64,000 nt of DNA from Crossaster papposus (Eukaryota > Echinodermata > Asteroidea > Velatida > Solasteridae): positions 527,782 through 591,781 of the forward strand of contig JBAIAA010000673.1 in the NCBI GenBank assembly GCA_037893245.1, read 5' to 3'. The notes under the pieces are model-generated. The model was not told the origin of the DNA, searched no databases, and was given only the letters and a program-made list of their open reading frames with translations. A program made the translations under genes and the position numbers. Each line of letters begins with the position of its first letter. The first letter of the stretch is position 1. Below are positions 1 through 64,000 of the stretch, one piece after another.

Positions 1-452
1 GCAGTTCCTTCGTGTACCCCCACAAAAAAAAAAAAATTACGGTGAACGCTCATTTTCTTTTATCGGCCCAACTTTCTGGAACTTGCTACCGTACGAAATT
101 CGCTCCCAATCCAACCCCAATAGCTTTAAAAAACAGCTTAAAACCTACCTATTCAAAGAGGCATATTTGTAAGTATGAATGGTACATGTATAACGTGCCA
201 TTGTTATACTTATACTTTAGTTGGTTGTTGAGATTGCAGCTACATTTTTGTTATGTTAACTATTGACCTATTTTGTAATTTAAGATGCACTTTGATTTGT
301 ACTCAGCAAAATTATGTTATTTGTAGTATGTAGATATATAAGTTTAAATGTAAAATGTAAATTATAAGCCTTTGTCATGTAAAGCGCATTGAGAATTCCT
401 CCGGTTTTGAAATGCGCTATATAAGAAACATTTATTATTATTATTATTATCA
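1..452 (+). repeat. 3' end of a CR1/L2-like non-LTR retrotransposon
   Basis: About 60-165 translates, after frame adjustment, to the hallmark C-terminal tail of a non-LTR reverse transcriptase polyprotein (PTFWNLLPYEIR, then SFKKQLKTYLFKEAYL). It is followed by an AT-rich 3' region, the typical end GCGCTATATAAGAAA and a short TTATTA tract at 428-450. The copy is truncated at the window edge and is a dead 5'-truncated insertion. It shares this layout with copies near 19.2-19.7 kb and 30.6-31.2 kb. Confidence 0.7.
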
Positions 453-780
453 TCAACCGAATATTCGATCATCAACCGAATATTCGATCATCAACCGAAT
501 ATTCGATCATCAACCGAATATTCGATCATCAACCGAATATTCGATCATCAACCGAATATTCGATCATCAACCGAATATTGGATCATCAACCGAATATTGG
601 ATCATCAACCGAATACTGGATCATCAACCGAATATTGGATCATCAACCGAATATTGGATCATCAACCGAATATTCGATCATCAACCGAATATTCGATCAT
701 CAACCGAATATTCGATCATCAACCGAATATTCGATCATCAACCGAATATTCGATCATCAACCGAATATTCGATCATCAAC
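451..780. repeat. 19-bp minisatellite
   Basis: About 17 tandem copies of the unit ATCATCAACCGAATATTCG. A central block (about 570-660) carries a TTGG variant in place of TTCG, so variants are clustered rather than mixed. It directly follows the TTATTA tail of the retroelement fragment. It is open in several frames and gives spurious repetitive reading frames. If MED16 extends left, it lies in a MED16 intron. Confidence 0.95.
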
Positions 781-929
781 AAAAAAGGATACCCTCTTTC
801 CAGCTGAGAATGACTTTGTAGACTTGGACGGGGCTCCGACAACTCCCGTCTGATGTAGCAATCAGGATGTCGCCAGCTAAACAAGAAAAACACAGACAGC
901 TTGGATAGATGCAGGCATTGCAGGGAGTA

Positions 930-1118
930 ATAGGCCGGGCGTTACAATAACAACAAGAACAACTGCTCGACGCCGGTTGAAATCGAATGCTGTTTTTCTT
1001 GCTTTTTGTAAAACTTCGGACAGGTCAGTTAAACGATATTTACTATAAAATACAACCACCCCAAATTCACCCATTCATGATAATTCAAGCGATTCCCAAT
1101 GGTGTATCCTACCTTTAA
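930..1118 (-). mobile_element. TTAA-bounded MITE, family A, truncated copy
   Basis: Reads, on the minus strand, TTAAAGGTAGGATACACCAT, then a conserved interior (GTTTAACTGACCTGTCCGAA, then AGCAAGAAAAACAGC), and is cut off near 930. The same interior recurs near 4.86, 17.9, 20.25, 43.9, 46.5, 52.8 and 56.5 kb. Its TTAA end coincides with the TTAA start of the next element, giving a short palindrome at 1098-1138. Confidence 0.75.
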
Positions 1119-1259
1119 AGGTAGTATACACCATTCGCTTTTGCTGTAATTTTCAACAAGTTGATCGCTTAGCGGATTCATATTTTACAGTAAATATTAT
1201 GACACTGACGTGTTTAAAGTTTTGTGAAAAAACAACTAGGGAAAAAATGCTATATTATT

Positions 1260-1702
1260 TGTGACTGGCTCTACAAAAAGGTGTATTATGTCGCAAAAAA
1301 AGAAATTGAGTTATATACATGGTTGGAATGCCCAAAGCGTAAGCTTTCATTTAGTATATAATAGAGCCCCATAGCCCATCTCATTTTTGAGATATGACGT
1401 GTTTACATATTGATTACTTCCTTAAAGTTCAAATTACACAACTGAGAAAACAGGCTTTGAAATAGCCGGCTCTGTTGTACTACAACAGAACGATGTACAC
1501 AAAATGGTATTTTTTCCCACTTTATTCATCAAAATCAACATTGCTTTAAATGAAACCTTAAACTGTAGGTATTGAAGATGTCATTCATGACAAAAAATAA
1601 AAAACAAATTTTGATGAACAGTTTACCCTCTCAACGTTGAGCGGGCTATTACATGATAGTGCATAACGCGACTTAATACACCTTTTTGTAGAGCCGGTCA
1701 CA
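1260..1702. mobile_element. MITE, family F (terminal repeats of about 34 bp)
   Basis: Terminal inverted repeats of about 34 bp: GTGACTGGCTCTACAAAAAG at the left, and its near-exact complement at 1668-1702. The interior has no coding capacity. A related copy with the same interior lies at about 41085-41454. This fits a nonautonomous DNA transposon; superfamily unknown. Confidence 0.75.
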
Positions 1703-2160
1703 TTTGTGAGGGGTTCTTGCAAAATGAGACGGAACTGGGCAGAAGTTGAAATGAGGGTTCTCAGGTAATAGAAAAGAAAATGAAATTCTCCTTACAATGC
1801 CATTTCTTTCACTTCCATCGGACATTCCGTTAACAAGTTTTGGCTGTCTAAAGTTTGCATTTATCAACATGTTGCAAAAGTAAATTGTTAAGAAAAAGGC
1901 CTTTGAAGTTTCAAGTTTTGTACATGTGATTATGAAAAATGGCAATCATTTTCTCTTAAAAACACCTTTTTACACTATTTTCATACTATTTCTTAACAAA
2001 ATATAGTTAGTAGGCGTACCAAAGATTACAAAAATCAATAAATCTGAAGAAAAAAAAAAATCACTAAATTTTCATTTATTTTGCGTTTTTCTCCACTATG
2101 CCCTGTGCCCAGTTCCGTCTCATTTTGCCGGAACGCTCACATTTTTCAGCCATAACTTAC
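1703..2160. other. MED16 intron, no recognised feature
   Basis: AT-rich intronic sequence between the family F element and MED16 exon 5. The phrase GGAACTGGGCAGAAG near 1732 recurs in inverted form near 2105 (CCCAGTTCCGTCTCATTTTG), so 1715-2130 is probably another foldback element. No coding exon recognised. Confidence 0.4.
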
Positions 2161-5100
2161 AGCTCGAGTATGCAATGTCGGCCAGCTCGGCGTGACACCG
2201 TGTGTTTCCTAGACACTCGGTCACTGTAGTGGTTTCTCCACCTCTCTTCAGAATCGTCACAGATACCTGCAACGATTCGCAACCATTATTATGCGATTCA
2301 AAATTGTAATCACTCGGTTTTACTCAAATAACCCTAACTCCCCACCCTTTTTTCTTCTTTATACACATAACTTGAATCCTGCAAAATCGTGCAATTCCAA
2401 AGTGTTAAAACTTCATTTAACTTGAATCCTGCATATAACCCAATATTTATTACTGGTGACCACTGCCTGAATCCTGCAAAATCCTGCAGTGGGTTCGTCT
2501 TTGAGCTATAAAGCAGCCAAACATGGAACAAACAGCTGCTAAGTACCCTATTACAAGAAGGCAGATTTGTATTCGAGTCCCTGCGAGTCCCTGCAAGTCC
2601 ATCACAAGTCCTTCAGTCTCAAGTCAAGTCACTAGCTATTCAGATGAACTGGTAACAAAAGCATTCCTTTGTCAATGTTCAACCAGTTACTTGCGACTGG
2701 CTTTATGAAAGGACTTGTGACTGGACTTGTGACTGGACTTGTGACTGGACTTGTGACTGGACTTGTGACTGGACTTGTGACTGGACTTGTGACTGGACTT
2801 GTTACTGGACTTGTGACTGGACTTGTGACTGGACTTGTGACTGGACTTGTGACTGGACTTGTGACTGGACTTGTGACTGGACTTGTGACTGGACTTGTGA
2901 GTGGACTTGTGAGTGGACTTGTGAGTGGACTTGTGAGTGGACTTGTGAGTGGACTTGTGAGTGGACTTGTGACTAGACTTGTGACTGGACTTGTGAAAGG
3001 ACTTGTGAAAGGACTTGTGAAAGGACTTGTGAAAGGACTTGCAGGGAATCGAATACAACACTGCAAAAAGGGTCTGCACACATGACCCTTTGAATGCAAA
3101 CGTTTCCTATCCTTTTTTCAAATCAGTACTCCTCACCAGGCCTGTGGAGGTGACTGTGATCCACCCATTGGCAGGCTTAGTCCCCACCTGGGGCAAGGAA
3201 GGGGTGAAGCGAGACCGCGTGAATTTGTCCAACATGCTGGGAGAGTCAATGTTGTCAACGTTGTAGGAGATCTAAGGAAAAGACGAGAAAAACTGTTTAA
3301 GCCACACCTACTGACAGTGACTCCACTGTACAAGCCACACCTACTGACAGTGACTCCACTGTACAAGCCACACCTACTGACAGTGACTCCACTGTACAAG
3401 CCACACCCACCGACTCCACTGTATAAGCCACACCTACTGACAGTGACCCAACTGTTTAGGCCACACCTACTGACAGTGACCCAACCGTTTAAGCCACACC
3501 TACCGACAGTGACTCCACTGTACAAGCCACACCCACCGACTCCACTGTATAAGCCACACCTACTGACAGTGACCTAACCGTTTAAGCCACACCTACTGAC
3601 AGTGACCCAACTGTTTAGGCCACACCTACTGACAGTGACTCCACTGTACAAGCCACACCCACTGATAGTGACTCCACTGTACAAGCCACACCCACTGACA
3701 GTGACTCCACCGTACAAGCCACACCCACCGACTCTACTGTTTAAGCCACGCCCACTAACCTTGACACCATTGTGCAGCCATCCCAGAGCCACGATTGGCT
3801 CCCCAGCCACGTGGCTCTCGGCGACACTCCCCCAGTCGTTCAGGAGGTGGTGCTTCATCTGCCAGAGCGCAGAGGTCCCCGAGCTGTCACCGGATAAGAG
3901 CTGGGTGCCGCTGGCGTTCCACTGCAGTACCTGGATCAAGTCCTTGTGGACACCAGTTATGCTGCAAGGAAATTGGTACAACTATAGAATGCAAGGCCAC
4001 GTACTCAACTACTCTCGGCTTTATCCTGCAAAATCCTGCAATTTGCAAAGAGGATTTGGCAGGATTTGGGCTAAAGTTACCTGTGCAGTTCCCATGGTCT
4101 GTCGGGATCCACAATGTGTATCTTGGGCCGGTAGATCTCTTTCTCCAAGGCCTTTGTGTTGCTGACTGTACTGAATGCCAGAATATTCCGGCAGGACCAG
4201 CTACAGGCCGTGTCACCGATCAGCTTCTTGGAGCTTTAAGAAAAAAAAATAAAAATTATGTTTTGGGGCAGGTGCATTGGATGACCAGGTGCAAAAGAAT
4301 GTAATTGTTAAAATTGTTTCAACAATCCATGAATAAGGTGTTTCACGGTAATACGTGCCATCTTGTTCACGGGGCAAAAAGAACATGCGTTGCTAAACGC
4401 ACGCACATTTTAGAATGAACGCATGATGACTTGGAAGCACTGAAGTTTTCGATCGACGATGCGTACACAGCAACGCGTGTAAATTTGCCCCGTGAATAAG
4501 ATGGCGCAGATTACCGTGAAACACCTTATTGAAGCTACTAACTAGAAGGTTAATTATTTTTAAACAATCTTAGTATTTCAAATATTTCACACAAAAATTA
4601 CCTTATCACGCAAAAGCAATATTAAAGGTCACAGTTCCTTACTCTAATATCACAAAAAAATGGGCCAAAATGAGAATGGCCTGGTGTTGGCCTGGAAGGA
4701 TATTATTAAGAATGTATTAGAAGTCAACCATTTGACCTTTGAATGAATGAAATACTTCTGGAAGTACGAATGGCTTATGCAGTGATTGACAATAAAATGG
4801 ACTCAGCAACTAAATGTTAGATAGTCACAAATATTAATATTATTGTTAAACAACAAATCCAAAGGTAGAATATAACATTGGTAATTGGCGGGGTTATAGT
4901 AAATATTGTATAACAGACCTGTCCAAAGTTTTACAATCATGGATGCCGAAGTCTCGAAGAAAAAAAGCAAGAAAAACAGCATTCGTTTTCAAGCGACATC
5001 GGGCAGAAGTTCTTCTTGTTGTTCTTTTCACATTATTTACTTTCAAATAAGAAGATATCTCTTAATAATTCGGTAGTAAAAATGTTTGATATCTGCAAAT

Positions 5101-5404
5101 GGTGTATTCTACCTTTAAGATTTAAAGCAAGTCAGGCATTAAAATTAATTTAAATACAAAATTGTAAATTCCCATCCAATCCACTACATAGTGGGTTTTT
5201 TTCTAAATAGAGGTTTAAGTGTACTGTGTGAGTCAGTTACCACACTTTTGCAGACTAAAAACTCAAATTGGACTGTCCGGAAACTGGGCCAACTACATGC
5301 CTTGAAATACGTACACGTGTTCGCGGGGCGGCGGCGTTAGACAAAGAAACTTACCACAAATTTACTTCAGTTTTTGGCCATTCTGTTACGTAAACTAGTT
5401 CCAT
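2161..5404 (-). CDS. MED16: Mediator subunit 16 (MED16), 5' part, exons 1-5
   Basis: Subunit of the Mediator tail module, a nuclear Pol II coactivator; N-terminal WD40-like propeller. Five coding exons on the minus strand: 5355-5404, 4081-4233, 3760-3961, 3137-3271 and 2161-2266. All have GT-AG signals and phases that join (215 codons so far, ending phase 1). The start MELVYVTEWPKTEVNL matches the human MDLAYVCEWEKW start. Exon 2 has CSWSCRNILAFS (human CAWSCRNLIAFT). Exon 3 has EPIVALGWLHNGVK (human DPIVALSWLHNGVK). Exon 4 has RSRFTPSLP and NGWITVTSTGL. Exon 5 has ELADIAYSS (human ALADIAFTG). The remaining three quarters of the protein (human about 877 residues) must lie left of the window; I found no further exon in 1-2160. 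Divergent neighbour of XRCC2. Introns 3 and 4 contain minisatellites. Confidence 0.93.
2330..2515. repeat. ATCCTGCA-rich element capped by AACCCTAAC
   Basis: Starts with ATAACCCTAACTCC and contains repeated phrases TTGAATCCTGCAAAATC and AATCCTGCAGTGGG. Similar phrase-repeat blocks with AACCCTAAC or GTTAGGGTTAA ends occur near 6.25, 9.45, 16.0, 21.6, 25.1 and 32.4 kb. It lies in MED16 intron 4. Nature unknown; probably a nonautonomous element. Confidence 0.5.
2575..3050. repeat. 12-bp minisatellite in MED16 intron 4
   Basis: About 27 tandem copies of GGACTTGTGACT between 2705 and 3040, flanked by related GAGTCCCTGCAAGTCC sequence. Variants occur in ordered blocks: GACTGG first, then GAGTGG (about 2897-2969), then GAAAGG (about 2994-3040). 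Open in all frames, so it yields long spurious reading frames on both strands. A short unexpanded relative lies at 16150-16340. Confidence 0.95.
3288..3758. repeat. About 33-bp minisatellite filling MED16 intron 3
   Basis: Units of the type AAGCCACACCTACTGACAGT then GACTCCACTGTAC, with shorter variants, run almost from one splice site to the other of the 488-nt intron 3272-3759. On the minus strand the unit reads GTCAGTGGGTGTGGCTTGTA. The 5' splice site itself (GTTAGTGGGCGTGGCTTAAA) is a diverged copy of this unit. Confidence 0.9.
4332..4530. mobile_element. Foldback MITE with about 47-bp arms
   Basis: Arms beginning AATAAGGTGTTTCACGGTAA (4332-4378) and the complementary 4484-4530 pair with few mismatches. 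Lies in MED16 intron 1. A related element with AATAAGGTTGTTTCACGTTC ends lies in XRCC2 intron 2. Confidence 0.8.
4859..5118 (+). mobile_element. TTAA-bounded MITE, family A
   Basis: Starts AAAGGTAGAATATAACATTG and ends AATGGTGTATTCTACCTTTAA, with the family interior (AGACCTGTCCAAAGTTTTAC, AGCAAGAAAAACAGC). Internally deleted relative to the roughly 370-bp full copies. Located in MED16 intron 1. Confidence 0.75.
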
Positions 5405-5817
5405 TTTATGAAACTAGTTTCCATATATTTTTAATGTAATATGAAACCTTCCAGTGCAATGAATTGACAAACGAACTCCGAATCGAAGTCGAAGTAAATA
5501 AAAGAAGTTACAAACTGATGGGCGCCGCCATTTTTATTAATAACCATATTTTTAAATCAATGTATAATGCCAGTTTATGACACAATTTCAATAATATTTA
5601 AGCCAATATAATTTTCATTTGTACAACAAAATATTAAATTGAAATTGTATATTACAAAATGCTTGGAAAGAATTTTTTAAATCATGTAAAAAATTGAAAA
5701 ATATATTCATATTGTACAAGACTCATTCCACTTTCGACATTACTGTCTTGTACCCTGTCTTCACGTTAATGACTTTATATCAAAGCATGAAATCCCGAAG
5801 GGTAGCAATCTAGCAGG
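5405..5817. promoter_or_regulatory. Bidirectional promoter region between MED16 and XRCC2
   Basis: The 413 bp between the two divergent start codons must hold both transcription starts unless there are undetected noncoding exons. It contains a YY1-like site, GGGCGCCGCCATTTTTATT (about 5520-5538), a motif common in housekeeping bidirectional promoters. No TATA box was recognised on either strand at a convincing position. Promoter activity is inferred from the head-to-head layout. Confidence 0.55.
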
Positions 5818-8800
5818 ATGGCCGCGGTTTTTTCAGAAACTGGTGCTCAGGTATGCCGAAAATTATTTAGTTTATACTACTAGACAACAATTACTATTTA
5901 CCTAGTCCGAGTTACTCGACTCTAGTCTAGTTATCGCTTTTTTTAACATTTTAGACATCATCTGGCGTAGCGCCAGATGATGTCCAAATGTTAAAAAAGC
6001 GATAAACTAGAGTCCAGTAACTCGGACTACTTTATTATACCAAAGTTATACGAATTGCATCTGAGTGGAATTTAATGTTAAAGGAAATAAAAAAGAATGT
6101 ACAAATCCCGATGCCACTTCAGCGGTTGTGTACAAAATTATGGAGAGTCGACTAAGTATTTTCTAACAAAATGTATGTCTTTTCAACATTTTTGCACTGA
6201 CTGAGTGATGATGGATTTTCAACCGGTAGTGCAAAGAAATGTGCATCGAAACCCCCAAGGCCCTTTTTGCTAGAAACCATCCCCATTCCCCCAATTCTGC
6301 AAAATCCTCCAATTACCACTCCGTAAATATTTGGTTAATCTTTAACACATCAAAATCATCCATTAATTTCAGAATTCTGGCATTTGTTCAGTGGATTTGC
6401 TGGGTAAGACGTGAGCTTGACCCATCGCATCCTCCAAAATCGACCAGCACTTTTTGCCAATCATCTGAAATCCTCCAAAATCCTCCAAATTCCTCCAAAT
6501 TCCTCCAAAACTAACAAGTGGATATTTGGATGATTGAGCTGAGGAGGGTTAGGTTTATAATCTAAACAGACTGGGAAAAAAAATATTTCTCATCATTTTT
6601 TATTTTAGCTTTTTGCTCGTCTGGGGGCCAAACCCTCTTTAGAGGCACTCGACCACCGACTGTTCCCACCACCTCAACACGTTCTCAACCCTGGTAATGC
6701 GGTCGAGCTCTACGGCCCCAGCGGTTGCGGGAAAACCGAGATGCTTCTCCACCTTATCAGCAACTGCATCCTCCCCAAGGCGTGGAGAGGGGCGGAGCTT
6801 GGCGGGCTCGGGGTGGGCGTGATCCTGGTGGACGCGGACTTTCAGTTATCCATGCTGAGGCTGTTTCAGGTTCTTGAAACGAGGTTAGCGGATGCGGTTC
6901 ACAGGAGAAAGGAAGAGAGCGAACGTTTGAAAGAACAGCTGCCTAAATGCAGTAAGTCAGAGAGGTTAGCCTTAAATCCAGCGTGGACTCTAGGATAACA
7001 ACATGGACAAAAATGTCGCCACCGGATGCTGTTTTTTTTCTTTAAACATCATTTCAATGAAGGCCAATCAGTGCAAAAAATGATGAAAAGACGTGAATCT
7101 GTGAATAAGGTTGTTTCACGTTCCACGGCCATCTTGGATTCAGCGCAAAAAGAGGTACCCAACTTACCCGGATGATAGCGTGTTTATATGGGTGTTCCCC
7201 TCTTCCTACATGTAGTAGGCCTACAGAGGGTGCTCTACTGAGCATGCGAAACTGGAACGTGAAACAACCTTATACACTGATGAGCAAAGCCACATGCCCA
7301 TTTATTAACCAGTTTATTAAGTGCATTCCACTGCGCATGCAAAGAATCCTCCAAATGCACTGCAGCTGGAGTACATTGGCATGTGCAACTGTCTTGCAGT
7401 AAACAGCTCTCATAGAGGAAGGGTTCAAAGAGACTTTATTCAATAACTTGCACTGGAGGAGAGTGATGTAAAGATATTTAAATTTAAACTTGAACCCTGA
7501 GACATGTTCAAATTTTTGAAAAAAAATTACCATTCAGTAGTCAGTGAGTTTTGATTACCAACTTATTTTAAGCATCAATACAAAATTTATTGACGCTTTT
7601 GAAAGGGTTTAAATTTATCATCGTTTGTTTAGGGGAACTTGGGTACTTTTAAATTTTTAAATAAAAAGTCGTATCCTTATTGAGTGATTCCCACAATGTT
7701 GCTTCCCAGGTTGTATCGTAAAATTTGGCGTGATCCCTGGCCACACGGAATTCTGGTGTTTATGACTTCTGACTAGCGTCTCGAACAAAGATACTGACAA
7801 TTTTTGAAACCGCCAACATAGCTCAGTTGGTAGAGCGCCGGTCTGGTATTCCGGAGGTCACAGGGTCGAGTCCCGGTTTGCCACTTTCTTTGTTCACTTT
7901 GCAACCTTTTTAATTGAAACAAACAAGTAAAAACTATTAAAGTCTAAATGTATGGCTTTTTTTTCTCTTATTTAACAGAGGATGCCTCAAATCCCAGCCT
8001 GAATACCAACTCGACAACTGAAAACATCCAGGCTAGATCGGATACTTGTGAAATGTGCAAGAAGTTCAAGGTCAGGATCAACGTGAATGACGGAAAAAGC
8101 CACCCACAACCTGGCAAAACTATCTGTATCTGTGATGATCATCAAACGAGTAAACAAACGGGCAAGAAAAGGACAAGAACCGGCGAAATCATTTTGTGCA
8201 ATGGTGACGAGTGTAATAAATCTAGGACTAAGGAGCAGACCGATGGTAGTAACGTAGGAGAAGATGAGACCCTTTTTGCGGAGCCCACGCCGGACCAGAT
8301 TGAGGCGTTCATCAAAACCTGCCTGAACCGGTTCTATCTGGTTAGAGCCAGTGCGAGCAGCGACCAACTCGTCATCACTTTGCATTCTCTGGAATCTCTG
8401 ATCGCCAACCGGCCAGACGTGAGCGTCCTGATGTTGGAGAACATCGCCGCTTTCTATTGGACAGATAGGTTGAATGGGGGCGTGGCTTCAGCCCAGGAGG
8501 TAAATCAGAGGAGAGCGGTGGGCGTCATCAAGCGTCTGATTGGTGAATACCAGCTGGTGCTGGTGGCGACCAAACCGGCGCTCATCCAGCGCAACAGACG
8601 GAGCAACTTTTGGAATGAAGACTCGACCACGCCAACTACGCGTTCAAATATGTCTCACTCGGATTATGAGCATCACGAGTTCATGTGCAGCGCCTGGAAC
8701 AAGTTGATCACCCAAAGGTTTGTCATGAGACGACACGAACACGTAGTTCATGGACAGAATCATGTATCAACTCAGTCGTATTACACGGCGCTTCGAACTC

Positions 8801-8862
8801 TCCCAAATCCAGATCATCTCTGCAGATTTACCATCAGAAATAAGGGTGTTGTTTACCAGTGA
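5818..8862 (+). CDS. XRCC2: DNA repair protein XRCC2 (RAD51 paralogue)
   Basis: RAD51 paralogue of the BCDX2 complex; assists RAD51 loading in homologous recombination. Exons 5818-5850, 6609-6951 and 7979-8862; phases close to give 419 residues. Exon 1 (MAAVFSETGAQ) joins LFARLGAKPSLEALDHRLF, matching human ELLARLEGRSSL. Walker A is GPSGCGKT (residues 47-54, human GPEGTGKT), followed by EMLLHLISNCILPK (human EMLYHLTARCILPK). The Walker B region reads VLMLENIAAFYW (about 275-286) where human has LLILDSLSAFYW, so Asp is replaced by Glu. Then DRLNGG, and RLIGEYQLVLVATK (human KLVNDYRLVLFATT). Human XRCC2 has 280 residues; the excess is an insertion of about 110-120 residues (about 110-230) carrying CEMC, CICDDH and CNGDEC. 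Three coding exons as in vertebrates. Possible AATAAA signals at 8900 and 9307. Confidence 0.95.
5903..6029. repeat. Near-perfect palindrome in XRCC2 intron 1
   Basis: The left arm 5903-5967 begins TAGTCCGAGTTACTCGACTC, the right arm 5971-6029 is its complement, and the loop is only TAG. The arms differ by a 5-nt and a 1-nt indel and a few mismatches. The transcript would fold into a hairpin of roughly 60 bp. May be a tiny foldback element; no family seen elsewhere in the window. Confidence 0.9.
6250..6560. repeat. CCTCCAAA-rich phrase-repeat element ending GGGTTAGG
   Basis: Repeats of AATCCTCCAAAATCCTCC and related phrases at 6290-6320 and 6430-6512, ending GAGGAGGGTTAGGTTTA. Same general build as the AACCCTAAC-capped blocks near 2.3 and 9.45 kb. 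Lies in XRCC2 intron 1. Confidence 0.45.
7104..7273. mobile_element. Foldback MITE in XRCC2 intron 2
   Basis: AATAAGGTTGTTTCACGTTC at the left pairs with the complementary GAACGTGAAACAACCTTAT at the right. Related to the element at 4332-4530. Confidence 0.7.
7310..7435 (-). repeat. Dispersed repeat (ACCCTTCCTCTATGAGAGCT family)
   Basis: On the minus strand this reads GAACCCTTCCTCTATGAGAG, then a stretch rich in CTGCAGT and TGCATG motifs. Similar copies lie at about 14187-14300 and 21459-21535. Origin unknown. Confidence 0.6.
7812..7884 (+). pseudogene. tRNA-like sequence (Thr-type GGT loop)
   Basis: A-box TAGCTCAGTTGGTAGAG, an anticodon arm CCGGTCTGGTATTCCGG with anticodon GGT, and a B-box-like GGGTCGAGTCC. 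However, the 5' stretch GCCAACA does not pair with the 3' TTTGCCA, and the T stem has mismatches. I therefore call it a tRNA pseudogene or tRNA-derived repeat inside XRCC2 intron 2 rather than a working tRNA. Confidence 0.6.
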
Positions 8863-8899
8863 AAATGTGGTACCAGCTAGTTTTTCAACTTAGACCTCA

Positions 8900-8905
8900 A
8901 ATAAA
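8900..8905 (+). terminator. Candidate XRCC2 polyadenylation signal
   Basis: AATAAA 38 nt after the stop codon; a second AATAAA at 9307-9312. Which one is used cannot be told from sequence. Confidence 0.4.
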
Positions 8906-9450
8906 TTGCGAACAATTCAATAATTGTATGTAAGGTATTTGTTTTCACATAATATGTAACATTGGTTAGCATTTCAAAATATATTTCGTCATCAGACATA
9001 TTTTGCTTGTAAAATGCCTCAAACCAAATCCCTATATTCTTGAAGTGGAATCTTTTGTCTATATACCACACCTTCATTATTCCGTTTTTAATTCGATGGA
9101 CAGTAGTTTTTACACGCGTCAAAGCTTTCTCAAAGAATTTGGATTTAGTGGTTCCATACAAATATATTTTACATTTATTTACATACAATTTGTACATAAT
9201 GCGTAACACAACTATTGAAAAATACATCGCAAGTCCATTGTAATACGACACGCCTTTGGGTCGTCAACAAATATGTGTCTTTTTAGCCGGTTTTATGCCA
9301 TAATTAAATAAACAAGATGTATCAAGACAATGCATGTAGGAAGTTTTAAATAGAACATTCATTGTGGTCGAGACAAAAAACCTTGAATATTGCAGTTGAA
9401 AAGTCAAATAAAATTACAGTATACCATTTGTCAGTTGTGCATTGTTATCG

Positions 9451-9831
9451 TTTAACCCTAACTCCCTCTTACTAGAAAGTATCCTGAATCTGCCACAGTC
9501 CACCAATTTTGGTTTGCAAAAACTGCTGGTGTCCTGAGTCCATCAGACTCCACCAGTATACATTCTGGAGAGATCCAGAGTCCATCATTCTCCACCAGAA
9601 GTTTGATGGACTGTGACGGATTCAGGATACCTAGGTGGCATACAAAAAAATTGCAGTGCGTTTCTCCATAGAGTCCATCACAGTCCATCACACTCCTGCA
9701 GTAACACTAGGCTTAAAATCCTCAATCCATCACACTCCTCCAGTTGGTTCAATATGGAGGTATCCTGAATCCGCTAAAATCCTCCAAAACAGGAAATGGA
9801 TTTTGATGGACTCAGGGTGGTTAGGGTTAAA
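9451..9831. repeat. GTCCATCA-rich element with CCCTAAC/GTTAGGG ends
   Basis: Begins TTAACCCTAACTCCC and ends GGTGGTTAGGGTTAAA. The interior consists of short phrases and their complements: TCCATCAGACTCCACC, AGTCCATCACAGTCCATCA, TATCCTGAATC and GATTCAGGATACC. It can fold on itself. Confidence 0.6.
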
Positions 9832-9951
9832 ATGGCACAAGTTCTAAAAATCGAAAGAATGGTGCTTGACAACTAAACCTGAAAAAGGTTTAGTTCTGTG
9901 AAGGCTGTAAATTAAGGGCAGTGGTTTTTGACGTGAAAGCCAATTTTTTTT

Positions 9952-10093
9952 GTTATAAAATTTAAAATTTCTGAACAATTGCAGGATATCTGGCGCAATC
10001 CTTTTGCTGGATGCCTACAATCATTATTTACTTTTAAATAAATTCGGTAGTAAATTTGTTCGATATCTGCAAATGATGTATCCTACGTTTCAG
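9952..10093 (+). mobile_element. TTAA MITE, family A, 3' fragment
   Basis: Matches the 3' half of family A: GCAGGATATCTGGCGCAATC, GATGCCTACAATCATTATTT, GATATCTGCAAATGATGTAT. The 5' half is missing. Confidence 0.7.
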
Positions 10094-10431
10094 ACTCAAT
10101 AAAGTGACCATCAACGACAAAAGGGCTGTAAAGTCGCCAGAGCTTATTTTGAGAAAAGGACCATTAAAATACATGTATGTAAAAAACAATGAAAAAAAAT
10201 TAGAATTTTCATATTCAGTGTTACTTGTTGTAGCTAACCATAAATACCAACTATGTCTTGTAATACATCATTTTAAAGCTTATTTCTCTAAATATCTCTA
10301 AATAACGTCAAGATGCCTACTTAACAGCCCTTTTCGTCGTGGACGGTCATATAATACCCAATGCAAATTATTAAAAGCATTTGGTGTATTTGTTCATGAT
10401 CAAATAGGAGTATTAAACATGTAGTTCCTTG

Positions 10432-13400
10432 CTATACAAACATTGACGAGCATAAGGGACAGCACTGCCGCAGAACTCTCCTCAACCAAGCAGAACCTAG
10501 AAGACAACCACACAAAATGTTTTACCTTGGTACTAAAACAAAATTCACGGCAAGTTAGTGTGTTAAAATGAAAAACAGTCCAATTCAAGGCTCATAACTT
10601 TGCTTAGGGCAATCCCAGCATTACGAACAAAAGTGTAATGTCTGGAAGGAAGGGGTCAGCCTGGTGATTCCTGTGTTCCTCGATCTCTCCTTTAGACTGA
10701 GCTTGGGTTAGATTTTTGGGCCAGGGAACATATAGGTACACACCAGAACCTATGTTCCCCTGATCCCTATGTTCCCCCGTCCCTATGTTCCCCTCTCCCA
10801 GTCCCAAACCCAAAGCCAAACCACAACGATTGGGGAACACAGGGATTAGGCAATTACTGGTAGAGGATCGAAGAACACAGGGATTGGGGAAGGCAGGGAA
10901 CGCAGGGATCGGGGAACGCAGGGATCGGGGAACACAGGGATCGGGCAACACAGGGATCGGGGAACACAGGTATGCACCCATGAAGGATTACTTAAAATCC
11001 TGCAGACAATTTTTTTGCGCTTAACACAATTGTGCACTAGAAGTTTTCTGCTCTTATCTTACCCGATCGATCTTGCGCCGGCAAGGCAATGGTGCTGCAT
11101 TGCACACACTCTCGCGTCTTGGCGGTCGTCTGGCAAAGCTGCAAGCTTAACTGACATCGAGCTGTAGGATTAACAGATAAAAGTCTTCATCAATGGAGTG
11201 CTTAAGTACCTCAATGTAACAAGGGATACATAACGCCTTGAGGGGATTATCTCACACCAATATATTTTGTTGAACTATGCGAAAAAGTTCTTTAATCAGT
11301 TCGTGCTGGAGGACGTATATACATGCAAATTTTTTCCAAGATTCAAAACGGATGACGCATAAACATGCCACGAGCAAGGCCGGAAATGTGCTTCCCGGTA
11401 CCATCGGCCTGAACCCGTCTCGGCTCGGTGATGTTAAAATAATCCCGGCTCGAACAGGTTAAGGAGTAGTTTTTCGGCGATACACAAACGTGTTTACATA
11501 ATCATAATCCTCATTTGGCATGTTTAGTACTCACAGCACTTCAGCGAAATATGTCAACATGGAAAACTTATAGAAAAGAAAACTCACTCCATCTATGTCC
11601 GTTAGGGCAGGCATCAGAAACAATACTGCTAAAAGGAATAAGTACGGGGGGAAATAACAGTTAAGGAAACACAATTTTCTTTATTTCTAAAAGTAATAGA
11701 TTACTGCAATTTTTTTTTTGAAAACAGCAAAGTTTACTAACGGTGAATTAAATATTAAAGTAACTGGGTGGTTCAACTAGACAAATAATGAATAATGAAG
11801 ACATTTTCTAAATTCAGTGGGAAATTGAAGGTGCGAGAATGTTGGCTATTACTTGACTTTGATAAACTTAAAGGGATCGTATACATTTGGTAATTGGAAA
11901 CAGTTGTTTGTTTCAATCCTATATAGTTATAGATATATACTATAAAACTAACCTGTACAAATTTCATTTCAAAATATGGTAGAGATTTTGAGATATTGCC
12001 GAAATCCTGGAGCGGTTTTGTCCACGCAGGAAGCATAATCTGCATTGGAATACACACTCGTCACTGCAGTAACGCTTCTCAAATTCAAATTTTTGAGGAT
12101 AAAAAGTGATATCATTTGCCATAACCGCAGTACTTCGAAGTGAAAAGTTTCTAAAAATGCATTATACTATCCAAAGCTGCTGTACTTCTCACCAAGTAAG
12201 TTTTTATTGCCATAAATGTTTGGAGTAATTACCAAACGTATACGATCCCTTTAATAATGAAAATTTTCCAAGACTGAGGCCAATTTTATAAAGCGTGTTA
12301 AGCACAAACATGTGCTTAGCATGAAAATTCTTCCTTGGCAAAAACAGGGGAACAAACACAATTTGTAGTTGGTGTTTATTGTTTGTGCTTAGTATTGAAG
12401 CTGGTTTTTGCTTAGCAATTAAAATCACATGGTGTTTTGGCTGATAACCTATTTTTACTGAGCAAGAGGTTGCTTTTGTGCTTACATGTTTTATGAAATT
12501 GTAGTCCATTTTTGGCAGTTTCTTTATAAAAATATATAATTAGGATTACATTGACATATTTAGTTCTAACACTTTTTAAAAAAAAAAAAAAATTGTGTAA
12601 AGGACAAATTTGCCTACGAAGAAAATATCAACGTAGAACAATTTTGTTTCCAAAAGGATATTTTCGTCGCACAGGTCACATGTCTCTCTCCTCCCCACTT
12701 CTGTCTCATGAGGATTGGATTTATAAACCCCTGTAACAAGAGTTTTGATTGGCTCATCGCTGCTTTCAATTGAGGTAGACAGCCAATCAGCCATCAGCAA
12801 CAATGCGGTGGTGTGGGAGATTGCTATGCAAAATAAAAAACAACAAAAAAAGGATAGCAATATATTTGTAACATAACAGCACAAAATGCGCGTACAGTCG
12901 CGATATGGATTACCTAGTTTATACCAGTATAAACGACATTTTTCAATGAAAATTCAATTTTGAGATTTTAACATCTTTCTATTTGAAAAAAAAACACTAT
13001 TCTGTCACATCCCAAAGTGTTGAAACTGGACCCGGTAAATGTCAAAAATAATCCCTGCATGAACTGGTTAAATAAATTTAAATAATGACAGAAAAATATT
13101 GACAGAAAAATTGTGAACCTACCGTTGTCGCCAACACTTTTGGCGGGCATATGTTGCCAAGACTGAAGGGAAGCTAAAAAGTGTGATTCTCTTAACTCTC
13201 TTTCAATCTTTTGTATGTCGGACTCCTTTCAAATAAATAAAAAAGGAAGTAGGATCAAAATAATTTTTTTTTAAAGGGATCGTATACATTTGGTAATTAC
13301 TCCAAAAATTAATGGCAATAAAAACTCACTTGGTAAGTACAGCAGCTTTGGATAGTATAATACATTTTTAGAAACTGTTCATGTCGAAGTACTGCGTTTA

Positions 13401-16400
13401 TGGAAAAAGATATCACTTTTTATCCCCCAAAATTTGAATCTGAGAAGCGTTACTGCAGTGACGTTTCTCAGATAGTGTATTTGATCCAATGCAGATTATT
13501 CTTCCTGCGTGGACATAACCGCTCCAGAATTTCGGCAAAATCGCTACCACCTTTTGAAATGAAATTTGTACAGGTTAGTTTTATGGTATATATCTATAAC
13601 TATATAGGATTGAAACAAACAGTGGGTTCAAATTACCAAAGGTATACGATCCCTTTAAAAAGGACAATAGGACTTGGGAGGACAAAATTAGGATAAAAGT
13701 TGGGCTTTTGCGGGCGTTCAGGAGTAGTTTTCGTAGACACTCACCCATATCTCCATCATGAATCCTCATTTGACATGTTCTGTACTCACAACACTTGTGC
13801 TCCATCCTGAACTAAGCTCACCTAAGCCCTTCAGTGACAGTGTGTAACACTGCCATGTGTAAATCTATTCAATGAGATTTCATTTTTCGGAGTTGTGAGA
13901 CAAAAAATAGAAAAAATTGAAATTTTGAAAAGAAAGCAGGAAACGTAGGAGTATAATGTGAGAAAACTAACGCTCGATTCAGACAGGTGTTCCACAGTCA
14001 CGCCGAACCAAATAAGTAAATTGAGTCCGACCTCTGAAACGAATAAGGGCGACAAGGCGCGCTAGGCGGCGAACGATCGACTGCTGGAGTTGTTAGAGCG
14101 ACTCAGGAGCGACTTGATTTCAATTTGGTTCGGCGCGACTGTGGAACGCATGTCTGAACCGAGCGTAAACAAAAGTAGAAGTACTCGACAGCCTGGTGAA
14201 CCCTTCCTCTATGAGAGCTGCTCACTGGAAGGCAGTGGCACATGCCAATGCACTCCAGCTGCAGTGCATTGTAGGATTCTTTGCATGTGCAGTGAGGGGC
14301 ACTTCTGTAGTTAATAAATGGGCATATGGCTTTGCTTATCAGTGTAATATGCACTATGGACATAGCATGGTTCAGTTGACCTGCAGATTCATATGGCATT
14401 CTTTGGAGTGCTTTTGGAGAGACATGTAAAAACGTAGTTTTTTGTTTGTTTGTTTGTTTGTTTGTTTGGTTTTTTGTGTGTTTTTTTTGGGGGGGGACTA
14501 TTGAAGAGTGTTGGAATGTAAACAAGAGCAAGAGTTAACATGTTGACTGCCGGGCATAATTTCACAGGGCACCCCCATTTGCCAAACATTGTACGCATGC
14601 GCATACTTAAAAGGTACATTAAAAAACACCACAAAACAAAAAATGAACATAAACATGTATGTCCTCACCACTGCCAGCAGCGTATTTGTTCCGTTTTTGG
14701 TGATGCCAGTGTATTCAATTTACAATACAAACACCTTTCATTTTCTACGAGTATACTCGTAGTGGCAGAATCCGGTACACCTGTTTAATACTACGACTAT
14801 ACTCGTAGTCGGCAGTCAACATGTTAAGCTCATTTTGTGGTAACAGGTCATGTATAACTAAGTCCCTGCCCGTCATCGTACCATTTGCACTATCTGTTCC
14901 TTTGTCCCATTCTCCCCGTCTGTGTCCTTGCCGGCCCCTCCCCCAGCAGCCTTGCTCGTCTTCATTAACAACAGGAACCTTCTTAGCCTCAGGGTGTGGG
15001 TGTGGGCCCCACCCTGGCTCCGCCCGGCCTCCACGGCCAACTCCCCTTCCGCGACGGACTCTAACTCGCGCGGGAGACGATCGCCGGTGTTTAGGAAGTT
15101 CTGGCGGAGGAATTCGAGCATGTCGGTCTTTTTGCTCAGGTCTTCTGGAAAGAGCAAATATTTCGAAAGAATACACTAATACTGAGCTCATTCAAATCGG
15201 AAGTATACTAAATCCATGCAAATTAAAAACATTAAAAGTTCACAAACTAGTATAGAATGTTTCATCTGTCCCTCTTAAATTTTTTTTTTGGGTTTCACTT
15301 TATTTATCGAAATGAACCTTATCGTTTAATTAACCAGTCTGCGCCAGGATTATTTTAACATCACCGAGCCGACGCGCGGGATTATTTTTAACAAAACTCA
15401 ATCCGAAGCGGGTTCAGGCAGGTCATAGTACCGGGAAGCACACCCACGCATTTCCGGCCTTGCTCGCTGCTGACAGACATTTACGGCCTTGCTCGTGGCA
15501 TGTTTATACGTCATCCGTTTTGAATCTGGGGAAAACTTTGCGTTTAAATACGTCATCCGGCGCGAACTGATGGTTAAACCTAAAACTTTAGAAATTAAAA
15601 GACAAAAATTAACATTTTGACAAAAAATGTTGAGCAAGCTATTACACGTAAATACATAGACTTATATCAACTTTTCCTCGAGCGCGTCACCTCAAACCTA
15701 TTTAACTGTGGAATTTATTGCAGTTCGCTTACTGTGGTAGTCCATTAACTCGGCCGCAACAGTTTCCATTTTGCCCAGCGTGCAGAAATTGAGTAACCGT
15801 GGGGGAACCTTCTTCGAAACTCGATGCCTAAAAATTGGAAAGATAAAACAATTATGGACCAGTTCATTGCAAATCACTTGTATTATTTATTATTATTTTT
15901 TGTTATGAAGCGTACTATATGCACCAGAATTATTCATATCTTTACAAAAAGTAAACTTGTCAACAGAATTTTGTTTGATTACTTTTTGGATGGCTGCAGA
16001 TGTTATATTGCACCTTTAACCCCAAACTACCCCAAGCCTATCAAACTCCAACTGCAGGTTTTGCTAGGTTTTGGCAGGTTTGGTACCAAACATTAGCAAC
16101 TTGTAGTTGGACTTTGTTTGACTCGGTGCCAAAGGCCCAGGGAGACCCTGTTAACAGGGTTGTAGTCGAGTCCCTGCAAGTCCGTTCACAAGTCCTTTTG
16201 TGAAGCCAGTCACAAGTCCTTTCATAAAGGCAGTCACAAGTAACTGGATGAACAATGACAAAGGAATGCCTTTGTCAAAGCTGATTTGAATAGCTTGTGA
16301 TTTAAATTGGAACTGGAGGACTTGTGATGGACTTGCAGGGACTTGCACAAATGTTGGAGTTTGGGGGAATGCACAGGCATTTATTCGTGGGTGAGCTCAC

Positions 16401-19400
16401 TGCTGGACACAGCACAATTCCTAGTTAACTGTAAGTGTGATATGTACACCCTGTGTGTCCCCACTCAAACAGTCCAACACACCCAACCAATGGCCAGACA
16501 TCATGATCACAGCCCTGATCCTGAACACAGAACAATGCATAGACCCATCTGTACCAAGTCAATCAAAACTTCAACAAGTTGGAGTTTGGCAGGTTTAGTA
16601 CTGCTAGGTCCAGTACCAATAATTACTGAACCTGTGTGCAGTTGTTGAAGATTGTTAGGTTTGGTTTGCTTTCTAGTGCGAGAGCCTAGGGGGTTAGGGT
16701 TAACTACTGAACCTGTGTGCAGTTGTTGAAGTTTGTTAGGTTTGGTATGATTTCTAGTGCGAGAGCCTATAGGTTAGGGTTAAGGGTTTAACTTACGTGA
16801 TTGGTTTAGCCACGAAGACACCGTGTGGGGATATAGCAAGTCCAAAATTCTTGCAATTTGCATTGAAGGGCTCCACGACATCCATCTTCATAACTCCATC
16901 TATACATTAAATTAAAAAAAAAAATTATGAGTATTTACATGTTTAAGCCAAAGAGTGTGCACTGTGTTGGGAGAACTTTTTAGGCCAGTTAATTTTTAGG
17001 TTTTCATCATATTGAAAAAAATAATAGTCTTTCAGGAGAATTTATATATTTTTTTTCAATTTAAGTCCTTTACATCATTGGAGAGAAAATTGGTTGTTCT
17101 CACAGACTAGAGGTCAATATGGGAAGTCACTATAAACTAACCAGTGTAGCGGTTCTTGTTGTATTTTTCAAGAAACTTATGTAGCCTAACCCGGTTTTCC
17201 CTTCAGCCTTGTTCAATGATTAAAATAATCCATAAGAACATTGTTGAAGAAAAAACAAACGTTAATAAGTCGGATTCGAACCGCAGACCTTTCGATCTAT
17301 AGCTCTTCTCTTTACCAACTATGCTATTGGCGAGTTGGTTGAGGAAGCCGTTCTTTATAATTCTTTATAGTTCTTTAACGTATATGAGTTGTCATTGCTC
17401 TTTCTCATGAATATACATTCACGCACCACCTAGCTCCTGAAAAAAAATAACGCGAACCGCTACACCGGTTAGTATTAAGTGTCTTCCGTCAATATGACCT
17501 TATGTGAGCTATGACCTTATGTGAGCTATTACCTTAATATGAGCTATGACCTTAATATGAGCTATGACCTTAATATGAGCTATGACCTTAATATGAGCTA
17601 TGACCTTAATATGAGCTATGACCTTAATATGAGCTATGACCTTAATATGAGCTATGACCTTAATATGAGCTATGACCTTAATATGAGCTATGACCTTAAT
17701 ATGAGCTATGACCTTAATATGAGCTATGACCTCACCTGACTTTGTCCAATCAACGATGGTCCGATGAGTTTCGCCGAATGAACTGGTCGTCAGAACCATG
17801 CACCCAGAAACACACGAACCTGCAATGAAATATGGCAAACAACTAAACATGAATGCAGCAATATTAGGCTTAAACTCCAAACTAAATCACTGGAGCTGCT
17901 TAAAGGTAGTATACACCATTGGTAATTGCTTTAATTAGCATGAATGGGTGGATTTTGGGGGTTGTATTTTATAGTAAATATCGTTTACCTGACCTGTTCA
18001 AAGTTTTACAATCATGGATGCCGAGGAAAGCAAGAAAAACGGCATTCATTTTACCCAGGGTTAGGCAGTGACTCTTATGGTTTTTTTGGGTTTTTTTCGC
18101 AATCGCCGTCCGGCAGTCGTGAATTTTTTTAAGCTGAGAACCTAAAGAATTTTTAAAAAGCTAAATCGGTAGTGCTGGTGAGTGCCGGTCCCAACGTTCC
18201 ATGCCAGTACCTCATCGTGAACATAACGTTCCTTGTAGAATCTCCAAGACTTTCTGGAACTGTCCTTACTGGCTTTATTCAGCCATTCCGGTAAGGTCTC
18301 GGGTACAAACTCCGGAATATTCTTTAGAGATTTCGAGAAAGAAAAGCCTCGATCGAAGAAACAAATGCAACAATCATCATGTAAGGCCATGTCCGAAACG
18401 AGTGTCTAGAGCTACGGTCTACATCTACGTCTACGTAGGCGCTAAGGCAAATGGAATTCGGACAGGGCTACGGTAGAGCCTACGGCTAGTTATTGCGCTC
18501 CCAAGCGATGCTTGAATTAGTGTTTGCAAAATTACGATGTAAGAATTTACAACAATTATCGTCTGCTAGATGTTACGCAATGTTTGTTTACAGCCAGTCG
18601 GAATACCTGATGATATTGACGTATTTGTCGATCTGTTAGTTTCAACTCAATGCACTATCATTGAAAAATAAACGAAATTTTGCTCCAAAATTAACGTTAG
18701 TGCTACCGCCATTTTGTTTTGCCTGAGCTAGACAACTTCTTTTATGGCTAGATTGTTGTGATGTTGTAGCCGTAGCTGTAGCTCTAGACAGCATTTCGGA
18801 CAGCGCTACAAAATGGCCGCCGTAGACAATAGACCTAGCCGTAGCTCTAGACACCCGTTTCGGACACAGCCTTAGAGGGTGCAATCGGTCTATTGATCGC
18901 TTACTTGGCGGCCGCCACTTAACTTGTCCCAACGGCCACTTACCATCTGGTGGTACGGGATTCTTGCCAGAGTTGTGGGCTGAACGGACCACCGTCATGC
19001 TGCAAAGGTCCACAAGGAACACCATGAGAAACAGACCTTTAGTCACGACAAGCGTGGCAACGCTCGACAATTCCTGAACGGGAAAACAAATATTTGTTCT
19101 GAAAAAACTCATAACACGCGAAATGCTCATGCTCTTACATGAAACAATCGGATATCTGTCGCTTACAAAAGCTTCAAAACAATGCTGCACGCATCACACT
19201 CACACAACCTAAACATTGTTATGCATCACCACTTCTTTGACAATTACACTAGCTACCTGTTCGAAAACGCATCATCTTCAAAACGGCTGTGAATATGTAC
19301 AAGGCACCATCAGGCACGCATCCACAATACATAATATATTCACTTGACCTCAGTATGCCCAACCGACGTGGTCTCCGCTCGGAGCATAACTTAAACGCAC

Positions 19401-22400
19401 ATTCAAACATGCAGGTGATAAGGCTTTCTCTGTGGCTGGACCCAGATGCTGGAACTCAATACCTCTCAACATTCGTCATTGTAACTCTGTTCACCAGTTT
19501 AAACGTAAACTCAAATCATATCTGTTTTCATCCTAGGTTTGCTCTCATCCTTCATTTTGCAATTTCATCATTTTTTGTTTACGTGGAGTTGTTCTCAAAC
19601 GCATTGAAACCTTTGGAAAAATGCGCTTTATAAATGCCATTATTATTATTATTATTATTATTATTACGACAGAGGATCGAAACACAACAGAAAACAAAGG
19701 TCTCCTTAGAATCCTCGAAAGGCATATTTTTTTTCTTCAAATTTGTCCTTGATCGTTCGGGTAAGCATTAGATTATTAGGGTTAGGTTACAGTACAAAAA
19801 CATTACCATGCTTCATTAGCATTCATGCATGGACAGTCCAAGTGAAAATGAGACAATACATAAAATTCGTTGCCATCATGTAATAATTGTTGGTGTATAG
19901 ATGATGTGCCTCTGTTTACATCTGTATTCAAATGTGCCCGTCAATATGCGCACGAATCATGTTTTACATAAATTTGGTTAAGAGATGACATCAGAGGTCA
20001 CATAATTCAAAGGCGATCTGACCTGCGACGTCAGTCTTTAAGCAAATTTTATGTAAAACATGATGGGTGCGCATCACTGCCGGGCACATTTGAATACAGA
20101 TGTAAACACGTGACGTCAGAGGGCACATCGTCTATATTGTTGTATTTTTGTCACCTTTTTAATTTAATTCTGTAGTTTGTATTCAATTTAAATGTTTTAG
20201 GGCTTATGTTTTATTGACAGGAAATTTAACCAAATCTTGTTTTACTGTTTTAAAGGTAAGAAACACCATTGGTAATTGCTTGAATTATCATGAATGGGTG
20301 GATTTGAGAGGTTGTATTTTATAGTAAATATCGTTTAACTGACCTGTCCGAAGTTTGACAATCATGGATGCCAAGAAAATCACAAAAAACAGCGTTTGTT
20401 TTCAACTGGCGTCGGGCAGTTATTCTTAGGTTATTATTGGGGTTTTTTTCGCGATCGTCGTCCGGTTTTATAAAATTATATTTTCTTGAATAATTACAGG
20501 ATATCTAGCGCAATCATTTTGCTGGATGCCTACAATCATTATTTACTTTCAAATAAGTAAGATATTTCTTAATTATTCGGTAGGAAATATTTTCGATATC
20601 TGCAAATGGTGTATCTAAATATAAATTCTTATAGCTTTTATGGATACATGTACTATGTAATTTTGACTGATTATACATAGGAGATCATATCTACTCGTGT
20701 AATTTCTTCTTTACATGACGAATAAAATGGATCTTGAATCTTGGAGACGATAGTTACCTCTTTGTGGGCGGCCTGGGTCCACGCCAACTGACAAACTGAA
20801 ATCAGGTCCCTTTCAGCCCAGACGTCCAGACGTTTGGCAAACGTCGGTAACGTTGTTTGATCGTCGTCCCGAATGCTCCATATTGATACACGGCCCTGCG
20901 TATCACCAACTGCGAGCCACGCTGCGACCAGATATAACGACAATTAGAAATGTAGATTGGACAATGCAACTGGCTTTTCCACAAAGTTGTTTGATAGTTG
21001 TGACCCGCTCTGCAAAAATGAGTCTGATGTCGCATAATACATTTTCACGTAAAGGGCTGTTTATTGTCTAAGAATTTTCTTTCAACAAATCATTGTTTAG
21101 TTTTAAGGAATTTTGAATTCTACAACACCTATTGTTGGAAAAGGTTGTTTTGATCCCTAAAGTAGATTTAATCAAGGTTTTTGTCATCCTCTAACCATAG
21201 CATCTAATGAAGCACTAAAAATATAAATTTTCATTTCTGTTCAAAGACATTTTTTTAATAACTGAGAAAAAAAGCAAATTTTAAACAATCTTAAAAGACC
21301 AATGCATACACTACAGAGTCGTGCCATATATCAAATGAAAGCTTATTTCCTGCTCTTTCTGACCAACTGTAAAATTGAAAAACAAAATTGGGGTCACAAT
21401 TTTTAAAGATAGACCAAACAAGGTATTTCACACCAAAATACTCAAAAACACTTTAACCCTTCCTCTAGGAGAGCTGTTTACTGCATGTTAGTGGTACATG
21501 CCAATGCACTTCAGATTTACTGCAATAGAGGATTGAACACAGACATTGTTTTTGGATGAATATTGAAGTGTGTTAACCCTAACCCTCCAGGGTATTTTGG
21601 CTAGAAACCTTGCCAGACGCATCAGATTGCATACTTTGTCACATTGACTTGTGTGCAGAGTGCAGCAAGGTCAAGCAGTCACCACAGATGCACTGTCCTG
21701 GGTCTGGCAGGGTTAGGGTTAATTAAGGAAACAATAATTAACCCATGGAACACTACTTTTCAAGAGGAAGTAACTTGTGATAATGTGCCTTGCCCAAGGA
21801 CACAAGCACTACAACCCCACTGGCCGGAACTTCTCTTGATTACTATGGGTGCATTCGAGTAGCTCAGATCACCTTGACTCAACTCAGTTAAAGACGGTCG
21901 GTTTATTAGCCACGAGAGTTATGCCAAACGAACGCTCAAACGCATGCCATTACAATCTTCACGGGATGTTCGTAGCCGCGGCCGTAGCCATTGACAAAAC
22001 GCCCTTTTCGGTCTGAGGCTTACCATCAAATTTACTGTATTTCCATTAAACACAAACAAGTAATAAACAACTTCAGACTAGAATAACAGTTAAATAAAGT
22101 CGCAAAAGACTGTAGCCTCCAAATACCATTTTGGATCGAATTTGAATGCCAAACTGGATTTTCCTTTAATGATTAAACCTTTACCTTTTGTGGATTGGCC
22201 GGTAGTCTGCAGAGGTGGTTCCCTGTACCATGCAAGAGACACTGGCCACTGGTACCCACTATCAAATACACTGTAGATACTGAGGTCATCCCTGAACCCA
22301 AGCCAAAAATACAGCATTAAATTACACATTTAACTTATGTTGCTCAACCATTTTCTAGCCTTACAAATGGTTCCTGTTAATATTATATCGATAAATCGGT

Positions 22401-25400
22401 GAAAAACAAATTGAAATAAAGAAAAAAATAGTATTTTTTTTGGTCAGTAGAAAGACTTGTCTATCTCAAAATTTAAGAATGTGTTCCCCTTAAACAGTTC
22501 GCGCCAGAATTATTTCAATATCAGCCGAGGCGCGGGATTATTTTTAACGAAACTCGATCCGAGGCGGGTTCAGGCCGATGGTACCGGGATGCACACCGCC
22601 ACATTTCCGGCCTTGCTTGCGCTGCTGACAGACATTTCCGTCTTTGCTCGTGACGTGTTTATGCGTCATCCGTTTCGAATCTAGGGAAACCTTTATATAC
22701 GTCCTCCGGCGCGATCTGGTTAAACAAATATAATAGCTTATAGTCAGGCATATTGGTGGCACAATATGATAGAACTGTTCACTTTATGATAAAGGCATGA
22801 CATTTGGAACACAGTCAGAGTATGTCATGAGAAAGATATTTGGCTGTAGGGCGATTGCAAATTTGTCATTTGAACAAATCTAGATTTAGAATAACATCCA
22901 ACTGCTTCAGAGTCTGTGGTCACCCAACGCAGCAGAATCCATCTCTGGCATTGTTCAATGAGGAACTAGCTCTCAATAGTCTTAGACTGTGGTGTTAACA
23001 GCTGAATGCATCAAAGTGCACCAGACGTTTTTTGTTCCTGATGTGCTGTGCTACATCTGGCAGAATTATAGGTTAAAATTCCATGCTTTTATCATTTATT
23101 TGAACAATTTTTCACCAATCTGCTTGACTATAACAGCGAAGACATTGTAAAAAAAAGGCTTGCCCTCAAATCAACCGTCTTAAAATATTCAGGTACTCAC
23201 TCACTCTCCAGGTGTAATGGCAGCTTCCATATCACAACGTGTCCGCTTTTCATCGCGACAGCCAACAATCTGTACGATTCCTTGTCAAGTTCCCAAGCTT
23301 CATCGTGTGAAACACCATCCGCCTGGTTTAATAAGGCTGGTGCAGGTCTGAAAGTACCTGACCAATCCAGAGCTATTAAAAGAGAAACAAAATTGAAAGT
23401 TAAAAAGTAAAGTAGACTATTTGTCGTTCATTATTATTATTATTAATTTTTATTTCTGCTAATGAAACCAAGGATCCCTCAAAAGCGCTCTAGGCACTGT
23501 AGCTCGTAAGCCTGAAAAAACCTGTAGAGAGAAGACAATGAGAAGAAGGTACAGTTTTAGAGGTGGGCGGAAAACCCCAGAAGAATTTCCTGGAGAAAAC
23601 CCATCGAGTCAAGCAGGGACTGAAAACCCAATTCACATATTGGCCCAGGCCAGATTCAAACCCGGGTCACAGCAGTGGAAGGCGAGGAAAGAACCACTTC
23701 GCCAACCTGACTCCCGACCTGACTCAACCTGACTCATCCTGACTTAACTAAAGTTAGCACAGCTCTTACTTTCCTCACCTTCCACCGCTGTGGCCCGGGT
23801 TCGATTCCCGGCCTGGTCCACATGTAGATTGGATTTTCAGTCCCTGCCTGATTACGTGGGTTTTTCCCTGGAAAATCCCTCAGGGGTTTTTCTCCCACCT
23901 CTAAGACTGTAATTTCTTCTCTCTACAGGTTTCCTCAGGCTTGCGGGCTTGCCAATGAAGAATTTTAAATTGCGAGCGCTGTCACACCCTAAATCGACGC
24001 ACGGATGTGCTTCGCGTCAAGGCTTCCACATAACCACTTTCCGTTACCGTGCGTCTATGCAAATTGACACTTGGGGGAAAACTCCTGCACGGACTTTACA
24101 CTCACTGACGGCAGCTAGCATGTAGACACGATGCTTGAATTCCACACACCGAGCCTCCAGCGAGGGTTCGGCCGGAAGATCTGGGCGTGGCTCCTCATTG
24201 ACGTGAGCATATCTTCTTTGGGAGAGGAGCTTACTGAGGAGGAGGGAGAGGTCTACAATCTGTAACAAAATCATGTGATGAGTATTTATAATTATAAGAT
24301 GAGTATTTATAAAGTGCATATGTGACCCGCTCCATCGAAATCAGGATTAAGTCGCAAAAAGACATTTGGAGATATGCACATGGTGAGAAAGGGAATTTCA
24401 TAAGCTTTCTAATGATACCCATCACAAGTGTGTAACTGTTTAGGTTAACAAGTTATGGTCTGATGAAGATGACAGGTGTATATTTAGTTGCCGAATCCAC
24501 ATTCCGAGAAAAACAGCTTTGAAATAAACAAAATTTACCAAAATCATACGGACAGCGCACACAAATCCTCTTTATTTTTATCTTTATTGATCGTTTTTAC
24601 ATACAATACATTAATGACAATAATCAGTGATAACTATACTTCATAAAAATACAATGTTCCGAAAATCGACTTGGTCACGATTTTCACCCATGCGTTCACT
24701 TCAAGGGCCAATTGCGTAAAACGGCCTCAGCGACTTATTCCTGATTACGATGGAGCGGGTCACATATGTCCACGGATATCGATGCTCAAGGCACGACACA
24801 ATTATTACCCTGTTCATCAGGCCCTTGGCCATGCGGCCATGCTTGACCTCGACACTCACAAAGACCCTGGGTAGAGAGAGGCAATTGTAGTTAAGTGTCT
24901 TGCCCAAGGGCACAAACCACCCTGTTTCTGGCAGGGTTCATATGAGTTGAACACCGTAACCACTGGGCCATGGCATTCTACTGGGTAAACCATAAAGTCA
25001 ACAAAAAATATTTAGGTTCGATAAAAGCCCCGTCTTAATTTGCTGCAATTCCATCCACGATTAACCCTAACTACCCCAAACCCATCAAACTCCAACTGCA
25101 GCTTTTGCTAGGTTTTGGCAGGTTTGGTACCAAACCGTAACAACTTGTTGTTAGACTTTGTTTGACTCAGTACCAAAGGCCCAGGGAGACCCTGTTGAAT
25201 TATGTGAGGTTCAGGACAGAAAGGCATGAGACTTGTCAAAATGTTAGAAATTTTGAGAATGCACAGGCATTTATACGTGAGTGACCCACATTGTCATGGC
25301 ACAGTTCCTGGTCAACTTTAAGTGTATGTACACTTACACCTTGTATGTGTGTCCCCACTAAAACACATAATACCACTGGCCAGTTATCACTGTTCCAAGT

Positions 25401-27852
25401 CAATAAAACTTCAACTGTTGGAGTTTGGCAGGTTTAGTACTGTTAGGTTCAGTACAGTGTACCAAAAATTACTGAACATGTGTGAGCTGTTGAAGTTTGT
25501 TAGGTTTGGTATGCTTCCTAGTGCGAGAGCCTAGGGGGTTAGTATAACAGGTTCCTCTTGGGGTAAACTGTCTTGCCTAGGAACACATTTTAGTTAGTCT
25601 GGAACAGCGACCCACTGAACAGGGCCAGGCAATGTCAAACCGTATTCTAAGAGCTTATACAGGATGCCACAGTACACACCATTCAATTGACGTACTGGTC
25701 GGTTTCACAAGTGTGTCCTCGAGCAAGACGTATTACCGTAATCATTTTTTCGCCCCTATAGTATACTTGCCATGGTCATGTTGCCTTTCTTCGACGTCCT
25801 TTTGTAAACGTTGAGTCGGTGGTCCAATGCGAGACATGCTAAAATCACACTAATTGAAGAGAAGAAAAAAAATCAAAAATCAAAAATGTTAAGAGCCCCT
25901 ATTACATAATTTTCAAAGTGTTTCCCAGCACCCAGTATATGGGTGGTAATCTGAGTATTGTGCAGATTTATGCGACCCTGGGCCCCAGCCAATCAGAGTC
26001 CACCGTGATGTCATTTGGTGCAGAAATCTGGACAAAGCTGCCGATTGGCCAATTTGGCTGCCGTGTTTTTGTAACATAGCAATGGGTAACGGAAGACGCA
26101 ATATTACGCTGAAAATTGCCTGCTGAATGGACATAATCTTGATGCCAAGATGTGGTCTTGGGAGCAATTATAGAATGCAGCTCCCACTCACAACTCTCAA
26201 CTTTATTTACCCTAGGACATTGAATGGACTGACCCTAACCCTAACCCTAACCCTGTATACCCCAATACCCATAGAATACAGGGCCACTCCATTCTATGTC
26301 ATAGGGTAAATAAAGTCGAGAGTTGTGAGTGGGCCCTGCTGGGCCCTGCATTCTATAGTTAAGCCGTGGTCTTGTTTGCACAATTAATCACCTAATCTGC
26401 TCGCACATCATAGACGCTCGTCCTAGTGTGTAATCATAAGAGGTACCTGTCAAACTGCCGGGTACCAGCCAGCGACCATCGGACCAGCTTGAGACCATTC
26501 CTGCTACTGATAGCTCGGGCAAAATTAATGTCTTCACAACTGTCGCTGGTTGGCGGGGAGAGGGTCTGGTCTGTCAAAATGGATCTCATCAGACCTGTGC
26601 CAGAAGGTGATTCAAAGCTGTCACAGATTGGTGACTTCACGTACACAATTTAATGACAATAATGTGACAATTTAATGTGACAATAATACATGTTTATGTG
26701 ACAATGAAATGTGACAATAAAATGTGACAATGACATATAATATATTATGTGACATACAACTATGGCACATGACTATGACAATGAATGTATGACTATAGCA
26801 ATGGTATATTACTACGACATATGACTATGACAATGTTATGTGACATATGACTGTTGCACGATTATGACAAGGACGTATGACAATATCACAATAATGTGAC
26901 ATGTGACAATTGTGACAAATGGGACATATGACAATTACGACATTATGTGACATATGACAATTGTGACAAATGTGACAAATGTGACACGTCACAAATGTGA
27001 CAATTTTGACATGTGACAATTGTGACATGACAGTTATGATGTGACATGTGACAACTGTGAAATTCGACAATTGTGACAAATGTAACATGTATACGAGTCT
27101 CAACAGACTTACGGTTTTGTTGCTCTTCATCGTCCAATGTCTCAAAATCAATGCCGACATCAAACTCTAATATTTCAGCATGTGATTTGATGATGGACTT
27201 GTTGAAGACAAAGTTGCCGTTCTGTTTAGATGGATCACACTGCAGAGACTATTACCCCAAAACAATAAAAAACAATTTGTCAATGTTATGATAATGAATA
27301 TTAATTGGTCACGTTAATTCACTGCCACTGTGTAGTTGTGTGGTTTGTGGCTCAGTGTGCACAACTGAACTGAACCTAGTCCTAGAGTAGAGCGCGCAAA
27401 TAGCGCAATAAAAAAACAACTTTTAGTTTTAACAATGTTTAAAGACCTGCCAATGCAAAAAATCTAATATAATTATGTGACCCATCACATCAAAATCAGC
27501 AGCAAGTCGGAAATTGACTTTTTGAGATATTTACATGGTAATATTGACATTTTATAAGATTTGTAATGATACCCTGCCACTGCACTGGTGACCCAGCAAT
27601 GCCCAGTTGCAGTGGCAGTGGCAGTGCATTGTGCCCACGCGCCAATTCAAATCGCGGTAAACTCTCATCACCGACCCCAAAACAAAGAATTTTCCTAAAC
27701 TAACTGAATCCACACAAACTCACGAAAATCGTGACACATTTTGGAGTAGCAATGGCAATTCTGTTGTCCTCCGACCACGAAATCGCATCACAACTAACCG
27801 GCAGGTTCACGAGATTAATGGGCGCAGCCATCTTTGTTTTAGACCGATCCAT
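10432..27852 (-). CDS. GTF3C4: General transcription factor IIIC subunit 4 (TFIIIC90)
   Basis: Nuclear TFIIIC subunit for Pol III transcription: N-terminal WD40-like propeller, C-terminal zinc fingers. Exons (minus): 27724-27852, 27113-27239, 26466-26594, 25771-25838, 24106-24259, 23201-23372, 22185-22291, 20758-20921, 18944-19073, 17736-17819, 16797-16899, 15733-15827, 14882-15144, 13123-13162 (weak), 12662-12730, 11588-11641, 11063-11161, 10432-10496. Phases close to about 683 residues (human 822). Diagnostic matches: CDAISWSEDNRIAIAT (human LAWSEDHRVSVST), DWSGTF and LLAVAMKSGHVVIWKLPL (human MEWSGI, LLAVLFENGNIAVWQFQL), FGLAISPHGVF (human HGIAVSPCGAY), CDLCDEIIPF and CPNGHRWTRC (human CSLCKEILPF, CSNGHIWLRC), WLRRVLRQCCPLC at the C-terminus (human WIKRLLQSPCPFC). 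Intron 4 is GC-AG and intron 15 is U12-type AT-AC. A start at 27831 (MAAPINLVNLPV) is equally possible. A piece before the zinc finger is probably unrecognised or reduced. Confidence 0.9.
10745..10975. repeat. GGGAACACAGGGATC tandem repeat with inverted half
   Basis: The left part has repeats of CCCTATGTTCCCC, the right part repeats of GGGGAACACAGGGATC, so the two halves are complementary and can fold. Lies in the last intron of GTF3C4. Confidence 0.75.
11292..11462 (-). mobile_element. TTAA-bounded MITE, family C, short form
   Basis: TTAATCAGTTCGTGCTGG at the left and CCGGCTCGAACAGGTTAA at the right; interior CATGCCACGAGCAAGGCCGG. It lacks the internal duplicate block seen in the longer copies. 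Lies in a GTF3C4 intron near the 3' end. Confidence 0.8.
11868..12254. mobile_element. TTAA-bounded MITE, family B, copy 1
   Basis: TTAAAGGGATCGTATACATT at the left, and GTATACGATCCCTTTAA at the right. About 387 bp including both TTAA. An inverted copy with about the same length lies at 13271-13658. Located inside the U12 intron. Confidence 0.85.
12283..12507. mobile_element. Foldback element, family D
   Basis: Left arm GGCCAATTTTATAAAGCGTG then TTAAGCACAAACATGTGCTT; the right arm is its complement, with the interior phrases TTCCTTGGCAAAAACAGG and TACTGAGCAAGAGG. Related copies at 30384-30571, 43299-43528 and 48236-48474. Confidence 0.75.
13271..13658. mobile_element. TTAA-bounded MITE, family B, copy 2
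   Basis: Same ends as the copy at 11868-12254 but interior in opposite orientation. Lies about 1 kb from it, between two GTF3C4 exons, so the two copies form a large inverted repeat. Confidence 0.85.
14187..14300 (+). repeat. Dispersed repeat (ACCCTTCCTCTATGAGAGCT family)
   Basis: Starts GAACCCTTCCTCTATGAGAG, then GGCAGTGGCACATGCCAATG. Copies in XRCC2 intron 2 (minus) and near 21.46 kb. Followed by a (GTTT)n tract at about 14440-14470. Confidence 0.6.
15330..15577 (+). mobile_element. TTAA-bounded MITE, family C, long form
   Basis: TTAACCAGTCTGCGCCAGG at the left, CCGGCGCGAACTGATGGTTAA at the right. Interior GAAACTCGATCCGAGG-like block, then CATTTCCGGCCTTGCTCG twice, separated by CTGCTGACAGA. 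About 248 bp with both TTAA. Confidence 0.85.
16010..16785. repeat. CCCTAAC-capped phrase-repeat element with unexpanded minisatellite
   Basis: Starts TTAACCCCAAACTACCCCAA and ends with GGGGGTTAGGGTTAA (near 16690) and GGTTAGGGTTAAGGG (near 16775). The interior includes TCAAACTCCAACTGCAGGTT and GGAGTTTGGCAGGTTTAGTA. At 16150-16340 it includes AGTCACAAGTCC phrases related to the minisatellite at 2.7-3.0 kb. A close relative lies at 25062-25544 and a fragment at 32403-32560. Ends about 10 nt from a GTF3C4 splice donor. Confidence 0.6.
17143..17475 (-). mobile_element. Inverted-repeat element carrying a tRNA-like segment
   Basis: Ends AAACTAACCAGTGTAGCGGTT and AACCGCTACACCGGTTAGTA are complementary. 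At 17275-17340 the minus strand contains an A-box-like CATAGTTGGTAAAGAG and a perfect B-box GGTTCGAATCC. A second copy, truncated at its right side, lies at 33583-33803. Confidence 0.7.
17507..17733. repeat. 18-bp minisatellite abutting a GTF3C4 splice donor
   Basis: About 12 copies of CTTAATATGAGCTATGAC, almost perfect. The array ends within a few bases of the donor of the exon at 17736-17819, so on the minus strand it starts at the beginning of the intron. Confidence 0.95.
17900..18125 (+). mobile_element. TTAA MITE, family A, 5' part
   Basis: Begins TTAAAGGTAGTATACACCAT with the family interior TATCGTTTACCTGACCTG; the 3' half is lacking. Confidence 0.75.
18388..18873 (-). mobile_element. 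Foldback element, family E
   Basis: Both ends carry the palindromic motif AGGC-TGTGTCCGAAACGGGTG with nearby CTAGAGCTACGG repeats. About 486 bp. A second copy in opposite orientation lies at 36627-37125 and shares nearly all of the interior (ACGTCAATATCATCAGGTAT and complement). Confidence 0.8.
19161..19673 (+). repeat. 3' end of a CR1/L2-like non-LTR retrotransposon
   Basis: Degenerate reading shows LQNNAARITLTQP, then LPVRKRIIFKTAVNMYKA, then an RLRS-type motif, characteristic of the end of non-LTR ORF2. It closes with TGCGCTTTATAAATGCC and an ATT tract (19640-19664). Lies in GTF3C4 intron 8. Confidence 0.75.
20250..20618 (+). mobile_element. TTAA MITE, family A, near full length
   Basis: TTAAAGGTAAGAAACACCAT at the left and GATATCTGCAAATGGTGTAT at the right, with both interior halves present (GTTTAACTGACCTGTCCGAA; GGATATCTAGCGCAATC). 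It defines the roughly 370-bp family length. GTF3C4 intron 8. Confidence 0.8.
21573..21722. repeat. CCCTAAC/GTTAGGG-bounded short element
   Basis: Begins GTTAACCCTAACCCTCCAGG and ends GGCAGGGTTAGGGTTAATTA. Interior has TTGCCAGACGCATCAGATTG. About 150 bp; the smallest member of this class. Confidence 0.55.
22490..22723 (+). mobile_element. TTAA-bounded MITE, family C, long form
   Basis: TTAAACAGTTCGCGCCAG at the left and CCGGCGCGATCTGGTTAA at the right, with the duplicated CATTTCCG-CCTTGCTCG block. Lies in the GTF3C4 intron 22292-23200. Confidence 0.85.
23512..23705 (-). repeat. tRNA-derived SINE-like repeat, copy 1 of an inverted pair
   Basis: On the minus strand: a B-box-like GGGTTTGAATCTGG, then CAGTCCCTGCTTGACTCG, then a GGTTTTCTCCAGGAAATTC tail. 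Faces the copy at 23755-23960. Confidence 0.6.
23755..23960 (+). repeat. tRNA-derived SINE-like repeat, copy 2 of an inverted pair
   Basis: B-box-like GGGTTCGATTCCCGG, TTTTCAGTCCCTGCCTG, GGTTTTTCCCTGGAAAATCC, then TTTCCTCAGGCTTGCGGGCT. Complementary to 23512-23705 with about 50 bp between, so an intronic hairpin is possible. Confidence 0.65.
24318..24768. mobile_element. MITE with CATATGTGACCCGCTCCATCG ends
   Basis: Left end CATATGTGACCCGCTCCATC then AATCAGGATTAAGTCGC; the right end is the complement ending GGAGCGGGTCACATATG. About 450 bp. Related single ends occur near 20995, 27477 and 39262. Confidence 0.75.
24793..24979 (-). repeat. tRNA-derived SINE-like repeat
   Basis: On the minus strand: CCATGGCCCAGTGGTTACGG, TGCCCTTGGGCAAGACACTT, CTACAATTGCCTCTC. 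The same arrangement is on the plus strand at 30103-30377, where the GTAAAGCGCTTTGAGG end is also present. Confidence 0.7.
25062..25544. repeat. CCCTAAC-capped phrase-repeat element, second long copy
   Basis: Starts GATTAACCCTAACTACCCCA; shares long stretches with 16010-16785 (CAAAGGCCCAGGGAGACCCT, GTGCGAGAGCCTAGGGGGTT) but lacks the AGTCACAAGTCC interior. Lies inside the GC-AG intron. Confidence 0.6.
26155..26362. repeat. Foldback repeat with internal CCCTAA tract
   Basis: The left arm TATAGAATGCAGCTCCCACT and following ACAACTCTCAACTTTATTTA pair with the right arm AAATAAAGTCGAGAGTTGTG and GGGCCCTGCATTCTATAG. Between them is a (CCCTAA) tract of about four units at 26230-26253. Confidence 0.75.
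26640..27095. repeat. Degenerate TGTGACA-rich simple-sequence region
   Basis: About 450 bp of irregular repeats of ATGTGACA, TATGACAAT and TTGTGACAAA in GTF3C4 intron 2. Gives spurious reading frames; no exon recognised. Confidence 0.85.
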
Positions 27853-28206
27853 TATTAAGAAAAGGGACACATAAGTAAAATTAAGGCAACTTTTAAATAT
27901 CAACTTAGTAAAACGTACCCAGTAAATTAAAATAGGTCCCCATTTAACACAAGTTTTTATAAATATACAACAAATAGGTAAATATTTGGTTAAATATTCT
28001 GCTGTATGAACGTTGATCTGACGTTAGCAAAAAAATACCCAAAACAATCTCCCCTTTCATATAATGAGTACGTGTGGAATTTACAAACATAAACACGTAC
28101 GTACAAACACGTGCGACTATCGCGAGAAGCTAGTGCATGCAGCAAAGCAGACGAATCAGGCCCATGCGGCCGGGATCAATCATCACTTGATGAGTTCATG
28201 ACAAAA
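27853..28206. promoter_or_regulatory. Bidirectional promoter region between GTF3C4 and METTL18
   Basis: 354 bp between the divergent start codons. It contains TCGCGAGA (28120-28127), the core of the TCTCGCGAGA element common in bidirectional housekeeping promoters, and E-box-like CACGTAC/CACGTG around 28095-28112. The GTF3C4 start region includes AAGATGGCTGCGCC, a YY1-like site. No TATA box recognised. Function inferred. Confidence 0.55.
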
Positions 28207-30616
28207 ATGTCCTTTCAATTCAACTTCGATGTTGGACAAGATCAAGATGATGATTCAACTTCAAGTTCAAATTCAGGTCATTTTCATTATTTTAAGACCT
28301 AATTCTCATTGGCTGAATGCTGATCAATCATCATGCAAGCTGTCTGGGATGAATGGTTACCATGGTTACTACATGTACTAAGAACTGATTGTGGGCAGGT
28401 CTTGAAAGAGGGAGTACAAGTGGGGGGGGGGGGGGATTAATGAATTTTTGCGATTTATGATTATCGTGATACATACATCACATGGCCTACGTGTAGTATC
28501 ACATTTTTAATAAATGTTTAGGCAATTATAATTATGGGTCTAATTACTTCCCTATACTTTTTACCTCTTTAATTTGTTCAATTTCATATAAATATGATGT
28601 CATACTTTCTGTGATTTATTTACCCTTAATTTGATGAAGAAAATGCACCCCCCCCCCCCCTAAAAAAACTAAAAAAACAGGGTCAAATATTTAAGAAACT
28701 TTATCTACGTCACATATTTGTACAAATAATATTTCCATATTTCCTTTTTTAAGGTGCCGCCAAGTCTGACGAACCTACCAGCGATTCCAGAAAGCCCTGC
28801 GACATTTTAAGACCCGCCCAGGAAATATACCGTCCTGAATCACGGAGAGAAAATCCGGTAATCTTTGGTGATATCATTCTGTAAGACACACCCATATTTT
28901 GGTCACGCCTTAACGAAGTTCAGAGACTATGCAATTACTATTTCTGTACGTATTCCGTCCGTCCGTCGGGCCGTCCGTCGGTCCGTCGATCCGACCGTCT
29001 GTGCGTACGTAGTCCGTATACTATATGTGTCATTTTGGTTAACGTTTTGAAAAATTGGCATTACACGCAAAGTTCAATTGCAATCAAACTTGGGTCAAGC
29101 ATGTAATATTGTAACCTTTATATGATGGTCATCTCAAAGGTCAAGTACTGAGGTCAAAGGTCATTTGAGGTCACCTTGTAAAAGAGGCTGGAATTGTAAA
29201 AGTAAAAAACTTGAAGTTTAATGCCAAGCAAAATTGGGCCATAGATGCAATGTAGAAACTTTCATGTGATGGTGATATTAAATGTCACATATGGGGTCAA
29301 AGGTCATTTGAGGTCAAGTTGTAAAATACGTAATCGCAAAAGTAGCTGAAACTCTTTTTTATTTATATGTTCAAAGTTGATCCGTACAGCTCATCTCTAA
29401 ATAATTGGTCACATTCTAGCCCAGGGCAGTGGAGACATTGAGCGTCGGTGATCTTGAGTTGCTTTTCCTGAATCCGGAGGATGCAGAATTTGACAGACTC
29501 CTGGAAAGCTTAATAGAAGAGGACAGCGACGTTTCCAAGGCAACGGAAAGTCACTCCGACCTCATACCAAATGTCTATGAAGGTAGGGCAGTGTCCAACC
29601 CTCCCTTGGGCAAGTTTCCCCACTTCATCTACAACCTTCTCCCCCACCTACAATCGCCTCCAACCCTCCATCCTAAACTCTCCTCCCCCCCTGCTTACAC
29701 CCCCTACTTCCACCCCCCCCCTGCTTACACCCCCTACTTCCACCCCCCCCTTACTTTCACCAAAGTCTGATGATTTTTCATAAAACTTTTCATACTTTTT
29801 CTTAGTTTTTGCCATTCACTAACATATTTTCATAATTTGCAATTTCTGTAGTTTTTCTAGTTTTTACTTTTTCTTGAGGTGGCATGAAAGTGTGGGAGTG
29901 TTCTACCGATCTTGTTCACTACCTCCACGAAGCAGAGGTATCGTTGGAGAACAAGCAGGTCTTAGAGCTTGGCTGTGGGGCGGGCTTGCCGGGTATCTAT
30001 GCCGTTAAAAGAGGGGCCACTGCGGTACATTTCCAAGATTATGTAAGTCCGTAGCTTTTTTGTTGTACTTTTGCTCTGGGGCAGTTTTGTGGAGCTGCTA
30101 AGAATGCCATGGCCTAGTGGTTACGGTGTCGACTCGAACCCGTGTCCGATAGGACATGGATTCAAACCTGCCAGAAACATAGTATTTGTGCCCTTAGGCA
30201 AGACACTTAACTACAATTGCCTCTCTCCACGCAGAAGTATAAACGGGTACCTGTCAGGGTCAAGGCCGATTGAGCGCCTATAAACGGCTGCCGCGTGGTC
30301 CAGGGCCTGACGAACGGGGTAATAATTGTAAAGCGCTTTGAGGTAGTTGGTACGGTGAAAAGCGCTAGAAAACGTTAGAAAGCACAACAATTTGCTTAGC
30401 ATGAAAATTCTTCCTTGGCAAAAACAGGGTTACAGACCAAATTTTCAGGTAAATATATTGTTTGCGATTGATATTCAGCTGGTTTTACGTAACCTGTTTT
30501 TACTGAGCAAGACTTGTTTTGTGCTAAGCAAATTATTCTGTGCTTAGCAGCTTCAGGAAATTGGCCCAGGCCATTCACTAGCATTATTTAGGTTATGGTG
30601 CAAAATGCGGTGTTAT

Positions 30617-30668
<52 letters not shown>

Positions 30669-33600
30669 ATTTGTAAAGCGCACATATCCACCCTGCAGGG
30701 TGCTCAAGGCGCTGTAGACAACAACAAGTAATTAATCCTTAAAAATTTGCGACATCAAGTAAGTTTTAAGAAGCGATTTGAACCTAGTTGTACAATGGCA
30801 TGATCTGAGTTCAAGTGGCAATGAATTCCAAAGTCGAGGAGCTGCAACAGAAAAAGATATGGCGCCCCATGTTCGTTTAGCAATTGGTTCCTTGAGAAGT
30901 TGCTGGTTACTTGATCTAAGAGTTCTTGCTGGAGAATATTCATGTAGTAGTTCCTTAATGTAGTAGGGAGCCTTGTTGTTGAGAGCTTTGTGGACCAGAA
31001 GCATGAGTTTGAAAACAATCCTTTGGGAGACAGGAAGCCAGTGTAGTTCCTTCAAAATGGGGGTTATGTGACAGTTCCTCCTAGATAAGGTGATGATGCG
31101 GGCAGCAGTATTTTGAAGACGTTGAAGACGGTGTATTTGATTCTGAGGGAGTCCGTAGAGTAGTACTACATACACCAGAACCATTTTTTGAGCCACCTTA
31201 ACAAACCTTTAGCGGACCCTTACAAGTCCTAAATTCTGTATTCAGTTGGTCTTAAATTTAGGTAAATATTTTGGGGAAAATGTACAACTTCTACATGCTT
31301 TTATGGATTTTAATGAAACTTTGATGCAGTGACCTTTGGTGGGAAGACGCATATCTTCATTGGTTACTGACTTACTGAGGTCAAAAGTCATGTAAAGGTC
31401 ATCAGAGGTCATTATTCAAAATTGCGTTTTAGATACAGTTGCAATAGGTATACTGTCCCTTTAATTCCTTCCTAGAACAAGGAAGTGATTATGCACATGA
31501 CAATCCCCTGCGTCGTGTTGAACCAATCTCAGGACGGACCGACCAATCACGACCTTCGATTCTTTGCTGGGGACTGGAGCTCAGTGCAACAAATGTTAAT
31601 CTCTTCTAATCCAGACATAAAGTGAGAATGTTAATCTTTTCTAATCGGCATAATTTATCAGAATAAGCTTTAACCAGTTCACGCTGGATGACGTATATAA
31701 ACGCAAAGTTTTCCCCAGATTCAAAACGGATGAGGCATAAACACGCCACGGGCAAGGCCGGAAATGTCTGTCAGCAGCTAGCAAGGCCGGAAATGCGTGG
31801 GTGTGCTTCCCGGTACCATCGGCCTGAACCCGCCTCGGATCGAGTTTCGTTAAAAATAATCCCGCCCGTCGGCTCGGTGATGTTAAAATAATCGCGGCGC
31901 AAACTGGTTAAACGTTTGTTGTAGAGTGAGTCGCAAGTCTTCTGCAATGCAATTAAAGCATATCTGTATTAATAATTCATTTAAATAGTTTTTCTAGTCA
32001 AAGGCTTTTCTGGGTTTTTTGGACCTCCCTATATTATCTCAAAGAAGGGTAGTAATATTTTTAAAAAGTGGAAAATAAGTGATTCTGGGACCGAGAAACA
32101 TTAGCAATTTTGTTTAAAAAAATATTTTGAAAATATTGACTTTGTACACAACCAAAGAAGTGGCTATACAAGATGCTATACACTCTGACCATAATAAATT
32201 TCACAAACCATCAAAATTTGTTGATTAGTTCAAATTATTGCTAATCGTTTGTTGTCATTTCATTGAATGTATAGGTATGACGTCATCCTGACTTCGGAAA
32301 CTATTTACAGCATAGAGTCGCATGAAAAGCTGTATCAGATTCTACGAACATTGCTGAAACCAAATGGTGCGATGTATCCTTCCAACTGTGAATTTTGCTT
32401 GTTTAACCCTTAACCCCCTAGGCTCTCTCACTCACTAGAAAGCACACCAAACCTAGCAAACTTCAACAACTGCACACATGTTAATTATTGGTACTGAACC
32501 TAACAGTACTAAACCTGCCAAACTCCAACTATTGAAGTTTGATTGAGTTGGTACAGATGGGTCTAGATGCATTGTTTAGTGTTCAGCATCAGGGCTGTGA
32601 TGACTGTGTTTGAGTGTACGAATCTTGCTATCTTAGTGTGGACTTTGTACAAACAAAAGATGTCCACACTTTACACAAACTTGAAAACTTCTGTGGACTT
32701 GGCCAATTATTTTCTTACTGAATTGCGATCATCATTAGAGTTTATCCACACGCACACTTTTCAATTTAAGCCACCATCCAATAGTTGTACGTGACTAAAA
32801 TAATCGGGTGATCATCACCGTTTATGAATTCGGGTCCAAGTTACAAGTTAGATCATTTTTTTCTTGTAATTTCATTAAGTGACCTTCATCAAACGTAAAT
32901 AACCAGATATATTGCAGCCAAGACACACTACTTTGGTGTTGGCGGTGGGACAAGAATTTTTGAAGACTTGGTGCGGAGGCACAAAGAATTTGACATCGAG
33001 GTCTGCAAGACATTAACAGAGGGTAAGTTATCTTAACCAGTTCGCGCCGGGTTATTTTAACTTCACCGAGCCGCCGCTCGGGATTATTTTTAACCAAACT
33101 CGATCCGAAGCAGGTTCAGGCCGCCAGTACCGGAAAGCACACCCACGCATTTCCAGCCTTGCTCGTGGCGTGTTTATGCGTCATCTGTTTTTAATCTAGG
33201 GAAAACTTTGCGTGTATATACGCCATCCGGCGCGAACTGGTTAATGAGATGCTCAAGGAACAGAGAAAAAAAACAAAGAGAACAAAGAGACAAATGATCT
33301 AAAACGTGGACATTAAACAACCTGACAATCAAATGAACGAATAAGCTACTGGAATGCAACTTGAAAGAGGTGGGTCTTCAGAGCACATTTGAACTCTTGC
33401 AGGGCGGAACAGTCACGTTCCATAATATCGGCCTTGAAACTTTTTCTGTTTTTGGAGGGCGAAACGACTGTGAACGTGTTCGCAGGCCAACACTACGTAT
33501 GAAATGTTGATACACACAGACTGTTGCTTTTGTACAATAGTAGACACAATGCTTCTGCCATTGATGAGGGAATCTGTGAATATAGGAAGTCACTAAAACT

Positions 33601-33919
33601 AACCAGTGTAGCGGTTCTTGTTGTATTTTTCAAGAAACGTATGTATTCTAACCCGGTTTTCCCCTTCAACCTTGTTCTATGGTTAAGATAAGCCATAAGA
33701 AAATTTGTCAAAGAAAAGACAAACGGTAACAATAGTCGGATTCAAACCACAGACCTTTCGATCTATAGCTCTGCTCTCTACCAACTATGCTATTGGCGAG
33801 TATACATTATAGTTCTTTCAATAACACATTTTGAAGTAACTTCTAATATTGGCTCATAATTTTTTTTTGCAGGAGTGAAACGAGAGATTTTGAAGATGAC
33901 GTTTGTGCAGGCTACTTGA
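28207..33919 (+). CDS. METTL18: Protein-histidine N-methyltransferase METTL18
   Basis: SAM-dependent methyltransferase; human METTL18 methylates a histidine of ribosomal protein RPL3. Exons 28207-28276, 28754-28857, 29420-29582, 29879-30042, 31476-31621, 32275-32373, 32907-33022 and 33873-33919; all GT-AG, phases close to 302 residues (human 372). The start MSFQFNFD matches human MTFQFNF. Exons 3-4: SHSDLIPNVYEGGMKVWECS (human SHSDLITGVYEGGLKIWECT). Motif I is VLELGCGAGLPGI, then VHFQDYN. Exon 6: YDVILTSETIYS, with the SET-IY signature of the MTF16 family. Exon 7: AAKTHYFGVGGG (human ASKAHYFGVGGG). The C-terminus EGVKREILKMTF matches EGLKRFIIEITF. An in-frame ATG at 28198 has a poorer context. 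The N-terminal acidic region is shorter than in human. Head to head with GTF3C4. Confidence 0.95.
28900..29320 (+). repeat. Dispersed repeat with CCGTCCGT tract and AGGTCA clusters
   Basis: A CCGTCCGTC-rich tract (28955-29000), then two blocks of AGGTCAAAGGTCATTTGAGG type near 29151 and 29294. Related sequence occurs near 31370-31410 and, inverted, at 35105-35310. METTL18 intron 2. Confidence 0.6.
29680..29755. repeat. Short tandem repeat CCCCCTGCTTACACCCCCTA
   Basis: Two to three copies of an approximately 29-bp C-rich unit in METTL18 intron 3, just after exon 3. Confidence 0.7.
30103..30377 (+). repeat. tRNA-derived SINE-like repeat, near full length
   Basis: A-box-like TGGCCTAGTGGTTACGG, a degenerate B-box GGATTCAAACC, a body with GGCAAGACACTTAACTAC, and a 3' end GTAAAGCGCTTTGAGG ... 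AAAGCGCTAGAAAA of the kind shared with non-LTR partners. METTL18 intron 4. Confidence 0.7.
30384..30571. mobile_element. Foldback element, family D
   Basis: Contains TTGCTTAGCATGAAAATTCT and TTCCTTGGCAAAAACAGG at the left, and TGCTTAGCAGCTTCAGGAAA then TTGGCCC at the right. Follows directly on the SINE. Confidence 0.65.
30617..31198 (-). repeat. 3' end of a CR1/L2-like non-LTR retrotransposon
   Basis: A 154-codon open frame (minus, 31196-30732) carries the typical ORF2 C-terminus: IHRLQRLQNTAARIIT, ILKELHWLPVSQRIVFKL, LHEYSPARTLRSSN, APRLWNSLPLELR and FKSLLKTYLM. No catalytic RT motif is present, so it is a 5'-truncated copy. The 3' end GCGCTTTACAAATCTC runs into an ATT tract (about 30620-30665). 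The intact frame suggests a fairly young insertion. METTL18 intron 4. Confidence 0.9.
31670..31911 (-). mobile_element. TTAA-bounded MITE, family C, long form
   Basis: TTAACCAGTTCACGCTGG at the left and GCGGCGCAAACTGGTTAA at the right; carries the duplicated block. METTL18 intron 5. Confidence 0.85.
32403..32570. repeat. Fragment of the CCCTAAC-capped element
   Basis: Starts TTAACCCTTAACCCCCTAGG then CTCTC-CACTAGAAAGCA, and contains TAAACCTGCCAAACTCCAAC, the complement of sequence in the 16 and 25 kb copies. Confidence 0.55.
33033..33244 (+). mobile_element. TTAA-bounded MITE, family C, short form
   Basis: TTAACCAGTTCGCGCCGG and CCGGCGCGAACTGGTTAA ends are perfect complements. It lacks the internal duplicate block. 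It begins 10 nt into METTL18 intron 7, just after the GTAAGT donor. Confidence 0.9.
33583..33803 (-). repeat. tRNA-like-bearing element, truncated copy
   Basis: Shares AACCAGTGTAGCGGTTCTTG, CTAACCCGGTTTTCCCCTTC and the tRNA-like ATAGCATAGTTGGTAGAGAG (minus) with 17143-17475. It breaks off after the tRNA-like part. METTL18 intron 7. Confidence 0.7.
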
Positions 33920-34273
33920 TAGGTGCGACGTCTTTGACAACGACACTGACTAGATTGTTGAAGCCTTGAAGCAAATCGTCTTTATAGTCTTCTTTCCGCT
34001 ACTAAGAAATTGTGTCTTCGATTTATTTCTCTCGGAAAGCTCTGGTGACGGGTTGTAAACACAAAAGATATCTTGCATAAGAGAAAATTACAGTCAACAC
34101 TATACATTTTCTGTTTATTTCTCCGTGGTGCCTAACAAAATCAGATTGTCAAAGTTTGTTTTTTTTGCCACTTTTCCTCTCAACAGACAACTTCAAACAG
34201 GAGTTTTTGCATAGCACTCAACTTGGATTACTTTATTTTTCACCGACATGATAGTTTTTAGAACTGTAAATAT

Positions 34274-34279
34274 AATAAA
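34274..34279 (+). terminator. Candidate METTL18 polyadenylation signal
   Basis: AATAAA about 355 nt after the METTL18 stop codon. Confidence 0.45.
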
Positions 34280-34365
34280 ACTGAAATATCCAAATCAAAC
34301 GGTTAGCGTGTAAAATCATTTTATCAGCTTCCTCGGGAAAAGTTACATCCAATACATTACAAGTT

Positions 34366-34371
34366 TTTATT
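34366..34371 (-). terminator. Candidate PNPO polyadenylation signal
   Basis: AATAAA on the minus strand (TTTATT on plus), about 505 nt after the PNPO stop. It faces the METTL18 signal, so the two mRNAs may end within about 100 bp of each other. Confidence 0.35.
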
Positions 34372-34641
34372 CTAAATAAATAGCCAAGTACTATTTATCT
34401 TGAAATACTTCTTAGATTTGTTACATAAACTCTAGTCGATCTATAGTTAATAGTACCGCAGAAAGGTGATAGAATAGTGCCTTTGATGATGGCATGAAAT
34501 TTCTGTATCCAAGCACACGATATAAGTTAGCGATTCCAATGTAGTGGCTCATCCAATCACGAAGAACCATGGCACTGTTGTCCCTGAGCAGGATATTTTA
34601 TCTCAATAAGGAATTTACACACCCTGTTAATGTCTCGTTCG

Positions 34642-34785
34642 TTAAGCAGTTCGCGCCAGGTTTATTTGTACATTAAACAGGCTCAGGATTGTTTTTCATG
34701 ATCAGAGATGGGTTCAGGCTGGCATCTGTGGGTAGCACACCCTGATATTTGCTTGTGACGTGTTTATCCGATGCGAACTGCTTAA
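34642..34785 (+). mobile_element. TTAA-bounded MITE, family C, diverged short copy
   Basis: TTAAGCAGTTCGCGCCAGG at the left and CCGATGCGAACTGCTTAA at the right. Between METTL18 and PNPO. Confidence 0.7.
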
Positions 34786-34876
34786 AATTGGCAACTTTGA
34801 GACTCGTTTTGATGGTTGCATTACTCATGTCAAGCTCAGGCAGAGATAGGGTTTTGGGCGCGGATTGGCTCTGTCG

Positions 34877-37800
34877 TTATGGGGACAATCTCTCGTACAC
34901 CCATCCGTCTTCGCCTTGGTGGACTAGTTTGTTGTCGATGACCTCATCTGGCTTAGGCCGATGGAAGACGATGCGGTCGTGGAGTCGGTTGCTCTGCCCC
35001 TGCCAGAACTCCACAACGTCCGGTATGACCCTGTAACCACCCCTAGAAAAAACAGACCAGGATGATTCTCGAAACACCCAGTCTCCACCTACTTTTGCAA
35101 TTACCCTATTTTACAACTTGACCTCGAATGACCTTTAACCTCAATATGTGACCTTTAATATCACCATCACATTGGAGTTTCCATATTGCATCTTTGACCC
35201 AAGATCGATTGCAATTGAACTTCAAGTTTTCAAAGGAGACCAATTCTAGCCTCTTTTACAACTTGGCCTCTTTTACAACTTGACCTCAGTATTTGACCTT
35301 CGACATGACCATCATATGAAGGTTACAATAGTATCCAGCCTTCGAGATCGGTTTATTGGTTTCGAGTTTGAGACAAAGTCTTCAGTAACCGGTTATTAAG
35401 TTGCAAGTTCATCATCTACAAAACCCTGGTAAACTTTACAAGAGAAAACATTTTAAGAGAAGGTGAGTGAGTGAGTTTTAGGTTTAACGCCGTGCCGGCA
35501 TCAGTGGCCATATTCACGGCGGTGTACAAATATAAGACAATAGGTAGTTATAAAAAACAATCAAGTGAACTGTGGAGAATATAAAAACTTGGAGTCGGAA
35601 GGAACAAGTATCACATACGAAAAGAATGAGAACAGTTCAAAAGAAAGAAAGAACTATTGTATAGAAGTATAAAGATAGACTGATTCTAGGCAGTTTTCCA
35701 GGAGAATCCCGTGGAAGGTGGGCCACGGGGGATCCCCCAGACACACGGCACCCTGTCTAAATGGGTCCCGCAAGGTTAAGAGAAGGTAAATACCTTACCA
35801 GTAGTTGGGCTTGGGGATTGTCACGCCTGTATTGAGGTATTTCTCTTTTAGCGTCTGGTCTTTAGATGTCAAAACCTGATTTACACACAGCAAAAGAAAA
35901 AGGATTTACCATTTGCAACTCAGAGAATGCCATAATACATATTACGGGATTATTTTAACATCACTGAGCCGAGGCGGGGGATTATTTTTAACGAAACTCG
36001 ATCCGAGGCCGGTTCAGGCCGATGGTCCCGGGAAGCACACCCACGCAATTCCGGCCTTGCTCGCTGCTGACAGACATTTCCGGCCTTGCTCGTGCCCTGT
36101 TTACGCGTCATCCGTTTTGAATCTGGGCAAACTTTGCGTGTATATACGTCCTCCGACGCGAACTGGTTAATCAGATAACGGGCCAAATTGGCAGCCATTT
36201 TGGGGAAAAAAATTGAACAAAGTGATAACGCCCCAAAAGCTGCCACCGCTCACGATGCAATGCTATCACACATTTTTCCAACTCTAGGTGTGAATACCTT
36301 GCCAAAAATTGCAACAAGCATTACTTCTCTCGATTATTTTGATACCGTTGGCTCAATGTTTGGACGGAGGCCGACGGCCAGATTCTACAGATTCTACTTT
36401 ACCGCTCTGTTTTCGATGACTTTGCTCTGGTCGCTGACCATGGCTCCGATCTGACTTGCTGGCGGTCGCGAGTGGAAGTACTCCGTCGACTCCTCTTCCG
36501 ACAGTCGCTCAACACGACCCTCCACCCGCACCTGAACGGCAACGTGACTTAAAAGCTCAATTCATAGTTTAGCCATTCCTAAAGTTTAGCCATTCCTAAA
36601 AGACACATGGGTATATTTAAACTTAGGCCATGTCCGAAACGGGTATCTAGAGCTACAGCTACGGCTATTGTCTGTGTCGGCCATTTTGTAGCGCTGTCCG
36701 AAATGCCGTCTAGAGCTACAGCTACGGCTACAACGTCACAAAAATCTAGCCATAAAAGAAGTTGTCTAGCTCCGGCAAAACAAAATGGCGGCAGCACTAC
36801 TGTTAATTTTGGAGCAAATTTTCGTTTATTTTTCATTGATAGTGCATTGAATTGAAACTAACAGATCGACTAATACGTCAATATCATCAGGTATTCCGAC
36901 CGGCTGTAAACAAACATTGCGTAACATCCAGCAGACGATAATTGTTGTAAATTCTTACATCGTAATTTTGCAAACACTAATTCAAGCATCGCTTGGGGGC
37001 GCAATAACTAGCCGTAGGCTCTACCGTAGCCGCGTCCGAATTCCATTTGCCTTAGCGCCTACGTAGACGTAGCTGTAGCTGTAGACGTAGACCGTAGCTC
37101 TAGACACTCGTTTCGAACACAGCCTAATTGTGACATTGACTGGGCCCAGGCGGTGGATTGTTTTTCACGAACCTCTATTCGAGACGGGTTGCAGGATTCA
37201 GGTTATGTGTAAGTAAAATGAGGTAGAGAGTTAGGGTTAAAATTTGAAGGTGCATTCCAAAATTTTACCATCGACTTACCGATCTACTCAATGGCTCCCA
37301 GTACCAACACAGTGCTACGTACGGATTCTCACTCTAAAAACACAAAGAATTTTAGGACATCATTACGAAGCAAATTTGTTAACCCTTCCTCTAAAAACCC
37401 TTTCAATTTAGTTTTTACATAAAATCATTTGGAAAAGATCATGTATCGGTTTATTAATAACATGCATGGCATTTCATGACTTTTCAAGGTTAGCAAATAT
37501 TTCATGACGTCAAATTTGCTTAGCATTTGCATCCACGTGAAGTATTAACCGCGCATTACTCTTTCTGCTTACCAGTTCTTGCCCTTTCCGGCTTACATGA
37601 TTTGTGAAAAACTTGAATCCTTTTTCGTCGTAGCCTTTCATGAGCAGCATGCGAGCGGAGGGCCTCCCTTCCCTGCAAGATGAGAAATCAAACACGGTTC
37701 GTTTAAATTTTGTTTTGGTAGAATTTGAAAATCGCACCTCAACAATTAATTGTGGGATGGAACACTCTAGACTTCGATATTAACCTTGTGAACATTTTGA

Positions 37801-39188
37801 CAATGTTTTTTGGTTAGCTTTTAAACCCTAACACTCAAGGCCCTCTGGCTAAGAGCTATTCTCCAAGTACCTTGATACAGTCGAACCTTGATATAGTGGC
37901 CAGCCACGGTACCGGTTGTACGTGGCCACTATGAGCAAGTGGCCACTATAGCAAGGCTGTATGTTTATGCAAGAATCAAACTGGGACCGAGCAAAGGTGG
38001 CCAGTTTAGCCAGGTGGCCGCTGCTGTAAGGTGGCCACAATGGCAGGTTTCACGGAGTACAATTTTGACATACAGTCTTGTCGGGTAGTCCCCGGGTAGT
38101 CCCCGGGTAGTCCCCGGGTAGTCCCCGGGTAGTCCCCGGGTAGTCCCCGGGTAGTCCCCGGGTAGTCCCCGGGTAGTCCCCGGGTAGTCCCCGGGTAGTC
38201 CCCGGGTAGTCCCCGGGTAGTCCCCGGGTAGTCCCCGGGTAGTCCCCGGGTAGTCCCCGGGTAGTCCCCGGGTAGTCCCCGGGTAGTCCCCGGGTAGTCC
38301 CCGGGTAGTCCCCGGGTAGTCCCCGGGTAGTCCCCGGGTAGTCCCCGGGTAGTCCCCGGGTAGTCCCCGGGTAGTCCCCGGGTAGTCCCCGGGTAGTCCC
38401 CGGGTAGTCCCCGGGTAGTCCCCGGGTAGTCCCCGGGTAGTCCCCGGGTAGTCCCCGGGTAGTCCCCGGGTAGTCCCCGGGTAGTCCCCGGGTAGTCCCC
38501 GGGTAGTCCCCGGGTAGTCCCCGGGTAGTCCCCGGGTAGTCCCCGGGTAGTCCCCGGGTAGTCCCCGGGTAGTCCCCGGGTAGTCCCCGGGTAGTCCCCG
38601 GGTAGTCCCCGGGTAGTCCCCGGGTAGCTTGTAACTTCATACATCATCTCAATAAAGTTCAACCAGTACATAATGAAGACATGAATCTGGGACTAAGTAA
38701 CATTTCCAATTTTGTTAGCAAATACTTAAGGAAATTTTCCCAACTCTGCATAGACTTTGTACACAACCACTGAAGTAGTGTCATGATACTACATTCCTTC
38801 CCAAGTCTGCTTACTTGGTAGCCGTAGCCACTGTCATAGCATTCGGCTCGCCGATGCTGTTTAGCTCCGTGGCATCTTTGAACCATTCCGCAAACTGCGC
38901 CATGGGTTCCTTGGCAGTCAGATCGCCTTCCCTGAAGGCTTCGTGACCTTGCTTGTATGGCTTGCGCATCCCGGCGACATCGATCCCGTTTAAACTGCTG
39001 ACGATCCCGGACATTTCGTCGTCGTCGTCTTCTTCCCAAAAGGGGGAATAAAATCTAGTATTGTGGACCAATAACGCTGAACGAAGAGAGGTCGAGGTGC
39101 ATTTACGAAGTGCGGCGCATGGATTCTCTGAGATACGTGCTGCTCTTATGGCGACAAATGCAAAACAGCACGCGAGAGCACTACTCAT
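34877..39188 (-). CDS. PNPO: Pyridoxamine/pyridoxine 5'-phosphate oxidase (PNPO)
   Basis: FMN enzyme that oxidises pyridoxine or pyridoxamine 5'-phosphate to pyridoxal 5'-phosphate. Exons (minus): 38815-39188, 37573-37672, 37280-37333, 36403-36531, 35799-35875 and 34877-35042; all GT-AG, 900 nt, 299 residues (human 261). Core: [12 protein letters not shown] (human MRKSYRGDREAF), [24 protein letters not shown] with the FMN-contacting Arg/Lys, [38 protein letters not shown], and [19 protein letters not shown]. The C-terminal signature is [17 protein letters not shown], ending GWVYERLSP. About 70 extra N-terminal residues ([18 protein letters not shown]...) are rich in Arg/Ser/Ala and could be a mitochondrial presequence; a start at an inner Met (MSGIVSS or MRKPYK) is possible. 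Intron 1 holds a large minisatellite. Confidence 0.95.
35105..35310 (-). repeat. AGGTCA-rich dispersed repeat
   Basis: Complement of the type in METTL18 intron 2: TTACAACTTGACCTC occurs repeatedly with TGACCTTTAA. PNPO intron 5. Confidence 0.6.
35461..35780 (+). repeat. SINE-like repeat (GTGAGTGAGTGAGTTTTAGG start)
   Basis: Begins AGGTGAGTGAGTGAGTTTTA then GGTTTAACGCCGTGCCGGC. Similar GTGAGTGAGTGAGTTT...ACGCCG starts are known from dispersed repeats in molluscs; the body here is different. Assignment is tentative. PNPO intron 5. Confidence 0.35.
35944..36170 (+). mobile_element. TTAA-bounded MITE, family C, long form, 5'-truncated
   Basis: Lacks the first about 20 bp; the right end CCGACGCGAACTGGTTAA is intact and the duplicated block is present. 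PNPO intron 4. Confidence 0.8.
36627..37125 (+). mobile_element. Foldback element, family E
   Basis: AGGCCATGTCCGAAACGGGT at the left and ACTCGTTTCGAACACAGCCT at the right; interior shared, inverted, with 18388-18873. PNPO intron 3. Confidence 0.8.
37870..38045. repeat. Possible pogo/Tigger-like fragment
   Basis: TACAGTCGAACCTTGATATA resembles the CAGTCGAACCT terminal motif of pogo/Tigger DNA transposons, followed by repeated GTGGCCAC phrases. No transposase recognised. Confidence 0.35.
38082..38628. repeat. Perfect 12-bp minisatellite in PNPO intron 1
   Basis: About 45 tandem copies of CGGGTAGTCCCC with no visible mismatch over 547 bp. Open in most frames, giving long spurious [11 protein letters not shown]-type frames. 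Such homogeneity indicates recent expansion or strong conversion; the copy number may be under-assembled. Confidence 0.98.
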
Positions 39189-40439
39189 CTAGATCTGAAA
39201 CTAAATGTGACCCAAAAAAGGTTATACAATTACCAGCCTAGGAACGTACTGAATATTTTTCATATGTGACCCAACACCCCAAAACCAGGCTAAAGTCGAA
39301 ATTTTTCATATGAGAGATTTTTATACCATTGGATTGCTAGCGTTTTAAGCTTTAAAATGATACATCACATGCACCAGTACCGCTATAGAATGAAAAGTAA
39401 CTACGCTTCAAAAAGTGCATTTTGTTGCCATTCGCGGCAAACAAGTTTGCTCAATTTGAGTAATAGCTACGACAACAAAAATCAGGAGAAGGCCGATATT
39501 ATCACTTTCAGGGATTTTTAAAAAGGTTTAATGACGACTGATTCTCACGGTCAGCATGATGGAAATGGAGGCTTAAAACCTACTCATTTCCCTTTAAAAT
39601 CTGAGTGAATGTTAAGTAAATCTCGAAAATTTCACGAAATAGGTGAAGTTTAACTTTCATGAAATAGGTGAATTCAGTGTGCAAAATGTTTAGCGGCCCA
39701 TACCAGGTTACTACAACTTGTCTAGTACAAGCTAAAAAATACCCTCTGACAGGCTCAGAAACTGATTACGAACGGTCTGCTATATATATGCATACGTACC
39801 TCAACCCAAAAGATTTAAATTTAGCTCTCTCTACATGCTAAAAAACGTAAACAATCGTAAACATTAGCGCGCTTAGCATTAGCGCGCCCTCTAGCGCTAA
39901 AGGCCATTCCATGCCTGAAAGGGGTGATATTTTCAAGCAATTTCATATATATTTTTCGTGAAAAGGCCTGCCGATGTTTACACTTGCATTTTTGCGCTTA
40001 ATTATGTAAATATTTTAGTGGGAGCTGATAGATTGAAACAGCTTATTGTTTGATTTATTACGTATTCTACTTTTAAGTGCACTATCACCCTACCTCTTTG
40101 TCTTTTGCGCGCTTCCATTTTCAAGCCCCGCCCATTTATCGGGGTGGCATAAATTATGACCTAGCTTTAATACACAATCACAATATCATCGGTTATAAAA
40201 TTTAAAAAATATGTTGGCGTTCAGTTCTACATACATGTATATTAATTAAATTCTACAATATATTAATTAAACCAAACATCGAATACATTTGATGAATTAT
40301 GGTTTATTTAATACTCCTTTTCCAACAAGTCATTACCCAATCGAGAGGTCAAAAAGTTTCATATGAATTATTCATGATGTATTTGCACGTTTCAGTCATG
40401 CGCAAATGCACTAAATTCCACCAAAAAGCAGACGACAGG
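39189..40439. other. Region upstream of PNPO
   Basis: Presumed PNPO promoter immediately after 39188. Includes a CATATGTGACCCAAC repeat end near 39260 and an AGCGCG-rich patch near 39870-39895. No coding sequence recognised. Confidence 0.4.
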
Positions 40440-40528
40440 CGCGAGGCATTATAACTCCAAGCTCGCAAATTTGCTTTGAAACACGAAAAGTCCGTCCAGC
40501 TGAGCCCCTTATTCTTGGACTTAAATGT
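40440..40528 (+). other. Candidate noncoding first exon
   Basis: A GC-richer stretch in AT-rich surroundings ending GGACTTAAAT|GTAAGTAGT, a good donor. No in-frame start seen. It would fit the first exon of the plus-strand gene whose coding exon lies at 47.9 kb, divergent from PNPO. Weak evidence. Confidence 0.2.
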
Positions 40529-41084
40529 AAGTAGTAGTTTATTCTTGTGTATGTTACGTATAAATGTCAGAAATTTGATACCACAATTTTTGAGGAAACG
40601 TAGCGGTACAAAACTAGTAACTTTTGCTGCTGACTTGTCTTGGGTTGGAAGTTAAACTGACGTGACGGGCGCGTGGAGAGCTCTGATGATGCGCTCACAC
40701 TCGACTAGTTTAGAAAAAAAGGTAAAGTTCACTCAAATTCAATTCAATTTAAGTTTTCTTAGCTTCATTAAATTACCTTTTTTTCTACTACGTGCATTGT
40801 AAGGGCTGTTACTGGTACATGTAATAATAATTACCGGTATTCGTCCATTAGAATCGGCTCGTTTTTTTGCTGGCAGTGGTTTTATGGGTGTTTCTCGGTA
40901 TTTAGGGGGTTTTATGTGAGTTGTTTTGTTTGTTTTCTTCTTCTTTTTTTATTTTTTTATTTTTTTTGGGGGGACAGTGTTTTTCTATATTTAGTGTTTT
41001 CCGGTAATAATTGATTTTGGGGGGTGTTTTCTGTTATTTAGTGCGTTTTGGGGGAGTTTCCGGTATTAAAGTGTTTTCATCTGA

Positions 41085-41454
41085 ATGACCCACTGCAATT
41101 TGTGGATACATGGTTGGAAAGCCCAAAACGTAAGCTTTTATTTGGTATATCCCCTTCAATCTTGAAGATATGACGTGTTTACCTATTGATTACTTCCTTG
41201 AAGTTTAAATTACATAACTGAGAAAACAGGCTTTGAAATAGAACGATGCACACACAAGAATGGTCGTTTTTTCCCACTTCATTCATCAAAATCAACATTT
41301 CTTTCAATAAAACCTGAAACTGTTAAAGATGTCATTCATGACAAAATTAAAAAATCACATTTTGATGAAATGTTTATCCATTCATCGCTGAGTGGGCCAT
41401 TACACAATAATGCACAGCGTGACTTAATACCCTTTTTTTGTAGAGCCGGTTGCA
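41085..41454. mobile_element. MITE, family F
   Basis: Interior shared with 1260-1702 (CATGGTTGGAAAGCCCAAAA, GATATGACGTGTTTACCTAT) and the right end CCCTTTTTTTGTAGAGCCGG. The left end is diverged. Confidence 0.7.
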
Positions 41455-43298
41455 TAATTATAGTATCACCAAAGCAGGGTAAAAGAAAATACACTATTCC
41501 AAAACAGAAAAAAAAAAAAAAAACTGGTACAATTTACTTATTTTCAACTAGTTTATTATCTATTATTTTATTTACACCATTGCCACTTCAAGGCCGAGTT
41601 TTTTAAACCCCTACCCAAGTGGCCTAATTTGCTATGTTGTTATCAGTTTTAATCCTTTAAATATCTCAGTCTATGTGACATTCAGATTGGTAATGTACAC
41701 TGTACTAGTGTGTATCTTTGGAATAACTGATCACTCCTCATGGAATTAATACTGAAAATTTATAGGTCACATGGTCTGTTGGGAAAAATTTGCCCTCAAT
41801 CTCTATACTTTAAAAATATATTAAACGTTAACATAAATATAATGCACATGCACATGCTTTCAACATACAAAGGGAGTTCCGTTCAGTGATGTTGCCTGCT
41901 TTTTAGCTGCAGGGTTCATGTACTGAGTCATGCCTATTTTTAAGGGCACTTCCTGTGAAACACCACTGCAGTTGCTATGAAATGGCAGGAGTTTGGAACT
42001 GTACCAATCTCCAAAATTAAGCCTTTTGCACATAACGTTATACATAATTGAAATCCACAATTGAAAGTTGAAGTTGACAATTTGATTTGCACAATGCCAA
42101 AAGTGAACCTTTGAACGTACTTCTTTAACTTGTGATTAATATCATGAAAATGTTTTCAAAAAACATTATTTAAATTACAAAAGATTATTTACGAAACAAA
42201 AACAGCATTCTGTAGAATAGATTTTATTTTGCCTGTGTAAACAAGTTTTGAAAGTGATAACTCGAAATTATTCAATGATATTGCCAATTTATAGTAATTT
42301 CTGTTAATTCACTGTTGCTTGTCAAGTAAAGTTAATTCAAGGTTGTAAAACTTGCCCATCAGTTTCCATAGTTACCTTTGCCTTCATAAAAATGCTGTAC
42401 CATACCTTGTTAGAGTTTATTTATAGGTTATAGTGATCATGGTTGCAGAGGTCACATTGGTGCGACCCCACCGTTTCACCGCCACAAATTTACACACAAT
42501 CACGAGCATTGTCCACCAAGTCTGAGTCATGGACTTGGAATTGTGACCACACTTATTATTAGACTTCGCCAAAATACAAAGTTAATCCCCTAGGATATTT
42601 TTGGCCATCTCCGGAAAAAAAGTGTCTACTAAAACTAGTACGGTGACAGTTCCTGCTATATCAAGACCAAGTCATAAGGTAATTTTCAAAGTTAATTTGC
42701 AGCTTGCATTTTTTAGATTAAACTGATAAAATTTACTAAAATGCTAAGTTTAAATGTAAAACCTACATTGAAGTTGCTCTAATCTACCCCTGTTCTTTTT
42801 TTTCTCAAAATGCATTTGGGTTGCAAATGTGTTTTTTGTTTTTGTTTTTTAGACCATTCAGTGCTATGAAATACATGTTTATAAATATGCTTTAATAATA
42901 GTTTTTATTTTGCACAAAAAGATATAACACACAAAAACGCACACATTATATATTCTTTGGTTGCTTAATTTTTAAGCTATTTGTGTAGTAAATATTCCAT
43001 AACTTGGGTGAGAATTGTTTTGGTCAATGTCTCATTCAAAGTGAACCTTTTGTATTTCTAGTATTAAAAGAGCATTTTCTAAATTTTCTAAAACTTGTTT
43101 CCATTGGAATCCTGCATACATTAATTAATTACAATTAGGCAAATATTAAATGGGTAAGTCACAAATAAAACTTGTGAAGCGGACAACTACAGAAATACAA
43201 CAATATTTACACAAAAGTCCACCCGGCTTCAACTTCATTACTATGGCCTCAATTGGTGATTGAGCCGAATAGTTTTATCAGACAGGCGAACAGACAAG
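41455..43298. other. Unassigned AT-rich sequence
   Basis: No exon, RNA gene or clear repeat family recognised on either strand. Confidence 0.4.
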
Positions 43299-43528
43299 GG
43301 TCCAATTTCATAGAGCTGCTTAAGCAAAAGAAATGCTTAAGCACAACAATATTTGCATAGTAAAACCAGCTTACCAGCAACAACTCTATGTGATGTATAT
43401 TATTTGTGATTGGTATTTAGCTGTTGTTAGCTTAGCATTTCGATCACATGGAATTTTAGCTCCTAACATGATTTACCAAGGAAGAGTTTTTGTTGTGCTT
43501 AAGCAGCTTTATAAAATTGGCCCTTAGG
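43299..43528. mobile_element. Foldback element, family D
   Basis: CCAATTTCATAGAGCTGCTT and AAGCAGCTTTATAAAATTGG at the two ends are complementary. Confidence 0.8.
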
Positions 43529-43933
43529 TTCTCATACTACTGAGAAACTGATAAATGAATAATTTATTAACCTCCCTTTATTTCAAAGAAAAATAAATGC
43601 CACTTCACCAATTTAATAAAAGTCTACTTTAAGTTTAGGACAATGGAAGGCGGTTTAATGGAATGTTTTCACTCATCGTTCAAGTGATGCTCCAGGGAAA
43701 AATGTTCCTTCAGCTCATTAGGAGCAGAAGTTGGAATATTGGATTCCTTTTGAGTTTGGGTTACTGTTTTCATTGGGCTTAAGGTGAAAAGTAAATCCCT
43801 GCTGTGCCTATGTCACTTAAAAAAGGAAATTAAATACTCAAACACAAACTTTATACATTTTTCGGATGTAAGGAGGAAAAAAGCTATCATCCTAAAAGTG
43901 ACAAGAAACAGGTGTATGGAGATGATTCCTATT

Positions 43934-44320
43934 TTAAAGGTAGAATACACCATCGGTAATTACTTGAATTATCATGAATGGATGATTTTGGGGTGGTATT
44001 TTATAATAACTATCGTTTAACTGACCTGTTCGAAGTTTTACAATCATAAATGCTGAGAAAAGCATGAAAAACAGCGTTGGTTTTCAACCGGCGTCGAGCA
44101 GTTATTATTATGTAATTTGTGTTTTTTCGCGATCGCCGCCCGGCGATCGCGAATTTTTTTTTAAATAGAATTCCATTTTTCAGAATAATTACAGGATATC
44201 TAGCGCAATCATTTTGCTGGATGCCTAGAATCATTATTTACTTTCAGATACCGGTAAGTAAGATATTTCTTAATAATTTTTTTCGATATCTGCAAATGGT
44301 GTATCCTACCGTACCTTTAA
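43934..44320 (+). mobile_element. TTAA MITE, family A, full length
   Basis: TTAAAGGTAGAATACACCAT at the left, and AATGGTGTATCCTACC with CTTTAA at the right; both halves present. 387 bp with both TTAA. Confidence 0.85.
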
Positions 44321-44799
44321 GTGTTGAATAACTTATTTGTTCTACCAGTACATACTTGAAGTGGAATTATTTACCCTTGGCAGTGAAACACATCCGCTGT
44401 ATCAAATTGATTGACAATTTAAGAACATCAAATATTTTAAAATGTTTATTTCACTCGTGACATTAGTTTACATAGTGTTGTAAACAGGTGCATATAAATA
44501 AGTGTGCACGATGCATCAATAATCAAATTAATGAGTGCATGCTTTTTAATGTTTTTATTATGGGGAAGTATAAGCTGTTGATCCACATGACAACTTTCCC
44601 ACCCACTGCACAGGATATTACAATAAAATTGATCAACACGTGACGTGGCACAAGTTGGTACATCGATGTTCATATTGCTGGATATTATTAATTTAGGGAA
44701 TTAGTAGATGTCTCATATCAGCTCAGGGCCTTGAAACGTATAATAATCTATGACTAAGCCCTCCAGTGGCACTTGTGTAGTGCAAGTTTAGAACTACCG

Positions 44800-45065
44800 A
44801 GTTGTAATGACTCGAGTCAATGACTTTTTTTTTTTTTAACATACACTGTGTTGTGGACTTCCACCTTGTGTTTCTGTAACGTATTTATTTATTTATTGTG
44901 TAATATTCAAATATTGTTATTACTCGAATTAACTCGAGCTAAAAACATGACTCGACTCGACTCGACTTGACTACACACTGTGACTCGACTCGACTCTAGT
45001 AACTTCTTTAAAATGACTCGACTCGACTCGAGTCACAAAAATCAGTGACTCGTTACAACTCTGTG
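44800..45065. repeat. GACTCGACTCGA-rich inverted element
   Basis: Begins GAGTTGTAATGACTCGAGTC and ends GTGACTCGTTACAACTC, which are complementary; the interior has ACTCGACTCGACTCGACTTG runs. Confidence 0.75.
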
Positions 45066-46539
45066 AACCGGTATGAAATACCAGTATACAGACGCGTTAA
45101 TATTGCACAAGCTGTTTGCAGTTTCAACCTACAAAAGGGCAAAAAGCACAGATTTCATGGGAGTCAACATTTTATTTGACACCAGAAAAAGTGTATAAAT
45201 GCTACTGGTACAAATAGTAGTTGGTGTTTTATTAAAAACTATCAATGTGTTGGGCTCTCAACCAATAGGAATGGGTAATCTAAGTATCGGTAGGATTTTA
45301 TGAATAAAAGTTTAACAAAGGAAGTTATATGTTTTCTTAGGCAGGATTGAATGTCTCATCAACTGTAATGAACTTTGCCAAATAATGGCCGTAACCCCGC
45401 CCACTAGTAACCTGACAAAAAGTCATGATCTCATTGGTCAGTGCACTTGTATGAATGACAGACAAGAGAGGTCAATTAAACTGGGTCACACTGTTAAAGT
45501 CAGTACATGTTAGAAGAAGAAAAAGTAACAACCATTTGTTCGTGTAGACCTCCAGCTTTCAACTACCCGGTATGTTTTAACTATAAGGGCTTATCCAAAT
45601 TACTTGGCTGCCGCTTTAAATTACACACAAGTCTAGGGTAGTGGCTGCAGCCACTTCACATAGAATTATATGCAAATGTCAAGCCATATCCAAGTAATTC
45701 AGACACGAGAGGGAGGGTGAGGGAGGAACTAATTAACGGATTGTTCCTGATACCATGTCTTACTAGGCAAAATAAGAATTAATTAAAACCTTCCTATGTA
45801 TATTACAAATAAAAATCCTCTTTAACATTGAATGAGTTTTGATAGGTTTTGTTAATGGTAACTGGCTCCATTACGTGTTAGCACTGAGACAGGGAGGGTT
45901 AACAAAATTAAGCCATGAGTTCAAAGAAGATCATTCCGCGCAAGCTTTCAAGTTGTACCAGAAACAGAAATTGATACATGTATCAACAGCCCTATAGTAT
46001 GCATCTCAAAGGTCAAGGTGCCACCACAAATCACCCTACTGAACTTTTTTTGAGGGAAAAGGGGGCTCCCGGACCAGTGTAATTCAAGAGAATTTAACAT
46101 GAAGGAAGGGGATATTTCTCTTAGTGTGTGTCACAGTCAATTTTGTCTGGGCAGGGAATGCTTTCTGGGAGTCAAATTGTTGTTAATGTGAGGAGAAAGC
46201 ATCCGGTGCAGTTGTTTCAGAATCACAAATGTTCGGACTAGGATTGTCTCTCAGAGACAACTGATAGGACTACCCTGGTTGAAGGGACAGCTGTACCTTT
46301 TGCAACCATCCAAAATGTGACTAACAAAATTATTGTTCATAAGCTTTCTTGATGTAAAGATATTAATGGCTCTAAACTCCCTGTGAAAGTTTTTCTTCTG
46401 GCATGCTGTAATTTTGAAGAAAATAATAAAAGACTGAGTAAACAAATTACGTCTCAGAGACGCACTTTTGAAAAGATTTTGGGTCAAAATTGAAATATAT
46501 TTTCTCAGAATATACAGAATTAAATTTTATTTTGAAAAT
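45066..46539. other. Unassigned sequence
   Basis: No gene or repeat family recognised with confidence. Confidence 0.4.
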
Positions 46540-46717
46540 CGCGATTGCCCGAGAACAACTGCCTGACGCCAGTTGAAAACCGAACGCCGTTTTTCTTGCT
46601 TTTTGGGGGCATCCATAATTGTAAAACTTTAAACAGGTCAGTTAAACGATATAAATACAACCACCCAAATTCACCCATTCCTGATAATTCAAACAATTAC
46701 CAATATCCTACCTTTAA
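46540..46717 (-). mobile_element. TTAA MITE, family A, 5' part
   Basis: On the minus strand starts TTAAAGGTAGGATATTGGTA; the interior GTTTAACTGACCTGTTTAAA is diverged; truncated near 46540. Confidence 0.7.
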
Positions 46718-47883
46718 CTTTGCATTCGATTCCTGATTTATTTGACCTAAAATTTGACTTGTGACAGAGTCAACTGAAACTCTAGAATGGCCAGAGCTAA
46801 TTTTGGTTTGAATTTCAGTACCTTTGCATGCTTAGACTTTAGTCTCTTTTAGTGAGATCTAAGTTCTGACAAGCCCCAGCAGTCTGCTGTTGCCGATAGC
46901 AACCAGCTGTGAGTCAGCTCAGGGAATAAAAAACTCCTGATTCATATACAACTGCGCTTCCGGGGCTAGGATGAACTCAGAATCAGGCAGAAAAGTAAGA
47001 TTGCACCCTATTACCCGACACAGCTACCCAGAACTCAGTTCAGAAACTGAACAACGGAAACGCCGAACCAAATTCCTTGATCCTGAACTTCAGTTGCTTA
47101 AGAGAATTCTCTAGAGTCGGGCTGATGGTCTTCACTTCTAAGTGACATCATAACTTCTTGTGACATGTGGGAGGACCCGATCACTTAGCGTTAGTTCAAG
47201 TTGGTTGTACTCGTAGCTGATTCCAGGGCAAGATTTTTATTAAATCTGCCGCAACACTTGGCTTGGTTGTACACACTTCCAGCTGGCACGTACCGGTACA
47301 GCCAGTGGATCGGAGCTCAATACGCGTTGGGAGTTCCTCAGTCTGAGAAATCTGACGATGTGAACTTCTTGTTATGTTTCTTGACGTCCCAACAACATTG
47401 ATGAGGATCACGTACCGGGAGCTTGTGGACTATCGAGTATCATATTCATGCATTCAAGATACTAGCAAGAGTCTGAGCTTAGGTACCAGTGCTTGTTCTT
47501 AAACATAGAGTGTGGACTGGTCTACTTGACTCTCCCTACCCTCCTGGCAAAGTGTATGCAATGTTCTTGAGCATCATGGTAACTTCATAGTAAATTTGTC
47601 AGCAACTTCAGTTAGTAGCAGTTCAATTAATACTAAGGTGGTAAAGGCTAGACTGAATATCAGACATTCATGGGTGCATAGTCCCACATAATGGGATATA
47701 AGCATGTGATGCGGCCCTGAACGCCAGCCATTCGGAGTTGGCTTAACAAGCTGTGATGTAATTTTGTTCCGAAATGTGGACTATAAGCTGTTGTATAGTC
47801 AAAACGTCATCTTCTTTTTAGGGTTTTAGGTGACGTGTGTCGTACGAGAAAATACATGTTTCTGTTTCTGTTTCTTCGCACAG

Positions 47884-48104
47884 ATTTACCATTATGGATA
47901 TACCACGTGAAGTCTAAAACCGTGGGGACGTTAAAGGAGTCATGGCTAGCCGAAAGATTTACAGGAGGACCCGGTCGGACTCGCGAAATGAACGCCGCCA
48001 CACGGCGCTCATCATGGGCAGCAGGCTGTACACCAGCTTCAACAACAGGAAGGGTAGAGCATCGGGCCTGTTGCTGTCTGCGACAAGTTCAGAACCAGCT
48101 TTGG
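47884..48104 (+). CDS. Probable 5' coding exon of an unidentified gene
   Basis: A strong acceptor (TTTCTGTTTCTTCGCACAG) precedes 47884 and a good donor follows 48104 (TTTGG|GTAAGCC). An ATG at 47942 in a favourable context (GAGTCATGG) opens a frame of 54 codons plus one base: MASRKIYRRTRSDSRNERRH, then ALIMGSRLYTSFNNRKGRAS, then GLLLSATSSEPALG. It is basic at the N-terminus and rich in Arg and Ser, without membrane segments. A short upstream frame begins at ATGGATATACCACG. The region is more GC-rich than its surroundings. I do not recognise the protein. The following exon was not found in the window, so it would lie beyond 64 kb, or the model is wrong. Confidence 0.4.
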
Positions 48105-48178
48105 GTAAGCCAGATCTAAACCTTTGTAATCCATTAATAAATAATGGGTGCTTTAAGTTATTGTGCTTTATACACGTG

Positions 48179-48526
48179 TCATTAAAAGTGCTTCACATTT
48201 ATCAACCCCTGTTCATTGAGGCCTAAGACCAGGAGCCAATTTCATAGAGCTGCTAAGCACAACAATTTGCTTAGCACAAAAAAGTCTTGCTCAGTAAAAG
48301 CAGGTTACCAGCAAAAACTCCATGTGCTTTTCATGCTAAGCAAAATCCAGCTGAATACCAGTCACAAACAATATACATCACCTGAAAATTTGGTTCGTAA
48401 CCCTGTTTTTGCCAAGGAAGAATGTTCACGCTAAGCAAATTTTTGTGCTTAGCAGCTCTATGAAATTGGCCCCTGGTCTTAGGCCTCGATGAACAGGGGT
48501 TAATAAATGTGAAGCACTTTTAATGA
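48179..48526. mobile_element. Nested foldback: outer arms around a family D element
   Basis: Inner element 48236-48474: CCAATTTCATAGAGCTGCTA and TAGCAGCTCTATGAAATTGG. Outer arms, TTAAAAGTGCTTCACATTTA plus ACCCCTGTTCATTGAGGCCT at the left and their complement at the right, extend the pairing to about 350 bp. Confidence 0.85.
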
Positions 48527-48599
48527 CCTTCACAGGTACTTGTTTTATATATAAAGAGATATAGTTTGTATGTTTATCCCATTCCTGTTATTGTTGGAA

Positions 48600-51500
48600 G
48601 TGGTTAATAAATAAAATAAAAAAATACCCATTTAGTATGCTCCTGGGTACAATAAGCTTAGATGCTCTGCCCAAGAAAACAAGCACTGTGTTCCCCACTA
48701 GGGTTTAATGGACCAGCATATGGCACAGTACTGAATTGTTTGTTTTTCCTGGGTGTAATAAGTGTCCAGCCCAAGTGACCCCTGCTTTAAATTGTCCTTA
48801 CCAAGTGTCCCACCCAAGGGACCATACATAAAAAGGTATACTGCCTTAAATTGACTGCCAATAACTCCTGGTACCACTCCAAACTATCCTGCCCGTAACT
48901 TTTCCCTGTGTGTTGTTTTAGACCATGTGGATCCACAGAATCCTTGAAAATACACAGTTTATTCATCTTCCAGACCTTTTGTCAAGTTGAACAAATGTAA
49001 TCTAGGTTAAACACAGAATGGGACTTGGCAAAGGGGTCCAGATGCTTTCCAAATTGGAATTGGAAGCAGTTATTCAATGTATAATGATGTTCGTGCCTGA
49101 CCAGTAAAGCAGACACAAAGAACACTAGGGCAATGTAATTGGTCAAAAGTTTGTGCTCATTTGCATATAGTATACATGTAGTACAATGGTTTTCAGAACA
49201 ACACAGTAGAACAAGAGTACCAGTAGGGAAACACATACTGGTATATGCTGAGCATGTGCAGCAACAATGATTAATGTCAAAGATACTGACATTTTATGAG
49301 CATAATTTAACTTGCTGACATATGAATAATAATGCTTTGTCCACCCATGTGTGTGTTCATTGTTCCCAGCGAGTGTCCAGGTCATAAATTATAGGCCCAA
49401 GTATAATGCCTGTCTGTATCCTGTCTTATTTTATCTCTTCCCCTGTAGACCTTGTTCAGGATTTAGACCTTTCCTTTACACTTCTAATCCTTCAAGCCAC
49501 TGTCGTATCCCATCAAACTGTGTAAATGTTGATCACTCCTTGACCTTTGGGTAATTGGTTTATTGTGGACAAAATATCCCCAATGTCAGTGAAAATTATT
49601 CCACAAGTGAACAGGTGTAGAAGCCTAAAAAACTTAAAGTATATTTTTAGTGTGCACAACTTTTTCTGTGCAAAACGTTTATGGGGTGTCGGTCTTAAAG
49701 GTAGCCTATAATATTTGCAGTTATCCAAGAAGTAGCAATTAAGCCAACTAAATTATTGTTGAAAAGCTGAGTTGTTTTACAGTGAGCACCCTGCCAAATG
49801 CAACATTTGCTGTATGTAACACAGCTAAAATAGAACCCTGCTAAAATGCAACAACATGCACAAGTGGATTCTGTTGCATTGTGTAGGATTATGCTGGTCT
49901 ACCGACTAGCATTGTAGCAAGCCTGCTAACTAGATGTAACAAAACACATAATACAAGGAGAATGCGTTGCCTGGTTTGGTGCATTCCGTTGCATTTAGCA
50001 GGGTTAGGGTTAATTAATTACCCCCCGGTATACCAAACACCCGGTATGCATTCATTTTGAAAAAAACAATAACATAACTTTATTTCCAAGATTTGTCCTT
50101 AAATAAAAACACTTGTTAGTAGTACCGGTAGGTTGCATCAACACGATGTACAATGTACACGCACCGTACATGTACGTAGTTGCTATTATTCAAAGTGTAT
50201 ACATGTATTATGGAATCCCCTTCCCAGATTTAAGCAAGAACATTTCTGCTGATAACAAATTGTACTCTTTGAAATCCATTGAGCATTTGTTCTAACAATT
50301 CCAGTTTGAAAATATTTGAGTCTAGAAAAAAACATCCCAGAAAAATATCCCAGCTTGTAAAAAGGTGACAAACTTGACAACCTCAGTTTGAAATTGCTTC
50401 TAAGTTTTTAGGGTTTTTTTAAAACTAAAATTCAAGGAAACATTTGTAGTAGTGCAATTTTTGGACTGATTGAAATTGAAATAGTGACCTGCACTGAGAC
50501 CTCGATCCTTAGTATCCCTTCCTTCCTTGGTATTATAAAGAACCACACCTATTTATGGAACTCCTCAGGCAGTCTTTGACATTTGAGCGGGGAAATAATA
50601 GTTTTGCCTGAATTATTGTCATGATTTATTGTTTTATTATTGAAGGTGACAGCTGTTTGTGCAGGAAATGTTCTGTGATACTTTTATGGAGAACTTTTAA
50701 CCAATCATTTTTTCTAACATAACATCTTATGGTCACAAGAGGGCGCTGTTTAAGATCATTGACTGTGAATACATCTATAATAGGACAACTGCTGGGCCTG
50801 CAACAGCCAGGGCCGTGATATTGAATCCAGTGGGATTTTTTCTCCGGATTTTTTTAAAATCTGGGATTACAAAAAAAAGCTAAAGTGAGACTTTTTAATT
50901 GCTATTTTGTTTTTCTTTTTTTCTGACAAAGGTTAATAAATGAAAGTGCAATAGGCATTTTTTCTTTGAGTGCCTGGGAGCTGGGACTCTGCAAAATATC
51001 TTCATAGATTTTGTATTTTCCCAATCTTGGCCCTTAATTAATTTGAACCAATTTAGACTTAAACAATATTAAACTTCAGAGGCTGTACACAACTGTACAA
51101 AATATAGAAACATGTTTTACCCCCAAAAGTTCAAATGCTTATTTCAGATAACTGCCCCTTTGAAAAGTTTTTAAAAAGTACCGGTACTATAAAGTGAACA
51201 CATTGGCTTTTAACTTTCGCTATAAATGGGATTATTATTTAAGTCTCTTAATATAGTGATCTTCAATGCGTTCTACATTGTACCGTTCATGATGTAGAAC
51301 TTCCCTTGCTGTGGTGCAGCAGCCCCATGATTCATCCTGCAGATCCGAGCTGGCAGTTTAATTGGAACCATATTTACGCATTTGCTAAGGCTGTAGACAC
51401 TTAGTCCCCAAGTCTGATCACTTTGTCACCAGTCAAGGTACATTTGCAAACTAACCAAACCAAGGTTCCTGTATCGAAACACTCCCCCCCCCCCCCCCCC

Positions 51501-52770
51501 CACCTCCCCCAAAAAAAAACTTTAAAAAAATAATAATAATAAATAAAATTAAAAATATTTTTATAATAATAATGATAACACTTAATGGCACATTTGAAAA
51601 AATCTTCATAGACGCGTGTACAACCATTTTAAATCTTTACTGTAACCTAACCCGTTTTTCCCTAATTGTTTTCCCACAAAATTTGGTAAATTATGCATTT
51701 GGGACTTTACTCAGTAATATCGATCTAGATTGTTAATATTTTTAAAAATATTTCTCCTTGATGGAGTTAAAGCCTTAGGGAGACACCAATTTCCCCTCAG
51801 TACCAAACTGTCTTTCTAAGGTTACATTTAGCAAAATAATTATGAAAAATAATTCATAATTTTATCAATAAATAAATAAATAAAAATAAAATACAAAAAT
51901 GAATTATAAACTTGTTATATTACACTGTAATTGATAAAACAGAAGAAATGTATATAAGATAAAAAATAATAAAAAATCTAATCAATTAATACAAACTTGT
52001 TATTACACCTTAATTATTAAAACAAAAATATACATGTATAATATAATTGCCAACAAACAGAATGTAAAACTTAAAACATTAACAAAGTATACAGGTACAT
52101 GGTATTTCCATCCTAATAGCTACAAGAATGTTTTTATCAAAAGTAAAGGATCAGTGTCAAATTGTGAATGCATTAAATTAAATTTTTTAAAAGAGAATAT
52201 TTTGCAACAGACTGCTTGCAAAAATCATGATTCATTCATTTTAAAGTCCTGGCAGTACTTACCACCGCTGTGATGAAAGGGCGATGGGGTTGAGAGTTTA
52301 ATTGGGAAAGCCAAGCCCATGGCTTATCGCTCAGCGGGAAACCAGGACTGTCCAAATTGCCTTCAGCTGCTGACCATAGTTAGAAATTGGTGAAAAAAAA
52401 CTTTGATTTCCCTTAAAAGGAGATATGGTACCGGTATTTGACTTGCTGATTTTGGGGATTTATTAGTCTTTTCATGGTCTTTCGTGGTGATTAGAGCTAA
52501 TTGATAATTATTGTGTTGGCTAAACTAAGTTTTAGGGGACACTTTCCGTACCAGTCCTAAATTCTGTATGACCCCGTATTTATGTATGTACATGTATGAT
52601 CGAATTAAAGTTTTAGGTAAATTTGTGTAAGATTAAAACAATATGTTCATATACTGGCTAAATATTCCTTAGCTAAAGTATAATAAGAAACTCACTGATT
52701 AAAAGAAATTTATCGTTGCTAAGTTTTATTCTCACACCTTTGTTTCATTACATTTTCACATAAATTGTGC
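48600..52770. other. Unassigned region with simple sequences
   Basis: AT-rich, no exon recognised. Contains a GCAACA/TGCAAC-rich stretch ending GCAGGGTTAGGGTTAATTA (49790-50015), a poly-C run (about 51484-51501) and A/T-rich simple sequence (51500-52030). Confidence 0.4.
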
Positions 52771-52773
52771 AAA

Positions 52774-53136
52774 AATAGGATACACCATTTGCAGATATTG
52801 AAAATATTTACTACCGAATTATTAAGAAATATCTTACTCATTTGAAAGTAAATAATGATTCTAAGCATCCAGTAAAATGATTGCGCTAGATATCCTGTAA
52901 TTATTCCAAAAAAATAAACTTTATAAAGAAAAATAAATTTTAACAAAGATAACATAAGAATAACTGCTCGAAGCCGGTTAAAAACAAACGCTGTTTTTTC
53001 GTGTTTTTTTTATGCATCCATAATTGTAAAACTTCTGACAGGTCAGTTAAACGATATTTACTATAAAATACAACCCCCCAAATCCACCCATTCATGATAA
53101 TTCATAGTAATTACCAATGGCGTATCCTACCTTTAA
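52774..53136 (-). mobile_element. TTAA MITE, family A, full length
   Basis: Minus strand: TTAAAGGTAGGATACGCCAT to AATGGTGTATCC; both interior halves present. Confidence 0.85.
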
Positions 53137-54748
53137 CACAAATACATAATAAGGTTCTTATGACACAGCTTTTGTTGATATAGTGTTGAGCAAAAATTAC
53201 ACCATCTTCTGTTGTTCTTTTGGATTTGGAAAAATCCATTTTAGTCAGTGGGTGACTAAAAATGTATTAATGTCAACAACAACAAAAGTAACACAGTTCT
53301 GTCAAAATAAAGTTCAGTAAGCCTAGTCATCGTTGAAAATTCCTTTCATTTGAATTAACTTGATTTATTTGGTTACAGGTAAAAAATATACATTAAACAA
53401 TAAGTTAGAGCATGTACTTTCTCTTGTTGTAGGAATCACCCCTGTTTTGTAAAGTGGTATGAACCCAAGCCTGCTTGAAACCACAACTTCACAAGACATT
53501 CTATTACAACACATGGGTAAACATAAAGACCACCTGTGTATGTGTGTGCATTCCCCCATGAAACTGGTGGAATTTTATTGGGAGAAATCTCTGTAGCATA
53601 ATATATTGGTGGTTTCTTTGGTGGTTTTATGGCAACTTGATGACACACCGGATCACAGTAGGAGTTGGTTTAGTTGCAGTTTGTACTGCTGGGTTGGGGT
53701 TTTGATACAGGGGTTGGTGACTTCCTGTGCAGACACCTTTCTCAGCTTTTGTGAAAGAATATTTGAGTACTACTATTGGAGTATTGGAATACCGTTGTTC
53801 TGTCAAGTGAAGTTGGGTAAGAAATGTTTGTTGTTTAATTTGTATGAATTTCCAACCTAAATGATTTGATTGATGATATCATTGTCCGATCAGAGATTGA
53901 ATTTACTTGCGTACTACAATGTAAATTGTACATTGTATATTAGCTGCACAAGTCTGGTTACCTGTAGGCATAGTACAATGGTACAGGCTAAATATCCCGG
54001 GCAGTACATCATGTACGTGCCCTCTCTGAAATTAAATTCGAACGTTTTCTTCTTTACTTTTAAAACCATTTTACTTTTTTGTCCTACTTTTTAAATGGGT
54101 TTATATTTGATTCCTGTTTCCAAGTTTCCTTTACAATATTTCATTAAAAAGTCTTGCTTTCTCAGAATTGTAAAATATTATAAACGATTCATGAAAAATG
54201 TTGACCAAACAGAGCCATTGTTATCTATAGGAATTCTGTAAAAGTTATATTCTATTCTTTCTTTGGCCAATTACATACATTTTCGTGGTGATCGAGGCTT
54301 TAATTTCATTTGATTATTCAGTTTCTGCCAACAGTCAGTACACTTGTTTGCATTCAATCAAATTTGTTAACCACAGCAACAACCAATATTGTTCTGTGAA
54401 ATCCCAATTGAAACTTGTAAATTCTACACCAGTCAATCTTGATGGTCTGATCACACACCATTCATCAAACTCCCAAGATGCCAACAAGATGACTGGCCCC
54501 AAATTCAATAGACCCACAACAGAGCTAGCTGCATGCCCAATCAATAATCCCCACAATAGACCCATAATACACATTGTACAGGTAGTACCCACACAAACAG
54601 TTTCACCACAGAACTCAATAGATGAACTGTTGCATGTAAACCAGTACATGTACAACACTAGCATTGTATGCTGTACCATACCAATACATGTATTGGTACT
54701 GGTACAGTACCACCCTTTATGTGCTCACTGACTGCTGCATGCAAACTC
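53137..54748. other. Unassigned sequence
   Basis: No exon or repeat family recognised. Ends in an ATCAC pentamer repeat at 54749-54770. Confidence 0.4.
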
Positions 54749-54770
54749 GCATCACATCACATCACATCAT

Positions 54771-55058
54771 TTGAGGCGAGCTGCGGAGGATAATCCGCAC
54801 GCATCTGTCGTCAGTTAGAAGTGTGACTTAGTCAGTGGACCGGCTCGGCTGCACTGGGATATTTTCTTACCTGGAGTCTCTTCCATTTTTTTTAATGTGA
54901 TCGAAGTCGAAGTTGTGGACTGGAAGACAGTTTCTTTCAGAGACAGATTATCTGAGGATTGTCTAATTTATTTCTGGTTCATTGCTGAGGGTTCTTGTCA
55001 GCTGGTGATCTGTGAGGAGGTGTTCTGAGCATTTTGTGAAGCTTACTAGGAAGTTTAA
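54771..55058 (+). other. Candidate alternative noncoding first exon
   Basis: A GC-richer stretch (GAGGCGAGCTGCGGAGGATA, then CCGGCTCGGCTGCACTG) follows the ATCAC repeat and ends AGGAAGTTTAAG|GTGAGTGAG, a strong donor. Early ATGs are quickly closed, so it would be 5' UTR. It may be a promoter for the same plus-strand gene as 47884-48104. Confidence 0.3.
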
Positions 55059-56543
55059 GGTGAGTGAGTTGGCAACATTTGATGGGGACTCGCAGTTTGC
55101 TTTTTTACATACGTTGTACACATGTCTATGTATACGGTACATGTAGTTAGTCCTGGCATTTTAATAATTAAGTAAAGTCGAAATTTCCAGATATCAAAAT
55201 CAGAAATTTTGGAAAGCCTTACATGTATGTCATCAGCTTTAAATTGATGGCAGACTTGCATTGGTTCACAGGGTCAGTGTACTCGATACAAGCAGCTCAA
55301 CTTGTGCGATTTTCACGCGAGTTTCGTCAGATTTGTATTGATTTCTAAACTGATTGTCCTCTTCCCCCATAAACGTGGTTTTCACAATTTTCTGAAAGGA
55401 TGATCAATCTGAATTTCTCAAAACTAAAAGATTAAAGTACAAACTTTTGAATGAAAAAACAAAATTGGTCCCACTCGCAAAATCAACGCGAAAGTCGCAG
55501 CTTCAAATCCCGCTCCTGCCACTTTGAAAACTGAAGACAACTTTGTTTTTCATTTGACATTCATTGAGATAATATATGAAAAAAACCAATTAAACAGTGT
55601 CAGGTTGCAATATTCTTTCCAAAAAGAGTATTCTATGGTTTACGCCTTTGTCAAAAAAACTAAAAACAAAAGCAAAATCTTACTAACAAATCTCTTATCA
55701 AAGCGAGTGGTTAATTTTTTTTTCTCAAAGTCTGGAGCCATTTCAAATCAGCGGTTCAATTTTTCTCCAATACATCTCACACATTTTTAAGGACAGTTAC
55801 ATGTATTTACAGGCGACACGCAGTCGTCGAATCAATAGCTTCTAATCACAATCCCGTCTAGACCAAATCCGTATCCTAAAGGATCAATGCTATCAAAGAA
55901 GTATCAATGGGTGAGAGCTTTTTTTTTGCGGCTTGATCGAGGAATTTTCACTGGCCTTTGTCAATCCGGCTATTATCTGTCTTCCTCTCTATCTCTCTCT
56001 CTCTCTCTGTGGGTTGCATTTCATGTTGGTCGTTGGCCTCCTGGAATCGCACCATTCAGCACTAATAGGTAATTAGGGACGTTTTTGCTGCAGTTACGTT
56101 CTGCGTGAATGGCTCTGTAACAAATTATGTTTGGTAAAGCAAGCTGTTGCAGAGTAAATGATGTGAATCACCGAATAAACATGGCTTTAATTAGTACAAG
56201 TATTATGGTATGTGCAGTAAAGATCTTGGGTGCTGTGTAGCCTAAAAGTTAAAAATTAATGCTTTTTCTCTGACTATAAAACGAGTCATAATTATCAGTG
56301 AAATTTTCGTATCTAGGTGTAATGCACGATTAAATCTCTTTTCACTCGCCGACACAAACTCCAAAATTTCGGAAAGATCTGAAAGATTTAACTCTATTGA
56401 ATTGTCCAACTCCAAAACCTAAACCAAGGGCAAGCGGAGTTTGAAGAAATGTTTATAAATTTATACCACCTCCAGGTTAAATATTTTTCCCATCACAAAT
56501 AATCCGTGTAACATTTGCTCTGAAATGACAACTCTCAAAAATC
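55059..56543. other. Unassigned sequence with a CT tract
   Basis: A CT/TCTC microsatellite at about 55985-56008. No other feature recognised. Confidence 0.4.
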
Positions 56544-56909
56544 TTAAAGGTAAGATTTTATCATTTGGATATCGACAATTTTTACTACCGAATTATTTAG
56601 AAATACCATACTTATTTGAAAGTAAAGATTGATTCTAGGCATCAAGCAAAATGATTGCGCTAGATATCCTGTAAGTGTTCCGAAAAATTGAATTTGATAA
56701 CAAATATATACAATTTTGAATGCCGGACAGAACAACTGCCCGACGCCGGTTAAAAACTAACGCTGTTTTTCTTGTTTTTTTGGGGGGGCATCCATGATTG
56801 TAAAACTTCGGACAGGTCAGTTTAACGATATTTTCTATAAAATACAACTCCCCAAATCCATCCATTCCTGATAATTCAAGCAATTACCAATGGGGTATTC
56901 TACTTTTAA
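56544..56909 (-). mobile_element. TTAA MITE, family A, full length
   Basis: TTAAAGGTAAGATTTTATCA at the left and GGGGTATTCTACTTTTAA at the right; both interior halves present (complement of GGATATCTAGCGCAATC and of CTGACCTGTCCGAAG). Confidence 0.85.
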
Positions 56910-59900
56910 TGACCCCATTGTACCCCTTTGTAATCCAGTTGATCCTCTCCTACACTGTTCACCTCCCCCATACAAAACAGGGTGACCAAGGGGGGAAATA
57001 GTGTGGTTGTTTCCACAAGACAAGTGTCAAATAGGGGCAAGAATTGTCCCGTCCTGTAAATTACCCTGATTCTGCCCTTCCTTGACTGGACAAAAGAAAC
57101 AATTGAGTTCAGATTTTGGGTGTACTGTTAAAGGAAGGTATGTTTTCTCAGTAAACAAGACCTAGAAAGAAGTTGGGGGTCCTTGCTGCCCTTTGTGGGC
57201 GTAGATCTTGTGAGCCGGGACCAGGGGGCAAATGTGATGAATTATAGGGTTTCGCACTCAACTGGATCCAGGCCTTTTATTTGTATTGCTTTGTGTGGTT
57301 TGGGCAGTTTACCTGAAGGATTTTTGTGGTGGTTTTCTGTTAGTGGTTGCACAGTTGGGTTTGGTGGGTGCATGTACGTACAAATGTACATCGGTTCCTT
57401 GTCTTGAAGAAGACTCCTTGCTCCGCCAAACTACATGTATTCTATCTACCAATTTCTATTTTAACTTCATTCAACTCTGCGCTTTGTGTTGAAATTGCTG
57501 TCTAGAAAAGACGAGTCAGAATTTCTGCAAAATTCCCTCCATTTCATCCAATACAATGTACCGGTATCATGTTAGAATGTAAGATAATGGTGGCAAAATG
57601 TCATGGTTATGTGCAGACTTATAAAATCCCTCTCACTCCAAAAATGTATAACAGTCTCGCATATACACGTATACATGTACATACCGGTACATTGTACTGC
57701 AAAAGTATATCTGTGGGAATATCATGGCCTGATCGATCCCAGTCAGTTTATTTATTCTTCAAGAAATGAAGTACTGATACACAATACCCTCATAGGCTAC
57801 CCACAAGCAAAACCAAGACTTAAGTTGACCACATAGCCCCCAGGCCTCATCTCACAGTCGAGACTTCAAGTGTTCCCATGCCTGTGTAGTTTTGTTTTGG
57901 CAGCTGATTACTGGCGCAGTTCTTTTGCCTCGTCTTCTCGTTAGCATCCAATGCTGCCCTTTGGTTTGTTTTTCCCTGGATGTAAATTGGATGTTAGGAA
58001 CAATGAAGTACCGGTATGTGTATAGATAGTGGAGATGATCATATACTGTGTCGCGTCACTTGAGGCTGTGAATGTGAGAATCGTTTTCTGTGAGGCCCAT
58101 GGTTTGGTAGCGTTCAAGCTATTGCACAAATTAGATAGAATGTAAACATAAAATGAACATACAAAATTAGACCACAGTACGGGTTTGAGCACCTCCTAGA
58201 GGCTTTTTCATACTTTACGCGAAAGCGAGTGCAATGCAATGCCAATTTTACATCACGAAGCGTTTGCTTAAAATTCGCCGGAGTTGAAATGTGTTAAACT
58301 TTTTGCAAAATCGCAGTGCGAAAACCTGCTGTGATGTCACAAATTCGCAATCGCTTTCGGGCCAAGTACATGTACGGGTATTCACTGATTTTAGGTTTTC
58401 TAATAAGCAAATCGGCTGATTAAAAAAATATATATATTTCTTCAGATTTTGAATTCACCTTAAGGGGGTTAACTTGGAAATTTGACTTTCAGGTAAATCA
58501 TAAATTCGTCTTGTATTTTGTAAAATAGATTCAGCTAAAAATTGTTGACAAATTGTGTGCATAACAGTTAATTGACAAAATGACAAACCAAAAAACACCA
58601 ATATTAAATAATTCATTCAGCCTTCTGTAAGAAAATCCAATTTCTTTTGTTCAGATCGGAGATTCCTGCTTTAAAGAAATAATCCAAACATCTTTGACCC
58701 ATCCTCTCTGAAGAAAATGAATTGATGTGCCCATCTTGTTATTGTGATAAGCCATAGGGATCACAGTTGAATTACCCTGATTATTTATGCATAACCCATC
58801 TGGCAGAAGGTGACAAGGAGATACAGGATAAATTCCAGGGCCTCTGTGTTTATCCATTCTGCCTGATATGTAAACAGTCGGCCCACACACTATCCAGCAA
58901 ACGAGACCCGCTTTGAGGCCAAGTCCAGTTTAACGGACAATCTTCCAGTTTGATGGGACACAAAGTAAGATGGCATCATGTATAAATCGCTAAATTCTTT
59001 CATAGAGTTAAGTGCTGTGGCTACATTGTTAAAGTTTACAATGTATACACAGTTATGTACATGTACTTCAATACAATTTAGGAGCCAAACTCTCTTTAAA
59101 TTAATGATATAGAAATTAACAAAGTTGCATTGTCTGCCTTCGTGTACAACGGTACACTTATGTGTAGTGTACAAGCAACAGTATTTGCAACATACTTGTT
59201 ACACATATAATTTCTCTTCAAGTTCAACATGTATCACATGAAGACCCTTATACAGATTCTACATGTACTGTTTTGTTTCTGTTAATTCCAACAATTTTTC
59301 CAATATGAAAATCAAATCTATGTTATAAGGACAAAGAACTTTTCAAAGTTTACATGCGAAGCACAAAAATACCTGGACATACTGGTATGTTCACTTTAGT
59401 TTTAAATACATTATCAAACTTTACACCCTAGATTAGTTTTTGGTCTCACCAAAGAAAACAGAAATTTAAAGCTGATAATGTTGAAGTTTGTACGAGTATT
59501 TTTGTTGTATCAGTACACTATTAGAATTGTCATACGTTGTTATATCATTCAATCAGTTTTGGGAATACAATAATTAATTTCCCGTTTTGATAATTTGTTG
59601 GATAAACAAAGTTAACAAGCCCAGCCAAGTCTTCCTTAAAGTCATATCATCCAGAGCCATGTATGTTCTCCAGTCAGTGCATGCCATCAGCGTGACGACT
59701 CGGGTCACTAATGGGTCTGCTATTCCCAACCTAGTGGGGGTGAAATTAAATTACCCACCAGACCTCTGATTGCCGTCAATACCAAACTCATCGAGTCGCC
59801 AATCCTGCTGCTCGACAGGTCGGGGCAGCCTGGATCGTATTTTGTGCCCTTTATTGGTAGTGCGCGCTGCTATAAGCCCGGGCTGTGTTGTTTACGTCCG

Positions 59901-62250
59901 CAATTGAGACACAAACAATGCAGCAGCAGCAGTTGTTAAGGGGGTTGTGATTTACAGCCACGGTACATTAATGTCAGAACTATCGGATGAACACGTTTGA
60001 GTCTGACAGGGAACTGGGGGTGCAGAGTTATAAGTGGGGCTGGTTGTTCACTGGTTTTCTGTGGGTGGGTGACAGTAGAGTTAGTTTGAAAATGAACCCA
60101 TCTGCTTAAAATAGAGTAAATTCTTTGTTTAGTACATTCTAAAAACAGATTGATTGAAAATATCCATTTCATTGGTACATTTATATACACTGTATGTGTC
60201 TAACCATTGTGAGTAATCATTTTTGACCAAAATATTGGTCAAAATGACCAATATCATTGGTAAAAAATTACCACCATGGTACCGGTACTTGGGTTATTGG
60301 TATCATTGATGGTACGTTATTTCTACCAATCAAATGGAAATGGTTACTTAGTGGTTCTTTTAATCAATTTGTGGTTAGAGTTTAGTTACTCACTTTGTAC
60401 ACTTGTACATCCTTGTACATTCTTGGAAATGACAAAGTACACAATTTTCTCCTGGCATATATGTACAGGTACATGTACATTGAAATGTAGAAAGGAATTT
60501 AATATTTTACGGTAAAATTCGTTTGGTGAATGAATCCAGTGTTGCAGAAAAGTGACCAAGTGGCAATATTATAGCTGCACTCGAGCGAAAAGAAAACTGT
60601 CAAAATAAATTCTGTGCATGGCTGATTTTGCAAGTTCATACAGACAGTGTTCATTTGGGTAGTTATCAATCACATCAATATAAAATTAACTTGTAAACGA
60701 GCTGCAAGTCCAACAACAAAAAAAGGGAAAAGAAGAAAGAAATCCAGGTAACTGTGCAGTAACTACCAGTATATATATCAGTGTTGTGCAAATTTTGTCA
60801 CAAATCTTTCAGTGCATCATATACTTGGTACATGTACAGGTACAAGTACTGAATGTCATGACCCAACATTCCAGCTGTGTCCAACAGTTGTACAAATTGT
60901 TTCAAATTGGCCAGTTATGAGATAAGTAGGTTATCGTTAGTTTCAGGGTGAATGGAATGTATGCCATCAGAAAACATTAATACGGAACAAAATGCATTGT
61001 AAACAGTGAGCACCAAAATGTTGATATCTCTTGTAGTGCTAATACGTTTCTTAAAAAAATTCTTATGCCTTTTTGAAATTCTATGAAGCAGTTGGAAATT
61101 GGTATCTCACAACTTATTTTTTTTTTCATTTAATTTTCATTACTTTTTTCAAATATCGTACTGGACAGTTTTAGGTCAGTTGAGTTTGATGCTGTGCCAG
61201 ATGATTTTTTAAGTGTCAACAATTAAGGTGGAGCAATTTTCTCATGGGCTGAAATACCGGTAGGCCTGATTTGAGATGTTTCTGTGACTTCAGAATCCTT
61301 GATGGTTTGCTAACGATCATTTTGTGGAGTAAATTTACTTTGCCAAATGTTGACAGTTTGAATTTTGTAGCACTACAAATGTGACAACATGGATCAATTT
61401 TTATTTTTTTTAACAAATAAAAAAATATAAAAATTAATTAATTCAATAAAATAAAATAAAGTTGTATATTTGAATAAGAATAATTAATAATAAGAATAAG
61501 AATAATCAACAGTCAACAAAGGCTCACATTATTATGTACCGGACATGCACGTATGTAAATGAACCAATTTTGCTTATTTCTTAGAAGTTACAAATTAATT
61601 GTGATCTCATAATTTTTTTAAGGAAATGAAATTCACTGTTAGTTCTGTTGTTGAGCTCCGAGTCCGACATAATCCGTATGTTCGTCTGGGCTGCTTAGCT
61701 TTGTGAGCTTCTTCACTAATGATTTACAGTACACATACCAATAGCTGATGTTCATAATTATCCTCGCTCGTATACATATTCCTCCTCAGTCCACTCTAAG
61801 TAATTGATAAAGAGCACCTGGTGTCTCCCATCATCATTCTATTTGCCGCTGCACTTTGACAAATTAGAAACAGAAATTTGATTTTCCCCAACACCTTCAT
61901 TGCCCTAATATACTTTTTTCTTTCGAATACAGCCTACATGTACATGTAGATGTACCGGTACAATATTAGGTGATACAACCATGTGTTATGATGTGTACAC
62001 GTACGTGTACATACCGGTACAATGTACGGTACAGTTACAGATAAATCTTGCTTTCTTATTTAAAAAAAATTTCCACCCCCCCCCCTCAAAAAAAAAGAAA
62101 AATAATAAAAAAACCAATTAAAGTAATACACAAAAAGAAGAAAATAGGGCCTATATTTTATTAATAAATAAATAAATACAAAAAATATAGTAAAAGTAGC
62201 ATTTTTTTATTAGATATTAATTATAAAAATGATGTCTTAAATAAAATTAG
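56910..62250. other. Unassigned region rich in GTACATGTAC/TACCGGTA motifs
   Basis: No coding exon recognised. A GC-rich stretch at 59820-59935 (GCCCGGGCTGTG, then a CAG run) could be regulatory. Palindromic TACCGGTA and ACATGTAC motifs recur throughout. Confidence 0.4.
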
Positions 62251-62320
62251 ACTGGAGCTGGATTTGAACCTGACAGCTCTGGAATGCAGAAACTCATCAA
62301 CTGAACCATCTAAAACCCAT
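62251..62320 (-). pseudogene. tRNA-like sequence
   Basis: On the minus strand TGGTTCAGTTGATGAG fits an A-box and GGTTCAAATCC is a perfect B-box, with CTGCATTCCAGAG between. The ends do not make a clean acceptor stem, so it is probably a tRNA-derived repeat or pseudogene. Confidence 0.5.
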
Positions 62321-63845
62321 TTAAAATAAATCTTCTTACAATTTTATAGATTGCAAACAACTAAACATACCGGTACATATATTTCTCAGGATTCTCATAA
62401 ACCAAAATTGTCAACACTTAATTAAACAAAAAATCAGCCCTAGAACTACATTCATCCTAGAACTAGGCCAGGCAGGGGGAAGTGGATTATATTATGCATG
62501 GTATTTAAGAATGTTCTAACATAATGATCACCAACGTGTACCACGAGTAGGAATTATCAAAATTCCAAGACCCACTTCTCCTCTGTGCGCAGTATGGACC
62601 ATCTTATCAGATTTCTCCTCCAATCAAAATAAAAAAAGTGGGGGGATGATTTGGTAGAAGATGTACATAGTTTGACGGAAGGAAAGCAGTTGTCTTCCCG
62701 TCCTTCAATGGGCAGAAATTAAAAACAACATCCCAGGCTGGCCGCTCCTCCTTAAAGAAGTGCTCGGTTCCTTCTGGGAGATGAGGAATTGCAAGGGCTT
62801 GATGGTCTGTGAAGATGACAGGGGATGAATGTCACATGACATGCACTGTACAGCAGTGACATGTGCATTTTACCCATGTACCGGTACATGGGTTTGTACT
62901 GTATAGTACATGCATACTTGGTTGTTATTATTAGAAGTCTCCCAGCTGGGTACCTACCGTATGTTTTTTTTTTTCGTATGTTTTTTTTTCTTCTTTTGTA
63001 CAACCGGATATACAGTGAAACACCCCATACATGTACCAAACATGATCATTGGCTCCAGATTTGTGTACTGTACAAAACACCCAACATTGTTGTTGAAAAA
63101 AAATCAACAGATTTAACAAAATACGTAGTCCTTTGCTCCCAATTTTTTGTGTCCAAACATAGCAAACATTGTTGTTGAAAATATGTCAACAGATTTTTAG
63201 AAATTCATTGGGGATATCAAATGCTATTTTAGGCTGTTTTTAATTCCCGAACCACAAACTACCGGTACCAGTGGATTGGCTATACCATGGAGGAATAATA
63301 CCGAACGATTGATATACCGAACTATCGATACAGAACCAAATCTGTGGATCCCAAGATGTTTGTTATAGCGGCGTTCCACTGTAGTATAGTAGTCAGTTCT
63401 ATGTATGTACAGTGCAGCATGCATTAGTTTTTACAGGAATGGTTCTTGGACTTTACGCCCGCCTCCCCCCCCCCCCCCCCCCCCCCTTCCCTTTCTAGCC
63501 GGCAATCATTGGAAATTGACACAAAATTTCACTTTACTTGAAAACCACAGTACGTACGCCAGGTGCTGTGATTTCACAGGATGCTGGAGACTGTTCATTT
63601 AAGTTAGTCAAGTGCATGTACAGGTACCTGTACAATGTAAGGTATTTCATAATATTTTAGGAGTTTTTGTATTCGTATTTTAATTTTTGTATGTTTGCAA
63701 ATGTTGTTACAAATACTACCTTACCTTTAAATAACTTCCCTGGATTATCAATTGATCACGATTCTTATTTTATATTATTATTTTGTATTAAAAACCTAGA
63801 AGAAAATACCCCGACAAATGCATCTTTTTGTCTCGCACTGCAGTA

Positions 63846-63882
<37 letters not shown>

Positions 63883-64000
63883 GAGAAGGGAGGTACCGTA
63901 TACATTGTACGTGTAGCCTCGTACCCTGGGGATCATCAAAGGCAATTATCTATAGTTTCCAGGCTGTACAAGTTTCTGCTCCTGCCCCCTGGATTGGATA
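62321..64000. other. Unassigned sequence with homopolymer runs
   Basis: A poly-C run (63465-63486) and a poly-G run of about 34 (63848-63881). TACCGGTA palindromes continue. No exon recognised. Confidence 0.5.

Follow-up and report, generated by a model that had tools for sequence, protein, structure and literature searches.

In the GTF3C4 (TFIIIC90) gene of the starfish Crossaster papposus, the coding region of the C-terminal zinc finger is almost certainly interrupted by a genuine phase-1 U12-type intron with AT-AC ends. The gene lies on the minus strand of the window, the whole stretch of 64,000 nucleotides that was analysed. The motifs, the reading frame, the homologous junction and the stop encountered upon retention are all read directly from the DNA, and their positions are collected in Table 1. 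Most likely the intron is old, its age being presumed, and has simply been inherited, with no particular regulatory function.

Table 1. Features of the GTF3C4 gene and of its AT-AC intron, in the order of transcription (positions are those of the window).
Feature	Position	Strand	Basis
Eight further upstream candidate exons, beta-propeller part	17736..26594 (span)	-	Exon list, similarity
Exon; AG acceptor ends at 16900	16797..16899	-	Frame, human match
Exon	15733..15827	-	Frame, human match
Exon, first part aligned to human	14882..15144	-	Frame, human match
Predicted exon next upstream of 12823-12662	13123..13222	-	Frame and AG/GT borders alone; outside the human-aligned stretches
Exon 5' of the U12-type intron, ends ...CDLCDE + first base of Ile codon	12662..12823	-	Frame, splice sites, human match
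U12-type AT-AC intron, 1020 nt, phase 1	11642..12661	-	Termini, length, uniqueness in the window, rival splice pairs
5' splice site ATATCCTTT	12653..12661	-	9/9 to the U12 AT-AC consensus
In-frame stop if the U12-type intron is retained	12576..12578	-	Translation of the retained form
Inverted-repeat-ended (MITE-like) element inside the U12-type intron	11868..12254	-	Repeat comparison
Branch site TTCCTTAAC; 11661 is the likely branch A	11660..11668	-	9/9 to TTCCTTRAY
Terminal AC of the U12-type intron	11642..11643	-	First AC or AG 3' of the branch motif
Exon 3' of the U12-type intron, 54 nt, rest of Ile codon + IPFSSIVSDACPNGHRW	11588..11641	-	Frame, human match, Pfam
Following exon, RCQLSLQLCQTTAKTRECVQCSTIALPAQDRS	11063..11161	-	Frame, human match
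Last coding exon, SAWLRRVLRQCCPLCSSMFV + stop	10432..10496	-	Frame, human match

The intron opens with ATATCCTTTT and closes with TTCCTTAACTGTTATTTCCCCCCGTAC. On the minus strand, its donor border at 12662 reads ...TGTGACCTGTGCGACGAAA|ATATCCTTTTGG... and its acceptor border, 1020 nt further, ...TTTCCTTAACTGTTATTTCCCCCCGTAC|TTATTCCTTTTAGC... Re-reading of this strand found all coordinates and motif letters given for the intron in the initial annotation to be exact; the wider interval outlined there runs from 11588, where the next exon ends (GGA|GTGAGT), to 12730, a position within the preceding exon, 12823-12662. The last intron base is 19 nt from the branch A, and inspection of the string by eye revealed no earlier AC or AG between the branch motif and the intron end. 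Assignment to the AT-AC subtype follows from the donor, a branch site near the 3' end and an AC end at the very junction demanded by homology. The intron has its donor, branch motif, AC end and phase 1 in common with other members of this subtype, but its branch-to-end distance exceeds the 11-13 nt termed optimal (PMC6717393) and it has acquired a MITE-like element. Minor introns of animals and plants show a phase bias of 1 > 2 > 0, which the phase of the GTF3C4 intron fits (PMC10639083). AT-AC introns are reported to make up 24% of minor introns (PMC8280824), with other estimates at ~22% for human and ~24% for mouse (PMC6717393) and at ~26% in human (PMC10639083).

The probability of a chance occurrence of the motifs was assessed for both strands of the window. 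Both ATATCCTTT and TTCCTTAAC occur exactly once, and these single occurrences are the motifs of the GTF3C4 intron. A strict pair, defined as the two motifs at most 5 kb apart with a matching end 9-21 nt past the branch A, was seen once, against a mean of 0.02 in 199 simulated first-order Markov sequences of 128 kb. RTATCCYY, the looser donor form, was found at 12 sites, of which 12661 alone has, within 5 kb, both a TTCCTTRAY and a matching end; with 0.9 such loose pairs expected per window, the one observed is by itself no evidence. The evidential weight lies in the strict motif match combined with the protein homology.

Joining of the flanks encodes CDLCDE|IIPF...ACPNGHRW, which restores the reading frame and gives the same CX2C...CXNGH spacing as in human GTF3C4. 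Over the splice, CDLCDEIIPFSSIVSDACPNGHRW aligns to human CSLCKEILPFTDRKQAVCSNGHIW (chain 8cli_B) without gaps, which bears out the earlier claim that the Cys spacing after joining equals that of the human protein. Between 16899 and 10432, eight exons together give 313 open codons and a stop. The product matched 8cli_B with a whole-query E of 1.6e-16, the best stretch (query residues 199-310 against human 713-819) reaching an i-Evalue of 2.9e-12; the other two chains matched were colicins at chance level (E 0.28 and 0.3). Pfam assigned zf-TFIIIC (PF12660) to the joined product with 47.9 bits (cut-off 23) and TFIIIC_delta (PF12657) to the upstream exons with 44.6 bits (cut-off 27), and an overlapping query extending further upstream matched human GTF3C4 residues 201-559 (E 1e-12). 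The TFIIIC_delta propeller and the zf-TFIIIC finger, the two parts of GTF3C4 (TFIIIC90), are thus both present and both align with the human protein, whereas residues 102-199 of the starfish product remained unaligned in the 313-codon search. When bacterial and archaeal genome contigs were searched for relatives of the joined finger, 101 pattern matches yielded none, as expected for an animal gene. The identification of the gene as GTF3C4 and of its zinc-finger intron as U12-type with AT-AC ends is supported by the human alignment, Pfam, the motifs and the scan of rival splice pairs described below.

At the 5' end of the gene, the likely first exon, ISWSEDNRIAIATPKCVTIF, lies within the open stretch 28023-27703 and weakly matches human residues 69-89 (2.5 bits). 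A candidate GC-AG intron was observed in GTF3C4 as well (minus strand, 25770-25762), where the exon end ACCATG (25771) is followed by GCAAGTATA.

From known biology, the U11/U12 di-snRNP would pair with the donor and the branch site, and splicing of 12662 to 11641 by the minor spliceosome would bring the CX2C half of the finger to the CXNGH half. Full-length GTF3C4 mRNA would then depend on the minor spliceosome, and removal of the intron would be expected to need CENATAC, the AT-AC helper. In HeLa cells depleted of CENATAC, retention or use of other major sites was reported for 92% of A-type minor introns (PMC8280824); from this result, the same need is predicted for the GTF3C4 intron. In the retained form, translation continues for 28 residues (NILLETKLFYVDIFFVGKFVLYTIFFFF) past CDLCDE and ends at the stop, without the remainder of the zinc finger. 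The retained mRNA would probably decay, since two introns lie downstream of this stop.

The initial annotation had placed a TFIIIC subunit, described as needed for Pol III output including tRNA and U6, under minor-spliceosome control. Of this control, the probable dependence of the full-length mRNA stands, while regulation goes beyond what the DNA displays. TFIIIC is described as serving type 1 and type 2 promoters, those of 5S, tRNA, 7SL and others, which agrees with the proposed need of tRNA output for TFIIIC (PMC12193147). The extension to U6 is not supported: the U6 promoter is of type 3, recognised by SNAPc and without use of TFIIIC (PMC12193147), and a loop through U6 was rejected on this ground. 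The U6 promoter of this animal is presumed to be of the type described. If the U6atac promoter is of type 3 too, a loop through U6atac would fail as well.

Alongside the U12-type assignment, the intron could act as a switch, where slow minor splicing tuned by the state of the cell sets TFIIIC and hence tRNA and 5S output. Basal retention is relatively high among AT-AN minor introns, whose splicing CENATAC promotes (PMC8280824), and retention in GTF3C4 would truncate the finger. The same argument applies, however, to any gene with a minor intron, and whether the effect holds for individual genes has been called into question (PMC8280824), so that such a switch is considered improbable. A second copy of the MITE-like element is located at 13268-13661, in the intron before exon 13222-13123. 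The two copies, of ~390 nt with inverted-repeat ends of 28-31 nt, are 87% alike and have opposite orientations. The copies could pair in the pre-mRNA, placing exons 13222-13123 and 12823-12662 in a loop that also contains the U12 donor. Skipping of just these two exons would not be expected to work, because a major donor would have to be joined to a minor acceptor. It is very improbable that the AT-AC intron forms a tunable TFIIIC brake in this lineage, in which the paired inverted repeats would slow minor splicing and tie the supply of tRNA and 5S to the activity of the minor spliceosome and CENATAC.

The flanking exons might instead be joined by ordinary GT-AG sites nearby, the AT-AC motifs then being due to chance. 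An AG does end at 11629 after a pyrimidine-rich stretch (CTTATTCCTTTTAG), and the GT donors 12672 and 12639 give open in-frame products with AG at 11629 or 11626. Near the junction, GT, GC and AT donors were paired with AG acceptors, and the AT donors also with AC acceptors. Among the 432 pairs scanned, the AT-AC pair included, 26 were open and in frame. Scored against the human finger, the AT-AC pair was the best of these 26 with 78, followed at 61 by the same AT donor with an AC that lies within the branch motif; GT-AG pairs reached 48 at best, with a product that reads NILLETKF instead of IIPFS behind CDLCDE. Joining the AT donor to the AG at 11629, 13 nt on, would shift the frame. With a major-donor frequency matrix suited to a rough ranking only, the GT donor of the best GT-AG pair scored -9.9 and the other -2.0, against 1.2 to 7.4 for 13 other donors of the gene model. 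These 13 (the first exon's donor and the GC donor at 25771 are omitted from the comparison) all begin with GT and agree with the consensus for U12 donors at 1-5/9 positions, against 9/9 for the U12-type donor. Given the scores of 78 and 48 and the poor donors, GT-AG splicing at the zinc-finger junction was rejected as hardly credible.

Several AT-AC introns are removed by the major spliceosome (PMC6717393). The GTF3C4 intron has its terminal dinucleotides in common with these. Such introns have U2-like donors and are not known to carry TATCCTTT, whereas in GTF3C4 both the U12 donor and the branch motif are complete. The idea that the locus is a decayed, non-working copy of GTF3C4, whose intron has no present use, draws on the uneven similarity to the human protein and on exon 13222-13123, which falls in no aligned stretch, but is scarcely tenable given the open eight-exon C-terminal part with its stop, the upstream alignment to human 201-559, the conserved Cys and His residues and the kept frame.

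Elsewhere in the window, a MED16-matching exon was observed on the minus strand at 3766-3981 (best PDB match E 4e-14), adjoining short tandem repeats. The plus strand carries a match to XRCC2 at 6609-6950 (E 6.7e-16) and an open frame of 304 residues at ~7980-8862, which may be the last XRCC2 exon. Between the two lies a tRNA gene or tRNA-derived element (plus strand, 7812-7883; 34.5 bits against an Rfam gathering score of 29), the sole match in an Rfam scan of the window at gathering scores. A long tandem repeat on the minus strand (37965-38692) is open in three frames and reads as a repeated unit of 11 residues.

A search of paper texts returned no report naming GTF3C4 with a minor, U12-type or AT-AC intron; as such gene lists usually stand in supplementary tables, this silence is not evidence of novelty. 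Minor introns constitute ~0.3% of vertebrate introns, and the deep deuterostome branches except tunicates, with the starfish Asterias rubens named among them, are reported to be comparable to vertebrates in their density of minor introns (PMC10639083). The GTF3C4 intron, as an old intron most likely kept by descent, is an ordinary addition to this well-known class. If it is shared with vertebrates, it would add or confirm GTF3C4 as a minor-intron gene and would place defects in minor splicing one step from tRNA and 5S supply; if restricted to this lineage, it would be a data point on intron loss and type change.
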